Assembly (NCBI RefSeq): GCF_900091595.1
Contig: NZ_FMCW01000027.1
Location: 62,001-126,000 of the forward strand
Origin: Micromonospora haikouensis
GTDB lineage: Bacteria > Actinomycetota > Actinomycetes > Mycobacteriales > Micromonosporaceae
Length of the DNA: 64,000 nt
Direction: 5' to 3'
Part shown: positions 1-64,000 of the stretch, piece by piece
Layout of the letters: each line of letters begins with the position of its first letter
Position numbering within the stretch: position 1 is the stretch's first letter
Translations under genes and position numbers: made by a program
The notes under the pieces: generated by a model
Told to the model about the DNA's origin: nothing
Databases searched by the model: none
Seen by the model: the letters and a program-made list of their open reading frames with translations, nothing else

Positions 1-278
1 GGGGCGGCGGCCTTCGCGGCGGCGACGGCGGCGCGGGCGTCGTCGTGGGTGGCGTGGCCGGTGACGCCGAGCACGTGCGCGTGCCGGTGCGGCTGGACGA
101 CGTCGATCGGGTCGCCGCCGGCCATTCGCTGCTCGCCGGCGATGGTCATCGGCAGGTCGATCCGCTCGGCGGCCAGCTCGGCCAGCCTCCGCTGGAGCCG
201 TTCCCGGTCGACGCCGCCCGGCTCGTAGGTGCGGACCGGCTCGTTGTGCGGCTCGGGTACGGAGAACACGGCGTCCAT
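1..278 (-). CDS. pruA: 1-pyrroline-5-carboxylate dehydrogenase, N-terminal part
   Basis: Only the first 92 codons lie in the window; the gene runs off the left edge. The protein begins MDAVFSVPEPHNEPVRTYEP and continues with an ERIDLPMTIAG stretch and a VVQPHRH segment, which is the N-terminal signature of the actinobacterial L-glutamate gamma-semialdehyde dehydrogenase (ALDH superfamily). This enzyme oxidises pyrroline-5-carboxylate to glutamate in proline catabolism. The ATG at 278 is preceded by AGGAG at suitable spacing. The catalytic part is outside the window, so activity cannot be judged. Confidence 0.82.
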   Translation of the reverse strand, partial: MDAVFSVPEPHNEPVRTYEPGGVDRERLQRRLAELAAERIDLPMTIAGEQRMAGGDPIDVVQPHRHAHVLGVTGHATHDDARAAVAAAKAAA

Positions 279-484
279 CAGCGCTCCTGGCGATCTCGAC
301 AGCGGTGGCGAAACCGGACCCGCGGGCGGCCGGCCGGGTGACCGGACGCCGGGGCACCGCGCGGTGTACCGGTCGCGGCGGCGGGACCTGCGCCGATTCT
401 TCCACGGGCCGGCTCCTGTCCCGCTCCGGCGGCCGGGCCGGCCTGCGCCGTCCGGCCTCTGCGCCGCATGATCGACTCCATGCC

Positions 485-528
485 GGCGACATGGGGGCAT
501 CCCCGCCGCAGGACACCCCCATGTCGCC
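485..528. repeat. Perfect 13-bp inverted repeat
   Basis: GGCGACATGGGGG at 485-497 is exactly complementary to CCCCCATGTCGCC at 516-528, with an 18-base spacer. It lies in the roughly 375-bp stretch between the divergent pruA and membrane-protein genes, where I see no other gene. No T-tract follows, so it could be an operator or an RNA hairpin. A short tandem repeat of GGCGGGCCC lies just downstream, near 549-571. Confidence 0.5.
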
Positions 529-655
529 GACCTGGCGAGCCCGCCCGGCGGCGGGCCCGGCGGCGGGCCCGGCGCGTACCCTGGATGGCCGGTGACCAGC
601 CCGCCGCGTCCCGGCAGCGCCGGCGCGGGCCCGGGCGCCCGTCGAAGGGGAGACG

Positions 656-1714
656 ATGAGCAACCAGCCCGGCAGCTCCACGGCCGAGGAGCCGGACCAG
701 CCGGTGGAGACCGACCCGGCCGCCGAGCGGGAGCCGGCGGCCGAGTCTCTCCAGGCCACCGGGGGCACGATCGCCCGCGCCCCGGGAGCGGCCGTGCTCG
801 CGCTGCTGGCGGTCGGCTGGCTGGCGGCGATGCTCTGGTCGACCCGGGCGGCGATCACCTCCGCCCAGGCGGGCGTCACCGCGATCAGCCTCTCCGCGTT
901 CGCGCTGCCCGGGGTGATCTCGGCCGCGCTGGTGGCCGGCGCGGCGGTCGCCCTGGCGGTGACGAACCTGCTGGCCCGGCGCGGCGTGGACCGGGCCACC
1001 CTGCGGTTCGTCGTCGCCACGGGCGTCGGCCTGCTCGTCGGGCTCGCCGCCGCCGTGGTGATCAACCTGACCTACTTCGACAACGCGACCACCAACGTCA
1101 TCGCGGGCACCGCCGCGGCGGCGGCGACCATCGGCGGCGCGGTGGCCGGTGCCGGCAACGCCCGGGTGGCCGGGGCGGTGGTCGCCGCCGCGCTCGGGGC
1201 GCTGGTGTTCGTGGTGGCGTTCAGCCGGGCCCGGGATCCCCTGTTCGACCTGTTCGGGGCGGGCGACACCCAGGAGTCCCTGGTCACCGCCGCGAAGTGG
1301 GTGTCGCGGACGGAGTCGCTGCTCGCCGGCCTGCTGGCGGGGCTGCTCGCCTTCGCGTACCTGACCTGGGCCCGGCGCCGCGCCCGGCGGAGTGACCCGG
1401 CGGCGGGCGACGTCCGCTGGCCCGGCTACCTGCTGGCCGGGGCCGGTCCCGGCCTGCTCCTGCTGCTCGCCGAGGTCGTCATCCGGATCGGCGGGCGGTC
1501 CCTGCTCGACCTGGCCGGCGCGCTGAGCGAGGCGGACTCCGTCGCGCAGACCTCGCTGGGCACCTCCCGGATCGACAACGGCATCTGGGTGCTCTTCGTC
1601 GGCGCGCTCACCGCGCTGATCGCCTTCGGCCGCACCCTCGGCCCGACGCCCGACGACGAGGCCGCCGGGGAGGACGACGAGGCGGAGGCCGTGGAGGCGA
1701 GCGCCGACCGCTGA
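656..1714 (+). CDS. Actinobacterial multi-pass membrane protein
   Basis: A 352-residue protein of unknown function. It has an acidic, proline- and glutamate-rich N-terminal tail of about 45 residues. About seven or eight hydrophobic segments follow, including AAVLALLAVGWLAAMLW, a GVGLLVGLAAAVVINL helix and GALVFVVAFS. A short R/A-rich cytoplasmic loop (ARRRARRS) separates the halves. The tail ends with a strongly acidic patch of D and E residues. AAGGGGAGACG precedes the ATG. It stands alone, divergent from pruA. No catalytic motif is visible; coding is supported by the hydrophobicity pattern and the codon bias. Confidence 0.8.
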   Translation: MSNQPGSSTAEEPDQPVETDPAAEREPAAESLQATGGTIARAPGAAVLALLAVGWLAAMLWSTRAAITSAQAGVTAISLSAFALPGVISAALVAGAAVALAVTNLLARRGVDRATLRFVVATGVGLLVGLAAAVVINLTYFDNATTNVIAGTAAAAATIGGAVAGAGNARVAGAVVAAALGALVFVVAFSRARDPLFDLFGAGDTQESLVTAAKWVSRTESLLAGLLAGLLAFAYLTWARRRARRSDPAAGDVRWPGYLLAGAGPGLLLLLAEVVIRIGGRSLLDLAGALSEADSVAQTSLGTSRIDNGIWVLFVGALTALIAFGRTLGPTPDDEAAGEDDEAEAVEASADR

Positions 1715-1765
1715 GGGGTGCGCCGGGCGGCAGCGGACCGGCGGGGCGGCCGGGCGCGACGCGGG

Positions 1766-2275
1766 TCAGGAGGCGGCGCGGAGGAGCTGCTCCAGCTCGG
1801 TGACGTCGTACCACTCCAGCTCGTGGTCCTCCGCGCCGTCGACGGTGAACTGGGCGTCCGGGTCGCCGGCCAGGGCCTCGGCGGCCACGGCGGCGGCGGC
1901 CGACACGTCGGCGACCGCGTCGTCGCCGTCCACGTGCAGGGCGGCGACGGCCGACACCGGCACCGGGCGCACCAGCCGCACGGCGCTGGAGCCGAGCACG
2001 TCGTCGGTGCGGCGCAGCGCGGCGGCCGGCACGTCGACCGAGATCACCACCCGGCGGCGGGGCGCGGCCGGGTCGTCGCGCAGCAGGAGCAGGGCGTCCT
2101 GGGCGGCGCGGGTGAAGGCGACGTACTCCAGCTCCTCCTCGTCGCCCTCGGCGTACCACTCGCGCAGGGCGGGGGTGACGGCGTGGGCGTCCGTCTCGGG
2201 CAGCCCCTGCTCGGGCAGGCGGGCGAGCATGGGCACGATCGCCGGCACGTACACCCGGACAAGCTCGTCGTTCAC
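1766..2275 (-). CDS. DUF6912-type conserved actinobacterial protein
   Basis: A 169-residue protein starting [20 protein letters not shown], which resembles a small actinobacterial family (DUF6912, from memory) often found near the excisionase-type HTH gene and secA. The GTG at 2275 is chosen because GGAGGGAGACC precedes it; the frame stays open to 2464 but that extension lacks family sequence. The body contains [14 protein letters not shown] and VVISVDVP and ends with [12 protein letters not shown]. No catalytic or membrane features are evident and the function is unknown. Confidence 0.75.
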
Positions 2276-2440
2276 CGGTGGTCTCCCTCCGCCTCCGGGC
2301 CGACGTGCGTGGGCCCGGGCGCCGATCATGCCGTACGCCGTGACCGTCATACACCGCGCACCCGGCCGGCGGGAAGCTGCCGCGCGGACCGTCCCGGTGG
2401 CGCGTCGGCCGGCACGGGGCGGCGTTGTCGGCAGTGGGTG

Positions 2441-2460
2441 GCAAACTGAAGCAAACGATC
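2441..2460. promoter_or_regulatory. GCAAAC direct repeat upstream of the HTH gene
   Basis: GCAAAC occurs at 2441 and 2451, exactly one helical turn apart, 19 bases before the GTG start of the small HTH gene. The same word in the same 10-bp phasing recurs before the next gene at 2770-2791. Direct repeats phased on the helix are the kind of site used by BldC/MerR-like single-domain DNA-binding proteins. This is inference from pattern. Confidence 0.45.
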
Positions 2461-2478
2461 CCAACCCCGGGAGATTCC

Positions 2479-2706
2479 GTGGAGCCGAGGTTCCTGCTGC
2501 TCTCCGACGTGGCCGCCGAGCTCAACGTGTCGGACTCGCAGGTCTACCACATGGTGCGCAGCGGCGAGCTGCCCGCGATCAAGATCGGCGGCCGGGGGCA
2601 GTGGCGCGTCGAGCGGGCCCGGCTGGAGGAGTACATCCAGCGCAAGTACGCCGAGACCGCCGAGTGGGTCCGGGGCAACCCGCTGACCGACCGCGACCCG
2701 GAGTAG
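2479..2706 (+). CDS. Small excisionase/BldC-type winged-HTH DNA-binding protein
   Basis: A 75-residue single-domain protein. [20 protein letters not shown] is the [22 protein letters not shown] is the wing and final helix, and a short acidic tail follows. This is the MerR-like 'excisionase' fold used as a stand-alone transcription factor in actinomycetes, not a phage excisionase here, because no integrase is nearby. The GTG at 2479 follows GGGAG; a TTG at 2425 would add 18 residues across the GCAAAC repeat. It is syntenic with secA and the Rv3235-family gene in related genomes. Autoregulation through the GCAAAC repeats is my inference. Confidence 0.8.
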
Positions 2707-2769
2707 CCTCCCCGCACCCCACGCCATTGACCGGGGCCGCTGCGTGGCCGAGAATCGAGGCTGTCGAAG

Positions 2770-2791
2770 GCAAACGAAGGCAAACGCAAAC
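2770..2791. promoter_or_regulatory. Triple GCAAAC repeat upstream of the Rv3235-family gene
   Basis: GCAAAC starts at 2770, 2780 and 2786. The first two are 10 bp apart, as in the repeat at 2441-2460 before the HTH gene. It ends 13 bases before the ATG at 2805, so it overlaps where a promoter or leader would be. A likely binding site for the same regulator. Confidence 0.45.
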
Positions 2792-2804
2792 ATCGGGGGT
2801 TGCG

Positions 2805-3407
2805 ATGATCGAGTCCCGCCGGCCCGGTCCCGTCCGTCCCCCGGTGCGGGTGCGCCCCGCGCCGCCGCTCGACCCGCCCTTCCTGGAGGAGCCGGCCGAG
2901 GGCTTCCCCCGCCCGGTCGCCGCTCAGCTGGCCCTCGACCTGTTCGAGGCGCACCGGCTCGCCCCGCGCCGGCCCACCGGCCGGCCGCACGACCCGCGCC
3001 CCACCCCCGGCGGCCCCGGCCGGGCCACCCCGGCCGCCCCGCCGCCGTCCGCGCTGGTGACCGCCACCCCGGAGGCCACCCGGGCCGCCCAGCGATTCGT
3101 CGCCACCTGCCTGGAGATCGTCAACGGCTACCGGCCACCCGGGCAGATCCGCCCGCTGACCGAGCCTGGCCGGGCGGCCGACGTGGCGCAGGAGCTGGCC
3201 ACGGCCGCCGCACACACCGGCCCGGTGCGCCGCCGCTCGACCCGCCCCACCGTGCGGCTGCGCCGGCTGCGGGTCTGCGAACCCCGCCCGGCCGCCGTGG
3301 AGGCCGCCGCCGTCCTGACCGCCGCCACCGGCCGCACCTGGGCGATGGCGCTGCGCCTGGAGCACCGCCGGGGGCGCTGGCTGTGCACCGCCCTCCAGGT
3401 CCTCTGA
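2805..3407 (+). CDS. Rv3235-family alanine/proline/arginine-rich protein
   Basis: A 200-residue protein with a low-complexity P/R-rich N-terminal half. The C-terminal half is conserved: RFVATCLEIVNGYRPPGQIR, a PTVRLRRLRVCEPR strand, and the end WAMALRLEHRRGRWLCTALQ. This matches the Rv3235 family, small proteins encoded next to secA in mycobacteria and streptomycetes, possibly with an SnoaL/NTF2-like fold at the C-terminus. The function is unknown. The ATG at 2805 was chosen because the GCAAAC repeat lies immediately upstream; the GGGGG tract at 2795-2799 is a weak ribosome site. It converges with secA across a strong hairpin. Confidence 0.77.
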   Translation: MIESRRPGPVRPPVRVRPAPPLDPPFLEEPAEGFPRPVAAQLALDLFEAHRLAPRRPTGRPHDPRPTPGGPGRATPAAPPPSALVTATPEATRAAQRFVATCLEIVNGYRPPGQIRPLTEPGRAADVAQELATAAAHTGPVRRRSTRPTVRLRRLRVCEPRPAAVEAAAVLTAATGRTWAMALRLEHRRGRWLCTALQVL

Positions 3408-3550
3408 AGTCAGCGCCGGTGCTCCCACTCCCCGCCGGGGTGAAGCCCCATGATCGTCTGCGGTTTCCTGGCGAACCCGGGTCCGGCGTGTCGTCTCACA
3501 CACCAGCAGGCGATCACGCTGGGCGGCGGAGCCCGCCGACGCGGACGCGG

Positions 3551-3580
3551 ACGGGCCCCGGCGTTCTCGCCGGGGCCCGT
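3551..3580. terminator. Bidirectional hairpin between Rv3235-family gene and secA
   Basis: ACGGGCCCCGGCG (3551-3563), loop TTCT, then CGCCGGGGCCCGT (3568-3580): a perfect 13-bp stem between two converging genes. There is no T-tract, which is usual for actinomycete terminators. Confidence 0.7.
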
Positions 3581-3595
3581 CGGTGTCGCGGTGGG

Positions 3596-6514
<2,919 letters not shown>

Positions 6515-6676
6515 GGATCAACGCTCCCCTAGACAGTCTCGACCCATCGTAGGCGCTTCGTCGGCCCGATGGTCACTGGTGGCGGCGGTCTGATCGGCGA
6601 GAAACCGACATAACACTCCGACCGCCGGCCGGGCGGCGGGATATCCGGTTACGCCCAGCGCGAAAGATCCGGCACG

Positions 6677-7873
6677 ATGGCTCGGGTGGAACCCGTGGAG
6701 CTCACCGAGGACGGCCTGCTGCTGCGACCCTGGCGGGCGGCCGATGCGGACGCCGTGCACCGGGCCTGCCAGGATCCGGACATCCAGCGCTGGACCACCG
6801 TACCGCGCCCGTACCTGCCGGACCACGCCCGCGCCTTCGTCGGCGAGATCAGCGCCGGGGACTGGCGGGCCGGGACCCGCGCGCCGTTCGCCGTCTGCGA
6901 CGCCGCCACCGGCGAGCTGCTCGCCTCCTGCGGGCTGGTCTCGGTGGACCGGACGACGGACACCGGCGAGGTCGGCTACTGGGTCGCGCCGTGGGCCCGG
7001 GGCCGGGGCGTCGCCACCCGGGCCACCCGGGCCCTCGCCCGCTGGGCGTTCGACGCGCTCGGGCTGCGCCGGCTGATCTGGCAGGCCGAGATCGGCAACC
7101 ACGCCTCCCGGCTGGCCGCGCTGCGCGCCGGCTTCCGGATCGAGGGCGAACTGCGGCTGGCCGACCCGTCGCCGGGCGGGCGGCGGGAGGGCTGGATCGG
7201 CTCCCTGTTCCCCGAAGAGCTGCCCGCGCCGGGCGCGCCCGGGCCGGCCGGGCCGGACACCCTCGACGCCCGCCGGGCCGGCGTCTTCGGCCGGGGGCAG
7301 CCCACCCTGTTCGCCACCGTCGCCGGGCGGGAGCTGCGGCTGCGGCCGATCGAGGAGGGCGACCTCGACGCGATCACCGAGACCTGCCGGGACCCGCACA
7401 CGGTCGAGTGGACCACGGTGCCGGCCCCGTACGAGCGGGCGGACGCCGAGGGGTTCAGGCGCGACGTCGCCGACGCGGCCTGGGCGCGCGGCACCGGCGC
7501 GTACTTCACCGTCGCCGACGACGAAGACCGGTACGTCGCCTCGGTCGACCTGCGGCTCGCCGCCGCCGACCCGGTGCAGGGCATGGTCGGCTTCATGACC
7601 GCGCCGCACGCCCGGGGCCGGGGGTACATGCCGGCCGCCACCGCCGCCCTGGCCGCCTGGGGCTTCACCACCCTCGGCCTGGCCCGCGTCGAGTGGCGCG
7701 CGCTCGTCGGCAACACCGCCTCCCGCCGGGTCGCCGAGAAGGCGGGGTTCACCATGGAGGGCACCGCCCGGGGCTTCCTGCCCACCCGCGCCGGCACCCG
7801 GGCCGACGCCTGGGTCGCGTCGCTGCTGCCCGGGGACCTGGCCGCGCCCACGCCGCCCGGGGGCGGGCGGTGA
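6677..7873 (+). CDS. Tandem GNAT N-acetyltransferase (two domains)
   Basis: A 398-residue protein carrying two RimJ/RimL-type GNAT domains. The first (about 1-170) has LRPWRAADADAVHRACQDP and the acetyl-CoA loop GYWVAPWARGRGVATRATRA. The second (about 215-390) has LRLRPIEEGDLDAITETCRD and a degenerate loop FMTAPHARGRGYMPAATAAL. Such enzymes acetylate protein N-termini, antibiotics or small amines; the substrate is unknown. It overlaps the next gene by four bases (GTGA), so the two are translationally coupled. It diverges from secA with a 162-bp spacer. Confidence 0.88.
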   Translation: MARVEPVELTEDGLLLRPWRAADADAVHRACQDPDIQRWTTVPRPYLPDHARAFVGEISAGDWRAGTRAPFAVCDAATGELLASCGLVSVDRTTDTGEVGYWVAPWARGRGVATRATRALARWAFDALGLRRLIWQAEIGNHASRLAALRAGFRIEGELRLADPSPGGRREGWIGSLFPEELPAPGAPGPAGPDTLDARRAGVFGRGQPTLFATVAGRELRLRPIEEGDLDAITETCRDPHTVEWTTVPAPYERADAEGFRRDVADAAWARGTGAYFTVADDEDRYVASVDLRLAAADPVQGMVGFMTAPHARGRGYMPAATAALAAWGFTTLGLARVEWRALVGNTASRRVAEKAGFTMEGTARGFLPTRAGTRADAWVASLLPGDLAAPTPPGGGR

Positions 7874-8994
7874 GCGCGCCCCGGCTGCCCGGCACCGTGG
7901 AGGGCGACGGGGTGCGACTGCGGCCGTACCGCGTCGGGGACGTGCCGGACGTCGCGGCGGCCTGCGCCGACCCGCTCACCCAGCGGTTCATCTCCGGCAT
8001 GCCCAGCCCGTACACGGAGGCCGACGCCCGGTGGTGGGTGACCGAGGGCGCCCCGGCGGCCCGGGCCGCCGGCGGGGCCTCGTACGCGATCGGGGACCCG
8101 GCCACCGACCGGCTGCTCGGCGGCGCGGGCCTGGGCAACCTGGTGCCGGTGCGGGGTCAGGCGGAGCTGGGCTACTGGGTCGCGCCGTGGGCGCGGGGTC
8201 GCGGCGTGGCCACGGCCGCGACCCGGGCGCTCGCGGCGGCGGCCTTCGCGCACGGCACGGCCCGCCTGGAGCTGCTCACCCACCCGGAGAACACGGCCAG
8301 CCAGCGGGTCGCGCTCGCCGCCGGGTTCCGGCACGAGGGGGTACGCCGGGCGGCGAACCTGGCGCGCGGCGGCGGCCGGCAGGACCTGGTCTGCTGGGTA
8401 CGCCTGGTCGACGACCCGCCCGGCCCGGTGCCCCGCCTCCTGCCGGACCTGCCCGGCGGCCGGCTCACCGACGGGGTGGTGACCGTGCGCCCGGTCGGGC
8501 CCGACGACGCGGAGGCGCTGTTCGCGCTGCACAGCCTGCCCGAGGTCGTCGCGAACCGGGTGCCCCCGCGCGCCCCGACGCCCGCCGACGTCGAGCGGCG
8601 CTGCCGGCTGGCCGGCACCCGCTGGCTGGCCGGGGAGGCGGCCGACCTGGCCATCGTGGACGCGCACACCGGCGAGCTGGCCGGCGGGTGCATGCTCTAC
8701 CACGACGAGCAGGCGACCGGGCAGGCGATGGTCGGCTTCAGCCTGCTGCCCGCCGGGCGGGGGCGGGGGCTGGCCACCCGGGCGGTGCGCCTGGTCACGG
8801 GGTGGGCGTTCGACGGGGTGGGGCTGGCCCGGGTCTGGGCGGGCACCCGGCCGGAGAACGCGGCCTCGCAGCGGGTCCTGGAGCGGGCCGGCTTCACCCG
8901 GGAGGGCCTCCTGCGCGGCCGGCTGCCCGGCCCCGACGGCACCCGCGTCGACTCGGTCCAGTACGCCCGGCTCGCCACTGACGAGCCCCGCTGA
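7870..8994 (+). CDS. Second tandem GNAT N-acetyltransferase
   Basis: A 374-residue protein, again with two GNAT domains. Domain one (about 8-175) has RPYRVGDVPDVAAACADP and GYWVAPWARGRGVATAATRA. Domain two (about 195-365) has VRPVGPDDAEALFALHS and GFSLLPAGRGRGLATRAVRL. The GTG start at 7870 shares GTGA with the stop of the preceding gene. Both genes repeat the motif order of RimJ/RimL-like acetyltransferases, so one transcript encodes four GNAT domains, suggesting duplication and divergence. Targets are unknown. Transcription ends at the hairpin at 9001-9036. Confidence 0.88.
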   Translation: MSAPRLPGTVEGDGVRLRPYRVGDVPDVAAACADPLTQRFISGMPSPYTEADARWWVTEGAPAARAAGGASYAIGDPATDRLLGGAGLGNLVPVRGQAELGYWVAPWARGRGVATAATRALAAAAFAHGTARLELLTHPENTASQRVALAAGFRHEGVRRAANLARGGGRQDLVCWVRLVDDPPGPVPRLLPDLPGGRLTDGVVTVRPVGPDDAEALFALHSLPEVVANRVPPRAPTPADVERRCRLAGTRWLAGEAADLAIVDAHTGELAGGCMLYHDEQATGQAMVGFSLLPAGRGRGLATRAVRLVTGWAFDGVGLARVWAGTRPENAASQRVLERAGFTREGLLRGRLPGPDGTRVDSVQYARLATDEPR

Positions 8995-9000
8995 ACGGAT

Positions 9001-9036
9001 CCGCCCCGCTGGCCCGTGGACGGGTCAGCGGGGCGG
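9001..9036. terminator. Bidirectional hairpin between GNAT operon and hpf
   Basis: CCGCCCCGCTGGCCCGT (9001-9017) pairs with ACGGGTCAGCGGGGCGG (9020-9036), a 17-bp stem with one G-U pair between convergent genes. No T-tract. Confidence 0.7.
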
Positions 9037-9052
9037 CCGTCGGATCAGGTGG

Positions 9053-9682
9053 TCAGGTGTCGAGGGAGATGATGCCGTAGTCGTAGGCGTGTCGCCGGTA
9101 GACGACGCTGGGGCGGCCGGACTCCTTGTCGTGGAACAGGTAGAAGTCGTGCCCGACCAGTTCCATCTGGAACAACGCGTCGTCGACCGTCATCGGCTCG
9201 GCGGGGTGGACCTTCGCCCGGGCGATGTGCCACGGCTGGTCGTCGGGTTCCTCCTCGAACCGCTCGGCGACGGCCGTGGCCGTGCCGGCGCCGTCGAGGG
9301 CCGCGACGGGTGCCCCGAGGCCGGCGACCGGCAGGTCGGCCGTGGCCGCCGCCACGGAGATCGGCGCGTGCCGCCCCCGGTGGACCCGGCGGCGGTCCGC
9401 CGCGCGGCGCAGCCGGTTGTCCAGCTTGGCGATCGCGGCGTCGAGCGCGCTGTAGAAATCGTCGGTGCAGGCCTCGGCCCGAATCACCGGACCACGGGAA
9501 ACGCACGTTATCTCGACCCGCTGGCAATGGTCGGACTGGCGCGGATTGCGCTCGTGGAACAACTCGACATCGACGCGAATAAGCTTGTGATCGTAACGTT
9601 CGATCTTTGCGAGCTTCTCGGCTACGTGCACCCGGTAATGATCCGGGACCTCGACGTTGCGGCCCTTGACCACGATGTCCAC
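9053..9682 (-). CDS. hpf: Long-form ribosome hibernation promoting factor
   Basis: A 209-residue long HPF. The N-terminal S30AE/YfiA domain (1-105) begins VDIVVKGRNVEVPDHYR and includes VDVELFHERNP and DDFYSALDAAIAKLDNRLRR. The C-terminal dimerisation domain has ALFQMELVGHDFYLFHDKES and VVYRRHAYDYGIISL. Long HPFs dimerise ribosomes into inactive 100S particles. The GTG at 9682 follows GGGAGGTCAC; the frame is open further upstream but without family sequence. It lies between comF and secA, as in mycobacteria, with about 250 bp upstream likely holding its promoter. Confidence 0.93.
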   Translation of the reverse strand: MDIVVKGRNVEVPDHYRVHVAEKLAKIERYDHKLIRVDVELFHERNPRQSDHCQRVEITCVSRGPVIRAEACTDDFYSALDAAIAKLDNRLRRAADRRRVHRGRHAPISVAAATADLPVAGLGAPVAALDGAGTATAVAERFEEEPDDQPWHIARAKVHPAEPMTVDDALFQMELVGHDFYLFHDKESGRPSVVYRRHAYDYGIISLDT

Positions 9683-9934
9683 GTGACCTCCCTTGTTCGG
9701 ACGGTCTTCGATCCGGAAATCCCGGCCGGCTCGCCTTCTGGGAGACCCCACGCTCGGCGTCGACCGGGTCAGTGCGGCTACGCCTCCTCTCACCGCCGGG
9801 AGCGGGTGGGAATGCCTTCCTACCCCCGACACGAAAACGCTAACCCCTGTTCGCCCGGCAGTCACCCCCCAACGCGCAAAGCCTCAGAATTTTCACAGCT
9901 GACACACGGTCGGGTGAATCAGAAACACGTTGAG

Positions 9935-10639
9935 TCACGGAAGCCGACGTTTCTCCGTGGCCGCGAGAACGGCGGCGACCGATGGTGACAGGCCGGTCGC
10001 GGTGAGCACCCGCGCGGCGGCGGCCAGCGTGACGCCGGTGGTGACGATGTCGTCGAGCAGTACGACCACCGGCGGCGGCGAGCCGGCGCGGACCGGGGGC
10101 GCGGCCACTCCCGGCCGGGCCCGGAACGCCGACTCCGCCGCCCGGGCCCGGCCCGCGCTGTCCAGGGTCGCCGAGTCCGGCCGGGGCAGCGCCCGCAGCG
10201 GCCGGACCACCCGGGCGGGCCAGCCGGCCCCGGTGAGCCGGGCCGCCGCGTGCCGGGCCAGCCGGCCGAGGTGGTCGCCGTAGCGGGCGCGGGCCGCCGC
10301 CGCGGTGTCCGGCACCGGGACCAGCAGCACCGGCCGCGCCGCGCCGACCGCGCCGGCCACCACCTCGGCGAGCAGCCCACCCAGCGGCCGGGCCAGCCCG
10401 TGCCGGCCCCGTTCCTTGTACGCCAGCAGCGCCTCCCGCAGCGCCCCGCCGTACGGGCCCAGCGCCACGCATGGGGGCAGCCCCGGCGGGGCGGGGGTGG
10501 GGCGTACCGGCCGGGGGCGCAGCGCCGCCAGGGTGGCCACGCAGCCGGGGCAGAACCCCTGCCGGGCCGCCCGGTGCTCGCGGCAACCGGCGCACTCCAC
10601 GGGCAGCACCAGGTCGGTCAGGTCCGCCCAGAGGCGCAT
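9935..10639 (-). CDS. comF: ComF-type phosphoribosyltransferase-fold protein
   Basis: A 234-residue ComF/GntX-family protein. A zinc-finger-like C16-x2-C19 and C30-x2-C33 pair sits at the N-terminus, and the PRPP-binding motif VVVLLDDIVTTGVTL lies near the C-terminus. In competent bacteria ComF acts in DNA uptake; in actinomycetes its role is unclear. The ATG at 10639 overlaps the lpqB stop by one base (TGATG), so it is the last gene of the mtrA-mtrB-lpqB-comF operon. Confidence 0.88.
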   Translation of the reverse strand: MRLWADLTDLVLPVECAGCREHRAARQGFCPGCVATLAALRPRPVRPTPAPPGLPPCVALGPYGGALREALLAYKERGRHGLARPLGGLLAEVVAGAVGAARPVLLVPVPDTAAAARARYGDHLGRLARHAAARLTGAGWPARVVRPLRALPRPDSATLDSAGRARAAESAFRARPGVAAPPVRAGSPPPVVVLLDDIVTTGVTLAAAARVLTATGLSPSVAAVLAATEKRRLP

Positions 10640-12453
10640 CAGTAGAGGAAGAACGGGGCCGTCGGGTTGCCGGCCTGCGCCCCGGCCGGCGGCGGGGTCA
10701 CGTCCCGCACCTCGTCCCGCTTGATCGTGTCGAACGGGCTGTTGCGGTAGGCCACCCCGTTCGCCTCGTACATCAGGTTGCCGTTGGGGAACGGCGCCAC
10801 CGCGTTCAACGGGTACGACGACAGGTGGGTGACCCGGGCGCCGACGTCGCGGCGCAGCGGCGTCTCCAGGGCCCCGTCCACGCTGATGTCGTAGATCGCC
10901 GGCCGGCCGGCCGAGCCCGCCAGGTGCAGGGTGTTCTCCCCCGCCCAGTCGACGGCGGAGAGGTCGGTCAGCGAGGTGGCCAGCCGGCGGGCCGGGCCCA
11001 CGGAGACCACGCCGCCGTTGAGGTTGACCGCCGCGACATACAGCGCGCCGCCGACGATGACGGCGATCCGGTGCCCGTCCAGCGACGTCGCCACCGCCGT
11101 CACCCGGCCCTCGGCGGTCAGCGGTACGGCCCGCAACTGGGCGCCGGAGTCGAAACGGTAGAGCGCGCCGTCGGCCACCACCAGGCCCTGCGGCCGGTCG
11201 GGGGCGGGCGAGCGCAGCCACACCGGCTGGCCCATCGCGGTGAACGTGCGGGTGCCACGCTGGACGATCGACACCGGCGCCGCGCCGACGCCGACCACCA
11301 GCCGCTGCCGCTTGTCCGCCCCGGCGGTCACCAGCGCGGCGCGGATCTCGTCGTGGGAGCGGCTGAACCCGGCGGCGACGACGCCCTTGTTGACGGCCTC
11401 GGTGACCGGTGCGACGCCGAGCAGCTCACCGCCGCCGAAGTCGAGCGGGTGCACCGCGCCGTCGTAGACGCAGAACCGCTGCGGGTTGCCGTCGAGCGGG
11501 TACGCCGGCCGGTCCCGCCGGCGCTGGCCGAGGTCGGGCACGGTCACCCGGGTCTGGTTGTGGATCCGCAGTTCGAGCTGGCCGTCCAGCTCCGGCAGCG
11601 ACCAGGCGAGCTGGTCGACGAACTCCTCCACCCGCCGGTCGTCCGCGTCCACGGGCATGTCGAGGTTGACCTCCCACCGCCCGTCGGCCCCGGTCGCGTT
11701 GTTGATCAGCCGGGTGCCGTCGGGCAGCCGGCTCGTGCCCGGCCCCAGCCACTCCGACGGCCCGGCGGTCAGCCACTTGACCACCTCGGTGACCCGCCGC
11801 TCGTCGGGCACGGCCAGCGGCAGGTAGCGCTGGTCGGGCACCAGTTGGGTGCGGCCGGTGTTCCAGAAGTAGACGATGTGGGTCTGGTAGTACTGGCGCA
11901 GCGCCTGGTCGCTGAGCAGCAGCACGTTCGGCGGCGGGTCGGCGACGTACCAGCCGGTGTCCGGCTTGTCCTCCTGCGAGGCCGCGCGCAGCTCGAAGCG
12001 GTATTCCGTCTCGGTGGCCACCGGCGGCATGAGGGTGCCGTCGGCGCGCAGCAGGCCGATCTGCTGCACCCGCAGCGTGACCCGGGTGCCGTCGGTGCTG
12101 TCGGTGATCACCGGTGTCTCGCGCAGCCGCACCACGGTGAGGGCCACCTCGCTGGGCTGCTTCTCCTGGATCCGGCTGCGCCCCTCGGGGGCGACGAACT
12201 GCTTGACCCGGTAGTAGGCGCGGTCGGCCTCCCCGGCCGCGGCGGAGAGGAAGTTGGTGACGAAGGCCGCGCGGTCGGTGCCGCTGGCGAGGCGGTTCGG
12301 CGGCTCGTCCCGGCGGAAGCTCGACGAGCCGGACTTCGCGGCGGTGACCTGTCCGTCGACCCGGACCTCGGACCGCTCGGGGATGCCGCAGCCGGCCGCC
12401 CCGGTGAGCAGGAGCACCCCGGCGAGCAGCCCGGCGAGCCGGCGGCGGGTCAC
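10639..12453 (-). CDS. lpqB: MtrAB-associated lipoprotein LpqB
   Basis: A 604-residue secreted lipoprotein with a signal peptide and lipobox LLTGAAGC at about residues 16-23, followed by GIPERSEVRVDGQV. The N-terminal half is GerMN-like (EVALTVVRLRETPVITDSTD region). The C-terminal half is beta-propeller-like, with many short SLDGHRIAVIVGGALYVAAV-like strands. In mycobacteria LpqB interacts with the MtrB sensor and modulates MtrAB signalling. Its GTG shares GTGA with the mtrB stop. Confidence 0.93.
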   Translation of the reverse strand: MTRRRLAGLLAGVLLLTGAAGCGIPERSEVRVDGQVTAAKSGSSSFRRDEPPNRLASGTDRAAFVTNFLSAAAGEADRAYYRVKQFVAPEGRSRIQEKQPSEVALTVVRLRETPVITDSTDGTRVTLRVQQIGLLRADGTLMPPVATETEYRFELRAASQEDKPDTGWYVADPPPNVLLLSDQALRQYYQTHIVYFWNTGRTQLVPDQRYLPLAVPDERRVTEVVKWLTAGPSEWLGPGTSRLPDGTRLINNATGADGRWEVNLDMPVDADDRRVEEFVDQLAWSLPELDGQLELRIHNQTRVTVPDLGQRRRDRPAYPLDGNPQRFCVYDGAVHPLDFGGGELLGVAPVTEAVNKGVVAAGFSRSHDEIRAALVTAGADKRQRLVVGVGAAPVSIVQRGTRTFTAMGQPVWLRSPAPDRPQGLVVADGALYRFDSGAQLRAVPLTAEGRVTAVATSLDGHRIAVIVGGALYVAAVNLNGGVVSVGPARRLATSLTDLSAVDWAGENTLHLAGSAGRPAIYDISVDGALETPLRRDVGARVTHLSSYPLNAVAPFPNGNLMYEANGVAYRNSPFDTIKRDEVRDVTPPPAGAQAGNPTAPFFLY

Positions 12454-14204
12454 GAACCCACCTCGGCCCGGTCCTCGGCCCCCGCCGCCGGCCCGATGGC
12501 CAGGGCGCCGCCGGGGCCCGGGCCGATGGCGAGCAGCCCGCCGGCCCGGGGGCCGCCGAAGGGCAGGGTCGCGTCGGCGGGCACGAGCCGCAGCGGCGAC
12601 GTGGTCAGCCGGTCGCCGGCCCGGGCCGGCAGGGTGAGCCGGAACTGGGCGCCCTGGCCGGGCGAGCCCCACGCCTCCAGCCAGCCGCCGTGCAGCCGGG
12701 CGTCCTCCAGGCTGATGGACAGGCCGAGGCCCGTGCCGCCGGTCTGCCGCGCCCGGGACGGGTCGGCCCGCCAGAACCGGTTGAAGACCAGCTTCTCCTC
12801 GCCCGGTTTGAGGCCGACCCCGTGGTCGCGGACGGTGACCGCGACGGCCGCCCGGTCCTGGCCGAGGGTGATCCGGACGGGCTTGCCCTCGCCGTGCTCG
12901 ACGGCGTTGCCGACCAGGTTGCGCAGCACCCGCTCGACGCGGCGCGGGTCCACCTCGGCGATCACCGGGGCGTCCGGCAGGTCGAGGTCGATGGTGACGC
13001 CGACCCGCTCGGCCAGCCCGGCCAGCCGGTCGGCGACCCGGTGCACGACCGGGACCAGGTCGGTCGGCTCGGCGTCCAGCATGGCGAACCCGGCGTCGAA
13101 CCGGCTGATCTCCAGCAGGTCGGTGAGCAGCTCCTCGAAGCGGTCCAGCTCGGCCTGGAGCAGCTCGGCGCTGCGGGCCACGGCCGGCTCGAACTCCTCC
13201 CGCTCGGCGAAGATCAGGTCGGCGGCCATCCGGACGGTGGTCAGCGGGGTGCGCAGCTCGTGCGAGACGTCGGAGGTGAACCGGCGCTGCAACCGGGACA
13301 TCTCCTCCAGCCGGAGGATCTGCCGTTGCAGGTTGGTCGCCATCTGGTTGAACGAGGCGGCCAGCAGCGCCAGGTCGTCCTCGCCGTTGACCACCATCCG
13401 CTGGTCGAGCAGGCCGGCGGAGAGCCGCTGGGCGGTGCGGGCGGCCACCCGCACGGGCGTCACCACCAGCCGGGTCACCAGGGCGGCGAGCAGGCCGAGC
13501 AGCAGCACCAGGGCCGCCCCGGTGGCCACCACGGTGGCCCGGGCGTCGGTCGCCGTGGCGTCCTGCCGGGTCAGCGGGACGAGGTAGTAGAGCTCCACCT
13601 GGCCGAACCGGGTCGGCACCGGGGAGCCGTACACCAGGTATTTCGTGGTGTCGCCGGTGAGCCGGCCGGTGCGGATCTGGCTGGCGATGTTGCCGTCGGC
13701 GACGGTGGCCCGCAGCTCCCGGCTGATCAGCGGGCGGACGTCGACGTCGGGCGAGAAGCGCGGCTCGATGATCCCGGTGTAGTTGTCGGCGGTGATCGCC
13801 ACCACCACCCCGCTGGTCTGCTGCGGGTCGCCGCCGGCCAGGTAGTTGACCGTGCCGTCGATGGTGTCCTGGAGCTGGGCCTCCTGCGCCTGGCTGAACA
13901 GGCTGAACTGCTTGGCCGCGTAGTCGCTGCCGCTGCTGAGCCGCAGCCGGACGTCGGTCTCGGCGTTCTCCAGCAGGATGTTGGTGATCTTGTCGGCGAT
14001 GAGGTAGGCGAAACCGCCCACGAGCAGGCTGGACGTGACCAGTGTGATGGTCACCACCCGGAGCTGGAGCGAGCGGCGCCACGTCTGGTGCGCGCCCGCC
14101 AGCAGCCGCGCCACCCGCCCGGACAGCGCGCGCCACAGCTCCCGCGCGGCGGGTGGCCGGCGGGTGACGGTGGGTGCGGGACCGGGAGGCGGGGAGGTGG
14201 TCAC
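12450..14204 (-). CDS. mtrB: Sensor histidine kinase MtrB
   Basis: A 584-residue sensor. TM1 is at about 50-70 (VVTITLVTSSLLVGGFAYLI) and an extracellular domain spans 71-220. TM2 is at about 224-246 and HAMP follows. The H-box is RFTSDVSHELRTPLTT with phospho-His315; the N-box is RVLRNLVGNAVEHGEG; the G boxes are DHGVGL and GTGLGLSISLEDAR. It pairs with MtrA to control cell-wall homeostasis, division and osmotic response in actinobacteria. The GTG start at 14204 lies 13 bases after mtrA and has no strong ribosome site. The C-terminal 40 residues are A/G/P-rich. Confidence 0.95.
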   Translation of the reverse strand: MTTSPPPGPAPTVTRRPPAARELWRALSGRVARLLAGAHQTWRRSLQLRVVTITLVTSSLLVGGFAYLIADKITNILLENAETDVRLRLSSGSDYAAKQFSLFSQAQEAQLQDTIDGTVNYLAGGDPQQTSGVVVAITADNYTGIIEPRFSPDVDVRPLISRELRATVADGNIASQIRTGRLTGDTTKYLVYGSPVPTRFGQVELYYLVPLTRQDATATDARATVVATGAALVLLLGLLAALVTRLVVTPVRVAARTAQRLSAGLLDQRMVVNGEDDLALLAASFNQMATNLQRQILRLEEMSRLQRRFTSDVSHELRTPLTTVRMAADLIFAEREEFEPAVARSAELLQAELDRFEELLTDLLEISRFDAGFAMLDAEPTDLVPVVHRVADRLAGLAERVGVTIDLDLPDAPVIAEVDPRRVERVLRNLVGNAVEHGEGKPVRITLGQDRAAVAVTVRDHGVGLKPGEEKLVFNRFWRADPSRARQTGGTGLGLSISLEDARLHGGWLEAWGSPGQGAQFRLTLPARAGDRLTTSPLRLVPADATLPFGGPRAGGLLAIGPGPGGALAIGPAAGAEDRAEVGS

Positions 14205-14217
14205 AGTGCGACCAAGG

Positions 14218-14907
14218 CTATCCCGTGCCCGCCTTGTAGCCCACGCCCCGCACCGTCAGGATGATTTCCGGCCGCTCCGGATCCGGCTCGATCTTGGCCC
14301 GCAGCCGCTGCACGTGCACGTTGACCAGCCGGGTGTCGGCGGCGTGCCGATAGCCCCAGACCTGCTCCAGCAGCACCTCGCGGGTGAAGACCTGGCGCGG
14401 CTTGCGGGCGAGCGCGACCAGCAGGTCGAACTCCAGCGGCGTCAGCTTCACCTCCTCGCCGTTGCGGCTCACCGTGTGCGCCGGCACGTCGATGCTGATC
14501 TGGTTGCCGGGCGGACCGATGGTCAGCAGCTCAGGGGCCACGTCCTCGCCCCGGCGCAGCCGGGCCCGCATCCGGGCCACCAGCTCCTTGGGCTTGAACG
14601 GCTTGACCACGTAGTCGTCCGCGCCGGACTCCAGGCCGAGCACCACGTCCACCGTGTCGCTCTTGGCCGTCAGCATCACGATCGGCACGCCCGACTCGCC
14701 CCGGATCGCCCGGGCCACGTCGATGCCGCTCATCCCGGGCAGCATCAGGTCGAGCAGGACGATGTCGGGCCGGTTCTCCCGGAACGCGGCCAGCGCCCGT
14801 TCCCCGTCGGCGACGAACGAGGGCAGGAAACCCTCGCTGCGCAGGACGATGCCGAGCATCTCGGCGAGCGCGGGGTCGTCATCGACCACCAGTACCCGGG
14901 CTCTCAT
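14218..14907 (-). CDS. mtrA: Response regulator MtrA
   Basis: A 229-residue OmpR/PhoB regulator. The receiver has the acidic pair D10-D11, phospho-acceptor D53 in IVLLDLMLPGM, the T of VMLTAKS and the K of VVKPF. The winged-helix domain includes LTPLEFDLLVALARKPRQVF and TRLVNVHVQRLRAKI. It closely resembles mycobacterial and streptomycete MtrA, a regulator of cell-wall genes, replication and development. It is the first gene of mtrA-mtrB-lpqB-comF. In many actinobacteria tmk and sahH lie directly upstream; here efeUOB sits between. Confidence 0.97.
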   Translation of the reverse strand: MRARVLVVDDDPALAEMLGIVLRSEGFLPSFVADGERALAAFRENRPDIVLLDLMLPGMSGIDVARAIRGESGVPIVMLTAKSDTVDVVLGLESGADDYVVKPFKPKELVARMRARLRRGEDVAPELLTIGPPGNQISIDVPAHTVSRNGEEVKLTPLEFDLLVALARKPRQVFTREVLLEQVWGYRHAADTRLVNVHVQRLRAKIEPDPERPEIILTVRGVGYKAGTG

Positions 14908-14981
14908 GAGATCTATACTTCCATCCCCGTTCCGGTCGGTGGGACCGGCACCGTCCCGGGAGTCGCCGGCGGGCCCCCTCG

Positions 14982-16262
14982 TCAGCCGAACAGAGCCCGC
15001 CCCCAGTGGTCGCCGCCGTCGCGTACGCCCGGCGGGCAGGCGAAGATGCCGCTGGAGACGTGCCGCAGATATTCGTTCATCGCGTCGTTACGGGCCAGCC
15101 GGGTCTGGATGGGCACGAACTGCTTGCGCGGGTCCCGCTGGTAGGCGATGAAGAACAGCCCGGCGTCGAGCCGGCCCAGCCCGTCGGAGCCGTCCACGAA
15201 GTTGTAGCCCCGCCGCAGCAGCCGCGCCCCGTCGTTGGCGTCGGGGTGGGCCAGCCGCACGTGCGACGTCGCGGCGATCACCGGCTGGCCGTCGTCGCCC
15301 TTCGCGGCGAAGTCGGGCTCGTCGAACTCGTCGCCCTTGCCCAGCGGCGCGCCGCTGCCCTTGGTCCGGCCGACGATCTGCTCCTGCTCGACCAGCGAGC
15401 TGCGGTCCCAGGTCTCGACGATCATCCGGATCTTCCGGGTGACCAGGTACGACCCGCCCGTCATCCAGTCCGGGCCGTCGCCGGGCTGCACCCACAGGTG
15501 CTCGCGCAGCAGCCCGCCGTCCTCGGCCTTGAGGTTGGCCGTGCCGTCCTTGAAGCCGAACAGGTTGCGCGGGGTCGCCTGCCCCGTCGAGGTCGACGAG
15601 GTGCGCCCGAACCCGAGCTGCGACCAGCGGACGCTGACCACGCCCATGCCGATGCGGGCCAGGTTGCGGATGGCGTGCACCGCCACCTGGGGGTCGTTGG
15701 CGCAGGCCTGCACGCAGAGGTCGCCGCCGGAGATCTCCGGCCGCAGCGCGTCCCCGGCGAAGTGCGGCAGGTCGACCAGCGCGGCGGGCCGGCGACCGGC
15801 GAGGCCGAACCGGTCCCGCCCCTGGGCGTCGCGGAACAGCGTCGGCCCGAAGCCGACGGTGAGGGTGAGCTGGGACGGGGGTAGCCCGAGCGCCTCGCCG
15901 GTGTCGTCCGGCGGGGCCTCCGGCACACCGCCGACCGCGCCGATCACCCCGGCGTCCTTCCCGGCGGTCATCCGGGCGGCGGCGGCCGTCCACTCGCCGA
16001 GCAGCTCGACCAGGCGGGCCCGGTCCTTGGTGACCACGTCGAAGGCGACGAAGTGCAGCCGGTCCTGGGCCGGGGTGGTGATGCCGGCCTGGTGCTCGCC
16101 GTGGAAGGGCACCGCGCCGGCCGCCGCGCCCTGGTCGGCCGAGGCGCGCTCCGCCCCGCCGCGGGCCAGCGCGCCGGCCCCGGCGGCGACGCCCGCCACC
16201 CCGGCGACCCCCGCGCCGGCGAGCGTGATCGCCCGCCGCCGGGACAGTCTGCTCGCGCTCAT
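14982..16262 (-). CDS. efeB: Dyp-type heme peroxidase EfeB, Tat-exported
   Basis: A 426-residue deferrochelatase/peroxidase. The N-terminus MSASRLSRRRAITLAG is a Tat signal with twin arginine, followed by an A/G-rich hydrophobic core. Dyp motifs include NLFGFKDGTANL (the GxxDG box) and VRLAHPDAND, with RRGYNF near the C-terminus. EfeB acts outside the membrane, taking iron from heme or oxidising ferrous iron for the EfeU permease. It is the last gene of efeU-efeO-efeB, transcribed leftward; a 46-bp spacer separates it from efeO. Confidence 0.94.
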   Translation of the reverse strand: MSASRLSRRRAITLAGAGVAGVAGVAAGAGALARGGAERASADQGAAAGAVPFHGEHQAGITTPAQDRLHFVAFDVVTKDRARLVELLGEWTAAAARMTAGKDAGVIGAVGGVPEAPPDDTGEALGLPPSQLTLTVGFGPTLFRDAQGRDRFGLAGRRPAALVDLPHFAGDALRPEISGGDLCVQACANDPQVAVHAIRNLARIGMGVVSVRWSQLGFGRTSSTSTGQATPRNLFGFKDGTANLKAEDGGLLREHLWVQPGDGPDWMTGGSYLVTRKIRMIVETWDRSSLVEQEQIVGRTKGSGAPLGKGDEFDEPDFAAKGDDGQPVIAATSHVRLAHPDANDGARLLRRGYNFVDGSDGLGRLDAGLFFIAYQRDPRKQFVPIQTRLARNDAMNEYLRHVSSGIFACPPGVRDGGDHWGRALFG

Positions 16263-16308
16263 CGCTGCACCCCTTCCTGCTCGTCGGCGCGTGCGCCGGG
16301 GACGTACG

Positions 16309-17442
16309 TCACCGGGCGACGACCGCGGCGACCTTGCTGATCGGCTCGGCCAGCGCGTTGATGCTGTCGGACAGCTCCTTCAGCTCGGCCTTGCTCAGCG
16401 CGGTGTGCAGCTTCCAGCCGTCGCCGTCGCGGTGCTTGCCGAGCGCCGTCTCCACGTTGGCGAACTCGGCGTCGAGCTGGGTGACCAGCTCGGGGGCGCG
16501 CTGCTCCAGCGCCGGGCGCAGCGCCGCGATGGCGGCCTTCGAGCCCTCCAGGTTGGCGTTGAAGTCCCACAGGTCGGTGTGCGAGTACCGCTCCTCCTCG
16601 CCGGTGATCTTGCCGCTGGCGACCTCGTCGAGCAGCGCCTTCGCGCCGTTGGCGAGCTGGAGCGGGGTGAGCTTCTCGGCGTTGGCCTTGGCGACGATCG
16701 CCTTGACGTCGGTGAGCAGCTGGTCGGCGATCGGGCCGTCGGCGCTGATGTCGCCGGTGGTCCAGAGGTCCTTCTCGATCCGGTGGAAGCCGGTGAACTC
16801 CATGCCCTCCTCGACGACCTCCTCGCGGCCGTCGATCTTCGGGTCGAGGTCGCCGAAGCTCTCCGCGACCGGCTCGATCCGCTCCCAGTAGGTGCGGGCC
16901 ACCGGGTACAGCGCCTTGGCCTTGGCCACGTCGCCGGCCTTGACGGCGGCGACGAACTCCTCGGTCTTCGTCAGCAGCGCGGCGGTCTGGCTGGCCACGT
17001 ACCGCTGGTAGCTCGCGGTGGCCTCGGCCAGCGCGGCGTCGGGGGCGACGGTCGCGGCGGTGCCGCTGACCTTCAGCGCCCCCCGGATCCCCTTGCCGCT
17101 CATCCCGGGCTTGCAGGCCGTCTCGTACGTCCCGGCGGGCAGCTCCACGCGCAGCTCGCGCTTGAGCCCGGGGGCGATGTTCTCGACCTCGCCCATCACC
17201 CGGTCCCCGGCGGCGTAGACGTAGAACTCGGTCACCTTCGCGCCGGAGTTCGTCACCTCGAAGACGGTCTGGCCGGCGGCCAGCTCGGTCCGGCCGACCT
17301 CGCAGGCGGTGTCGCTCGCCTTGACGGCGATCGGGCCGCCGTCGGCCGTGCCGGCGTCCTTCTCCTGCCCGCCGCAGGCGGCGAGGCCGGTGGTGGCGAG
17401 CGCGCCGGCGGCGGCGAGCACCAGGAAGCGGGTGGTACGCAT
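16309..17442 (-). CDS. efeO: Iron-uptake lipoprotein EfeO
   Basis: A 377-residue EfeO with a lipoprotein signal; the lipobox LAAC puts the lipid on Cys23. An N-terminal cupredoxin-like domain (about 35-135, TVFEVTNSGAKVTEFYVY) is followed by an imelysin/M75-like domain (about 150-370). The metal-binding HxxE motif appears as EFTGFHRIEKDLW. EfeO presents iron to the EfeU permease on the outer face of the membrane. The gap to efeU is 21 bp, consistent with one operon. Confidence 0.94.
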   Translation of the reverse strand: MRTTRFLVLAAAGALATTGLAACGGQEKDAGTADGGPIAVKASDTACEVGRTELAAGQTVFEVTNSGAKVTEFYVYAAGDRVMGEVENIAPGLKRELRVELPAGTYETACKPGMSGKGIRGALKVSGTAATVAPDAALAEATASYQRYVASQTAALLTKTEEFVAAVKAGDVAKAKALYPVARTYWERIEPVAESFGDLDPKIDGREEVVEEGMEFTGFHRIEKDLWTTGDISADGPIADQLLTDVKAIVAKANAEKLTPLQLANGAKALLDEVASGKITGEEERYSHTDLWDFNANLEGSKAAIAALRPALEQRAPELVTQLDAEFANVETALGKHRDGDGWKLHTALSKAELKELSDSINALAEPISKVAAVVAR

Positions 17443-17463
17443 CGGGGTTTCTCCTCGGGATGG

Positions 17464-18357
17464 TCAGGCGCGCGGCGACGCGGGCGCCGTTCCGGTGGGC
17501 TCGGTGACGCCGGCGGCACCCGCCGACGGGGCGGGCGCGCTCGCGCCGGCGGGAGGGGCGGGGCGGCGCAGGAAGAGCACCAGCACCGGCACCGCGTACG
17601 CGACCCAGGCGACCGTCTCCAGCACGCTCGGGGCGGGGGTCACGTTGAACATCCCGGCGAGCAGGGCGGCATACCAGGTGCTCGGGTCGAGGGTCGCGCT
17701 GATGTCGAAGGCCAGGTCGTTGAGGCCCGGCAGGACCCCGGCCTCCTGGAAGTCGTGCACGCCGTACTTGAGGATGCCGGCGGCGACCAGGATCAGCAGC
17801 GCGCCGGTCCAGGTGAAGAACGTCGACAGGTTGATCCGCAGGGCGCTGAAGTAGAGGCCCACGCCGATCGCCACGGCGCTGGCGATGCCGGCGAGCAGGG
17901 CCAGCAGCGGGCCGCTGTCGCCGGCCGCGCCCTGGGCGGCGGAGTAGAAGATGAGCGCGGTCTCCAGCCCCTCGCGGATCACGGCGAGGAAGGCCATCCC
18001 GGCGACCGCGAGGGAGCCGACCGCGAGCGCCTCGCCGAGCCGACCGCGCAGCTCGCCGGCCATCGTGCGGGCCGCCCGGCGCATCCAGAAGATCATCCAG
18101 GTGACGAAGACGACGGCCGCCACCGAGGTGACCGCCTCGAACAGCTCCCGGTCCTCCGAGCGGGCCAGCAGCGAGGTCGAGGTGTATTCGATCAGCCAGC
18201 CGAAGAGCACCGACAGCGCCACCGCGAGCCCGACGCCGCCCCACACCTGCGGCAGCCGGTCCCGGCGCTGCGACTTCACGAGGAAGGCGACCAGGATGCT
18301 GACCACGAGGGTCGCTTCCAGGCCCTCGCGCAGGCCGATCAGGTAGGTGGCGAACAT
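17464..18357 (-). CDS. efeU: Iron permease EfeU (FTR1 family)
   Basis: A 297-residue multi-pass permease with both FTR1 REGLE iron-translocation motifs: REGLEATLV at residues 10-18 and IREGLETALIF about 140 residues in. Seven hydrophobic helices are recognisable. The C-terminus is a P/A-rich cytoplasmic tail. It moves ferric iron with EfeO and EfeB. It is the first gene of the operon, and an iron-box-like sequence lies 37-55 bases upstream. Confidence 0.95.
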   Translation of the reverse strand: MFATYLIGLREGLEATLVVSILVAFLVKSQRRDRLPQVWGGVGLAVALSVLFGWLIEYTSTSLLARSEDRELFEAVTSVAAVVFVTWMIFWMRRAARTMAGELRGRLGEALAVGSLAVAGMAFLAVIREGLETALIFYSAAQGAAGDSGPLLALLAGIASAVAIGVGLYFSALRINLSTFFTWTGALLILVAAGILKYGVHDFQEAGVLPGLNDLAFDISATLDPSTWYAALLAGMFNVTPAPSVLETVAWVAYAVPVLVLFLRRPAPPAGASAPAPSAGAAGVTEPTGTAPASPRA

Positions 18358-18393
18358 CGGTGCTCCGTGATCGATCAGGTTGCCTCGGTTAAC

Positions 18394-18412
18394 TTAGGGC
18401 AGCCATACCTTC
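18394..18412 (-). promoter_or_regulatory. Iron box (IdeR/DmdR type) upstream of efeUOB
   Basis: Read on the minus strand the site is GAAGGTATGGCTGCCCTAA. Compared with the DtxR/IdeR/DmdR consensus TWAGGTWAGSCTWACCTWA it matches at 15 of 19 positions by my count. Its place just upstream of an iron-uptake operon supports iron-dependent repression. Confidence 0.6.
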
Positions 18413-18507
18413 CTCCCGTCGGCCCGGCTCCGTCAAGTTGTTCTTCGCCACGTCACCCGCCCGGCCACGGCGCACCGCGGGGCCGCCGCCGCAGCCCCCG
18501 TACGCGA

Positions 18508-18546
18508 AGGGACCGGGCCCGCCGCCGTGCGGCCGACCCGGTCCCT
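18508..18546 (-). terminator. Hairpin downstream of sahH
   Basis: AGGGACCGGG (18508-18517) pairs exactly with CCCGGTCCCT (18537-18546), directly after the sahH stop codon on the minus strand. The 19-base interior can pair further. Confidence 0.55.
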
Positions 18547-18557
18547 GTAGTGCTGGC

Positions 18558-20057
<1,500 letters not shown>

Positions 20058-20409
20058 GGAAGCTCCTGTCGAACGAACGAAGTGCTGCGCGACCCTCCAC
20101 CTTACGCGCGGAGACGGACAGCGCACGGGGCGGTCGGTCGCGAGCGGACTGTCCGCCCACGGTCCGGCCGCCCCGTGCATCCCCCCGGTTTGGTTCCCCG
20201 CGCGCCGCCGGACCTTCGTCGCGGTGACGCTGCGCACCTAAGAAGTTACCCGGAGGCAGTGCGACGTCAAGTCATTTCGGGAATATCCGATTTGTGTCGC
20301 CGGGATCCGCCAGGCCGACCCCGGCTCACCCGCCGCTGTCGGCCGCCCCGCCGCAGGCAGGCCGGACGAGCCGGAGACGCACCAGGCCGAGCCGGACCCA
20401 AGCCCGGCT

Positions 20410-21588
20410 TTAGCCGGCCCCGAGGGCGCCTCGGTCCAACCCGCTGGTCGCCACGTACGCCTCGCCCTCGCCGTCGAGGACGAGCGGCCCCGCGTCGGCG
20501 GGGCCGATCGCGGCCTGCCCCGGGGCGAGGATCACCGCGCCCGTCCCGTCGTCGGCCGAGACCTTCCCGGCGCGGCAGAGCACCACGCGGGGCCCCGGCG
20601 CCGCGAGCCGCACCGGCGCACCGGCCACGACCGCGCGGCACAGCGCGAAGTCGTCGACCGGCACCGGCCAGCGCACCACGCCCGGCGCCACCTGCTCCGG
20701 GGCCACCAGCGGGTCGCCGAGCACCTCGAAGCGCAGCACCCGCAGCAGCTCGTCGACGTCGACCCGCTTCGGGGTCAGGCCGCCCCGCAGCACGTTGTCG
20801 CTGGCCGCCATGATCTCCACGCCGGTGCCGCGCAGGTAGGCGTGCAGGTTGCCGGCCGGCATCCAGATCGCCTCCCCCGGCGCGAGCCGCACGTGGTGCA
20901 GCAGCAGCGCCACCAGCACCCCGGGGTCGCCGGGGTAGTGGGCGGCCAGCGCGTGCGCCAGCGCCGCGTCCGGCCCGGCGGCCCCCGCGGCGAGCACGGC
21001 CTGCACCAGCCCCGCCCGCTCGGCCTCCGGCCAGCTCAGCAGCAGCCGGACGGCCTCCCGCAGCCCCGCCGGGCCCTCGTGCAGCGCCGCCACCACCGGC
21101 TCCAGCGCCCGGACGCCGAAGGCGGCCAGCGCCGCGGCCGACACCGCCGGGTCGCGAAAGCCGCACAGCGCCGAGAACGGCGTGAGCGCGACCAGCAGCT
21201 CCGGCTTGTGGTGGGGGTCGACGTAGTTGCGCTCCCCCACCGGACGCGCCGCGTCGGCCGCGTACCCGGCGCGGGCCTGCTCCGCGTCGGGGTGCGCCTG
21301 CAGGCTCAGCGGGGTCTCGGCGGCGAGCACCTTGAGCAGGAACGGCAGCCGGGGGCCGAACCGGCGCACCGACCGCTCGCCGAGCCAGCGCCCCGGCTCG
21401 GCCGCCAGCACGTCGAGCAGGCTCACCGGCTCACCGTCGCGCTGCAGGCTGGCCGGGGCACCCGGGTGCGCGCCCAGCCACAGCTCCGCCTCCGGCCCGG
21501 GGCTCGGCACCGACCGCCCCTGCAACCCGGCGATCGCCGAGCGCGAACCCCAGGCGTAGTCCCGGATCGGGCCGTGCAGCGGTTCCAT
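20410..21588 (-). CDS. manA: Mannose-6-phosphate isomerase, class I
   Basis: A 392-residue type I phosphomannose isomerase, interconverting fructose-6-P and mannose-6-P for mannolipids and GDP-mannose. The zinc and active-site motifs are visible: LSLQAHPDAEQA, DPHHKPELLVAL and the signature MPAGNLHAYLRGTGVEIMA. The start MEPLHGPIRDYAWGS is typical. It is two bases downstream of the CDF transporter stop, making it the last gene of the PMM-Trm112-SIS-CDF-manA block. A G/C-rich 350-bp region with no clear gene separates it from sahH. Confidence 0.94.
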   Translation of the reverse strand: MEPLHGPIRDYAWGSRSAIAGLQGRSVPSPGPEAELWLGAHPGAPASLQRDGEPVSLLDVLAAEPGRWLGERSVRRFGPRLPFLLKVLAAETPLSLQAHPDAEQARAGYAADAARPVGERNYVDPHHKPELLVALTPFSALCGFRDPAVSAAALAAFGVRALEPVVAALHEGPAGLREAVRLLLSWPEAERAGLVQAVLAAGAAGPDAALAHALAAHYPGDPGVLVALLLHHVRLAPGEAIWMPAGNLHAYLRGTGVEIMAASDNVLRGGLTPKRVDVDELLRVLRFEVLGDPLVAPEQVAPGVVRWPVPVDDFALCRAVVAGAPVRLAAPGPRVVLCRAGKVSADDGTGAVILAPGQAAIGPADAGPLVLDGEGEAYVATSGLDRGALGAG

Positions 21589-21590
21589 GG

Positions 21591-22616
21591 TCAGCCCCCG
21601 GCGTGCGACTCGTCCGCGCCGGCCACCGCCGCCTGCGGCGCGGCGGCCTCCGGCGTGGCGACGGCGGTGTGCGCGGCGGCGCCGGTGCCGGCCCGCTGCG
21701 CCGTGGCGGACCAGATGTCCGGTTCCAGGTAGATCACCCGGGCGACCGGGACGGCCGCCCGGATCCGCGCCTCGACGGCGTTGATCCCCCGGGCCAGTTC
21801 CTCGGCGCTCTCGCACGCCGGCACCGCGATCTTCGCGGCCACCAGCAGCTCCTCCGGGCCCAGGTAGAGCGTCTTCATGTGGATGATCCGCTCCACCTCC
21901 GGGCCGTCGGTGACGGCCCGCTCGATGGTCGCCACGTCGGTCGCCTCGGCGCCCTCGCCGAGCAGCAGGCTCTTGGTCTCGATCGCCAGGGTGACCGCGA
22001 TGACCACCAACAGGACGCCGATCATCGCCGTGCCGGCCGCGTCCCACATGCCGTTGCCGGTGATCAGGGTCATCCCGACGCCGAACAGGGCGAAGACCAG
22101 ACCGACCAGCGCGCCGAAGTCCTCCAGCAGCACCACCGGTAGCTCGGGGGCCTTGGACCGGCGGATGAACCGCACCCAGGACTGGTTGCCCCGGATGAGG
22201 TTCGACTCCACGATCGCCGTACGGAAGGAGAAGCTCTCCATCACGATCGCCGCCACCAGCACGACGACCGGCACCCACTGCCAGCTCTCGATCGGGTGCG
22301 GGTCGGCCGCCTTGTGCCACGCCTCGTAGAGCGCGAACAGGCCGCCGAGGCTGAACAGCACGATGGCCACGATGAACGCGTAGACGTAGCGCTCCCGGCC
22401 GTACCCGAAGGGGTGCTGCGGGGTGGCCTCGCGCCGGGCCCGCTTGCCACCGAGCAGCAGCAGGCCCTGGTTGCCCGAGTCGGCCACCGAGTGGATCGAC
22501 TCGGCGAGCATCGACGAGGAGCCCGTCAACAGGAACGCGATGAACTTCGTGACCGCGATGCCGACGTTGGCCAGCAGGGCCGCGACGATCGCCTTCGTGC
22601 CGCCGTTGGCGCTCAC
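21591..22616 (-). CDS. Cation diffusion facilitator family transporter
   Basis: A 341-residue CDF-type metal exporter, probably for zinc, manganese or iron. The N-terminal helices contain GSSSMLAESIHSVADSGNQG with the H-x3-D metal site. HPFGYGRERYVYAF follows and then further helices (VPVVVLVAAIVMESFSFRTA, GLVFALFGVGMTLITG). The cytoplasmic C-terminal domain includes VERIIHMKTLYLGPEELLVA. The last 30 residues are A-rich. The GTG at 22616 was preferred; the frame is open to 22640. It is embedded in the mannose block, as in other actinobacteria. Confidence 0.88.
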   Translation of the reverse strand: MSANGGTKAIVAALLANVGIAVTKFIAFLLTGSSSMLAESIHSVADSGNQGLLLLGGKRARREATPQHPFGYGRERYVYAFIVAIVLFSLGGLFALYEAWHKAADPHPIESWQWVPVVVLVAAIVMESFSFRTAIVESNLIRGNQSWVRFIRRSKAPELPVVLLEDFGALVGLVFALFGVGMTLITGNGMWDAAGTAMIGVLLVVIAVTLAIETKSLLLGEGAEATDVATIERAVTDGPEVERIIHMKTLYLGPEELLVAAKIAVPACESAEELARGINAVEARIRAAVPVARVIYLEPDIWSATAQRAGTGAAAHTAVATPEAAAPQAAVAGADESHAGG

Positions 22617-22644
22617 CGCTGTCCCCGTTCGATGCCGCACGTGC

Positions 22645-23838
22645 TCACTGGTTTGCCAGCTCCTTCATCTCGGTGATGGCCGGAACCGCCATCGGGTCCA
22701 GCCCGTGTGCCAGGGCGAGGTAGACGGAGGCGAAGTCGGGCACCGCCACCAGCGAGGCGAGCCGCTCCAGCGCGGAGCCGCCCTCGGCCGTCACCACGTC
22801 GCAGCGGACCCCGCGCCGCTCGGCGAGCGTCTGCACGGCGTCAGCCCGGCGCTCCTCGACCGCCAGCGGCTCGTCGGCGTCGTCCTCGGCGTTGAGCCCG
22901 CCGTCGCGCAGCAGCACCAGCCGCAGCCGGGTGCCGTCGCCGTCGGACTCGCCCGGGTCGGCGAAGATGTCCCGCTCCCCCTCGGCCAGCCCACCGAACA
23001 CGCCGTCGAGCAGGCCGACGCGGCCCCGGCCGGCCTCGCCGAGCGCCCCGCTGACCACCGGGTAGCGGGCGTTGGCCGACAGGGTGTCGCCGAACCGGCG
23101 GGCCGCGACGGTCGCCAGCGGCGACGAGCCCCAGACGATCGGCACCGAGCCGGCCAGCCCCAGGGCCAGCGACTTCGCCGGGTTGACGAACGACTCGGCC
23201 GTGGGACGGCAGCGGTCGGCGTCGGCGTCGAGCCGCGCCGCCGTCTCCGCGAGATCCGCCTCGTTGACCTTCACGAGCCCGAGCGTACGGGCGGCGAGCA
23301 GAACCGGCACGGTGAGCGCCCACAGGCTGGCCCGGGCCGGGGCGCGGCGGGGCACCGGGATGAACGGCGCCCGGGCCCGCTCGGCCACCGACTGCAACTG
23401 CGAGTCGGGCGCGCCGACGGCGACCAGGCGGGCCCCCCGACGGTGGGCGGCCTCGGCCGCGCCGAGCGCCTCGGGGCTGCGGCCGGAGGCGCTGACCGCG
23501 ATCACCACGTCGGCCGCGCCCACCCAGCCGGGCACACCGGCGCTGCGGTGCGGGATGACCGGCACCGGGCAGCGCGGCCCGGCGACCGTGGCCAGCACGT
23601 CCCCGGTACGCCCGGCGGTGCCGATGCCGGCGATGACGACCGCCCGGGGGCGGCCCTCGTCGGCGAGCACGGTGAGGTTGGCCTCGGCCGCCAGAGCGGC
23701 GGACTCCCGCACCTGCGCCCCGGCCGAGGCCATGAACCGCAGCATGCCGCCCGGGTCGTGCTCGGCGAGGGCGTCCGGGTTGTCCAGCAGGGCCTCGTCG
23801 GCGTGCCGGTGCCCGCTGACACCGGCCGTCCCCTCCAT
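22645..23838 (-). CDS. SIS-domain phosphosugar isomerase (PGI/PMI-type)
   Basis: A 397-residue protein of the bifunctional phosphoglucose/phosphomannose isomerase family. The first SIS domain carries AVVIAGIGTAGRTGDVLATV and ADVVIAVSASGRSPEAL; the second carries PIVWGSSPLATVAARRFGDT. The C-terminal VYLALAHGLDPMAVPAI segment is characteristic. The ATG at 23838 overlaps the Trm112-like stop by one base (TGATG). It corresponds to the Rv3256c position between manA and manB in mycobacteria. Substrate specificity is not provable from sequence. Confidence 0.83.
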   Translation of the reverse strand: MEGTAGVSGHRHADEALLDNPDALAEHDPGGMLRFMASAGAQVRESAALAAEANLTVLADEGRPRAVVIAGIGTAGRTGDVLATVAGPRCPVPVIPHRSAGVPGWVGAADVVIAVSASGRSPEALGAAEAAHRRGARLVAVGAPDSQLQSVAERARAPFIPVPRRAPARASLWALTVPVLLAARTLGLVKVNEADLAETAARLDADADRCRPTAESFVNPAKSLALGLAGSVPIVWGSSPLATVAARRFGDTLSANARYPVVSGALGEAGRGRVGLLDGVFGGLAEGERDIFADPGESDGDGTRLRLVLLRDGGLNAEDDADEPLAVEERRADAVQTLAERRGVRCDVVTAEGGSALERLASLVAVPDFASVYLALAHGLDPMAVPAITEMKELANQ

Positions 23839-24023
23839 CACGACTGCTGCGCGGGTCCGCCGCGCGCCTCGTCGAGCAGCAGCACCGGCACGTCGTCGCG
23901 CACCTCGAAGATCCGCCCGCACTCGGTGCAGGTCAGCGTCTGTGCCCCCGCGTCGTAGTCGAGGGGGGCGTGGTGTGTGTCCGGACAGGCGAGGATCTCG
24001 AGCAACTGCGGGTCCAGGGCCAT
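23838..24023 (-). CDS. Trm112-family small zinc-ribbon protein
   Basis: A 61-residue protein: LDPQLLEILACPDTHHAPL, then TLTCTECGRIFEVRDDVPVL. The Cys residues in ACPD and CTEC suggest a small zinc ribbon (the first pair is incomplete). The Trm112 family acts as an activating subunit of methyltransferases; members encoded next to sugar isomerase genes have no defined partner. Coupled by a one-base overlap to the SIS gene. Confidence 0.85.
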   Translation of the reverse strand: MALDPQLLEILACPDTHHAPLDYDAGAQTLTCTECGRIFEVRDDVPVLLLDEARGGPAQQS

Positions 24024-24085
24024 GGTGCGGCTCCTTCCACGGGTGCGTAGGCGGCGGTCGGCGGTGCCGGCCGGCGCAGGGGATC

Positions 24086-25471
24086 TTATCGGCGAACCCG
24101 GTCGAGCACCTCGTCGCGGAGGGAGATCATCCGTTCCTCGGTCGGTGCCTCGACGTTCAGCCGCAGCAGCGGCTCGGTGTTGCTGGCGCGCAGGTTGAAC
24201 CAGGCGCCGTCGGGGAAGCTCAGGGTCAGCCCGTCCAGCTCGTCGACCGCCGCCTGCGGGTACGCGGCCCGCACCTGCGCGATGCTCGCCGCCTGGTCGG
24301 CCACCGTGGAGTTGATCTCGCCGGAGGCGACGTAGCGCTCGTACTCGCGGGCCAGCTCGGACAGGGGCAGGGCCTGCCCGCCGAGCGCCGCGAGCGCGTG
24401 CATGGCGGCCAGCATGCCGGTGTCGGCGAACCAGAACTCGCGGAAGTAGTAGTGGGCGGAGTGCTCGCCGCCGAAGACGGCGTTGGTGCGGGCCATCTCG
24501 GCCTTGATGAAGGAGTGGCCGACCCGGGTCACCACCGGCTCGCCGCCGTGCTCGCGGATGATCTCCGGCACCGCGCGCGAGGTGATCGGGTTGTGGATCA
24601 CCGTGGAGCCGGGGTGCTTGGCCAGCTCGCGGACCGCCACCAGGGCGGTGATCGCCGACGGGGAGACCGGCTCGCCGCGCTCGTCGACCACGAAGCAGCG
24701 GTCGGCGTCACCGTCGAACGCCAGCCCCAGGTCGGCGTCGTGCTCGCGGACGGCCCGCTGGAGGTCGACCAGGTTGGCCGGGTCCAGCGGGTTGGCCTCG
24801 TGGTTGGGGAAGGTGCCGTCCAGCTCGAAGTAGAGCGGCACGATCTCCAGCGGCAGCGCGGGCAGCACGGCGTCGCCGAGCACGCTCGGCACCGTCCAGC
24901 CGCCCATCCCGTTGCCCGCGTCGACCACGACCTTCAGCGGCCGGATGCCGGACAGGTCGACCAGCTTGCGCAGGTGGGCCGCGTACTCCGGGCGCAGGTC
25001 GCGCCGCTGCGTCGGCCGCGTCGGCGCGCCGGCCGGACGGACGGCCCCGGAGTCGAGCAGGGCCTGCGCCCGGTCCCGGATCTCGGCCAGCCCGCTGTCC
25101 TGGCCGATCGGGCGGGCGCCGGCCCGGCACATCTTGATGCCGTTGTACTGCGCCGGGTTGTGGCTGGCGGTGAACATCGCCCCGGGCAGGCCGAGGGTGC
25201 CGGAGGCGTAGTAGAGCATGTCGGTGGAGGCGAGCCCCAGCTCGATCACCGAGCGCCCCTCGGCCCGGACGCCCGCGGCGAACGCCTCCGCCAGGCCCGG
25301 CCCGCTGGCCCGCATGTCATGCGCGATCACGACCGCGTCGCCGGGCTCACCGGCGGCGGCGAGCACCTGCCCGAAGGCGGCTCCCAGGGCCTCGGCGACC
25401 CGTTCGTCCCATTGGTCCGGCACCGTCCCACGGACGTCGTACGCCTTCACGATCCGGGACAGATCAGACAC
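24086..25471 (-). CDS. manB: Phosphomannomutase/phosphoglucomutase
   Basis: A 461-residue alpha-D-phosphohexomutase. The phosphoserine loop MFTASHNPAQYNG puts the active Ser at residue 103. The Mg-binding loop is AFDGDADRCFV, the sugar-binding loop GGEHSAHYYF, and the phosphate-binding end RASNTEPLLRLNVE. It converts mannose-6-P to mannose-1-P for GDP-mannose. The GTG at 25471 follows AAGGAG. Start of the mannose block. Confidence 0.93.
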   Translation of the reverse strand: MSDLSRIVKAYDVRGTVPDQWDERVAEALGAAFGQVLAAAGEPGDAVVIAHDMRASGPGLAEAFAAGVRAEGRSVIELGLASTDMLYYASGTLGLPGAMFTASHNPAQYNGIKMCRAGARPIGQDSGLAEIRDRAQALLDSGAVRPAGAPTRPTQRRDLRPEYAAHLRKLVDLSGIRPLKVVVDAGNGMGGWTVPSVLGDAVLPALPLEIVPLYFELDGTFPNHEANPLDPANLVDLQRAVREHDADLGLAFDGDADRCFVVDERGEPVSPSAITALVAVRELAKHPGSTVIHNPITSRAVPEIIREHGGEPVVTRVGHSFIKAEMARTNAVFGGEHSAHYYFREFWFADTGMLAAMHALAALGGQALPLSELAREYERYVASGEINSTVADQAASIAQVRAAYPQAAVDELDGLTLSFPDGAWFNLRASNTEPLLRLNVEAPTEERMISLRDEVLDRVRR

Positions 25472-25539
25472 GCGCTTCGCTCCTTCGCCGCAGGTCGCCA
25501 ACGGCCTGAGCGTATCGGAGCACCGGGGGGCCGCCGGCC

Positions 25540-26628
25540 TCAGCCGGGCAGGCGCGGCATGATCGTCGTCGCGTCGCCCCCACCGGCGGGCGCGGGCGGC
25601 TCGCCGGGCCCCGACCCGCCACCGCCGCCGGGCTGCGTCGCGCCGCCGCCGTAGACCCCGCCGCTGGGCGGCGGAGCGGCCGACGGACCGGGGCGGGCGC
25701 CGTAGATCCCGCCGGACGGTGGCGCGGCCGGCCGGCCGTACACCCCGGGGGTCGGCGGCGTCCGGCCCGGCGCGGGCGTCGCGGGCGTCGCCGACCGGTA
25801 GGTGGTGCCGCCGGGGTTGCGCGGCAGCGGGACGCCGGGGACGGCGTCGGCGGCCGACTCCCGGTCGGCCCGCGACCGGCGCACCAGCAGCACGATCAGG
25901 CCGACGCCCAGCACGACCAGGCCGACGCCGAAGAGCATGATCCAGGACAGCCCGCCGGAGCCCTCCTCGGCCGCGGCCACGGTGCCGGCCCCGGCGGCCC
26001 CGGCGGCGACGGCGGCCAGGGTCGGCTCCCCGGCGGTCGGCGCGTTGGTCGTGGGCTCCGCCGTCGGGCTCGGGCTCGGCGACCGCGACGGGCTGCGGCT
26101 CGGGGTGGGCGACGGCTTCACCGCCTGCGGCCCGACCACCCGGGACGCGACGGCCCCCCGGCCGATGGCCCGGCCCCGCCCGTCGACCGCCTCGCCGACC
26201 ACCGTGAGCCGGCCGCCCGGCGCCCCCGCCGCGAAGGTCAGCCGGTAGCGCATGGTGACGCCCTTGCCCTTGCACAGGGTCGGGTTCGTCGGGGCGGACC
26301 GGCCCGTGGCGACCGTTCCCCCACCGCCGGAGACCGGCACCGGGACCCAGCGGCCCCCGAGGCTCACCTGCGCGGTGACCTGGTTGGCGGCGAGGCCGGC
26401 GAGGCTCAGGCCCAGCCCGGTGCGCAGCACCACGCAGCCCTCGGTGCGCTTGCGCACCTCGACGTTGACCGCGCCGGGCGAGCCGCCCGGCCGGAAGCTG
26501 TCGGTGGCGCGCACCCGCACCGAGTCACCCTCGGCCAGGGCCGGCGACGCCCCGGCGGACACCAGGCCGCCCAGCATCACGCAGACCGCCGCGAGCCGCG
26601 TCGCGTGCCGACGTAGCGCCATGATCAC
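25540..26628 (-). CDS. Secreted, C-terminally anchored protein with P/G/Y-rich cytoplasmic tail
   Basis: A 362-residue protein. The signal peptide (RLAAVCVMLGGLVSAGASPALA) is followed by a conserved-looking extracellular beta domain (about 33-165) with two cysteines (GCVVL and TLCKGKG). A P/S-rich linker of SPSRSPSPS type and a TM helix follow (SWIMLFGVGLVVLGVGLIVL, about 230-250). The basic stop-transfer is RRSRADRE. The cytoplasmic tail is about 100 residues with GVYG/GIYG repeats. The GTG at 26628 follows GGGAGA. Function unknown; the layout suggests a surface protein talking to the cytoplasm. Confidence 0.75.
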   Translation of the reverse strand: MIMALRRHATRLAAVCVMLGGLVSAGASPALAEGDSVRVRATDSFRPGGSPGAVNVEVRKRTEGCVVLRTGLGLSLAGLAANQVTAQVSLGGRWVPVPVSGGGGTVATGRSAPTNPTLCKGKGVTMRYRLTFAAGAPGGRLTVVGEAVDGRGRAIGRGAVASRVVGPQAVKPSPTPSRSPSRSPSPSPTAEPTTNAPTAGEPTLAAVAAGAAGAGTVAAAEEGSGGLSWIMLFGVGLVVLGVGLIVLLVRRSRADRESAADAVPGVPLPRNPGGTTYRSATPATPAPGRTPPTPGVYGRPAAPPSGGIYGARPGPSAAPPPSGGVYGGGATQPGGGGGSGPGEPPAPAGGGDATTIMPRLPG

Positions 26629-26726
26629 CGCCGTTTCTCCCTTCCGGGTCCGCGGGTCAGGTTACTACCGGTCGCCGATCGCGGCTCGGCGCGGAAAGGA
26701 GGGGCCCCTTGTTAACGCCTGCGGTA

Positions 26727-26744
26727 GAGAAGGGTCCCCTTCTC
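26727..26744. repeat. Palindromic element GAGAAGGG/CCCTTCTC after nfi
   Basis: GAGAAGGG (26727-26734) and CCCTTCTC (26737-26744) form a perfect inverted repeat; the last bases overlap the nfi stop codon. A related half, AAGGAGGGGCCCCTTGTTAACG, starts near 26696. I recall closely similar AAGGGGCCCCTT...GTTAAC elements scattered between Micromonospora genes, so this may be one copy of a dispersed repeat doubling as a terminator. Confidence 0.45.
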
Positions 26745-27429
26745 ACACCCCGCTGCGGCCCGCGAGCGCGGCGCGGCAGAGCCGGTCGGCGGTGCGGGTG
26801 GTCTCCGGCAGCCGGTAGCTCGGCGTCAGCGCGAGCACCCGGGCGCACGCGTTCTCCAGTCCCATCCGGTGCCCGACGCTCACGAAGACCGGCTTCACGC
26901 CGTCCCGTGTGCGCAGCACCCGGCCCACCACCTCCCCGCCGTCGCACAGCGGAGACCAGGCGCCCCGCGCCCCGGCCGGCGGCTCCCACCGGCCCACCAG
27001 CGGCGTCTTACCGACCCCGATCGCCGGCAGGCCGGTCACCACGCCCAGGTGGCAGGCGAGCCCGAACCGGCGCGGATGGGCCAGCCCGTGCCCGTCGCAG
27101 ACCAGCAGCTCCGGGCGGACGGTCAGCAGTTCCAACGCCGCCAGCAGGGCGGGCAGCTCCCGGAAGGCGAACAGCCCGGGGACGTACGGGAAGGCCGGCC
27201 GGCCCACACTCACCGCCTGGTCCACCACGGCCAGCGTCCGGGCGTCCAGCACGGTGACGGCCGCCGCGAGCCGGTCGCCGCTCTCGGCGTACGCGACGTC
27301 GAGGCCGGCCACCGTCGCGGGCGCGGCGGGCCCCGGCCCGGTCAGGTCCACGAGCGGGCGCAGCCGGTCCTGCACGGCGAGCGCCTCGGCCTCGGTCCGG
27401 GGCGGCGGGGCGGCGACCGGGGTGTCCAC
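26743..27429 (-). CDS. nfi: Deoxyinosine 3' endonuclease (endonuclease V)
   Basis: A 228-residue endonuclease V, which nicks DNA near deaminated adenine (inosine). Motifs include [20 protein letters not shown] with the catalytic Asp, [33 protein letters not shown] and [13 protein letters not shown]. Length matches the family. The GTG start at 27429 gives [20 protein letters not shown], with a weak ribosome site; the frame continues open upstream without homology. It is a single gene reading away from the divergent gene at 27587. Confidence 0.92.
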
Positions 27430-27586
27430 CCGGTGATCGTAGGCGGCGCCCCACGCCCCCGGCGCGTCGTGCCGCCGGGGCGCCGCCGCGGCGACACACC
27501 CGTCCGGTCCAGACCGCTGTTTCGCACACCTGTCGGGTAATTTCTTCTGGTCCGACAACCGGTCACCGACAGGAGAAGCTCCGCGC

Positions 27587-28105
27587 ATGGGCAAGAAGAC
27601 GATCCACGTCTCCGACTTCAGCGGCACCGTTCTGCAGCCGGACGACGAGGTGGTCCGCGTCGTGGTGCTGGAGCACCCCGACCTGGTCGCGGGGCCCGTG
27701 CAGCTGGACGCCACCGCGACGGAGGTGGAGAGCATCGACGACGCGGCCCTGGACGTCGCGGTGGTCGAGATCCACGACCGGCACGGCGGCGGCGAGCCCC
27801 GCCGGGTGGTGCTGACGGCCAGCGAGTTCGACGCGCTGGCCACCGACGTGCCGATGGCCCAGTTGCTGAAAACCGCCGAGCGGGTGCGCCCGCCGAAGGC
27901 CCGCAAGGGTGCCGAGAAGATCGACTACGGCACGATCGAGCACGCCGGCAAGCCGCACCGGGGGCGGGTCACCGAGGAGGAGGCCCGGCTGGTCCGGGAG
28001 CAGCTCGACGAGGTGAACAAGCGGCTCGCCGACGCCGGCATCCGGCAGGTCGACCCGGCCGACCCGGAGCACGCGGCCCGCTACGGCTTCCCCGCCGAAG
28101 ACTGA
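27587..28105 (+). CDS. Conserved actinobacterial protein of unknown function
   Basis: A 172-residue acidic, soluble-looking protein starting [21 protein letters not shown] beta-rich N-terminal half ([35 protein letters not shown]) is followed by a basic linker ([11 protein letters not shown]). The helical C-terminus reads [20 protein letters not shown] and ends with HAARYGF. AGGAGAAGC precedes the ATG. I do not recognise a named family and see no membrane segment or cysteine motif. It stands alone and ends at the hairpin at 28117-28151. Confidence 0.75.
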
Positions 28106-28116
28106 CCCCCGCCGCA

Positions 28117-28151
28117 CGTCGGGCACGCACCCCCGTGGCGCGTGCCCGACG
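28117..28151. terminator. Bidirectional hairpin between 27587 gene and HTH-ClpN gene
   Basis: CGTCGGGCACGC (28117-28128) pairs exactly with GCGTGCCCGACG (28140-28151), loop 11, between convergent genes. Confidence 0.65.
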
Positions 28152-28155
28152 CGGC

Positions 28156-28887
28156 TCAGGCCCGCTTGCGGGTGAGCTCGGCCAGCGCGCCCTCCACGGC
28201 GGACTCCATGGCGTCCTTCTCCAGACCGAGCCCGCCGAGCACGCCGTCGCCGCCCTCCTCCTCCAGCAGGGCGAGCAGGATGTGCTCCGTGCCGACGTAG
28301 TTGTGCCCCATGCGCAGCGCCTCCCGAAACGTCAGTTCCAGGACCTTCTTGGCCCGCGCGTCGAAGGGGACCAGCTCCGGGACCGGGTCGGCCTGCGCCG
28401 GCAGGGTCGCGGTGACGGCCTCCCGGACCCGTTCCAGGGGTACGCCCCGGGCCGCGATCAACGCGGCCGCCAGTCCCTCCGGCTCGGCGAGCAGGCCGAG
28501 CGCGACGTGTCCCGGGGTGATCTCGGCGTTGCCGGCGGCGCGCGCCTCCTCCTGCGAGGCCAGCACCACGTTGCGGGCGCGCGGGGTGAACCGGCCGAAC
28601 CCGGCGCTCGGGTCGAGCGTGGCGGCGGTCTCCGCCTTGGCGGCGGAACGCTTCTGGGCGGCCTGCTTGCTGACCCCCATGCTGCGGCCGATCTCCGTCC
28701 AGGACGCGCCGGAGCGGCGGGCCTGGTCGACGAAGTGGCCGATGAGGTGATCGGCGATGTCGCCGAGGTGGTCGGCGGCCACGACCGCGTCGGCGAGCTG
28801 GTCGAGCACGTCGGGGCGGGCCTTCTTGATCCCCGCGATGAGGTCGTCGAGCCGGACCGAACTGGGAAGCTGGGCGTATTCCGTCAT
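28156..28887 (-). CDS. HTH protein with two Clp N-terminal repeats
   Basis: A 243-residue protein. The N-terminal helical part (1-85) contains the HTH-like SWTEIGRSMGVSKQAAQKRS. The rest (about 95-240) is a double Clp-N fold: FTPRARNVVLASQEEARAAG with EITPGHVALGLLAE, then FDARAKKVLELTFREALRMG with YVGTEHILLALLEEEGGDGV. No AAA+ ATPase domain is attached, so it is not an unfoldase; the Clp-N repeats probably sense a peptide or partner and alter DNA binding. Two perfect palindromes sit at and upstream of its ATG, suggesting autoregulation. It follows the caspase-FtsK gene by 50 bp on the same strand. Confidence 0.85.
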   Translation of the reverse strand: MTEYAQLPSSVRLDDLIAGIKKARPDVLDQLADAVVAADHLGDIADHLIGHFVDQARRSGASWTEIGRSMGVSKQAAQKRSAAKAETAATLDPSAGFGRFTPRARNVVLASQEEARAAGNAEITPGHVALGLLAEPEGLAAALIAARGVPLERVREAVTATLPAQADPVPELVPFDARAKKVLELTFREALRMGHNYVGTEHILLALLEEEGGDGVLGGLGLEKDAMESAVEGALAELTRKRA

Positions 28888-28909
28888 GCGTCAACCATAG
28901 GTTGACGCA
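28887..28909. promoter_or_regulatory. Perfect palindromic operator 1 at the HTH-ClpN start
   Basis: TGCGTCAACC (28887-28896), ATA, GGTTGACGCA (28900-28909): a 10-bp perfect inverted repeat with a 3-base centre. Its left end touches the ATG start, so a bound protein would block transcription or initiation. The core GTCAAC/GTTGAC is shared with operator 2. Confidence 0.7.
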
Positions 28910-28914
28910 CCTCG

Positions 28915-28939
28915 GATCGTCAACCCGAAGTTGACGATC
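28915..28939. promoter_or_regulatory. Perfect palindromic operator 2 upstream of HTH-ClpN
   Basis: GATCGTCAAC (28915-28924), CCGAA, GTTGACGATC (28930-28939): a second 10-bp perfect inverted repeat with a 5-base centre. Its end overlaps the stop codon of the caspase-FtsK gene. Centres of the two palindromes are about 29 bp apart. Confidence 0.7.
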
Positions 28940-31900
28940 ACGCCTCCGCGAGCGCGGTCTGGATCAACTGCTGCCCCTCCCGGCGGCGGACCAGCACCCC
29001 CCGGCCCGGCGGCAGCGGACGCGGGCGCAGGCTCCCGAGGATCGCCCCCTCCCCCCGGTCGCCCGACATCAGCAGCCCGGCCGAGCCCAGCTCCCGCAGG
29101 GTCTGCAGCACCGGCTCGTAGATCGCGCGCCCCGCCCCGCCGCTCCGCCGGGCCAGCACCACGTGCAGGCCGACCTCCCCCGCCACCGGCAGCAACTCCC
29201 GCAGGGCGTGCAGCGGGTTGGTCCCACCCGCCGCCATGAGGTCGTAGTCGTCCACCAGGACGAACAGCTCCGGGCCCCGCCACCAGCTCCGTTCGCGCAG
29301 CTGCTGCGGGGTGACGTCCGGGCCCGGGAGCCGTTCGTGCAGGACGGCACGGATCTCCGCGACCGTCTGGGCGAAGGACTGCTCGGAGGGGGCGTAGTCG
29401 AGCAGGTGCTCCCCCTCGACGGCGCCGAGCAGGCCCCGCCGGTAGTCGGCGAGCACCAGCCGCGCCTCGGCCGGGGAGTGACGCGCGACGACCTGCCGGG
29501 CGACGAGCCGGAGCAGGTTCGTCTTGCCGCACTCGGCGTCGCCGAAGACGACCAGGTGCGGGTCGACCGCCGGGTCGAGCACCACCGGGCCCAGCGTCGC
29601 CTCGTCCAGCCCGATCGGCAGGCCCCGCTCCCCGGCGGGGCACGCGCGGTCCAGCTCGGCGACCGTCAGCCGCAGCGGCAGCAGCCGCACCGGCGGCGCC
29701 GCCTCCCCCGGCCACGCCGCGGCCACCCCCGCCACCAGCTCGGCCGTCGCCTCCGCCAGATCGGCGACGCCGTCGCGGCCGTCGACGCGCGGCAGGGCGG
29801 CCAGGAAGTGCGCCCGGTCGCCCGCGAGGCCGCGCCCGGGGGACCGCTCCGGGACGTTCGCCGCCGCCCGCCGACCCATCTCCGACTCGTACGGGTCGGC
29901 GAGGCGCAGCTCCAGCCGGGTTTCGAGGCGGTCCCGCAGGCCGGGCCGGAAGTCGCCCCAGCGGCCGGAGGTGACCAGCAGGTGCACCCCGTAGGACAGC
30001 CCACGGACGGCGACGTCGGCGACGGCCTCCTCCAACTCCTCGTGCTCCCGCCGCAGCGTCGGCCAGCCGTCGACCACGAGGAACACGTCGCCGAACGGGT
30101 CGTCGGGATACGCGCCCTCGGCACGCAGCCGGCGGTAGGCCGCCATGGACTCGATCCCCAGCTCCGCGAACCGGTCCTCGCGCCGGTCGAGGATCCCCAC
30201 CACCTCGGCGACGGTCCGGCCCACCGCCTCGACGTCACGCCGCCCGGCCACCCCGGACACGTGCGGCAACCCGGCGAGGACGCCCAGCCGCCCGCCGCCG
30301 AAGTCGAGGCAGAAGAACTGCACCTCCCGGGGGCTGTGCGTCAGCGCCAGCGCGGCCACCACCGTCAGCACCAGCGTGCTCTTGCCGGTCAGCGGCGCGC
30401 CCACCACGGCGACGTGCCCGCCCGCGCCGGCCAGCTCCACCGTCAGCGGGTCGCGGCGCTGCTCGTAGGGGCGGTCGACGACCCCGACGGGCACGGCGAG
30501 GAACCCCGGCAGGTGGGCCGGCGGCCCGGGGGCGGTCGGGTCGACCGGCGGCAGCAGCCCACCCAGGGTGGGCGAGGCGTCCAGCGGCGGCAACCAGACC
30601 TGCCGGGCACGGGGTCCAGCGCCGCGCAGCCGGCCCACCACGATGTCCGCGAGGCTGTGCCCGGCCAGGTCGGGCGGCGGCGGCTCCGCGTAGCCGGTGC
30701 GCAGGCCCACCGGCCCCGAGACGTACGCCGCCCGGAACCGGACCGGATCACCCGACCCGGTGCGCAGGTAGCCGCTCCCGGGGAGCGACGGCAACCCGTA
30801 CGCGTCGGGCACCCCGATCACCAGCCGGCTCTCCTGCGCCGTGAACGTCCGCAGGGCGATCCGGTACGACAGGTAGGTGTCCAGCCCGCGCAGCCGGCTC
30901 TCCTCGACCCGCTGGCCGGCCAGCAGCAGGTGCACGCCCAGCGCCCGGCCGACCCGGCCGATCCGGGCGAACAGCTCGCCCAGGTCCGGCTGGACGGTGA
31001 GCAGGTCGGCGAACTCGTCGCAGACGACCAGCAGCACCGGCAGCTCCACCAGCTCCGCACCGGCCGCCCTGGCCTGCTCGTACGCCCACCAGTTCGGCAG
31101 CGTGCCGGCGGACCGCAGCAGCTCCTGCCGGCGGGCCAGCTCGCCGCCGAGCGCGTCCCGCAGCCGGTCGACCAGGGCCGGGTCCTCGGCGAGGTTGGCG
31201 ACGTGCCCGGCGACGTGCGGCAGCCCGTCCAGCCCGGCGAAGGCCGCGCCGCCCTTGAAGTCCATCAGCAGCACGTTGAACCGGGCGACGGAGTGCCGGG
31301 CCGCGAGCCCGAGCACGAGCGCCCGCAGGAGCTCGCCCTTGCCCGACGCGGGCGCGCCGACCAGCACCCCGTGCGGGCCCATCCCGTCCCGGGCGGACTC
31401 CTTCAGGTCCAGCAGCACCGGCCGGCCGTCCTCCGCCACGCCGATCGGCAGCCGCAGGAAGTCCGGGCCGAGCGGCTCGTCGGCGCCCGCGAAGTCGACC
31501 AGCGCCGCGTGGTCCGCCACCCCGATCAGGGCCAGCGCCTCGTCGGTGTGCCCGGAGAACGGCGCCCGCACCCGCCGGCCGGCGACGGCCTCCTCGGGCT
31601 CCCGCGCGCTCGACCACGCCTGCGCGATCAGCGACACCATGAGCCCGGCCTCGTCCACCGCGCCGGGAGCCTCGGTCTCCGGATCGGCGTCGCTGACCGT
31701 CAGATCCGGCAGGGCGATGCGGAAGGTGCGCCGGCCGTGGATCGCCCAGCCCGGCAGGTTCGCCGGCAGCCGCCCCGCCAGGTCGGGGCTGACCCGCGAC
31801 TCCTGCGGCTGGGACAGCCGGGTCTCGATCCTGGCCTGCGGCAGCTCCAGCAGCTCCTCCGGGATCGCCCGCCAGCTGCGCTCGACGACGGCCACGTGCA

Positions 31901-33281
31901 CGCCGTACCCCAGGCCCTTGTTGGCCAGGTCGACCACCCGGGCGGTGAAGTCCGGCAGCAGGGCGGCGAAGTCCTGCCAGCGGTCGACCACCAGGAACAC
32001 GTCCGGGTACGGCCCGCCGTCCAGGGTGGCGCGCCGGGCGCGCAGGCTCGTCGGCGACTCCATCTCGTAGCGGCGGAACAGCTTCTTGCGGGCGAGGACG
32101 TCCCGCTCCAGCCGGTCCAGCAGCGCGCCGACCTCGGCGACCTCGTCGTCGCCGACGACCTCGCGCACGTGCGGCAGGCGGCGCATCGGGCCCAGCCAGT
32201 TCCCGCCGGACTCCAGGCAGTGGAAGGCCACCTCCTGGTCGGAGTGGGTCAGCGCCAGCCCGCCGACGATGGTGCGCAGCAGCGTGGTCTTGCCGGTCCC
32301 GGCCCGCCCCACCACCAGCAGGTGCCCCTCGGACGAGGCGAGGTCGAGCCAGAGCGGCTCGCCGGCCGGCTGGTCGAGCCGGTGGGCCTGGCCGACCGGC
32401 ACCTTGAGCAGCCCGCGCCGCCGCCAGTCGACCGCGCAGAGCCGCACGTCGTCGGTCGGCTCCAGCGGCCCGAGCAGGTCGCCGAGGCGCAGGTCCCGGT
32501 GGTCGCGCCGCTGCCGCTGGCGGTGGTGGCCCTCCCGCGACAGCGCGATGTGGATCTCGTCGCTGACCTGCCCGAACTGCGACGGCGACTGCGACGTCGT
32601 GCGCCTCGGCAGCTCCATCCGCACATACCGCCACAGGTCGTCCGGGGTGATCCGGCCCTGGCCCGTGAGGTCGGCGGCACCGGTGCTGAGGCCCTGGATG
32701 ACAGTCTCGGTGAACGCCGAGCGCAGCCGGGGCGCGGCCCCCGACGCGGGGCGGCCGTCGTCGGCGCGCTCCACCGAGTTGGTGGCGGTGATCACGTACC
32801 GGCCGTACCCGGTCTTCAGCTCACCGTCGATGGCCAGGTCGTCGGTGGTCTTGAGGCCCTGCCCCTCGAAAGCGCCGCTGTAGCAGCAGTCGAGCAGGAG
32901 CACGAAGCTCGCCGCGTCCGACTCGTCGAGCAGCTCGCGGACGAACGACGCCGACACCGCCGTGGAGGAGAGCCGGTCGACCTCCGTGTTCGACACCGCC
33001 AGGTGCAGCCGGCCCCGCTTGCTGCTGCGCACCCCGTGACCGGAGAAGTAGAGCAGGACCAGGTCCTCCGGGCCGGCCGCGCGCAGCATCGACTCCATGG
33101 CCCGCTCGATCGAGCTCTTCGACTCGTTCTCCAGCAGCACGGTCTGGTCGAATGCGCCGATGTCCGCGTCGGCGAGCAGGCTCAGCAGGTCCCGCGCCTC
33201 CTCCCGGGGCGCGTACAGGTCGCTCAGCGCCTCGTCGACGTACCGGTCGTTGGCGATCAGCAGGGCGCGGCGCTGTCCCAC
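28938..33281 (-). CDS. Caspase-like protease fused to four EccC/FtsK-type P-loop domains
   Basis: A 1447-residue fusion. Residues 1-250 form a C14 caspase/metacaspase-like domain with H82 in LYFSGHGV and C133 in LLLDCCYSGAF, the expected His-Cys dyad. Four FtsK/HerA-type domains follow, with Walker A motifs GRAGTGKT (325-332), GAPASGKG (642-649), GAPLTGKS (961-968) and GDAECGKT (1247-1254). Only the second has the canonical Walker B LLVVCDEFADL and the EccC-like DFKGGAAF. The others read VVDRW, VVDGW and LVDDYD and may bind but not hydrolyse ATP. EccC of type VII secretion has the same one-active, several-degenerate logic but no caspase. The GTG start lies two bases after the EACC1-like gene. 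Confidence 0.9.
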   Translation of the reverse strand: MGQRRALLIANDRYVDEALSDLYAPREEARDLLSLLADADIGAFDQTVLLENESKSSIERAMESMLRAAGPEDLVLLYFSGHGVRSSKRGRLHLAVSNTEVDRLSSTAVSASFVRELLDESDAASFVLLLDCCYSGAFEGQGLKTTDDLAIDGELKTGYGRYVITATNSVERADDGRPASGAAPRLRSAFTETVIQGLSTGAADLTGQGRITPDDLWRYVRMELPRRTTSQSPSQFGQVSDEIHIALSREGHHRQRQRRDHRDLRLGDLLGPLEPTDDVRLCAVDWRRRGLLKVPVGQAHRLDQPAGEPLWLDLASSEGHLLVVGRAGTGKTTLLRTIVGGLALTHSDQEVAFHCLESGGNWLGPMRRLPHVREVVGDDEVAEVGALLDRLERDVLARKKLFRRYEMESPTSLRARRATLDGGPYPDVFLVVDRWQDFAALLPDFTARVVDLANKGLGYGVHVAVVERSWRAIPEELLELPQARIETRLSQPQESRVSPDLAGRLPANLPGWAIHGRRTFRIALPDLTVSDADPETEAPGAVDEAGLMVSLIAQAWSSAREPEEAVAGRRVRAPFSGHTDEALALIGVADHAALVDFAGADEPLGPDFLRLPIGVAEDGRPVLLDLKESARDGMGPHGVLVGAPASGKGELLRALVLGLAARHSVARFNVLLMDFKGGAAFAGLDGLPHVAGHVANLAEDPALVDRLRDALGGELARRQELLRSAGTLPNWWAYEQARAAGAELVELPVLLVVCDEFADLLTVQPDLGELFARIGRVGRALGVHLLLAGQRVEESRLRGLDTYLSYRIALRTFTAQESRLVIGVPDAYGLPSLPGSGYLRTGSGDPVRFRAAYVSGPVGLRTGYAEPPPPDLAGHSLADIVVGRLRGAGPRARQVWLPPLDASPTLGGLLPPVDPTAPGPPAHLPGFLAVPVGVVDRPYEQRRDPLTVELAGAGGHVAVVGAPLTGKSTLVLTVVAALALTHSPREVQFFCLDFGGGRLGVLAGLPHVSGVAGRRDVEAVGRTVAEVVGILDRREDRFAELGIESMAAYRRLRAEGAYPDDPFGDVFLVVDGWPTLRREHEELEEAVADVAVRGLSYGVHLLVTSGRWGDFRPGLRDRLETRLELRLADPYESEMGRRAAANVPERSPGRGLAGDRAHFLAALPRVDGRDGVADLAEATAELVAGVAAAWPGEAAPPVRLLPLRLTVAELDRACPAGERGLPIGLDEATLGPVVLDPAVDPHLVVFGDAECGKTNLLRLVARQVVARHSPAEARLVLADYRRGLLGAVEGEHLLDYAPSEQSFAQTVAEIRAVLHERLPGPDVTPQQLRERSWWRGPELFVLVDDYDLMAAGGTNPLHALRELLPVAGEVGLHVVLARRSGGAGRAIYEPVLQTLRELGSAGLLMSGDRGEGAILGSLRPRPLPPGRGVLVRRREGQQLIQTALAEA

Positions 33282-33283
33282 GG

Positions 33284-33748
33284 TCAGCCCCCGGCGGCGG
33301 CACCGCCGCTCGTCCCCGCCGGCGGCAGCGCGCCCGGCTCGGCGGGCGGAGGCGGCAGCGCGCCCGGCTCGGCGGGCGGGGGCGGGTCGGCCAGCAGCGC
33401 GACGAGCTGGGCGACGAGCGCGTCGTCGACCTTCGTCGCCCCGGTGATCACCAGCTCCCGGTCACCCCGGCGCAGCCGGACCGACCGGGCCTTGATCCGG
33501 TCGGCGTAGGCCACCGCGATCAGCGCGATCGTGCGCATGGTGGCGGCCGAGAAGAGGCCGCCGACGGCCAGCATCCCCAACTCCCAGGCCTGCTGCGACT
33601 TGCCGTGGGTGGTCGCGGGCGACTGGGCGTACGCGACGCGTAGCCCCCGCACGGACCGCAGGTCGTCGGCGAGCCCGCCGGTGAGCTGGTCGACCCGTTC
33701 GGCGGAGACCGCCGCGGAAGGCTCCACGAGCAGCTGAAGCTCCGACAT
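33284..33748 (-). CDS. EACC1-like effector-associated protein
   Basis: A 154-residue protein starting MSELQLLVEPSAAVSAERVD. The central hydrophobic stretch AWELGMLAVGGLFSAATMRT continues IALIAVAYADRI and may cross or lie on the membrane. A strand pair SVRLRRGDRELVITGATKVD follows. The tail is P/A/G-rich with two identical PPPAEPGALP units. The overall form fits the 'effector-associated constant component 1' family, found next to caspase- or trypsin-type effectors in actinobacterial conflict systems (family assignment from memory). GGAGGTGCGC precedes the ATG. It is the first gene of the locus and coupled to the caspase-FtsK gene. Confidence 0.75.
   Translation of the reverse strand: MSELQLLVEPSAAVSAERVDQLTGGLADDLRSVRGLRVAYAQSPATTHGKSQQAWELGMLAVGGLFSAATMRTIALIAVAYADRIKARSVRLRRGDRELVITGATKVDDALVAQLVALLADPPPPAEPGALPPPPAEPGALPPAGTSGGAAAGG
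33321..33380. repeat. 30-bp tandem repeat in the EACC1-like gene
   Basis: Two 30-bp units, 33321-33350 and 33351-33380, differ by one base. They encode the duplicated PPPAEPGALP segment of the proline-rich tail. Likely a slippage-prone copy-number site. Confidence 0.8.
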
Positions 33749-33852
33749 GCGCACCTCCGTCAGACGGGCGGGATGTCCACATTCAACACCACCGACGCCA
33801 GTCCGGTGGGCCCGTGCCACCCGGGGAGGACACCGGCCCGGCGCGCCCGGAT

Positions 33853-33858
33853 AGGGTC
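33853..33858 (+). promoter_or_regulatory. Candidate -10 box for a leaderless DUF72 transcript
   Basis: TAGGGT ends six bases before the ATG at 33865, the spacing expected if transcription starts at the A of the start codon. No ribosome-binding site is visible before this ATG. Leaderless mRNAs with TANNNT at this distance are common in actinobacteria. Confidence 0.4.
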
Positions 33859-33864
33859 TGGCCC

Positions 33865-34716
33865 ATGCGGCTGCACGTGGGATGCGCGATGTGGGCGCAC
33901 CGGTCGTGGCAGGGGCGCTTCCTGGCGCACCCGCTGCCCGCCCAGGAGCGCCTGCGGCACTACGCCGGCTGGTGCGACGCGGTCGAGGGGAACACGACGT
34001 TCTACGCGACCCCGAGCCGGGACGCCGTGGCGTCGTGGGCGCGGCAGACCGGGCCCGACTTCCGGTTCGTGGTCAAGCTGCCCAAGCTCGTCACCCACGA
34101 GCGCCGCCTCGCCGACGCCGACGCCGAGCTGGGCGCCTTCCTCGACGCGATCGAGCCGCTCGGGCCCCGGGCCCACGCGCTCTGGGTCCAGTTGCCGGGA
34201 TCGTTCGCCCCGGCCGACGTGCCCGCGCTGGCCCGGTTCCTGCGCCGGCTCCCCGCCTCCCACCGGCAGGCCGTGGAGGTGCGCCATCCCGCGTTCTTCG
34301 CCGACGCCCACGCGGCGCGGCTGCTCGAGGAGACGCTCGCCGTCACCGACGCCGAGTGGATCCCGTTCGACACCACCGCGTTCTTCGCGAGCCCGCCGAC
34401 CAGCGACGCGGAGCGGGAGGCGTGGACGAGGAAGCCGCGCCTGCCGCTGCGGACCCGCGCGCTGACCGACCGGCCGATCGTGCGGTACCTCGGCCGCGAC
34501 GACCCCGAGCGGACCGCCGACGGCTGGCGGCACTGGGTCGACGTGGTCGCCGGCTGGCTGCGCGAGGGCCGCTCGCCCACCGTGTTCGTCCACACCCCGG
34601 ACAATGCCGACGCGCCCGCGCTCGCCCGCCGCTTCCACGACGAGGTGCGCGGGCGCGTGCCCGGCGTCGAGGCGCTGCCCGAGCCGGTGCCGGCCGGGCC
34701 CCTCACCCTCTTCTGA
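33865..34716 (+). CDS. DUF72 family protein
   Basis: A 283-residue DUF72 (YecE-like, TIM-barrel) protein. It opens MRLHVGCAMWAHRSWQGRF and has the family's CDAVEGNTTFYATPS and FRFVVKLPKLVTH. Later features are LPASHRQAVEVRHPAFF, RPIVRYLGRD and TVFVHTPDNADAPALA. DUF72 proteins are widespread and of unknown biochemical role. The start at 33865 is favoured over an in-frame site at 33814 because homology begins here and a -10-like TAGGGT is ideally placed for a leaderless transcript. It diverges from the EACC1-caspase operon. Confidence 0.87.
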   Translation: MRLHVGCAMWAHRSWQGRFLAHPLPAQERLRHYAGWCDAVEGNTTFYATPSRDAVASWARQTGPDFRFVVKLPKLVTHERRLADADAELGAFLDAIEPLGPRAHALWVQLPGSFAPADVPALARFLRRLPASHRQAVEVRHPAFFADAHAARLLEETLAVTDAEWIPFDTTAFFASPPTSDAEREAWTRKPRLPLRTRALTDRPIVRYLGRDDPERTADGWRHWVDVVAGWLREGRSPTVFVHTPDNADAPALARRFHDEVRGRVPGVEALPEPVPAGPLTLF

Positions 34717-34720
34717 GTGC

Positions 34721-34759
34721 CCCGGGGGGCCGCCCGGTGCCGCCGGGCAGCCCCCCGGG
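34721..34759. terminator. Bidirectional hairpin between DUF72 and secreted protein
   Basis: CCCGGGGGGC (34721-34730) pairs with GCCCCCCGGG (34750-34759), and inner GCCCGG with CCGGGC, giving a long stem with single-base bulges between convergent genes. Confidence 0.65.
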
Positions 34760-34764
34760 ATCGG

Positions 34765-36597
34765 TCAGCGCCCGGTGGGGGTGAGCCTGATCAGCTCCCA
34801 GCCGCCCTCCGGCACGTCGTCCGTCGGGTCGGTACGCAGGTTCATCGGGTTGGCCATCCCGAGGTACAGGGTCGAGCCGTCGGCGACCATGGTGCGGAAG
34901 CCGTAGTTGAGGTAGTTGCCCAGCCCCTTCGTGTCCACGGCGGTGGCCCCCCGCAGGCTGGACTCGAACACGTACAGGTCGCCGCCGTAGAGCTCGGGGT
35001 CGATCTCGATCGGGTCCAGGTCGTCGCTCAGCCCGCGCGCCGCGTTGGCGAAGCCCATCTGCCGCGCGGCCTCGGGCAGCAGGTCCTTCGCGAGGTAGCT
35101 CCAGTCCATCGTGCCGACGAAGAGCCGGCCGCCGGCGACGGCCATGGTCCAGGTGTAGTTGGTGTAGACGTTACCGAAACCGCTGTGGCCGTACTTCGGC
35201 TTGTAGCCGGTGGGGGTCCACTTCCAGGCGCCCGCGCCCTCGTTCGCCGTCGGGTCGTACGCCGGTAGCACCCGCTCCCCGTAGAGCAGCTCCACCTTCT
35301 CCCGGTCGGTGTCGAACCGCTTGCCCCGGAAGATGCTCACCGGGCGCTGGGTGTTCTCCAGCATCGTCCGCGCCGCGGTCTCGTCGGCCGGCGGGTACAG
35401 GTCGGCGACCACGCTCGTCGACTTCATCGGGACGTGCATCGTCCCCCAGTAGAGGTAGCCCTGGTAGGACATCAACGCACCGAGGCCGTACGTGCCGGCG
35501 ATGACCGGGTCCGGCTCGTAGGACGCCGCGCTCCAGACCTGCTTCCAGCCGACGGTGTCCTCCTCCGTCAGGCCGGGCGCGCCGTCGGCCAGCGGCGGGC
35601 TCATCCAGACGCCGGCGACGGCGGGGTTGGGCTCGTCGGCCGGCGTGACACCGGGACGGCCCCAGCCGGTGCGGGCCGCCGAGCGCGCGGCGAGCGACCC
35701 GCCGGTCGCCGCCGACCAGGTGCTGACGAAGACCCGACCGTCGTGCTCCGTCAGGTCGGCGATCTGGGCGGGCAGCTTGCCGACCTCGACGAAGTTGAAC
35801 GGGTTGGTCCGGTCGCCGGCCCAGCGCAGCATGTACCCGCCGTCCCGGCCGTTGGCGCCGACCCCGACGCCCGCGTAGAGGACGTCGCCGGCCACCAGGA
35901 AGTGGCGGATGTTGCCGTACTTGGTGAAGTTGGCCGAGCCGAGGTAGTCGCCGGTCGCCGTGTCGAACGCGAACATGTTGACCGTCTGGCCGAGGGCCGG
36001 CCCGGCGAGCAGGACGACGCCCTGGTGCGTCCCGCCGGCCCGCAGGCCCAGCGTCCTCTTCAGCCGGGACGCGTCGTCGGCCGACGCGTTCATGATGACG
36101 CCGGTCTTCTCCGTCTGCACTTTGGAGGCCAGGTCGTAGACGTACACCCGGGGCTGCCGGTGGTCGCCCACGTTTGTCGGCATGGTCGGGTTCTGTACGA
36201 CAATCTGACTGCTCGCGAACTCGCAGACATAGTCGTCGTTCAGCCGCGGGTTCGGCAGGGAAAGAGTCGAACCCGTTACGATGCAGTTAACATTTGCTCC
36301 GGTGCCGAACCACAGGCGATTGTTGGCCTGGGCGAGCGACCACACGTACGCCTGGTTGACCTTGGCCTGCCCCTGCGCACACGGCGGGCCGGCCGGATAG
36401 GGCTGCCCGATCCCGGTGAAACATTCGTCGGGAAGCGCCTTTCCGAGCAACTCGTGCTCGAATGTCGTCGACGCCCGCGGCAGCAGCCCCGACTCCCCGG
36501 GAACCGCCGCCGTGGACGGCGCGGCGGCGAGAACCGGCAGGACGCCGAGTGCGACGGCGGAGAACAGCCGCCATCTAGACATTCTGGGCCGATGCAT
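34765..36597 (-). CDS. Large secreted protein of unknown function, probable beta-propeller
   Basis: A 610-residue exported protein. Signal peptide: MHRPRMSRWRLFSAVALGVL followed by PVLAAAPSTAAVPG. The mature part is rich in short strands with W, G and Y (LWFGTGANVNC, VYVYDLASK, LYAGVGVGANGRDGG, RVFVSTWSAATGG, YLYWGTMHVP, RLFVGTMDWSY), suggesting a beta-propeller. A few cysteines near residues 60-125 may form disulfides. The ATG at 36597 is preceded by GAGAGG; an in-frame ATG at 36639 would add 14 residues. No family is recognised. It lies next to the secreted RCC1-type protein on the same strand. Confidence 0.8.
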   Translation of the reverse strand: MHRPRMSRWRLFSAVALGVLPVLAAAPSTAAVPGESGLLPRASTTFEHELLGKALPDECFTGIGQPYPAGPPCAQGQAKVNQAYVWSLAQANNRLWFGTGANVNCIVTGSTLSLPNPRLNDDYVCEFASSQIVVQNPTMPTNVGDHRQPRVYVYDLASKVQTEKTGVIMNASADDASRLKRTLGLRAGGTHQGVVLLAGPALGQTVNMFAFDTATGDYLGSANFTKYGNIRHFLVAGDVLYAGVGVGANGRDGGYMLRWAGDRTNPFNFVEVGKLPAQIADLTEHDGRVFVSTWSAATGGSLAARSAARTGWGRPGVTPADEPNPAVAGVWMSPPLADGAPGLTEEDTVGWKQVWSAASYEPDPVIAGTYGLGALMSYQGYLYWGTMHVPMKSTSVVADLYPPADETAARTMLENTQRPVSIFRGKRFDTDREKVELLYGERVLPAYDPTANEGAGAWKWTPTGYKPKYGHSGFGNVYTNYTWTMAVAGGRLFVGTMDWSYLAKDLLPEAARQMGFANAARGLSDDLDPIEIDPELYGGDLYVFESSLRGATAVDTKGLGNYLNYGFRTMVADGSTLYLGMANPMNLRTDPTDDVPEGGWELIRLTPTGR

Positions 36598-36887
36598 CAA
36601 TGCCCTCTCTCTCGACACAATCTCTTCGCCGCGATGCATTGACGATTACCGGACACGACGAAAGCGACACTCACCGTAATCGGAGGATCGCCAACTCGGG
36701 CGCGGCAAAACGTCTACGGCATCACTGCCGGGAGTCCGGCAGAAATCCGGCTGAATGACAAAAATGGATATCCGGCTCGGATTCCGAGCGCCCACAGCGT
36801 ACCGCCGAGGACTGCTCCTGTCAGCCGGTCCCCGGTGGGCGCGAATGGCGCCGGCGAATGCCCGGCCACTCCGGGAGAACAGAAGGA
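36598..36887. other. Intergenic, relatively AT-rich upstream region
   Basis: About 290 bp between the secreted-protein start and the RCC1 terminator. It is noticeably less GC-rich than its surroundings (for example near 36740-36775). It should hold the secreted protein's promoter, but I see no convincing -10/-35 pair. No supported gene. Confidence 0.5.
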
Positions 36888-36923
36888 GGCCCTGGCCTGG
36901 TGATTCGCACCCAGGCCAGGGCC
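36888..36923 (-). terminator. Hairpin downstream of the RCC1-type gene
   Basis: GGCCCTGGCCTGG (36888-36900) pairs exactly with CCAGGCCAGGGCC (36911-36923), loop 10. It lies 60 bases beyond the RCC1 gene stop. Confidence 0.65.
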
Positions 36924-36983
36924 TTACCGTCGGTACGCCGCCCGGACCGGGGTCCGCGCGGCGGAGAAGAACGGGACGTCCGG

Positions 36984-38219
36984 TCAGGCCGACACGACCA
37001 CCTGTGCGGGGGTCGACCGGCTGGTGGTGGTGCCGTCGCCAAGCTGCCCGGAGATGTTGTTGCCCCAGCACCACAGGCCACCGTCGGTGCGGATCGCGCA
37101 GCCGTGGTAGGTCACGGCGAAGCCGTCGGTCCAGGTGGTGGCGGTGCCGATCCGGGTCGGGGTGTTCCGGTGGGTGGTGGTGCCGTCGCCCAACTGCCCG
37201 GAGTTGTTGTTACCCCAGCACCACAGGCTGCCGTCGGTGCGGACCGCGCACGACGAGTCGACGCCGGCGTCGACCCGGGCCCACGTGGTGGCGGTGCCGA
37301 CCTGGACCGGCGTGGTCTGGAAACCGGTGCCGCCACCGAGCTGGCCGTACCCGTTCTCGCCCCAGCACCACAGGGTCCCGTCGGTGCGGACCGCGCAGGT
37401 GTGCGCGTAGCCGGTCGTCACGCCGGCCCAACTGGTCGCGGTCCCCACCTGCGTCGGCGTCGACCGGTAGCTCAGGATGCCGAGGCCGAGCTGGCCGTCC
37501 GTGCTGTCACCCCAGCACCACAGGGTCCGGTCGGTGCGGACGGCGCAGGTGTGCGCGTATCCGGTCGAGACGCTCGCCCAGGTGGTCGCCGTGCCGACCT
37601 GCAGCGGGGTGGTCGTCCAGTAGGGAGACGAACCGGTGCCCAGTTGCGTGTTGCGGTTCAGGCCCCAGCACCACAGGGTGCCGTTGGTCCGGACGCCGCA
37701 GGTGTGGTTGGCGGCGACGCTGACGCTGGCCCAGTTGGTGGCGTCACCGACCTGCACCGGGGCGGTGCGCCTCGTGGAGGTCCCGTCACCGAGCTGCCCG
37801 TTGGAGTTGCCGCCCCAGCACCACAGCGTCCCGTCCGTGCGCACCCCGCACGTGCTGCTGGTGCCGGCGTCGATGCGCGCCCAGGTGGTGGCCGCACCGG
37901 CCTGGACCGGGGTGGTGCGGTTGGTGGTGGTCCCGTCGCCGAGCTGGCCGCTGAGGTTGTCGCCCCAGCACCACAGCGTTCCGTCGGCGGGAATCGCGCA
38001 GGTGTGCGCGTTACCCGCGGCCACCCGGGCGACCGGCACGGCGGCGAGCGAGGCGTTCAGCGACCCGCGCGCGGCGGAGCCCGTGCCCGCGGTGGCCGGG
38101 CCCGCCGTGACTCCGACGGCGAGCGCCGCGATCCCGATGGCTGCCGTCGCCGCGGCGACGGCTGTTCTCGCCGCCCGCCCCCAGCGCGCCCACCGACTGC
38201 CGTCCTGATGTTCGTTCAT
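36984..38219 (-). CDS. Secreted RCC1-type seven-repeat beta-propeller protein
   Basis: A 411-residue protein. After an R/A-rich signal region (AVAAATAAIGIAALAVGVTA) come seven repeats of about 50 residues. Each has the form W-x-x-[IV]-x-x-G-x-x-x-[TS]-C-[AG]-[IV]-R-T-D-G-T-L-W-C-W-G, then GQLGDGTTTxRxTPxQVG. Seven repeats close a regulator-of-chromosome-condensation-type propeller. Two cysteines per repeat could form disulfides outside the cell. Eukaryotic RCC1 activates Ran; bacterial secreted members have no fixed role and may bind ligands or surfaces. The ATG at 38219 follows GGGGAG. The DNA repeats are recombination-prone. Confidence 0.9.
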   Translation of the reverse strand: MNEHQDGSRWARWGRAARTAVAAATAAIGIAALAVGVTAGPATAGTGSAARGSLNASLAAVPVARVAAGNAHTCAIPADGTLWCWGDNLSGQLGDGTTTNRTTPVQAGAATTWARIDAGTSSTCGVRTDGTLWCWGGNSNGQLGDGTSTRRTAPVQVGDATNWASVSVAANHTCGVRTNGTLWCWGLNRNTQLGTGSSPYWTTTPLQVGTATTWASVSTGYAHTCAVRTDRTLWCWGDSTDGQLGLGILSYRSTPTQVGTATSWAGVTTGYAHTCAVRTDGTLWCWGENGYGQLGGGTGFQTTPVQVGTATTWARVDAGVDSSCAVRTDGSLWCWGNNNSGQLGDGTTTHRNTPTRIGTATTWTDGFAVTYHGCAIRTDGGLWCWGNNISGQLGDGTTTSRSTPAQVVVSA

Positions 38220-38642
38220 GTGCTGTTCTCCCCACAAAACGTCGTTTCCTGCACGGCGGAGGCGGCGTTGCCCCGGCAGGCCGCCAGCGGCCCGCCACGT
38301 TGATAAGTTGACCTTATGCATCGACTAGCGTCAATCTATGGCGCTCCCGTGCCGCCGCTCCTGATGGCGCACACCGCTGGGGAGACACCGGGAGAGGCGC
38401 ACGACGTGCCCGCGGTGCCCGGCTCCGCTTCCGCAGGCTCCATCTCCGGTCTCACTGCCCATGCAGGACCGGATGGTCTTCGAATCGTCGACGGCATCCG
38501 TACCGCACGGAGCCGGACGCAGCCCGGACCGTCCGCTGGCGTCGAACCGATTCGGCAAGACCCTAGAAGCATCGAGTGAGATATGTCAATGCCATGTCCG
38601 GCAGGTTGCGGCCCCGACAACCCCGTACGCTCAGTCCTCCCC
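38220..38642. other. Intergenic region upstream of the RCC1 gene
   Basis: About 420 bp. On the minus strand TTGACG occurs at 38334-38329, a possible -35 for the RCC1 gene, but a good -10 is not evident. A frame at 38316-38579 stays open but has no ribosome site and an unconvincing composition. Nothing else is supported. Confidence 0.4.
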
Positions 38643-39884
38643 CTAGACGAGCGCGAACCCGTGCCCCGGCAGACACCGCGCCCGGCACCCGGTCCGGAAC
38701 ATCCGGCTGCCTTCGGGCGCGCCCAGCGGATCGGGCAGGAAACGGGCCAGGGTCAGCTCCGGCCGGTCGAGGTACCCGACGGCCAGCATCGGGCCGGCCA
38801 GAAACAGCTCCCCGACCTCCCCCGCCGGCACGGGCCCGAAGCCGGCGTCGAGAACGTGCCACCGGTGCTGCGGCAACGGCGTCAGCACCTCGCCCCCCGG
38901 CACCACCGCCGCCATCATCGAGGTCTCGGCGAAGCCGAACAGTTCCATCTCGTCGGCCCGGCCGGCGTTCCGGTCGATCCGCATCGACCACCGTGCCGGC
39001 CCCGCCGTCTCGTCGTCCCGGGCACCCGCGCCCGGCGCGTGCGCCGCCGGCAGGAGCAGTTCCGCGCCGGTGAGCAGCGCGCGCGTCGCCGCCACCACAC
39101 CCACCAGCGGGCCCGCCGACGCCGGCACGCTCACCCGGTCCCCGTGGCCCGACGGCGGCAGACCACAGTCGCCGGCCAGCCAGCTCAGCTGCGAACCACG
39201 CCACACCACACCCACCGCGCCGTCGGCCAGCGGCACCACCAGGGACGGCCCGGGCTCGTCCCCCGCCGGCACGGCCAGCGACTCCTCGGTGCGGCCGTTG
39301 GCCTGCCAGAACGCCCCGGTCACGCTCCGCCAGCGCTGCCGGACCACCGGCCACCCGCCGGGCGTCGCCGCCCCCGCCGGGGTCAGCACCAGCTCCGGCT
39401 GCGCCTCCCGCACCGCCGCGTCCGGGCGACTGCCGACACACAGGACACAACTGGCTCCGGTGGCCAGCACCGCGAGGGCCGCCGCGACCAGGTCCTCGGC
39501 GCGTTCGCCGACGACGGCGACCCGCCGGCCGGGGCCCGCCCCGACCGCGACCAGCCGGTCGGCGACGTCGTCGATCGACTCCCACAGTCGTCGGTAGGAC
39601 AGCCGCAGGTCGCCGACGCACAGCGCCGGCGCGTCGGGCTGCTCCCCCGCGGCCTTGCGGAGCAGACCGACGAGGCTGATGTCGGTCGCGAGGGAGCGGG
39701 TCGGGTCGTTGGCCCGCGCCACGCCGGTCAGCTCCGCCACCTGTCGGCCACAGGCCTGGATGGTGCCGGCGAACGGCATGGCCCGCCACCCCGCGGGCGG
39801 CCGTCGACCGATGGGCCAGACCGCGAAATCCCGGGCCTGGCTGACCACCAGTTGAAAGTAGCGGGACTCCCTCCACCCAGACAT
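38643..39884 (-). CDS. MbtH-like domain fused to a truncated, probably inactive adenylation domain
   Basis: A 413-residue fusion. Residues 5-60 read like MbtH: YFQLVVSQARDFAVWPIGRR, then PAGWRAMPFAG, keeping the WP and PxGW landmarks. Residues 65-413 resemble an NRPS/acyl-CoA adenylation N-domain: LSYRRLWESIDDVADRLVA, FGFAETSMM in place of the A5 box, and GELFLAGPMLAVGYLDRPEL (A7). The A3 P-loop is replaced by LVVPLADGAVGVVWRG, RTGD by RTGC (397-400), and the C-terminal subdomain with the catalytic lysine is absent. I read it as a non-catalytic protein, not a broken gene. GGGAG precedes the ATG. It lies downstream of a two-component system. Confidence 0.75.
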   Translation of the reverse strand: MSGWRESRYFQLVVSQARDFAVWPIGRRPPAGWRAMPFAGTIQACGRQVAELTGVARANDPTRSLATDISLVGLLRKAAGEQPDAPALCVGDLRLSYRRLWESIDDVADRLVAVGAGPGRRVAVVGERAEDLVAAALAVLATGASCVLCVGSRPDAAVREAQPELVLTPAGAATPGGWPVVRQRWRSVTGAFWQANGRTEESLAVPAGDEPGPSLVVPLADGAVGVVWRGSQLSWLAGDCGLPPSGHGDRVSVPASAGPLVGVVAATRALLTGAELLLPAAHAPGAGARDDETAGPARWSMRIDRNAGRADEMELFGFAETSMMAAVVPGGEVLTPLPQHRWHVLDAGFGPVPAGEVGELFLAGPMLAVGYLDRPELTLARFLPDPLGAPEGSRMFRTGCRARCLPGHGFALV

Positions 39885-40040
39885 GCGGCGCTCCCAGTTC
39901 CGGAGACTGGCCCGGCATACATCCCGCCGGCGCGAGGCCGGGAGAACACCGGGCGAAACCTCGACGACATCCGACCGAACCAACCTAGGCGACGCCGGTC
40001 ACGGCCCGGTCATGCCTCACGGTGCGCGCCGCGTGGGTCG

Positions 40041-40724
40041 TCAGCGGGCGCTGGGCCGGTCGTCCATCGGCTTGATCAGCCGGGCGGCGGTCGCCTTGCG
40101 GATCGCGTCCACCCGGGACACCGCCTGCAGCTTGGCGTAGATGTTGGTGAGGTGCCGCTTGACCGTGGCCTCGGTGATGAAGAGCCGGCTGGCGATCTGC
40201 GCGTTGCTCATCGCCTCCGCGGTGAGCCGGAGGACCTCCAGCTCCCGCGAGGTCAACGGCGTGCCGTTCGTCCGCGGCTTCTGCCGGTCCAGCCGCTCCA
40301 CCGTCTCGCGGGAGACCGCCAGCAGGACGCTCTGCGTGGGCCGGCGGACCACCGAGCGCACCGCGGCGACCAGGTCGTCCCGCAGGATCGTCTTGAGCAG
40401 GTATGCCACGGCGCCGGCCTCCAGCAGATCGTGCACCATGTCCGGGTCGTCGTGCATGGTCAACACGATCACCCGGGTCTCCGGTGCCGCCCGTCGGGCC
40501 TGTCGGATCACCGCCGCCGCGCCCGGTCCCGGCATCTCCACGTCGAGCAGCAGCACGTCCGGGCGCAGGCGCATCACGAGGGCCAGCGCCTCCGGGCCGG
40601 AGGACGCCTCACCGACCACCGCGAACTCCGGCTCGGTGGAGAGCATCTCCTTGATGCCGTCGCGCAGCAGGGTGTGGTCGTCGGCCAGGCACACCCTGAT
40701 CTGGGACCGGTCCGTGTCGGTCAC
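40041..40724 (-). CDS. NarL/LuxR-type response regulator
   Basis: A 227-residue regulator. The receiver domain has phospho-acceptor D61 in LLLDVEMPGPG, DD at 15-16, and the T and K switch residues in VIVLTMHDD and AYLLKTI. The LuxR HTH is LTSRELEVLRLTAEAMSNAQ continuing IASRLFITEATVKRHLTNIY. The GTG at 40724 shares GTGA with the kinase stop. It sits with its kinase beside the biosynthetic cluster and likely regulates part of it. Confidence 0.92.
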   Translation of the reverse strand: MTDTDRSQIRVCLADDHTLLRDGIKEMLSTEPEFAVVGEASSGPEALALVMRLRPDVLLLDVEMPGPGAAAVIRQARRAAPETRVIVLTMHDDPDMVHDLLEAGAVAYLLKTILRDDLVAAVRSVVRRPTQSVLLAVSRETVERLDRQKPRTNGTPLTSRELEVLRLTAEAMSNAQIASRLFITEATVKRHLTNIYAKLQAVSRVDAIRKATAARLIKPMDDRPSAR

Positions 40725-41803
40725 AGGCCCGCCTCGGCGAACGGGATCCGCACCTCGACCCGGGTGCCCTGACCCGGCGCGCTGATCAGCTCGACCTGCC
40801 CGTGCAGCAACTGGGCCCGCTCGAACATCGACGGCAGGCCGCCCCGGGCACGGTCCGGATCTGTCGTGTCGAAGCCGCACCCGTCATCGACGACCGTGGC
40901 GGCCACCGCGTTGTCTCCCACGTCCACCGCGATGTCCACCCGGCTCGGTGCGGCGTGCCGCAACGCGTTGCGGGCGGCCTCCCGCAGGATCAGGTAGAGC
41001 TCCTCCAGCACGTCCGGCGGGAGCACCTTGAGATCGCCGTTGGTCACCAGCGAGAACTGCATCGGAGGCGGCACGTTGGCCTCCAGATAGCCGCGCAGGG
41101 TGCGTTCCAGGCCGTATTCGCCCACCGAGCGGCGGAGCTCGGCGGAGAGGCCGCGCACCGTGCGGACCGCCTCGTCGAGCGACTCGATGGCCGAGTCGAT
41201 CTTCGCGCGGGCCTGTTCCGGGTCACGGTCGGCGTAGTGCCGGTGCAGGTCGAGCCGGTGCAGGGTGAGCCCCATCTCGTGCAGGACCCGGTCGTGCAGC
41301 TCGCGGGCGATCCGGGTGCGCTCCTCCTGCCGGGACGCCTGCAGCTTCTCCATGAGGAAGCCCACGTACGACAGCGAGGCCAGTGCGACCCGGGCCATGA
41401 TCGCCTCGTGCAGCGCGCGGCTGAGTCGCAGCGCCCCGGCGCTGTCCGTGGCCGGCAGACCACGCGTGATGATCGGCAGCATCACCTCGAAGAGGGTGGT
41501 CGCGGCGCGGAGCGACTGGACCGGGTGGATCCCGCGCCGGGCCCGGTCGGCTCCGATGTCGACGGCGAACAACCGAGCCTCGCCGACCAGGTCCATCGGT
41601 GGCGCGTCCGTCATGGACACCCGGGCCGCGACATCACTGAGCACCGCCTGCACCTGGGCCGCGAGCTGCGCCAGGACGTCGGGACCATTGGCCAGGTCAC
41701 TCTCCTGCTGACGCAGTGAGTGTTGAAACGCTTCGACAATCTCGCGCGCCATCGAGGACAGTTCGGCCTCGGCCACGGGCTGCATCGCGTACGGATTCGC
41801 CAC
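40721..41803 (-). CDS. NarL-family sensor histidine kinase (HisKA_3), cytoplasmic
   Basis: A 360-residue kinase without transmembrane segments. An all-helical input region (1-155) precedes the HisKA_3 motif RTRIARELHDRVLHEMG with H170. The HATPase domain has LREAARNALRHAAPSRVDIA, VVDDGCGFDTTD and GGLPSMFERAQLLHGQVEL. The GTG at 41803 follows a GGGGGGG run; an ATG six codons downstream is an alternative. It overlaps its regulator by four bases. The input signal is probably intracellular; its identity is unknown. Confidence 0.9.
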   Translation of the reverse strand: MANPYAMQPVAEAELSSMAREIVEAFQHSLRQQESDLANGPDVLAQLAAQVQAVLSDVAARVSMTDAPPMDLVGEARLFAVDIGADRARRGIHPVQSLRAATTLFEVMLPIITRGLPATDSAGALRLSRALHEAIMARVALASLSYVGFLMEKLQASRQEERTRIARELHDRVLHEMGLTLHRLDLHRHYADRDPEQARAKIDSAIESLDEAVRTVRGLSAELRRSVGEYGLERTLRGYLEANVPPPMQFSLVTNGDLKVLPPDVLEELYLILREAARNALRHAAPSRVDIAVDVGDNAVAATVVDDGCGFDTTDPDRARGGLPSMFERAQLLHGQVELISAPGQGTRVEVRIPFAEAGL

Positions 41804-41931
41804 GGACCCCCCCGCTGTCTCGCCAGAGGCTACCACGGTAGCGCGCCTGTCGCGGAGCGTAGACCCTCGGCTGACAGTGACGAAGATAACCGTCCACTGG
41901 CGACACTGGCGGCCCGTCGCCCGGCCCGTCG

Positions 41932-42882
41932 TCAGCCGGGGAACAGCCCCAGCACGCTCAGGTGCACGGCGTACTGGCTGACCATGAAGAGCCGGTACGG
42001 GCGGCGCTGGAGCCACCGTCCGGTGGCGCCGGCCCCGGTGAGCAGGCAACCGACCACCCCCGTCGCGCCGATGGCCAGCACCACCGCCGGCAGGAGCAGC
42101 ACCGGAGTCAGCACCAGGGCACCCGTCAGCAGCACGCCGCCGGCCACCACCACCAGGACGGCCATCAACCGGCGGGCGGGCCGGTCGCCCAGCAGCACCG
42201 GCAGGGTGCGCCGGCCGGCCGCCCGGTCACCGGCCACATCGGAGAGGTCCTTGGTGGTGCCGCCCAGCGCCATCCACAGCGACATCGCCACCGACAGCAC
42301 CACCAGCTCGGGACCCACCGGGCCGCCAGACGCGGCGGCCCCGGCCAGGTAGGTGACGATCCCACCGGAGGCGACCACCAGCACGAAGCCGAACATGTTG
42401 CCCTTCTGCGGCCGGGGACCGGCCGAGTAGAGCCAGCCGAGGACCAGCATCAGCGCCACCAGCCCGGCCAGGCGCGCCGAGACCGCCGCCGCCGAGACCA
42501 GGGCGAGCCCGGCCAGGGCCACCACGATCCGCCGGGCGACGCCGACGGGGAGCGCGCCGGTGGCGAGCGGACGCGGCGAGCCGTTGCGCCGGTCCTCGAC
42601 CTGGTCGGAGAGCCCGTTCAGCAGGTAGACGAACCAGGTCGCGCAGAGCCAGGCGAACGCGCCGACCAGCAGCGACCCGGGCCGGGTCAGCACCGCCTGC
42701 GGGGCGGCCACGGCCGCGCCCGCGAGGAAGCGCAACTGGAAGACGACCTGAACGACGGGGCGGGCCTCCCGCCAGCTCGCCGCCACGTGCCGGCAGCCTT
42801 CCGCGACCGCCACCGACGACGGCCGTACGACACCGACGGACCGGGAGTACCGGTCGAACCGAATAACCGAGTGGTAGGTCAT
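41932..42882 (-). CDS. UbiA-family prenyltransferase
   Basis: A 316-residue membrane prenyltransferase. The first Asp-rich motif and the following loop read NGLSDQVEDRRNGSPRPLAT; the second is GGTTKDLSDVAGDRAAGRRT. Around eight TM helices are visible (for example LVALMLVLGWLYS and LLLPAVVLAIGATGVVGCLL). UbiA enzymes attach prenyl groups to aromatics or polyprenyl-P acceptors; this one resembles the chlorophyll-synthase/aromatic-type branch more than the copy at 48906. The start is uncertain: ATG 42882 or GTG 42933, neither with a clear ribosome site. It diverges from the SARP gene. Confidence 0.87.
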   Translation of the reverse strand: MTYHSVIRFDRYSRSVGVVRPSSVAVAEGCRHVAASWREARPVVQVVFQLRFLAGAAVAAPQAVLTRPGSLLVGAFAWLCATWFVYLLNGLSDQVEDRRNGSPRPLATGALPVGVARRIVVALAGLALVSAAAVSARLAGLVALMLVLGWLYSAGPRPQKGNMFGFVLVVASGGIVTYLAGAAASGGPVGPELVVLSVAMSLWMALGGTTKDLSDVAGDRAAGRRTLPVLLGDRPARRLMAVLVVVAGGVLLTGALVLTPVLLLPAVVLAIGATGVVGCLLTGAGATGRWLQRRPYRLFMVSQYAVHLSVLGLFPG

Positions 42883-42938
42883 GTGAATATGGTGGGCGGG
42901 AAACGCGTTACCCGGTTCACCCGAGTCACTCACTTACG

Positions 42939-42966
42939 CCTACGACGTAGGTAGCAGGGCACCTAC
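42939..42966. promoter_or_regulatory. Cluster of CCTAC/GTAGG half-sites between ubiA and the SARP gene
   Basis: CCTACG-A-CGTAGG (42939-42951) is a palindrome. GTAGGT (42947-42952) and ACCTAC (42961-42966) form a second inverted pair with an 8-base spacer, and a further ACCTAA follows at about 42968. It lies in the divergent spacer, near the alternative GTG start of ubiA. A likely operator for an unknown dimeric regulator. Confidence 0.45.
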
Positions 42967-42985
42967 CACCTAACGCTACTTCCGT

Positions 42986-43036
42986 CGCCACATTGATTAC
43001 GCCACCTTGGCCACCACCGCGCAGGCAATTTACGGT
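42986..43036 (+). promoter_or_regulatory. Candidate SARP-gene promoter with CGCCACMTTG direct repeat
   Basis: CGCCACATTG (42986-42995) and CGCCACCTTG (43000-43009) are direct repeats 14 bp apart. TTGGCC (43007-43012) as -35 and TACGGT (43031-43036) as -10 are separated by 18 bp. The distance from the second repeat start to the -10 is 31 bp, as at the promoters at 44223 and 53395. Confidence 0.5.
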
Positions 43037-43083
43037 CGGCAGGGCACCCACAGCCCGTGAACGACAGAGCGTGGTGGAACACT

Positions 43084-43794
43084 ATGTCAGACATCGCAGT
43101 CACGTCGAGCGCCGAACTGCTCGGCGGATTCCGGATCACCATCGACGGTCACACCGTCACCAACTGGCGGGCCGGCAAGTCCCAGGCGCTCGTGCAATAC
43201 CTGCTGCTGCACCGGGGCCGACCGGTCAGCCGGGACACCCTCCGCTCGACGCTGTGGCCGCACCTGCCCCCGTCGGCCGGCGCCACCTCGGTGAAGGCCG
43301 CGGTGCACGGCGCCCGGCGCGCCCTCTGCGCGACGGGCGAGCGGCACGCCGCGGTGCGGATCGCCTCGGTGGACGGCGGCTACCTGCTCGAGGCCGACCA
43401 GCTCCGGATCGACGTGGCCACCTTCGAACGCCGGATCGCCGCCGCCACCGCCGCGGTCGCCGCCGGCGACCGGGTGCTGGCCGCCGGGCACCTGCGGCGC
43501 GCGGTGGAGGTCTACCGGGGCGACCTGCTGCCCGCGCAGGACGCGGAGTGGGCGGTGGCCGAGCGGGAGTGGTGCCGCGTCCGCGCCCTGCACGCCCTGC
43601 GGCTCCTCAGCGACCTGGCCCTGGAGTCCGGGGACTGGTGGGCCGCGATCCGCTGGAACCGCCGGGCGTTGGAGGTGGACCCGTACGACCCGGCGGCCTT
43701 CACCGTCCTGGCCGACTGCCACCGCCAGCTCGGCATCACGGCGGCGGCGCTGCGCTGGGACGAGCTCGCCCAGAGCCGGCTGGCGCAGGTGTGA
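43084..43794 (+). CDS. SARP/AfsR-type transcriptional activator
   Basis: A 236-residue regulator. An OmpR-like winged HTH (about 8-95: SAELLGGFRITIDGHTVTNW, RGRPVSRDTLRSTLWP, SVKAAVHGARRAL) is followed by a bacterial transcriptional activation domain (about 100-235: IDVATFERRI, LRRAVEVYRGDLLP, WNRRALEVDPYDPAAFTVLA). This is the layout of small SARPs that switch on antibiotic clusters. No NB-ARC or TPR part is attached. ATG 43084 was chosen; an in-frame GTG at 43057 would add nine residues. It is co-directional with the 75-residue peptide gene and likely activates the operon at 44319. Confidence 0.88.
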   Translation: MSDIAVTSSAELLGGFRITIDGHTVTNWRAGKSQALVQYLLLHRGRPVSRDTLRSTLWPHLPPSAGATSVKAAVHGARRALCATGERHAAVRIASVDGGYLLEADQLRIDVATFERRIAAATAAVAAGDRVLAAGHLRRAVEVYRGDLLPAQDAEWAVAEREWCRVRALHALRLLSDLALESGDWWAAIRWNRRALEVDPYDPAAFTVLADCHRQLGITAAALRWDELAQSRLAQV

Positions 43795-43834
43795 CCCCTG
43801 CAAGGACCGACCGCACACCCATGGAGGGAGCAGC

Positions 43835-44062
43835 ATGACCATCACGATCCCGCTGGAGCACCCGGCCCCGATCCCGTCCGCACCGCCCCGGGCCGCCGGT
43901 GACCGGCTCTCGGCCGGCCCGCCGGTGACGGACCCGGCGCCGCCCGCCCGCAGCTCGCTGGGCAGCCGGTTCCGGCAGGCCCTGCACCGCGTCCGGCGAA
44001 ACCTGCTGGCGGTGGCCGACGACTGCCCCCCGATCCTGCTGTACACCGCGCACCGCAACTGA
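43835..44062 (+). CDS. 75-residue peptide between SARP gene and terminator, unknown function
   Basis: A short but convincing gene: GGAGGG precedes the ATG at the right distance, it lies 40 bp after the SARP gene, and a strong intrinsic terminator follows 25 bp after its stop. The N-terminal 42 residues are P/A-rich and probably disordered. A basic amphipathic helix follows (SSLGSRFRQALHRVRRNLLA), and the protein ends VADDCPPILLYTAHRN. The segmented form (leader-like N-terminus, distinct C-terminus with one Cys) could suit a processed peptide, but no maturation enzyme is nearby. I do not recognise a family. Confidence 0.65.
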   Translation: MTITIPLEHPAPIPSAPPRAAGDRLSAGPPVTDPAPPARSSLGSRFRQALHRVRRNLLAVADDCPPILLYTAHRN

Positions 44063-44087
44063 GACCAGCCACACCGTCCCTGTCCGA

Positions 44088-44130
44088 GGGCGCTCCGCAC
44101 GTCGTGCCAGACGTGCGGGGCGCCCTTTTT
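44088..44130 (+). terminator. Strong intrinsic terminator with T-tract
   Basis: GGGCGCTCCGCACGTC (44088-44103) pairs with GACGTGCGGGGCGCCC (44110-44125), one G-U pair, 6-base loop, then TTTTT (44126-44130). It is the only hairpin in the window with a proper T-tract and separates the SARP-peptide transcript from the GT operon. Confidence 0.88.
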
Positions 44131-44222
44131 CTCTGCCGATTTCCCACTGCCGAGAAAGCCCATGCGCTGATGGTCGTAGATACACCTTCCACCTTCGAGG
44201 AAATCCCGCCCGAATGAGGATG

Positions 44223-44258
44223 CGCCACCTTGGCCGGAGGAATCGACGTCCCTAACGT
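44223..44258 (+). promoter_or_regulatory. Candidate promoter of the GT operon with CGCCACCTTG box
   Basis: CGCCACCTTG (44223-44232) overlaps -35 TTGGCC (44230-44235). A 17-bp spacer leads to -10 TAACGT (44253-44258). Two further ACCTT copies lie upstream as adjacent 7-mers (44182-44188 and 44189-44195). The likely start site is about 55 bases before the ATG at 44319. Confidence 0.5.
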
Positions 44259-44318
44259 CGTTGGCACCGGTATTCATCGACGTCGACCACGGCGTCGGGA
44301 GTGAGGGGGAGAGGCCGA

Positions 44319-45326
44319 ATGGCCGCTGATGGGCAGAGAGTTTCGGTCGTCATACCGAACTACAACTACGAGAAGACGCTCGGTGCGTGCCTGGACGCCG
44401 TGTTCGCGCAGACCCACCGGCCGTACGAGGTCATCGTCGTCGACGACGGTTCCACCGACCGGTCCCGCGACATCGCGGCCCGGTACCCGTGCCGGGTGGT
44501 CGACGGCGGAGGCAACCGGGGCGTGTCGGCGGCCCGCAACATCGGCGCACGGGCGGCCACCGGCGACATCCTCTTCTTCGTCGACTCCGACGTGGCGCTG
44601 CGCGCCGACGCGATCGCCAACGCCCTGGCGGTGCTCGCCGCCGACCCCACCTGCGGCTGCGTGCACGGCACCTACGACACCCAGCCGCTCTACGACGACG
44701 GGCCGATCGAGCACTACAAGGTGCTGCACGCGCACTGGTGGCGGCGGCGCAGCGTGGGCCGGGTCAACACGGCGATCTTCGCGCTGGCCGCGGTGCGGCG
44801 GTCCGCGTTCCTCGCCGCCGGCCCGTTCCACGAGGAGTTGCGCGACGCCGAGGACGTCGAGTACAGCGAACGGCTCGCCCGGGTCACCGGCATCAGGCTC
44901 ACCGACACGGTGGTCGGCCGGCACGACGACTGCGCCCGGTTCGGGGACATGCTGCGCGAGCAGTACCGCCGGTCGCTGCCGCTGGCGGCGTTCGCCGGGG
45001 CGCACCGCATGCGCGCCGGCAGCGTCGCGGTCAATCCCGCCCTCGGCGTGCTGGCCGCCCCGCTGGTGCTGGCCACCCTGCCGCTGGGGTTGCTGCACCC
45101 GGCGCTGCTCGCCGCGCCGCTGGCCTGCTTCGGGCTCTTCCTGCTCGCCGACCCGGGGCTGCTGCCGTTCGTCCGGCGCGAGCGCGGCACGGCCTTCCTG
45201 GCCTGGTTCGTCGGCGTACACCTGGTGGCCCAGCTCGCCATCGTGGTCGGCGCGGCGGCCGGCCTGGTCGCCCGGCTGCGCGGCACCGGCAGCCCTCGCC
45301 CCCTGCCCCTCGCGGCGGGTCGGTGA
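44319..45326 (+). CDS. Family 2 glycosyltransferase with C-terminal membrane segments
   Basis: A 335-residue GT2. The GT-A fold starts VSVVIPNYNYEKTLGACLDA and has VIVVDDGSTDRS. The DxD metal site is in ILFFVDSDVALR, and the acceptor-side ED motif is DAEDVEYSERLARVTG. The C-terminal 90 residues contain two or three hydrophobic helices (LVLATLPLGLLHPALLAAPL, LAWFVGVHLVAQLAIVVGAA), typical of enzymes using lipid-linked acceptors. GGGGGAGAGG precedes the ATG at 44319. It is paralogous to the GT at 49938. First gene of the operon, overlapping the next one. Confidence 0.9.
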   Translation: MAADGQRVSVVIPNYNYEKTLGACLDAVFAQTHRPYEVIVVDDGSTDRSRDIAARYPCRVVDGGGNRGVSAARNIGARAATGDILFFVDSDVALRADAIANALAVLAADPTCGCVHGTYDTQPLYDDGPIEHYKVLHAHWWRRRSVGRVNTAIFALAAVRRSAFLAAGPFHEELRDAEDVEYSERLARVTGIRLTDTVVGRHDDCARFGDMLREQYRRSLPLAAFAGAHRMRAGSVAVNPALGVLAAPLVLATLPLGLLHPALLAAPLACFGLFLLADPGLLPFVRRERGTAFLAWFVGVHLVAQLAIVVGAAAGLVARLRGTGSPRPLPLAAGR

Positions 45327-46309
45327 TGGGCCGGCGGCGGTTGTGGCGCACGGCGCTCACGGCGGTCTTCGTGGTCGCGGTGCTCGGCGGCGTCGCAGTG
45401 GCCCTGCGCGGGCAGGACTGGTCGACGCTGGGCCGGCTGCTGCGGCCGGACACCGCCGGATGGCTGCTGGCCGCGCTGCTGGTCACCGGGGCCGGCCTGC
45501 TCTGCGGCATGCGGGCCTGGACGCTGACGCTGGCGTCGGTGGGTGCGGAGGTGCCGTCCCGCACCGGCGTACGGATGTTCTTCGTCGGGTTCCTCGGCAA
45601 GTTCGTCCCGGGCCGGCTGTGGGGCCTGCTGGCCCAGCTCCGGCTCGGCGACGCCGCCGGGGTCAGCCGGGGCCGGATGGCCGGCACCTACCTGGTGAAC
45701 CTGGTCGTGGTGCTGCTGACCGGCGGCGCGGTGGGGCTCCTGGTGGCCCCGGCCGTGCTCGGCACCGGCGCCGGGCTGGCCTGGCTGCTCCTGCCGGTGG
45801 CCCTGCTGGTGGTGCTGGCCGTCCGGCCCGGGCTGCTCGACACCCTGGTCCGGCTGGCCGCCCGGGTCGCCCGCCGGCCCCAGCCGGCACCGCTGCACCG
45901 GCCAGCCGAGGTCCGACGCTCGATCGGGTGGCAGACCCTGTCCTGGGTGCTCTCGGGGGTGCACCTGTGGGTCGTCGCGGTGCTGCTCGGCGCGGACGCT
46001 CGCGCCGCCCTGGCGGCGGCGGTCGGCGCGTTCGCCCTGGCCACCACCGCCGGCACGTTCGCCATCTTCGTGCCGGACGGCGCCGGCGTGCGGGAGGTGC
46101 TGGTGGTCGCGGCCCTGTCCACCGTCCTGCCCCTGCCGGCGGCGGTCACCGCGGCGGTGGCCAGCCGGGTGCTCAGCACCCTCGCCGAGGTGCTCACGGC
46201 GGGCCTGGCGCTGCTCACGGTCGCGGTCTCGGACCGGCTCGCCGCCAGGGGCCGCGCCGCCACCCCACCCGCCGGGGCGGACGCCCGGCTCACCCCGACC
46301 CCCGGCTGA
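45326..46309 (+). CDS. Flippase-like (UPF0104/LPG-synthase TM) integral membrane protein
   Basis: A 327-residue multi-pass protein of the lysylphosphatidylglycerol synthetase TM-region/UPF0104 family (AglD-like). The N-terminal W-rich segment WSTLGRLLRPDTAGWLLAAL is followed by the conserved FFVGFLGKFVPGRLWGLLAQ. Later helices include YLVNLVVVLLTGG and VPDGAGVREVLVV. Related proteins help move or modify lipid-linked sugars. The ATG at 45326 shares a base with the GT stop (TGATG); a GTG at 45323 is equally possible. Confidence 0.8.
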   Translation: MGRRRLWRTALTAVFVVAVLGGVAVALRGQDWSTLGRLLRPDTAGWLLAALLVTGAGLLCGMRAWTLTLASVGAEVPSRTGVRMFFVGFLGKFVPGRLWGLLAQLRLGDAAGVSRGRMAGTYLVNLVVVLLTGGAVGLLVAPAVLGTGAGLAWLLLPVALLVVLAVRPGLLDTLVRLAARVARRPQPAPLHRPAEVRRSIGWQTLSWVLSGVHLWVVAVLLGADARAALAAAVGAFALATTAGTFAIFVPDGAGVREVLVVAALSTVLPLPAAVTAAVASRVLSTLAEVLTAGLALLTVAVSDRLAARGRAATPPAGADARLTPTPG

Positions 46310-46333
46310 CCCCCGCCGGGCGCAACCACCCCG

Positions 46334-46384
46334 ACTCCACCACCACCCCCGCTCCACCACCACCTCCGCTCCACCACCACCTCC
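46334..46384 (+). repeat. 17-bp tandem repeat, three copies
   Basis: GCTCCACCACCACCTCC occurs exactly at 46351-46367 and 46368-46384, with a degenerate copy at 46334-46350. It fills the spacer before the aminotransferase gene. The transcript would be a pyrimidine-rich, unstructured C/A stretch lacking G. Confidence 0.8.
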
Positions 46385-46413
46385 GTGAAACCCCGCTGAG
46401 GAAAGGACCCCTC

Positions 46414-47841
46414 ATGACCGAGCTACTGACCATCGACGACGCGGAGCAGCTCTCCGTCGCCGAGGTGCAGGACCTCTACCGCAAGCACGTCAACAAGAGC
46501 CAGGTCAGCCTGATGACCTCGTTCGGCTTCGGCCGGGAGCTGGTCGACCACGCCGAGGGCCCCTGGATCCACACCCGGGACGGCCGGCGGATCCTCGACT
46601 TCACCGGCGGCGTCGGGGTGCTCAACCACGGGCACAACCACCCCCGGATCCTGGCCGCACGGCAGCGCTTCCAGCAGCAGCGGCGGATGGAGGTGCACAA
46701 GACCTACTTCTCGCCGTACCTGGCCGCCCTGTCGCACAACCTGGCCGCCGTGTTCCCCGGCGACCTCGACATGTCCTTCCTGCCCAACTCCGGTGCCGAG
46801 GCGGTGGAGGGCGCGGTCAAGCTCGCCTACAAGTACCACGGCGGCAAGCGCAACACGATCATGCGCAGCGACATCAGCTTCCACGGCAAGCTGCTCGGTT
46901 CGGGCAGCCTCACCGGCAGCTCGCAGAACCACTTCACCTTCCCCGGCATCCCGGGGGTGGTGAGCTTCCCGTACGACGACCTGGCCGCGGTCCAGGCGGC
47001 CGTCGACGCGACCCGGGACCGTCGGGGCAAGTGCGACGTGTACGCGATCCTCATCGAACCCTTCAGCGCCTCGACCATGCGCTGGTGCTCGGAGGAGTTC
47101 CTGCGCGGGCTGCGCGAGCTGTGCACCCGCGAGGACATCGTGCTCATCTTCGACGAGATCTACACCGGCTGGGGCAAGACCGGCACGATGTTCTACTTCA
47201 TGCGCTACCCGGGGCTGATCCCGGACGTGGTGACCACGTCGAAGTCCTTCGGCGGCGGCAAGTCCTCGATCTCCGCGTACGTGGCCCGGCGGCCCATCTT
47301 CCACAAGGCGTACGAGAGCTTCAACGACGCGCTGCTGCAGAGCACCAGCACCACCTACTACGGCTTCGGCGAGGAGACCGCCACCGCGATCGAGGCGATC
47401 AACGTGGCGGTGGAGGAGGACTTCCCCGCCCGGGCCCGCGACATCGAGCGGATCCTGGGCCCCGGGTTGGCCCGGATCGCCAAGGAGCACCCGGACGCGG
47501 TCGCCGAGGTCCGCGGCGCTGGCGCCCTGTGGGGGGTGTTCCTCGACGCGCCGCGCGTGCTGGACCTGGTCACCAAGCTGGCGCCCAGCGGCCTGGCCAA
47601 GGACCCGCAGTTCGGCACGAAGCTCGTCACCTGCGCGGTCATCAGCGCCCTCTACCGGGACCACGACATCTACACGTACTACACGCTCAACGGCAAGAAC
47701 CCACTGGTGGTCGGCCCGTCGCTGGTGACCGGCACGGCCGAGGTGGAGCACTTCCTCGACCGCCTGGACCAGACCCTCGCCCAGGGCCTGCCCCGGCTGG
47801 TCACCCGTTTCGTCAAGGAGAAGGTGTCGTCGCTGTGGTGA
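46414..47841 (+). CDS. Class III PLP-dependent aminotransferase
   Basis: A 475-residue fold-type I aminotransferase (GABA/ornithine-like). Motifs are LDFTGGVGVLNHGHNHPRIL, FLPNSGAEAVEGAVKLAYKY, IVLIFDEIYTGWGKTG and the PLP lysine K277 in TTSKSFGGGKSS. RAGALWGVFLDAP-like sequence (AGALWGVF) follows. The N-terminal helix resembles members acting on larger carrier- or sugar-bound substrates; the substrate is not deducible. GAGGAAAGG precedes the ATG. It overlaps the epimerase gene by four bases, suggesting that a keto group is made and then aminated in this pathway. Confidence 0.92.
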   Translation: MTELLTIDDAEQLSVAEVQDLYRKHVNKSQVSLMTSFGFGRELVDHAEGPWIHTRDGRRILDFTGGVGVLNHGHNHPRILAARQRFQQQRRMEVHKTYFSPYLAALSHNLAAVFPGDLDMSFLPNSGAEAVEGAVKLAYKYHGGKRNTIMRSDISFHGKLLGSGSLTGSSQNHFTFPGIPGVVSFPYDDLAAVQAAVDATRDRRGKCDVYAILIEPFSASTMRWCSEEFLRGLRELCTREDIVLIFDEIYTGWGKTGTMFYFMRYPGLIPDVVTTSKSFGGGKSSISAYVARRPIFHKAYESFNDALLQSTSTTYYGFGEETATAIEAINVAVEEDFPARARDIERILGPGLARIAKEHPDAVAEVRGAGALWGVFLDAPRVLDLVTKLAPSGLAKDPQFGTKLVTCAVISALYRDHDIYTYYTLNGKNPLVVGPSLVTGTAEVEHFLDRLDQTLAQGLPRLVTRFVKEKVSSLW

Positions 47842-48887
47842 ATCAGAACGCAAAGACGGTGGTGGTGACCGGCGGCAGCGGAATGCTGGGCGGGCACCTG
47901 GTGCGGGCGCTGGCCGCCGACGGCTGGCGGGTGCGCGGCCTGGACGTGCGCGACCCGATCGAGCCGGTGCGGGGCGTCGAGTACACGGTCGCCGACGTGC
48001 GGGACCGGGCCAGGGTCGGTGCCGCCCTGGCCGGCGCGGACGCCCTGGTGCACACCGCCGCCGCCCTGCCCAGCTACCCCGAGGACGAGATCCGCTCGAT
48101 CATCGTGGGCGGCACGGAGACGGTGCTCGACGCCGCCGCCCGCGCCGGCACGGCCCGGGTGGTGCACGTCTCCTCGACCGCCGTGTACGGCCTGCCGAAC
48201 GTGGTGCCCACCACCGAGGAGTACCCGCGCGAGCCGGTCGACCCGTACAGCCGGGCCAAGGCCGGCGCGGAGGAGGTCGCCGAGCGGTACCGCGCGGCCG
48301 GCATGGTGCTGCCGATGCTGCGGCCCAAGACGTTCCTCGGGCCGGGCCGGATGGGGCTGTTCTCGATGCTCTTCGAGTGGGCCGAGGAGGGCCGCAACTT
48401 CCCGGTGCTCGGCAAGGGCGACGTGCGGATCCAGATGCTGGCGATCGACGACCTGGTCGACGCGGTACGCACCGTGCTGCACGCACCGGACGACGTCGCC
48501 AACGACACGTTCAACATCGCCGCCGACCAGTTCGCCACCCTGCGGGAGGACTTCCAGGCGGTGCTGGACGCCGCCGGCCACGGCAAGCGCGTCGTCTCGG
48601 TGCCGGTGCGCCCCGCCGTCGCCGCGCTGGAGCTGCTGCAGCGGCTGAAGCTCTCCCCGGTCTACGGACGCCTCATCCACAAGCTGCGGGCCGATTCCTA
48701 CGTCAGCGTCGACAAGGCCCGCGACGTGCTCGGCTGGACGCCCCGACTGTCCAACCGCGATGCCATCCTGCGCACCTACGACTGGTGGCGGGCCAACAAC
48801 CGCACCGCCGCACCGACCTCGTCCGGCCGGACCAGCCGGGACCCCTGGAAGCAGGGCGCCCTCGGCCTGGCCAAGGCCATCTTCTGA
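47838..48887 (+). CDS. NAD-dependent epimerase/dehydratase (extended SDR)
   Basis: A 349-residue extended SDR. The nucleotide motif is VVVTGGSGMLGGHLVRALAA; the catalytic Ser-Thr region is VVHVSSTAVYG and the YxxxK is DPYSRAKAGAEE. QMLAIDDLVDAVRTVL and the C-terminal KARDVLGWTPRLS are typical of nucleotide-sugar or polyprenyl-sugar epimerases and 3-beta-HSD-like enzymes. The GTG overlaps the aminotransferase stop (GTGA). It may create the keto or epimerised sugar that the aminotransferase uses; this is inference from context. Confidence 0.88.
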   Translation: MNQNAKTVVVTGGSGMLGGHLVRALAADGWRVRGLDVRDPIEPVRGVEYTVADVRDRARVGAALAGADALVHTAAALPSYPEDEIRSIIVGGTETVLDAAARAGTARVVHVSSTAVYGLPNVVPTTEEYPREPVDPYSRAKAGAEEVAERYRAAGMVLPMLRPKTFLGPGRMGLFSMLFEWAEEGRNFPVLGKGDVRIQMLAIDDLVDAVRTVLHAPDDVANDTFNIAADQFATLREDFQAVLDAAGHGKRVVSVPVRPAVAALELLQRLKLSPVYGRLIHKLRADSYVSVDKARDVLGWTPRLSNRDAILRTYDWWRANNRTAAPTSSGRTSRDPWKQGALGLAKAIF

Positions 48888-48905
48888 TCGGCACCGGAGG
48901 TAACC

Positions 48906-49892
48906 GTGACTGTCCTCGTCGACCCGCCGACCCTCGACCGGCCCGCTCCGGTCGCCCCCACGGCCGCCCTGTCCACCGGCTCCCGCGCCACCGACCGCAA
49001 CCTGGTGCGTGACCTGACCACCCTGATCCGGCCGCACCAGTGGGCGAAGAACCTGCTGGTGGTGCCGCTGGTGCTGATCGACACCCCCCGGCTCGGCCTG
49101 GGTGTCCTCGGCCGGGTGAGCTGGGCGGTGCTGCTGTTCACCCTGGTCTCCGCGCTGGTCTACGTCTGGAACGACGTCTACGACCGGCACCGCGACCGGG
49201 CGCATCCCACCAAACGCAACCGACCGATCGCCTCCGGCCGGGTGAGCGTGCCCACCGCGTACGCCTTCGGTGCCCTGCTCGCCACCGCGCTGGTCGCGGC
49301 GGTGGCGTTCGGACCGGCGTTCCCGTGGTGGCCGCTGGCGGCCTACCTGACGCTGAACGTCGCCTACAGCAGGGGGCTCAAGCACCTGCCGCTGCTGGAC
49401 GTGCTCGTGGTGGCCGGTGGCTTCCTGCTCCGGGTGGTGCAGGGCTACCTGGCCGCCGGGGTCGCCGTGTCGAGCTGGCTGCTGATCGCCGTCTTCTCCC
49501 TCTGCCTGCTGCTCATCCTCGGCAAGCGGCGGCACGAGATGGCCGTCGGTGGCAGCGCCCACCGGCCCTCGCTGGCCGGCTACTCGGTCCAGTACCTGGA
49601 CCTGCTGATCGTGCTCTGCGCCGCGGTCGCGATCAGCGGGTTCCTCGGCCACGTGCAGGCCACCATCCCCACCCCGTACCAGGCGCTGGCGCTGGTCGGC
49701 TCGACCCCGTTCGCGCTCTTCGCGGTGGCCCGCTACCTCCAGGTGGTGGTCGTCGACGGCGACGGCGGCGAACCCACCCGGGTGCTGCTGAAGGACCGGG
49801 CGATGCTGGTCAACGCCCTGCTGTGGGGCGTGCTGATCGGCGGCGTCCTGCTCGCCACCCAACACCCGGCCCTGCTCGCCCTCGCCCGCTGA
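48906..49892 (+). CDS. UbiA-family decaprenyl-phosphate phosphoribosyltransferase-like enzyme
   Basis: A 328-residue membrane transferase close to mycobacterial DPPR synthase (UbiA, Rv3806c). Hallmarks are LIRPHQWAKNLLVVPL (residues 40-55), WNDVYDRHRDRAHPTKRNRP (88-107) with the Asp-rich metal site, and YSRGLKHLPLLDVLVVAGGF. DPPR synthase moves 5-phosphoribose from PRPP to decaprenyl phosphate, the first step to decaprenyl-phospho-arabinose. The N-terminal 35 residues are an extra disordered tail. GGAGGTAACC precedes the GTG. With the phosphatase-fold gene two genes on, it suggests a polyprenyl-P-pentose donor. Confidence 0.9.
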   Translation: MTVLVDPPTLDRPAPVAPTAALSTGSRATDRNLVRDLTTLIRPHQWAKNLLVVPLVLIDTPRLGLGVLGRVSWAVLLFTLVSALVYVWNDVYDRHRDRAHPTKRNRPIASGRVSVPTAYAFGALLATALVAAVAFGPAFPWWPLAAYLTLNVAYSRGLKHLPLLDVLVVAGGFLLRVVQGYLAAGVAVSSWLLIAVFSLCLLLILGKRRHEMAVGGSAHRPSLAGYSVQYLDLLIVLCAAVAISGFLGHVQATIPTPYQALALVGSTPFALFAVARYLQVVVVDGDGGEPTRVLLKDRAMLVNALLWGVLIGGVLLATQHPALLALAR

Positions 49893-49937
49893 CGATCCCG
49901 ACCCACCTCACCCACCCCCTCCTGAGGAGACAGCCCC

Positions 49938-50996
49938 ATGACGACCCCGACCGCGAACCCGCTGGTCTCGGTGATCATCCCGAACTACAACTACGGCAAC
50001 TCCATCGGCAGGTGCATCGACGCCGCGCTGGGGCAGACCTACCAGCCGATCGAGGTGATCGTGGTCGACGACCACAGCACCGACGACTCGCTCGCCAAGG
50101 CCCGCCAGCGGCCGGTGACGGTGCTCCAGACCCCGCGCAACAGCGGGGTGGCCGTCGCCCGCAACACCGGCGCCGCGGCGGCCCGCGGCGAGATCCTCTT
50201 CTTCGTCGACTCCGACGTGGCGCTGCGCCCGGACGCGGTGCAGCTGGCGGTCGCCGAGCTGGCCGCCCACCCCGATTACGGCGCGGTCTGCGGCATCTAC
50301 GAGGAGGACCCGCTGATCCGCGACAGCATCGTCGAGGAGTGCCGGGTGCTCCAGGCGTACTCCTGGCGGATGGCGTCCCTCGGCGAGGTCAGCTTCCTGT
50401 TCTCGTCGCTGACCGCGATCCCCCGCCGGGTCTTCGAGGAGGTCGGCCCGTTCAATCCCCGGCTGCGACAAACCGAGGAGGTCGACTACGGCGAGCGGAT
50501 GTCGGCCCGTTACCAGATCATGGTCACCGACCGGGTCCGCGGCTGGCACGACGACGACGACGAGCTGTGGCCGCTGCTGCACAAGCTCTACCGCCGGGCC
50601 CGGCTGCGGGTGCCGCTGTTCGCCCGGCGGCGGCGCTTCGCCAAGGGCTTCGAGAGCCCGGCCCGCTCGTTCGGCACCGTGGCCGCCCTCGGCGTGCTCG
50701 CCAGCCTGCCGCTGGCCGTGCTGCACCCCGCCTGGCTGCTGCTCACCGCCACCCTGTTCGGCATCTCGCTGTCGGCGGACGCGGAGATGTACCGGCACGT
50801 GCGCCGCCGCAAGGGCCTGCCGTTCCTGGCCGTGTTCACCGCCGTCGCCTTCGGCACCAACGTGGCGATCGCCGCCGGCATCGCGGTCGGCGCCCTGCAG
50901 TGGCTGGTGTCCCGCGACTTCCGCCGGCTGTACGACGCCGACTGGTCGGCCGCCCGCACCCCGTCGTCCCCGACGATGGTCGGGACCACGGCATGA
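49938..50996 (+). CDS. Family 2 glycosyltransferase, paralogue of the 44319 enzyme
   Basis: A 352-residue GT2: VSVIIPNYNYGNSIGRCIDA, VIVVDDHSTDDS, DxD in ILFFVDSDVALR and TEEVDYGERMSARYQ. The C-terminal part again has membrane helices (FGTVAALGVLASLPLAVL, FLAVFTAVAFGTNVAIAA) flanked by basic stretches (RRARLRVPLFARRRR). Same architecture as the first GT in the operon, so a duplication that now probably serves a second acceptor. GAGGAGACAG precedes the ATG; its stop overlaps the next ATG. Confidence 0.9.
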   Translation: MTTPTANPLVSVIIPNYNYGNSIGRCIDAALGQTYQPIEVIVVDDHSTDDSLAKARQRPVTVLQTPRNSGVAVARNTGAAAARGEILFFVDSDVALRPDAVQLAVAELAAHPDYGAVCGIYEEDPLIRDSIVEECRVLQAYSWRMASLGEVSFLFSSLTAIPRRVFEEVGPFNPRLRQTEEVDYGERMSARYQIMVTDRVRGWHDDDDELWPLLHKLYRRARLRVPLFARRRRFAKGFESPARSFGTVAALGVLASLPLAVLHPAWLLLTATLFGISLSADAEMYRHVRRRKGLPFLAVFTAVAFGTNVAIAAGIAVGALQWLVSRDFRRLYDADWSAARTPSSPTMVGTTA

Positions 50997-52174
50997 GCCT
51001 CCTGCTCGACCCCGTCCCCGGCGCGGCCACCGCCGCGCCGGGGACCCCCGGGGTCACCACCCCCGCCGCACCACAACGCCACGCCCCGGTCAAGCGGGGG
51101 TGGCCGCGCCGGGCCCGCTGGCTCGCCGCGCTCACCGCCGGCTGGGCGGTGTTCCTCCTGACGTTCCTGCTCCTCACCGGTGGGCACTGGTGGTGGCGGC
51201 CCGTCGAGCTGATGCCGCCGCTGGTCTTCGTCGCGGTGCCGCTGCTGCTGCTGGCCCTCGCCCCGCTGGCCCGGCCGGCGCGCGCTCGGCTCGCCGTCGC
51301 CGCGGTGTGCTGCCTGGTCATCGGGTTCGACGTGTCCGGCGTGAACCCGGCCGCGCTGTCCGGCGGGGCCACCCCGGCCCCGCCCGGCGCGGTCCGGGTC
51401 TTCTCCTGGAACACCGAGTACTGGTACGACGGCTCCGACCCGCAGCGCTTCCACGACTACCTGGCCGCCCAGCAGGCCGACGTCTACCTCCTCCAGGAGT
51501 ACGTCGGCTGGGACCTGGACCGGCACCGGCCGGTCCGGGTGGACCACGTCGCCGAGCTGCGCCAACGTTTCCCGGACTACCAGGTGGTGGCCGTCGGGGA
51601 GCTGCTCACCATGTCCCGCTACCCGATCGTGGCCTCGCGGGCCCTGGACGGGCTGCCGTACCTGGGCGACCCGGTGCGGCACGGGGTGCCCGCGGACTCG
51701 GACTTCGGCGACTACTACCGGCATAAGGTGCTCCGCACCGACCTGCTCGTCGACGGCCGGGTGCTCTCCGTCTACAACGTGCACGTGCCGGTGCAGCTCG
51801 ACATCTCGATGGACCCCACCGACCCCGAGTTCACCGAGTTCATGCGGGCCCAGGAGGACCGCCGGCAGGCCCACTACCGGGCGCTGCGGGCCGACCTGGC
51901 GGGCAACCGGAACGGGCAGCTCGTCGCCGGTGACTTCAACGCCACCTCGGCGATGGGCGAACTGCACGACCTCGCCGGTGGGATGACCGACGTGGCCGAG
52001 GCCAGCGGCCTTCCCTACCCGGCGTCCTGGCCGGACAGCAAGCCGTGGTGGCGGCTGGACTGGGCGTTCGTGTCCGGCCCGATGCAGTCCCACGACTACC
52101 GGATGGTCGGTCCGCAGGGCCTCTCCGACCACCTCGGACAGCGCTTCACCGTCTCCCTCACCGGCACCGGCTGA
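50993..52174 (+). CDS. Membrane-anchored endonuclease/exonuclease/phosphatase-fold enzyme
   Basis: A 393-residue protein. A P/A-rich cytosolic tail and three TM helices (about 38-120: LTAGWAVFLLTFLLLTGG, VFVAVPLLLLALAPL, AVAAVCCLVIGFDV) precede an extracellular EEP domain. The domain starts VRVFSWNTEYWYD and has the metal-binding Glu in VYLLQEYVGW, YNVHVPV, LVAGDFNATS and the final SDHLGQRF. EEP enzymes cleave phosphoesters in nucleic acids, inositol phosphates or lipids. An outward-facing one in a UbiA/GT operon could dephosphorylate the lipid-linked sugar-5-phosphate. It overlaps the GT gene (ATGA) and ends at the hairpin at 52201. Confidence 0.87.
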   Translation: MSLLLDPVPGAATAAPGTPGVTTPAAPQRHAPVKRGWPRRARWLAALTAGWAVFLLTFLLLTGGHWWWRPVELMPPLVFVAVPLLLLALAPLARPARARLAVAAVCCLVIGFDVSGVNPAALSGGATPAPPGAVRVFSWNTEYWYDGSDPQRFHDYLAAQQADVYLLQEYVGWDLDRHRPVRVDHVAELRQRFPDYQVVAVGELLTMSRYPIVASRALDGLPYLGDPVRHGVPADSDFGDYYRHKVLRTDLLVDGRVLSVYNVHVPVQLDISMDPTDPEFTEFMRAQEDRRQAHYRALRADLAGNRNGQLVAGDFNATSAMGELHDLAGGMTDVAEASGLPYPASWPDSKPWWRLDWAFVSGPMQSHDYRMVGPQGLSDHLGQRFTVSLTGTG

Positions 52175-52200
52175 CCGGCACGCGCGGCCACCGGCCGGCC

Positions 52201-52232
52201 CCGTCCCGCTCCCCGTCCGGGGAGCGGGACGG
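52201..52232 (+). terminator. Hairpin ending the GT-UbiA operon
   Basis: CCGTCCCGCTCCCC (52201-52214), loop GTCC, GGGGAGCGGGACGG (52219-52232): a perfect 14-bp stem followed by GGTTTCC. Confidence 0.75.
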
Positions 52233-52250
52233 GGTTTCCGCGTGGACACA

Positions 52251-52287
52251 CGGCGACCGGGCAGGGGAGTCCCCTGCCCGGTCGCCG
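52251..52287 (-). terminator. Near-perfect 37-base palindrome ending the AKR gene
   Basis: CGGCGACCGGGCAGGGGA (52251-52268) and its exact complement at 52270-52287 flank a single G. It lies 14 bases past the AKR stop on the minus strand. Confidence 0.7.
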
Positions 52288-52300
52288 ACGCGGGTCCGGT

Positions 52301-53254
52301 TCAGCAGGCCTCGTCGAGGCGCTTGCGCAGCTCGGTCGGGAGGTCCAGGTCGACCGCGGCGAGGGCCTCGTCGAGCTGGGCCACCGAGCTGACCCCGACG
52401 ATGGGTACGATCGCCGGCTCCCCGCCGATCAGCCAGCTCAGCACCACCTGGTTGACGGTGACGCCCAGCTCGTCCGCCACCTCGCGCAGCGCCTGGAGCC
52501 GCCGCTCGGTGCCCGGGTGCTGGTAGTGCTCCGGCAGCGGCTTGTCCGGCCGGGTGTACGAGCCCCACAGCAGGGTGCTGTACGCGAACATGGTCAGCCC
52601 CCGGCTGCGGACGAGGTCCAGCAGCTCGTCGCTGGCGTGCACGTGCCCGCCCTCGGGCAGCGCCGTCGCCGGGCGGGGCAGCAGGTACGAGTAGCGCTGC
52701 TGCACCGCCGTGTACGGCGTCCAGCCCTTCGCCTCGGCCAGCGCCCGGGTCTCGGCCAGCCGCCAGGCGGCGTGGTTACTGGCTCCCAGCGTCCGCACCT
52801 TCCCCTCGGTCACCGCCTCGTGGAAGGTCGCCAGGGTCTGCTCGTCGGGGGTGTCGCGGTCCTCCCGGTGCGAGTAGTACAGGTCCAGGTGGTCCACGCC
52901 GAGCCGCTGGAGCGAGCCGGCGAGCTGGGTGCGGATCACCTCCGGGGCGAGCCCCTCGGCCCCGCCGTGCGCGCCGGGCCCGGAGCCCACCTTCGACGCC
53001 AGCACCAGGCCGTCCCGGCCGCCCCGGCGGGACAGCCACCGGCCGAGCACCGTCTCGCTCTCGCCGCCGACCCCGTTGGGGACCCAGAACGAGTAGCAGT
53101 TGGCGGTGTCGATGGTGGTGCCGCCCGCCTCGACGAAGCGGTCCAGGATCGCGAACGAGGTCTCCTCGTCCACTTCGGTGCCGAACGCCATCGCGCCGAG
53201 GCAGAGCTGGCTGACCTGGATCCCCGCGCCGCCGGACAACTCGCGTTGCCTCAT
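52301..53254 (-). CDS. Aldo/keto reductase
   Basis: A 317-residue NADPH-dependent aldo/keto reductase. It starts MRQRELSGGAGIQVSQLCLG and has TTIDTANCYSFWVPNGVGGE with the catalytic Asp and Tyr. The Lys is in LVLASKVGSG and the His in YYSHREDRD. The C-terminal cofactor stretch is AIVPIVGVSSVAQLDEAL. It resembles the YajO/AKR11-13 type acting on sugars or keto groups. GGGAGGG precedes the ATG. It diverges from the GT1-speD pair; a promoter region of 230 bp lies between. Confidence 0.92.
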   Translation of the reverse strand: MRQRELSGGAGIQVSQLCLGAMAFGTEVDEETSFAILDRFVEAGGTTIDTANCYSFWVPNGVGGESETVLGRWLSRRGGRDGLVLASKVGSGPGAHGGAEGLAPEVIRTQLAGSLQRLGVDHLDLYYSHREDRDTPDEQTLATFHEAVTEGKVRTLGASNHAAWRLAETRALAEAKGWTPYTAVQQRYSYLLPRPATALPEGGHVHASDELLDLVRSRGLTMFAYSTLLWGSYTRPDKPLPEHYQHPGTERRLQALREVADELGVTVNQVVLSWLIGGEPAIVPIVGVSSVAQLDEALAAVDLDLPTELRKRLDEAC

Positions 53255-53394
53255 GAGTCCCTCCCAGAGTGTGACGGTCCGTCGCGCCCAGGATAGGGAC
53301 GGCAACCCTCCGCAGGCCCGCTCCTGATCGATATCTACGACCTTCGGCGCAGGGTAGATGGCACCCAGGGCGCATCTGTGCCGACCGCGGACGT

Positions 53395-53431
53395 CGCCAC
53401 CTTGTTGTCGCGGTTGCCGGCTTCCTACAGT
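53395..53431 (+). promoter_or_regulatory. Candidate promoter of GT1-speD with CGCCACCTTG box
   Basis: CGCCACCTTG (53395-53404) overlaps -35 TTGTTG (53402-53407). An 18-bp spacer leads to -10 TACAGT (53426-53431), 53 bases before the ATG at 53484. The box-to--10 distance is 31 bp, as at 43000, and one base more than at 44223. Confidence 0.5.
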
Positions 53432-53483
53432 CTCCGCAGGGCACCGGCCACAGCGGTGCGGTGCCCGGAAGGAGGATGACACC

Positions 53484-54683
53484 ATGCGGGTCGGCCTGGT
53501 TCCCGGCGTGTGGTCGTACGGCCTCGGCTCGGTCTCCACCGTGCTCAGCGTGTACGAGGCGGTTCGCCTCGCGGGGCACACGCCGGTGCTGTTCGCCAGC
53601 CCACACTTCCGGCCCCTGCTGGACCGGCTGGGCGTGCCGGCGGTGCCGATCCCCGGGCCGGAGACCGCGCCGTACCCCGACGCGACGACCGCCCTGCGCC
53701 TGGACGACCTGCTGTCCCGGTCCGCGTACGCCGACCCCGACCTGGTGGAGACCGTCCTGGCCGCGCAGTTGCGGGAGTTCCGCGCCCGCCGGGTGCAGGT
53801 GCTCTTCCACGACTACGACCTGACCACGGTGGTCGCCGGGTCGCTCGCCGGCATCCCCGTGGTCAGCCCGGTCACCTGGCCGGACCACCGTCTCTTCGGG
53901 CGGGGCAGTGACAGCTGGGCGCCGGTGGACACCCGGGCGCTGGCCGCGTTCCGGCCGGCGCTGAGCCGCAGCCGGGCACCGGAGCCCCAGTCCCTGTCGG
54001 AGGTGCTCTTCACCTGGAGCACCCGCCTGGTCTACCCGCTGGCCCCCGAGATGGACCCGCTGGTCGCGCGGCACAGCACCGGCGAGTACGTCGGCCAGCT
54101 CACCGCGGCGTCCCTGGACCGGCACCTCGTCACCGGGCCGGTGGACTGGCCCCGGCCGGGGCAGCGCGGGCTGCTGGCCTACACCAGCGGGCCGCCGATG
54201 GACGCCGACTGGTACTACCGGCACTGCCTCGCGGCGTTCGAGGGCTCGGACGTCGACGTGCTGATCGCCTCGGGCAGCACCGACACGGCCCCGCCCCGGG
54301 TGTCGCCGCAGGGCAACGTGCAGGCGTGGCCGCTGCTGCCGATGCGCAACCTGCTCGGGCGGGCCAGGGCGCTGCTCTGCCACGGCGGCCGGGGCACGCT
54401 CGCCAGCGCGGTGCACGCCGGCGTGCCGCTGCTGGTCTTCCCCGGCGGGGACCCGGAACGCGAGTACTTCGCCGACATGCTGGCCCGCCAGGGGCTGGCC
54501 GCCAACTGCGGGGACGACGACTGGCGTCCGGAGCGGCTCCGGGAACTCGTCGACCGCGCCGGCAGCGTCCGGCCGTCCCGCCCCGCCCGGGCCGCCGCGC
54601 CGCCGACCGGTCCGGCCCGCGTCGTCTCGATCATGCAGGAACTGACCGCCGACCCGGTCCGGCTGCTGTCCCGCGCCGGCTGA
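53484..54683 (+). CDS. GT1-type (UGT/macrolide-like) glycosyltransferase
   Basis: A 399-residue GT-B glycosyltransferase. The N-terminal acceptor half (VGLVPGVWSYGLGSVSTVLS, VLFASPHFRPLLDRLGVPAV) is followed by the donor half with the signature LLCHGGRGTLASAVHAGVPL and LVFPGGDPEREYFADMLARQ. The HGG and the downstream acidic residue bind a nucleotide sugar. It resembles enzymes that decorate macrolides and other natural products. GGAGGATGAC precedes the ATG. It begins the GT1-speD transcript, 38 bp before speD. Confidence 0.87.
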   Translation: MRVGLVPGVWSYGLGSVSTVLSVYEAVRLAGHTPVLFASPHFRPLLDRLGVPAVPIPGPETAPYPDATTALRLDDLLSRSAYADPDLVETVLAAQLREFRARRVQVLFHDYDLTTVVAGSLAGIPVVSPVTWPDHRLFGRGSDSWAPVDTRALAAFRPALSRSRAPEPQSLSEVLFTWSTRLVYPLAPEMDPLVARHSTGEYVGQLTAASLDRHLVTGPVDWPRPGQRGLLAYTSGPPMDADWYYRHCLAAFEGSDVDVLIASGSTDTAPPRVSPQGNVQAWPLLPMRNLLGRARALLCHGGRGTLASAVHAGVPLLVFPGGDPEREYFADMLARQGLAANCGDDDWRPERLRELVDRAGSVRPSRPARAAAPPTGPARVVSIMQELTADPVRLLSRAG

Positions 54684-54720
54684 TTCCGCACCGACTTCCG
54701 ACCGACAAGGAGAACGACCG

Positions 54721-55182
54721 ATGACCGGGCACCCTGGTGACCATCCGATCGACGACCACTACGGCGACGAGCTGACCCTGCGGCTGTCCGCGGTCACCGA
54801 CACCCGCGCCCTGGACGACGGCGAGGCCCTGCACACCTTCATGCGCGACCTCGTCGCCCGCATCGGCATGACCGTGATCGCCGGGCCGCTGGTCGCCAGC
54901 GAGGACGGCCCGCCGCACCAGGCCGGCAAGTCGGCCGTGGTGATCCTCGCCGAGTCGCACGCCGCCATCCACACCTATCCGGGGCTGCGGGAGGTGTTCG
55001 TGAACATCTTCTCCTGCAAGCCGTTCCGCGAGGCCGACGTGCTCGACGAGCTGGCCGGGCTGGTCGGCGGGTTCGAGATCAGCGAGCGGTCCCTGACCCG
55101 CCGGGGTGAGAACTGGCCCCGCGCGCTCGGCCCGGCGGCCCGGCTGTGGCGCACCCAGCGGCTCGCGGCGGTGGGCGCCTGA
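54721..55182 (+). CDS. speD: SpeD-type pyruvoyl-dependent decarboxylase (AdoMetDC family)
   Basis: A 153-residue member of the prokaryotic S-adenosylmethionine decarboxylase family. The self-cleavage site is VVILAESHAAIHTYPG: cleavage before Ser79 would yield the pyruvoyl group. His84 and Cys99 (FVNIFSCKPF) stand at +5 and +20 from the Ser, as in characterised enzymes. AdoMetDC makes decarboxylated SAM for aminopropyl transfer, but no spermidine synthase gene is nearby. Some SpeD homologues decarboxylate ornithine or arginine instead, so the substrate is open. The position in the cluster suggests it supplies an amine building block. AAGGAG precedes the ATG. Confidence 0.85.
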   Translation: MTGHPGDHPIDDHYGDELTLRLSAVTDTRALDDGEALHTFMRDLVARIGMTVIAGPLVASEDGPPHQAGKSAVVILAESHAAIHTYPGLREVFVNIFSCKPFREADVLDELAGLVGGFEISERSLTRRGENWPRALGPAARLWRTQRLAAVGA

Positions 55183-55241
55183 CGGGCGGCGCGCGGCGCG
55201 GGGCCGGCCGGTCAACGCGGCCGGCAGCGTGACGGTGGTTC

Positions 55242-55252
55242 CGGAAGTTTCG
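55242..55252. promoter_or_regulatory. Xylanase-type operator CGGAAGTTTCG
   Basis: One mismatch from the CGAAANTTTCG palindrome known upstream of actinomycete xylanase genes. Further TTTCGG copies lie at about 55378 and 55390, next to the -35 element of the xylanase promoter. Confidence 0.45.
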
Positions 55253-55299
55253 AGGCTCCGGCTCCGGATCACCCGTGCCCGCCCCGCGAGGGCGCATGA

Positions 55300-56649
<1,350 letters not shown>

Positions 56650-56670
56650 CCCCGGCCCGGGCGAACCAGG

Positions 56671-56705
56671 CGGGTGGCGTGCCGGCCGAGCCGGCGCGCC
56701 ACCCG
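56671..56705. terminator. Hairpin between xylanase and MerR gene
   Basis: CGGGTGGCGTGCCGGC (56671-56686) pairs with GCCGGCGCGCCACCCG (56690-56705), one G-U pair, 3-base loop, between convergent genes. Confidence 0.7.
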
Positions 56706-56733
56706 TCGCCGCAGGCCCACGACGCCGACGGCG

Positions 56734-57318
56734 TCAGGCGGCCGGCGCGGCCCTGGTCTGCAGCCCGACCCGCAGCGCCTCGACGACGAGGTCGAGCAGT
56801 TCGTCCCGATGGGAGACACCGCCGGGCACCAGACAGAGCAGCTCGGCGCCCACCCGGCTGAGCAGTTCGTCGGCGAGCGGCGCGATCGCGGTCACCGAGC
56901 CGGCAAGAACGTGCAGCACCTCGGTCAGCGGAGCGTCCGGCCGGCTCGCGACCCTCGCGGCCAGCACCGCACGAGCACCCCGGACGCTGAACGCGCCGTC
57001 CGGGCGCGGCAGGAGGACTCCACTGTCGATCAGCGGGCGGGTCAGGCTCGGGTCGGCACGCAGCACCTGGTCGATCGTCCGGTTCGGCAGGATGAACTTG
57101 CCGATCACCCCGTCCGGGTCGAGCAGCGCACAGATCGTCTCCAGCGAAAGGCCCTGTCCCTGCAGAAGCGCGACGGTCCGCATTCGGTTGAGGTGGGGAC
57201 GGTCGTAGTAGGGCGTCCGGCCGACCCGGTTCGGCGGCTGAAGCAGCCCGCGGGTGTGGTAGGAGCGGATGGTCCGCGGGGTGAGCCATACCTCGGCCGC
57301 GAGCTGATCGATAGTCAT
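56734..57318 (-). CDS. MerR-family transcriptional regulator
   Basis: A 194-residue regulator. The N-terminal MerR HTH and wing (MTIDQLAAEVWLTPRTIRSY, RVGRTPYYDRPHLNRMRTVA) is followed by the helix LLQGQGLSLETICALLD. The C-terminal 110 residues, with no metal-binding cysteines, probably form a ligand-binding or dimer domain. The ATG at 57318 follows AGGGGAT; a TTG one codon upstream is also in frame. It may act on the neighbouring xylanase or on itself. Confidence 0.87.
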   Translation of the reverse strand: MTIDQLAAEVWLTPRTIRSYHTRGLLQPPNRVGRTPYYDRPHLNRMRTVALLQGQGLSLETICALLDPDGVIGKFILPNRTIDQVLRADPSLTRPLIDSGVLLPRPDGAFSVRGARAVLAARVASRPDAPLTEVLHVLAGSVTAIAPLADELLSRVGAELLCLVPGGVSHRDELLDLVVEALRVGLQTRAAPAA

Positions 57319-58271
57319 CAAGAGTATCCCCTGCCTCCGCTTGTTGCCGCAGCAGCCCGGAGCCAGTGGCGACCGCCGGGCCCAGTGAGACTCGGGCTGT
57401 CCACTTTCTGCCGAACCGCAGTGTCGTCACCCATCGGGCCAGCCCCGAGTGGTATACGCCGCAGATCGTCGAGCGACATTCCACATCCCCCGGACCGTGA
57501 TTGTGGCAGCGGCGCTATAAGCAAAACATAAAGGGCCTCCGACAGGCGCTCGTCGCGTGTGTGCCGACCCGCGTATAGAGGCGCGTCACCAACCGGCCAC
57601 GTCCGCCACATCCGCATGACAAGTGAGCCGAGCGCAACCGGACACCGCGTCACACTGACCGGGATGTTCGTGATGTATGCATGGTGACGCTTCGCGGCCT
57701 ACAGAGTTTCTGCGGCGCAATGCCACTTCTTTAGTGGCACCCGGCGAACGTCGGTCCACCCGGATCGACGAGCGCACTCCCGCCATCCGACGCCGACGGC
57801 GGTCGCGCCCACGAGCCATCCCACCCGAGCACCAGGCGGCAGGGTCACGCCGCGGAATTCCCACAGGGAACGGCGCACCGAGAGGCGTCGAACCCAGCCT
57901 GGCGGCTATCCACGTTGGGCAATTTGGGAACCGCTTAGCCACCTGCGCCCAACCCGGAGGATCTGACCGTCCCAGCCGAAGCCATCAACACCGCCCCGAC
58001 GGCCGGGCATTCGCTCTCGCTGATCCTGTCGGGCGAAGCACTCGCGTCATATGAATCTCATGAGACAGTCGGTTGTCGATGGGTCGCGAGGGGGGAAGTG
58101 CCGACCCTTCGGACCACCATCGGGAGGATGATCGGATGAGTCAAGAACCGTATAAACATTCACCCGACACCATGTCGCGGAAGGAATCGCTTCCATTTAT
58201 TTGCGCCCCGCCGATCGCTGCCGATGCTTGTCGGTGTCCATCCCCCACGAGGGCTCCATGGAGGTCCCAGG
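57319..58271. other. Gene-poor 950-bp region
   Basis: Locally more AT-rich than the rest (for example near 57510-57535 and 58030-58080). A small hairpin TGCCACT-TCTTT-AGTGGCA sits at 57721-57739. TATAAA at 58151-58156 could be a -10 for the gene at 58272, though no matching -35 is clear. Open frames at 57677-58054 and 57586-57942 have neither a ribosome site nor recognisable sequence. It may be a remnant of deleted or transferred DNA. Confidence 0.45.
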
Positions 58272-58718
58272 ATGAACGTTCCGACCAAGCTCCGGCGCGA
58301 CGGCCAGAGCATCCGCACTCTCCTGCTCCAGCTGACGCTGGCGGTAGCGATGATCTTCGCGGCCACCGCGGTGGCCGCGCCCGCCCAGGCCGGTCCCAAG
58401 ACGGCGCCCACCACCAGCACCGAGGCCGCGGTCGGTTCGGCCGCCGCGCCGACCGCCGTGCCGTCCGGGGCCAAGGTGCTCGGCAAGGACTCGGTGTTCG
58501 GGCCGGCGGCGTCCTACAGCTACAACGTGTACTACTACCCGCCCAACTACGTCGAGGCCTACTACACCGTGTACTCGGGAGCGGTCAGCTTCGGCGTGTA
58601 CTGCTCGGCCTGGGGCTGGGTCGACGGCCCCTACGTCGGGGTCGGCTCCTGGGTGAGCCGCGTCGACTGCGGCGCGTACGGGCCGGCGACCGCGTTCCGG
58701 TTCCAGACCATCGGCTGA
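58272..58718 (+). CDS. Small secreted tyrosine-rich protein, unknown function
   Basis: A 148-residue exported protein. The signal peptide includes LLLQLTLAVAMIFAATAVAA and ends APAQAG. A T/A/P-rich stretch precedes a Y/G/W-rich mature domain: SYSYNVYYYPPNYVEAYYTV, FGVYCSAWGWVDGPYVGVGS and RVDCGAYGP. The two cysteines likely form one disulfide. The composition suggests a compact beta-domain of the kind seen in small secreted actinomycete proteins; no family is recognised. GGAGGTCCCAGG precedes the ATG. Confidence 0.78.
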   Translation: MNVPTKLRRDGQSIRTLLLQLTLAVAMIFAATAVAAPAQAGPKTAPTTSTEAAVGSAAAPTAVPSGAKVLGKDSVFGPAASYSYNVYYYPPNYVEAYYTVYSGAVSFGVYCSAWGWVDGPYVGVGSWVSRVDCGAYGPATAFRFQTIG

Positions 58719-58726
58719 TCCCGCCC

Positions 58727-58760
58727 GGTGCGGCCCCCCGGTTCTCCGGGGGGCCGCACC
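58727..58760. terminator. Bidirectional hairpin between the secreted protein and ABC permease
   Basis: GGTGCGGCCCCCCGG (58727-58741), loop TTCT, CCGGGGGGCCGCACC (58746-58760): a perfect 15-bp stem between convergent genes. Confidence 0.75.
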
Positions 58761-58800
58761 CGTGCCCGGGGCCGGCCGGCCGGCGGCCAGCACCGGCCGG

Positions 58801-60012
58801 TCAGTTCGTGCTCAACGCCTCGGTCGGCGCGAGCCGGGCCGCGCGGGCCGCAGGGTAGACACCCGCCAGCACACCGGTGCCGACCGCCACCGCGAGCCCG
58901 CCGAGCAGGGCCGTCGGCGGCAGGACCGCCGGCCATCGCTCGACTACGGCGTAGCCGGCCGTGACCGCCGAGCCGAGCAGTATTCCCAGCGCGCCACCGA
59001 TGCCGGTGAGCAGCACGGACTCGGCCAGGAACTGGCTGGCGACATGTCCGCGGCTGGCACCGAGCGCCCGGCGCAGCCCGATCTCCCGGCGCCGTTCGAG
59101 CACCGAGATGATCATCGTGTTGGCCACCCCGATCCCGCCGACCAGCAGCGCGACCGCGCCGAGTCCCAGGAACAACGAGGAGTACGCCTGCTCGACCAGA
59201 CGTTGCGCGGCGAGCGCGTCGGACGGCCGGGAGACGAGCACCTCCTCGGGCCGCTGCGGGTTCGCCGTACGCCCGAGGACCGCCCGTACGTCGTCGACGG
59301 CCTCGTCGTCCACCCGGACGAAGATCGCCTGCGGGCGGCCGTCGAAGCCGAGGTAGCGCTGCGCCGCCGGCCAGCCGACCAGGACCGAGTTGTCGATCTC
59401 CGGAGTGAGTGGAAGCCGGTCGAGCACCCCGATGGCCACGTACCAACGGTCGTTGATCCAGACCGGCGGGGCCGGTTCACCCGGGCGCGGCTCGACGCCC
59501 AGCAGCTCGCTGGCCCGCGCGCCCAGCACCACGGCCGGGTACTGCTCGGTGACCCGGTCGAGGAACGCCCCGACGCGCATCGTCGACCTGAGCACGGCCG
59601 GCAGGTCGAGTCGGGCGGCGGCGACCGCGAGGCCGTTGGTCTGGCCCTCCGGCACCAGGTCGGTCCGTCGCACCTTGGCCGAGGTGTAGCCGATGGCGGA
59701 GGCCGACTGCACCGGTGCGATGCGTTGGATCATCGGCACCGACTCCGCGGGGAGCTGCGCCCGTTCCCCGGTGACCAGGTTCTGGCCGGGAGTGACGGTG
59801 AGCAGGTTCGGCCCCAGCGCGGCCAGCCCCGCCCGCACCGCGGCCTGATTGGACGCCGGGATCCCGATCACCGCGATCAGGGCGGCGATCCCGATGGTGA
59901 TCCCGAGGGCCGCCAGCACCGTACGCGCCGGACGGGCCCGGACGCCGACCGTGGCGAGCCCGAGCAGGTCGGGCAACGACAGCCGGGCGGGCGGTGGCAG
60001 TCGTACGGTCAT
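58801..60012 (-). CDS. MacB-type ABC transporter permease
   Basis: A 403-residue permease. TM1 ([20 protein letters not shown]) leads into a large extracellular MacB_PCD domain (about 45-270). The C-terminal FtsX-like part has three helices with [40 protein letters not shown] and [14 protein letters not shown]. MacB/FtsX transporters export peptides or macrolides, or transmit signals, without substrate crossing by the usual channel. It overlaps the ATPase gene by four bases (ATGA) and is the last gene of a four-gene leftward operon. Confidence 0.9.
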
Positions 60013-60701
60013 CCGGCCACCGCACCCTGCTGGGTCACGTCGGCGCGGATCTGCCCGTCGAGCATCTCCACCCGCCGGGGGAACCGACCGGCGATGCCGA
60101 GATCGTGCGTGATCACCACGATCGTGGTGCCCTCGGCGTTGAGCTCCCGGAGCAGGGCGAGCACCTCGCCGCCAACCCGGGAGTCGAGGTTGCCGGTGGG
60201 CTCGTCGGCCAGCACGATGCTGGGGCGGTTCACCACGGCCCGGGCGATCGCGACCCGCTGCCGCTCCCCGCCGGACAGTTCGGTCGGCAGGTGGTCGGCC
60301 CGGTGCGCGAGCCCGACCCGTTCGAGCGCCTCGTCCGCGCGGGCTCGCCGCGACCGGGCGGGAACACCCCGGTAGAGCTGCGCCGTGACCAGGTTCTCCC
60401 GGGCGCTCAACCCGTCGGTCAGGTGGAACGACTGGAAGACGAACCCGATCCAGGAGGCCCGCAGGGCGGAGAGCCGGCGGTCGGTCAGCCGGTCGACCCG
60501 GTGCCCGTTGACCCACACCGTCCCGGTCGAGGGCCGGTCGAGGGTGCCCATCAGGTGCAACATGGTCGACTTTCCGGAACCCGACGGCCCGACGACGGCG
60601 ACCATCTCGCCCGCGTGCACGCGGAGGTTCGCCGCCCGCAGCGCGTGGACGCCGCCCGGATAGACCCTGGAGGCGTTCTCCAACTCCAGCACGGCGGTCA
60701 T
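60009..60701 (-). CDS. MacB-type ABC transporter ATPase
   Basis: A 230-residue ABC ATPase of the LolD/MacB type. Walker A is [14 protein letters not shown], the Q-loop FVFQSFHL, the signature [14 protein letters not shown], Walker [14 protein letters not shown], and the switch His is in VVITHD. It powers the permease encoded next. Overlaps of four bases on both sides show tight coupling. Confidence 0.94.
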
Positions 60702-61783
60702 CCCGCGACCACCACCGGCAGTCCCTCGGCGACCCCGTCGCCGGAGACCTCGACCATGCCGTCGGCGAACAGGCCCAGGTCGACCGCGTGGTACCGCTGC
60801 TCGCCCTCGGCCGCCTCGATCCCGTAGCCCCCCTCGCGCAGCGCCACGAGGGCCTCGATCGGCAGGGCGAGCGCACCCGCCCGGCTGGCCCCGTCGAACC
60901 GGACGGTGACCGGTCCGGTGTCCACCCTGGTGGCCAGCGCGGAGTCGGTGAAGTCGATCGTCACCGTGAGCGTGGACCGATCGTCCTCGCCGGCACCGAC
61001 GGCGACCGACCTGACCGTGCCGGTGGTGGACCGTCCGTCGGCCAGGTCGAGGCGGACCTTCGCGTCGGGACGCGCGAAGCGGCGCTGCGCCTCCGCCAGC
61101 CCCGCCGTGACCAGCCGCCCGACACCGGTCACGTCGAGCACCTCGCCCTGGGCCGAGCCACCGAGCTGCCCGGTCACCTTGTCGACCCGCACCTCGCCGG
61201 GGAGCACCACGACGTCGCCGGGGGCGAGTCGCCCGGTCTCCGGCAGGCCGAGTTCCCGCTGCCACTCCTTGAGCGCCTGCCGGGTGCCCGACCGGAACCT
61301 GCCGTCCACCGTGCCGACGTCATAGCCGAGCGCGTCCAGGTTGCGCTCCAGGACCAGCACGTCGGGGCCGGAGGACACCCCGACGCCGAGGTCCCGGTAC
61401 ATCGGCGTGTTCCCGACCAGCAGCGGGACCGGCTCGGCGTCCACCGCGTAGAGCCGCTCCCCCCGCCTGACCAGCGCGCCGGGGCTGGGCAGCCAGGTGA
61501 TGGTGCCGGCCCGACGGCCGGCCACCGGGCTGCTCGGCCCGTACCCGACGGTGCCGTCGACCAGGATCCGCTCGACCAGGTCGGTCCTCGTGACCGTCGC
61601 GGTGCGCCGTGGCGTGGCCTGCTGCGTCGGCTCGGCGGAGACACCCTGGAGCCGGGTGTACGCCGTGACGCCGCCGGTGCCCAGCACGGCCACGGCCGCG
61701 ACGCCCCCGAGCAGCCAGCGCTGTCGCCGCTCGCGCCGCGTCCGCACCGGACCGCCGCCCTGGCTGGTGGCCGCCGCGCTCAC
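60698..61783 (-). CDS. Membrane-fusion-type adaptor with peptidoglycan-binding domain
   Basis: A 361-residue adaptor. One N-terminal TM helix ([18 protein letters not shown]) is followed by an HlyD-like hairpin region ([20 protein letters not shown]). An embedded PG_binding_1 domain follows (about 120-165: [20 protein letters not shown] then [10 protein letters not shown]). The C-terminal beta-barrel parts read [15 protein letters not shown]. Such adaptors link MacB transporters to the envelope; the peptidoglycan-binding insert is the Gram-positive form. GTG at 61783 shares GTGA with the lipoprotein stop. Confidence 0.87.
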
Positions 61784-62325
61784 GATCCGGCACCGGGTGT
61801 GGCTGGCTGGTAGCCCGCCTCCTGTCGGCACCCGCGCAGCTTGGCGAGGACGGTCGGGTTGTCGATGTCGATCCCCGGCGGGATGGCCATGGATCCGGAG
61901 CCGCCACCGGAGTGCGGGTCGGGGTCGGGATAGTCGAACCCACCGGCACGCATGCACCTGGCCAACGCCCGGGCCTGCTCCAGTTCCTCTTCGCTGAGCG
62001 GCTGCGGGTTGCCGCCGTTGGGCAGGTGCTGGCGGCACTGCTCCAACGCGGCAAGCTCCCGCTGCTGCTGGCCGGGTGCCTTGGTGGAGTCGACCTTGCC
62101 CGAGTCGTGTCCCGAACCGCCACCCAACTCATTGCTGTCACTATTCGCGTCGAGGTCGACTCCACGCTCCTTCATGCACCGCCGGAACTCGTTCTGGTCC
62201 GCGCCCAAAGGCGCGCTGGAGACACCGGAAACCGACGCGACCTCGTTACTGCCGACCTTGGCGGCACAGCCGGTGGCCAGCAGTAGCGCGCCCAGCAGGA
62301 TGGGTGTCAGCCACTCACGACTCAT
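61780..62325 (-). CDS. Lipoprotein, first gene of the MacB-type operon
   Basis: A 181-residue lipoprotein: signal MSREWLTPILLGALLLATGC with the lipid Cys at residue 20. The mature part has two paired Cys/Met motifs, FRRCMKERGVDLD and LARCMRAGGFDYPDP, with further Cys in EQCRQHLP and RGCRQEAGY. The repeats suggest a duplicated helical hairpin held by disulfides. It probably captures the substrate or signal of the transporter. The ATG at 62325 follows GAGGAACGCC; an ATG at 62337 is nearly as good. It diverges from the response regulator. Confidence 0.82.
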   Translation of the reverse strand: MSREWLTPILLGALLLATGCAAKVGSNEVASVSGVSSAPLGADQNEFRRCMKERGVDLDANSDSNELGGGSGHDSGKVDSTKAPGQQQRELAALEQCRQHLPNGGNPQPLSEEELEQARALARCMRAGGFDYPDPDPHSGGGSGSMAIPPGIDIDNPTVLAKLRGCRQEAGYQPATPGAGS

Positions 62326-62418
62326 GGCGTTCCTCATTTCAGGGTCCTCTTCCGATCAGGATCATCTCCGACTCAGGAAGATGTCATTGTTGCCAACAGG
62401 TGTACCAGCGAGTGGATA

Positions 62419-62446
62419 TTGGTGGCGTAAGCAGCACTTCTTATCT
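62419..62446 (+). promoter_or_regulatory. Candidate promoter of the OmpR-type regulator
   Basis: TTGGTG (62419-62424), 16-bp spacer, TTATCT (62441-62446) in the divergent spacer, 56 bases before the ATG at 62502. Modest match. Confidence 0.35.
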
Positions 62447-62501
62447 CGAACTTACGAACGATTGGTGCACACTGGAGCCGGTGCCACGAGAAGGGATCTC
62501 C

Positions 62502-63161
62502 ATGCGCGTACTGATCGTGGAAGACGAGGCGGTGCTGGCTGAGGCGACGGCCGAAGGGCTGCGCCAGCGGGCCATGGCGGTGGACCTGTGCGCAGACGGC
62601 GCGGCCGCGCTGGAGCTGATCAGCATCAACCGCTACGACGTCGTCGTCCTCGATCGCGACCTGCCCGTGGTGCACGGCGACGACGTCTGCCGGGCGATCG
62701 TCTCGACCGGCGGTGAGGCCAGAGTGATCATGCTGACCGCCTCGACCGGCCTGGACGAACGGGTGCACGGGCTCAACATCGGCGCGGACGACTACCTGAC
62801 CAAGCCGTTCGCCCTCGCCGAGCTCGTCGCCCGGGTGCAGGCGCTCGGTCGGCGCGCCAGGCCGGCGCTACCGCCGGTGCTGCGCCGCGCCGGCATCGAA
62901 CTCGACGTTCCCCGGCACCAGGTGCTCCGGGACGGCCGATTCATCGCGCTGTCCCGGAAGGAATTTGCCGTACTGGAAGTTCTGATGCGGGCCGAAGGCA
63001 CCGCGGTCAGCGCCGAGGAACTGTTGGAGAAGGCATGGGACGAGCACATCGACCCGTTCACGAACGCCGTTCGGGTGACAATGATGACCTTGCGGAAGAA
63101 GCTGGGCAGCCCGGCGGTGATCGAAACGCTCTCCGGAGTGGGCTACCGATTGAGCGGGTAG
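62502..63161 (+). CDS. OmpR-family response regulator
   Basis: A 219-residue regulator. The receiver has phospho-acceptor D51 in VVVLDRDLPVV, acidic residues at 7-9, T in VIMLTAST and K in YLTKPF. The winged helix reads LSRKEFAVLEVLMRAEGTAV, NAVRVTMMTLRKKLG and ETLSGVGYRLSG. It resembles CutR/VanR-type regulators that respond to envelope stress. GAGAAGG precedes the ATG. It is followed by its kinase and divergent from the MacB-type operon, which it probably controls. Confidence 0.93.
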   Translation: MRVLIVEDEAVLAEATAEGLRQRAMAVDLCADGAAALELISINRYDVVVLDRDLPVVHGDDVCRAIVSTGGEARVIMLTASTGLDERVHGLNIGADDYLTKPFALAELVARVQALGRRARPALPPVLRRAGIELDVPRHQVLRDGRFIALSRKEFAVLEVLMRAEGTAVSAEELLEKAWDEHIDPFTNAVRVTMMTLRKKLGSPAVIETLSGVGYRLSG

Positions 63162-63178
63162 TCCTGCGTCGCCTGTCG

Positions 63179-64000
63179 GTGAAGGGGCATCTGGTCCTCA
63201 TGTGCGGGGGGATCTTTCTGCTCAGCGCCGTCGTCCTGCTGACGATCAACTACATCCTGTTCCGGGCGGCGCTCCCTGCGGTCGCCAGCGGACGAATCGA
63301 CACCGCCGGCCCGACCCCGACGTCGATGGTGCGACCGCTGAACGCGGAAACGGCCGCCGAATACCGCGTCGACGTCCTCGACACGCTGCTGGTGCAGTCC
63401 GGCGTGACGCTCGCCATCACCCTGCTGCTCGCCCTGCTGGTGGGCTGGATCGTCGCCAGCCGCATGCTGCGGCCGGTACGGGTGATGGCCGAGGCGGCGC
63501 GCCAGTTCAGCGCCGAGAACCTGGACCAGCGCATCCGGATGCGGGGGCACCGCGACGAGCTGACCGACCTGGCCGACACCTTCGACGAGATGCTCGACCG
63601 GCTGTCGGACTCGTTCGACAGCCAACGGCGGTTCGTCGCCAACGCCTCGCACGAACTCCGCACCCCGCTGGCCGCGCAGCGCACCCTGGTCGAGGTGGCG
63701 TTGGCCCGCAGGAGCACCGACCCGGACGTACGGGGGCTGTGCTCACGCCTGCTCGCGATGAACGTCCGGATCGAGTCCCTCATCGAGGGGTTGCTGGTGC
63801 TGGCCCGCAGCGATCGCGGGCTGGACCACCGCACACCGGTGCGGCTCGACGAGGTGGCCGCCGGGGTGATCGCCGCGCACCGCGCCCGGGCCAGCCAGCA
63901 CGGCCTGAGCATCCACGCCGACCTGACACCGCAGGTCGTCAACGGCGACCGGGTGCTGCTGGAACGCCTGGTGATCAACCTGGTGGACAACGCGATCAAG
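63179..64000 (+). CDS. Sensor histidine kinase, C-terminus beyond the window
   Basis: The first 274 residues of a membrane sensor. TM1 spans about 5-27, a short extracellular loop runs to about 73, and TM2 is LAITLLLALLVGWIVASRML. HAMP follows (MLRPVRVMAEAARQFSAENL). The H-box is RFVANASHELRTPLAAQ with H158, and the start of the ATPase N-box (LVINLVDNAIK) reaches the window end. The GTG at 63179 is the only reasonable start in this frame; it lies 17 bases after the regulator stop. The short sensor loop suggests membrane-state sensing. Confidence 0.9.
   Translation, partial: MKGHLVLMCGGIFLLSAVVLLTINYILFRAALPAVASGRIDTAGPTPTSMVRPLNAETAAEYRVDVLDTLLVQSGVTLAITLLLALLVGWIVASRMLRPVRVMAEAARQFSAENLDQRIRMRGHRDELTDLADTFDEMLDRLSDSFDSQRRFVANASHELRTPLAAQRTLVEVALARRSTDPDVRGLCSRLLAMNVRIESLIEGLLVLARSDRGLDHRTPVRLDEVAAGVIAAHRARASQHGLSIHADLTPQVVNGDRVLLERLVINLVDNAIK

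What the first reader, a model, noticed from the sequence alone, without database searches (positions are those of the whole stretch)
38643..39884. MbtH-like domain fused to an adenylation pseudo-enzyme
Known: MbtH proteins bind and activate NRPS adenylation domains. Here an MbtH-like segment (residues 5-60) is joined to an A-like N-domain that lacks the A3 loop, has RTGC for RTGD and ends before the lysine-bearing C-subdomain. The reading frame is intact and has a ribosome site, so it is kept for some purpose. No NRPS gene is in the window. It may bind adenylates or act as a decoy or regulator.
Basis: partly seen in the sequence, partly recalled or inferred. Interest (0 to 1): 0.66.

Follow-up and report, generated by a model that had tools for sequence, protein, structure and literature searches.

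The report
Dead adenylation enzyme with built-in chaperone
A bacterial gene joins a small helper protein of antibiotic-making enzymes to a stripped-down, inactive copy of the enzyme it normally helps, and related bacteria keep this pair near a signalling system, which suggests that a dead enzyme has been given a regulatory job.

Summary
The 413-residue ORF (39884-38643, minus) joins an MbtH-like domain to an adenylation (A) core that lacks the A3 loop and the RTGD aspartate and ends before the C-subdomain. It is not recent decay: none of 12 homologues in the same taxonomic family has A3, RTGD, A8 or A10. Ten form one clade (99/92), and two close pairs show purifying selection (dN/dS 0.36, 0.29). 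The best structural match is SlgN1 with its C-subdomain removed.

New here: the gene belongs to a cassette. The 10 homologues found independently all lie near one type of histidine kinase and LuxR-type regulator; two more were found through that kinase. UbiA1 is present in 11 of 11 testable loci. Eight of nine loci where the gene follows the regulator carry a SARP-type operator just upstream. Selection keeps MbtH, A1-A2, the post-A3 helix and A5-A6, but hardly the substrate pocket.

I favour a non-catalytic, protein-binding regulator of the cassette over an adenylate binder. A helper for a synthetase in trans is the main rival: two divergent homologues adjoin an NRPS. No function was shown. 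It is a new variant of the SlgN1/NikP1-type fusion.

The parts
38643..39884 (-). MbtH-pseudo-adenylation fusion gene, 413 aa
   Evidence: 12 homologues (itself included) with the same truncation
39744..39869 (-). MbtH-like domain (residues 6-47); Trp23 and Trp33 of the MLP pocket kept in 12 of 12 homologues
38667..39677 (-). A-domain-like core (residues 70-406), without the motifs needed for catalysis
39195..39248 (-). place where A3 (TSGSTGxPKG) should be (residues 213-230); motif absent, the strand and helix that follow it are kept
38685..38696 (-). RTGC in place of RTGD (residues 397-400); protein ends 13 residues later, before the A8 hinge
39891..39895 (-). GGGAG ribosome-binding site, conserved in 7 of 7 same-genus loci aligned
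39982..40012 (-). SARP-type operator and -10 box (TGACC-N6-TGACC-N9-TAGGTT), the only such site in the window; in 8 of 9 loci with this gene order (7 exact, G297 with one base different)
40041..40724 (-). LuxR-type response regulator
40721..41803 (-). histidine kinase (HisKA_3, HATPase_c; all-helical N-terminus, apparently cytosolic)
41932..42882 (-). UbiA-family prenyltransferase (UbiA1), part of the cassette
43084..43794 (+). BTAD/SARP-like regulator, candidate reader of the operator
46414..47841 (+). class III aminotransferase of the neighbouring cluster that often travels with the kinase

Best explanation
It is a conserved pseudoenzyme related to MbtH-A fusions of the SlgN1/NikP1 kind. Shown: the adenylation motifs and the C-subdomain are absent in all 12 homologues; two close pairs show purifying selection; the MbtH domain, A1-A2, the helix after A3 and A5-A6 are the best-kept parts; in all 12 known loci the gene lies near one kind of histidine kinase/response regulator pair, and in 8 it has its own SARP-type operator and -10 box. 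Inferred: the MbtH domain stays docked on its own dead A core (Trp23/Trp33 around Pro384, Glu6 to Arg397), and the docked unit works by binding another protein. Most likely that partner belongs to the UbiA1-kinase-regulator cassette, whose output it tunes, with the SARP switching its synthesis on. It neither makes nor needs an adenylate.
For: The 10 homologues found with the protein alone as query all have the kinase and regulator within a few genes, 9 of them directly behind the regulator. Two more were found by way of the kinase, so they are no independent support. Kinase loci exist without the fusion (11 of 23 examined), but no fusion was found without the kinase. UbiA1 and the fusion go together: 11 loci have both, 7 UbiA1 only, 4 neither, 0 fusion only, 1 cut by a contig end. 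The operator/-10 element is in 8 of 9 loci with tandem order and is the only such site in the window; 0.025 are expected in 64 kb (the pattern was read from these loci). Its direct repeat with 11-bp period is the published SARP form (PMC10972967 and PMC5930380, passages), and a SARP-like gene lies 3 kb away. dN/dS is 0.36 (p 1.5e-7) and 0.29 (p 3.7e-13) in two pairs. By segment, over five pairs, it is 0.05-0.41 in MbtH, 0.11-0.38 in A1-A2, 0.10-0.44 in residues 213-245, 0.20-0.58 in A5-A6, and 0.49-1.30 in residues 151-212 and 246-309. The AlphaFold2 model (pLDDT 78.6) has SlgN1 without its C-subdomain as best match (4gr5: Z 31.4, 362 aligned, rmsd 3.1, model 4-413; Foldseek 4gr4: E 2e-22, TM 0.69, rmsd 8.3).
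Against: No interaction with kinase or regulator was tested, and neighbourhood is not contact. The kinase pair persists without the fusion in 11 of 23 loci. Two divergent homologues (G088, G182) sit beside an NRPS rather than behind the regulator. The fusion evolves faster than its neighbours (87% identity against 94-98.5% for kinase, regulator, UbiA1 and aminotransferase between G000 and G012), so constraint is moderate. The SARP-like gene itself is 92% identical, with dN/dS 0.64, not distinguishable from 1 in that pair (p 0.24). A1-A2 and the helix after A3 are kept as well as the docking lobe, so what is kept is not only the docking surface. Eight of the 12 homologues come from one genus. 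The operator is missing in G305, G211, G088 and G182. The salt-bridge pair thought to hold the domains together is complete in only 8 of 12.
Confidence: 0.48

Rival explanations
1. MbtH-like helper in trans: the protein lends its MbtH domain to an NRPS A domain encoded elsewhere in the genome, and the dead A core only keeps it soluble.
For: Trp23/Trp33 pocket kept in 12 of 12. Two divergent homologues adjoin an NRPS of 1174-1182 aa with an intact A domain. The host genome is rich in NRPS parts: 53 condensation and 77 AMP-binding matches. In G088 and G182 both the acidic residue and the Arg of the MLP-A salt bridge are gone, which could free the MbtH domain.
Against: The host has 5 other, better-scoring MbtH places. 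In the 10 other loci no NRPS was seen among the called genes of the stretch fetched (12-20 kb), and the fusion found no A-domain relative there other than its orthologue; these stretches were not profile-scanned gene by gene. In 8 of 12 the salt-bridge pair is kept, so the MbtH domain is probably occupied in cis.
Confidence: 0.27
2. Small-molecule sensor: the A-like core still binds an amino acid, nucleotide or adenylate and reports it to the kinase.
Against: A3 loop, RTGD Asp and C-subdomain are absent in 12 of 12; the A4-A5 stretch is 77 residues against 114 in intact L130; A2-A3 is largely deleted in G211 and A5 in G182; dN/dS is 0.49-1.30 in the pocket segments.
Confidence: 0.12
3. Decaying pseudogene of an MbtH-A enzyme with no function.
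For: Faster evolution than neighbours; patchy presence (7 of 160 genomes of the genus in the direct search).
Against: Open in 12 of 12; same truncation point everywhere; dN/dS well below 1 (p 1.5e-7 and 3.7e-13); conserved operator and ribosome site; one clade across 4 genera.
Confidence: 0.05
4. Decoy: the docking lobe or the MbtH domain sequesters the cell's free MbtH proteins or A domains and so throttles NRPS output.
For: MbtH domain and docking lobe (A5-A6) are among the best-kept parts; the host has many A domains.
Against: The docking site is probably filled by its own MbtH domain; A1-A2 is kept as well; no NRPS was seen near the main clade.
Confidence: 0.08

Closest known systems
SlgN1 (streptolydigin; PDB 4gr4/4gr5) and NikP1, N-terminal MbtH-A fusions
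   Same: Same domain order and fold; best structural match, with the A_sub-deleted construct. The WTDxRP tail is absent here in 12 of 12; PMC6668435 (passages) reports it missing in the fused MLP of ObiF1 too.
   Different: SlgN1 is an active adenylating enzyme with a C-subdomain (recalled). Here the truncation is natural and the A3 loop, RTGD Asp and part of the pocket stretch are lost. Identity in the structural alignment is 26%.
Intact MbtH-A-T protein of the same genus (G091, L130, 650 aa)
   Same: MbtH domain with Gly-Val-Trp-Pro; Pro where MLP-bound A domains have Ala; best non-self match of the profile in 394 genomes of the class (192 bits).
   Different: A3, A5, A7, A8, A10 and a carrier-like tail are present. 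Its neighbours look like a P450 and NRPS-type genes, read by eye and not scanned; the kinase cassette was not looked for there.
Free-standing MbtH-like proteins (PA2412, YbdZ, MbtH)
   Same: Pfam match; beta-beta-beta-alpha pattern in the model; two pocket Trp ten residues apart.
   Different: Ser of SLWP is Ala or Gly in 12 of 12; the WTDxRP end is absent; fused to a dead A core.
SARP operators (PimR, DnrI type)
   Same: Heptamer direct repeats with 4-nt spacer and 11-bp period, next to a -10 box (PMC5930380, PMC10972967, passages).
   Different: Heptamer sequence TGACCGG and the cognate regulator are inferred, not shown.

Membership tests
MbtH-like proteins (PF03621) | Profile match at curated cut-off | tested here: inconclusive
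   24.6 bits against 27 for the protein, 28.4 at genome level; 5 of 8 family members scanned pass
MbtH-like proteins (PF03621) | Two Trp ten residues apart forming the Ala pocket | tested here: met
   W23 and W33 in 12 of 12; role of the pair from PMC6668435 (passages)
MbtH-like proteins (PF03621) | Full consensus NxExQxSxWPx5PxGWx12Lx7WTDxRP | tested here: not met
   Ser absent in 12 of 12, WTDxRP in 0 of 12; WP-x5-PxGW kept in 11 of 12, G297 having PSSW
Active NRPS adenylation domain | A3 phosphate-binding loop TSGSTG | tested here: not met
   0 of 12 fusions; A3-like motif in 27 of 28 class NRPS matches, the miss being a 101-aa fragment
Active NRPS adenylation domain | A7 RTGD aspartate, A8 hinge, A10 lysine in the C-subdomain | tested here: not met
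   0 of 12; present in the L130, L127 and L129 controls. RTGD-like motif in 26 of 28 class NRPS matches, the misses being L063 and the fragment
SlgN1/NikP1-type MbtH-A fusion | MbtH domain N-terminal to an A core with the same fold | tested here: met
   4gr5 Z 31.4 over model residues 4-413
SlgN1/NikP1-type MbtH-A fusion | Adenylates an amino acid | not testable with these tools
   Motifs needed for it are absent
SARP-controlled promoter | Heptamer direct repeats, 11-bp period, before a -10 box | tested here: met
   8 of 9 tandem loci, 7 of them exact
SARP-controlled promoter | Binding by the SARP | not testable with these tools
   SARP-like gene at 43084-43794; its Trans_reg_C match is 25.3 bits against a cut-off of 26.2, BTAD 45.3 against 22.1

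The most novel reading that the evidence does not exclude
NRPS parts turned into a signalling pseudoenzyme: an MbtH domain locked on its own dead A core acts as the adaptor or sensor subunit of a UbiA-kinase-regulator cassette that controls specialised metabolism, so that MbtH proteins are regulators in the literal sense here.
Probability: 0.35. Interest if true: 0.78.

Novelty: new variant of a known kind. Interest (0 to 1): 0.6.

Why it matters
Pseudoenzymes are well known among kinases (recalled), but a search of the open library for pseudoenzyme together with adenylation domain and nonribosomal peptide gave 0 papers. If this family works with the kinase, MbtH-A docking, studied so far as an effect inside synthetases, has been reused in signalling. 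The natural loss of the C-subdomain and active site also separates the docking role of the A core from catalysis, which makes that question directly testable. The kinase cassette lies in several different gene clusters, so its control logic may help to find or wake silent pathways.

Tried and rejected
Recent decay was rejected: shared truncation, one clade, dN/dS below 1. Chance MbtH resemblance was rejected.

Plasmids: 618 of 72,556 records match, none covering 80% of the protein in one place; in 2 records the limit of pieces was reached. Genome contigs: one scan, 1 partial match (residues 293-401), no fusion; records of the host genome may be left out there. Class-wide profile search (394 genomes): only about 4 candidates per genome were scored and the listing is cut, so distant fusions can have been missed. 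Relatives of G182 with its own fusion as query: 4 of 150 genomes matched, only G182 itself at full length.

First tree discarded: nine NRPS rows had been translated from the wrong strand; redone. In one search one row (L087) is a 101-aa fragment, and G305 is a long branch. One origin for all 12 fusions is neither shown nor excluded (70% of bootstrap trees).

Kinase N-terminus (4 pieces scanned): no Pfam domain reached its cut-off (for the host best RsbRD_N, 12.8 bits against 24.3); Foldseek matched mainly kinase cores, such as DesK. The repeat without the -10 box is not unusual in the window when one mismatch is allowed (7 matches, 5.45 expected; the only exact one is this site). The UbiA1-SARP intergenic region was aligned; no further copy of the operator was found in the window or the 20 loci scanned.

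Kinase loci: of 38 family matches I looked at 21 neighbourhoods, plus 2 from the class search of 394 genomes; the other 17, all weaker matches than those 21, were not examined. Absence of the fusion is judged within about 20 kb. G297 starts near a contig end, so its UbiA1 cannot be judged. Start codons were chosen mechanically by script; for G305 the ORF was read from 9358 of L055 and for G211 from a GTG. Segment dN/dS values rest on short stretches and are noisy.

Literature: searches (listings seen) showed no description of this family in the open library held. Most subscription papers are missing; one asked for (a structure paper on an NRPS module with MbtH-like proteins, PMC5077193) is not held. 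Passages only were read of PMC11253843, PMC6668435, PMC7593251, PMC10972967 and PMC5930380. NikP1 and the Ala pocket are from PMC6668435; the Glu6-Arg446 pair of SlgN1 is from PMC7593251. Names of motifs A1 to A10 are recalled.

None of these moved the odds.

Full report
WHAT IS THERE. The ORF at 39884-38643 on the minus strand encodes 413 residues without a stop. Residues 6-47 match MbtH (PF03621, E 1.7e-5, 24.6 bits, cut-off 27). AMP-binding (PF00501, 73.8 bits) matches in two stretches, the better one residues 76-150. The genome-level MbtH search puts the same place at 28.4 bits, over the cut-off. The first 62 residues alone gave 9 PDB hits at E up to 1 (best PA2412, E 2e-4), 8 of them PA2412 or named MbtH-like and one named 'uncharacterized'. 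Of 8 family members scanned, 5 pass the MbtH cut-off.

THE A CORE IS DEAD. Aligned with an intact MbtH-A-T protein of the same genus (L130, 650 aa) and with two NRPS A domains (L127, L129), the fusion lacks A3, has RTGC for RTGD and stops 13 residues later, before the hinge, the C-subdomain and the A10 lysine. These three controls show the motifs. The stretch from A4 to A5 is 77 residues against 114 in L130 (counted from the alignment). An AlphaFold2 model from 10 homologues (mean pLDDT 78.6, pTM 0.81) matches best SlgN1 crystallised without its C-subdomain: Foldseek E 2e-22, TM 0.69, rmsd 8.3; VIA-align Z 31.4, rmsd 3.1, 362 aligned, model residues 4-413. The next rows, A domains without a fused MbtH, start at Z 27.9; all but one of those shown begin at residue 63-69.

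IT IS A FAMILY, NOT DECAY. Full-length homologues occur in 7 of 160 genomes of the genus in the direct search, the host included (56-100% identity), and in three more genomes of three other genera among 354 of the family: G297 (38%), G211 (two pieces, 47 and 53%) and G305 (35%). Two divergent ones, G088 (host genus) and G182, were found beside the kinase. All 12 lack A3, RTGD, A8 and A10. In a tree with 30 NRPS A domains and L130, ten fusions form one clade (99/92). The two divergent ones fall outside, but one origin is not excluded (70% of bootstrap trees). Two close pairs give dN/dS 0.36 (58 of 885 nonsynonymous against 59 of 354 synonymous sites, p 1.5e-7) and 0.29 (p 3.7e-13). Kinase, regulator and aminotransferase of the same pairs give 0.09-0.18, UbiA1 0.26 and the SARP-like gene 0.64 (p 0.24) in one pair. 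So the fusion is constrained, but less than most of its neighbours.

WHAT SELECTION KEEPS. Across five pairs dN/dS is 0.05-0.41 in the MbtH segment, 0.11-0.38 in A1-A2, 0.10-0.44 in residues 213-245 (the strand and helix after the lost A3) and 0.20-0.58 in A5-A6. It is 0.54-1.30 in residues 151-212 and 0.49-1.04 in residues 246-309, where the substrate pocket would be (short segments, so noisy). The last 27 residues vary (0.19-1.01). Trp23 and Trp33, which in MLP-A complexes enclose an A-domain alanine (PMC6668435, passages), are present in 12 of 12. That alanine is, by alignment, Pro384 in 12 of 12, and also Pro in the intact fused L130. An acidic residue at or next to position 6 and Arg of RTG, equivalent by alignment to the Glu6-Arg446 pair of SlgN1 (PMC7593251, passages), are both kept in 8 of 12. 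Both are lost in G088 and G182, the acid in G211 and the Arg in G305. I infer that in the main clade the MbtH domain is docked on its own A core. Coordinates of the model were not available to measure it.

THE CASSETTE. In the window the gene follows, on the same strand, UbiA1 (41932-42882), a histidine kinase (40721-41803) and a LuxR-type regulator (40041-40724). A SARP-like gene (43084-43794) diverges. The kinase has no recognised sensor domain and an all-helical, apparently soluble N-terminus. All 10 homologues found without using the kinase lie within a few genes of it, 9 of them directly behind the regulator. Of 23 kinase loci examined (21 of 38 family matches and 2 from the class search), 12 have the fusion. 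UbiA1 is present in 11 of the 11 of these that can be judged, and in 7 of the 11 without the fusion. The cassette sits in different surroundings. One is an aminotransferase-epimerase-glycosyltransferase cluster: the seven same-genus loci of the main clade, G211, and without fusion G303, G307, G337, G341 and G475. One has condensation-like and carrier genes (G025, G105, G077; no fusion; read by eye, not scanned). One has an NRPS (G088, G182), with a DAHP synthase confirmed in G088.

THE OPERATOR. Between regulator and fusion lies TGACC-N6-TGACC-N9-TAGGTT (39982-40012), in 8 of 9 loci with this order: 7 exact by the search pattern and G297 with one base different. It is nowhere else in the window or in the 20 loci scanned; 0.025 such sites are expected in 64 kb for the looser pattern. 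The pattern was read from these loci, so the expectation is a guide only. Heptamer repeats with an 11-bp period are the published SARP form (PMC10972967, PMC5930380, passages). The exception, G305, also lacks a detected SARP gene in its 20 kb. Binding is not shown.

MECHANISM. The best reading is a non-catalytic protein-binding unit that serves the kinase cassette and is made on demand from the SARP promoter. Steps shown: dead A core, selection, neighbourhood, operator-like element. Steps inferred: cis docking, the partner, the direction of the effect. The strongest rival is an MLP acting in trans on an NRPS; it fits G088 and G182 better than the main clade. I put 0.48 on the first and 0.27 on the second.

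NOVELTY. N-terminal MbtH-A fusions are known (SlgN1, NikP1; PMC6668435, passages). A natural, conserved, catalytically dead form without the C-subdomain, tied to a two-component cassette, was not seen in the listings of the open papers searched. Most subscription papers are not held, so this is a limited statement.

Noticed in passing
window 28938-33281 (-): 1447-aa ORF with a caspase-type peptidase domain, AAA/NACHT-like NTPase matches and four FtsK/SpoIIIE stretches in one chain; a Clp_N protein gene lies just downstream (28156-28887). Looks like a caspase-STAND-type system.
   Followed up: partly
window 46414-50996 (+): Class III aminotransferase, NAD-epimerase, a UbiA-type protein closest to decaprenyl-phosphate phosphoribosyltransferase (below its cut-off), and glycosyltransferase 2: a cluster that travels with the kinase pair also in genomes without the fusion (G303, G307, G475).
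   Followed up: partly
L127 and L129 (G088, G182): UbiA1-kinase-regulator-SARP cassette beside an NRPS and a short MbtH-A homologue; G088 has a DAHP synthase, G182 a chorismate-binding enzyme, P450 and ferredoxin reductase. Points to an unknown chorismate-derived pathway.
   Followed up: partly
L138:4427-5845 (G720): In another family the UbiA1-kinase-regulator cassette has a 472-aa AMP-binding enzyme about 3 kb from the regulator, with no MbtH match; possibly an active counterpart of the dead A core.
   Followed up: no
L124 and L125 (G105): The same gene stretch with the kinase cassette occurs twice about 150 kb apart in one genome, with identical match scores.
   Followed up: no
window 36984-38321 (-): RCC1-repeat protein (seven stretches) with a signal-like N-terminus by eye; a relative near the fusion was seen only in G012 and G097.
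   Followed up: no
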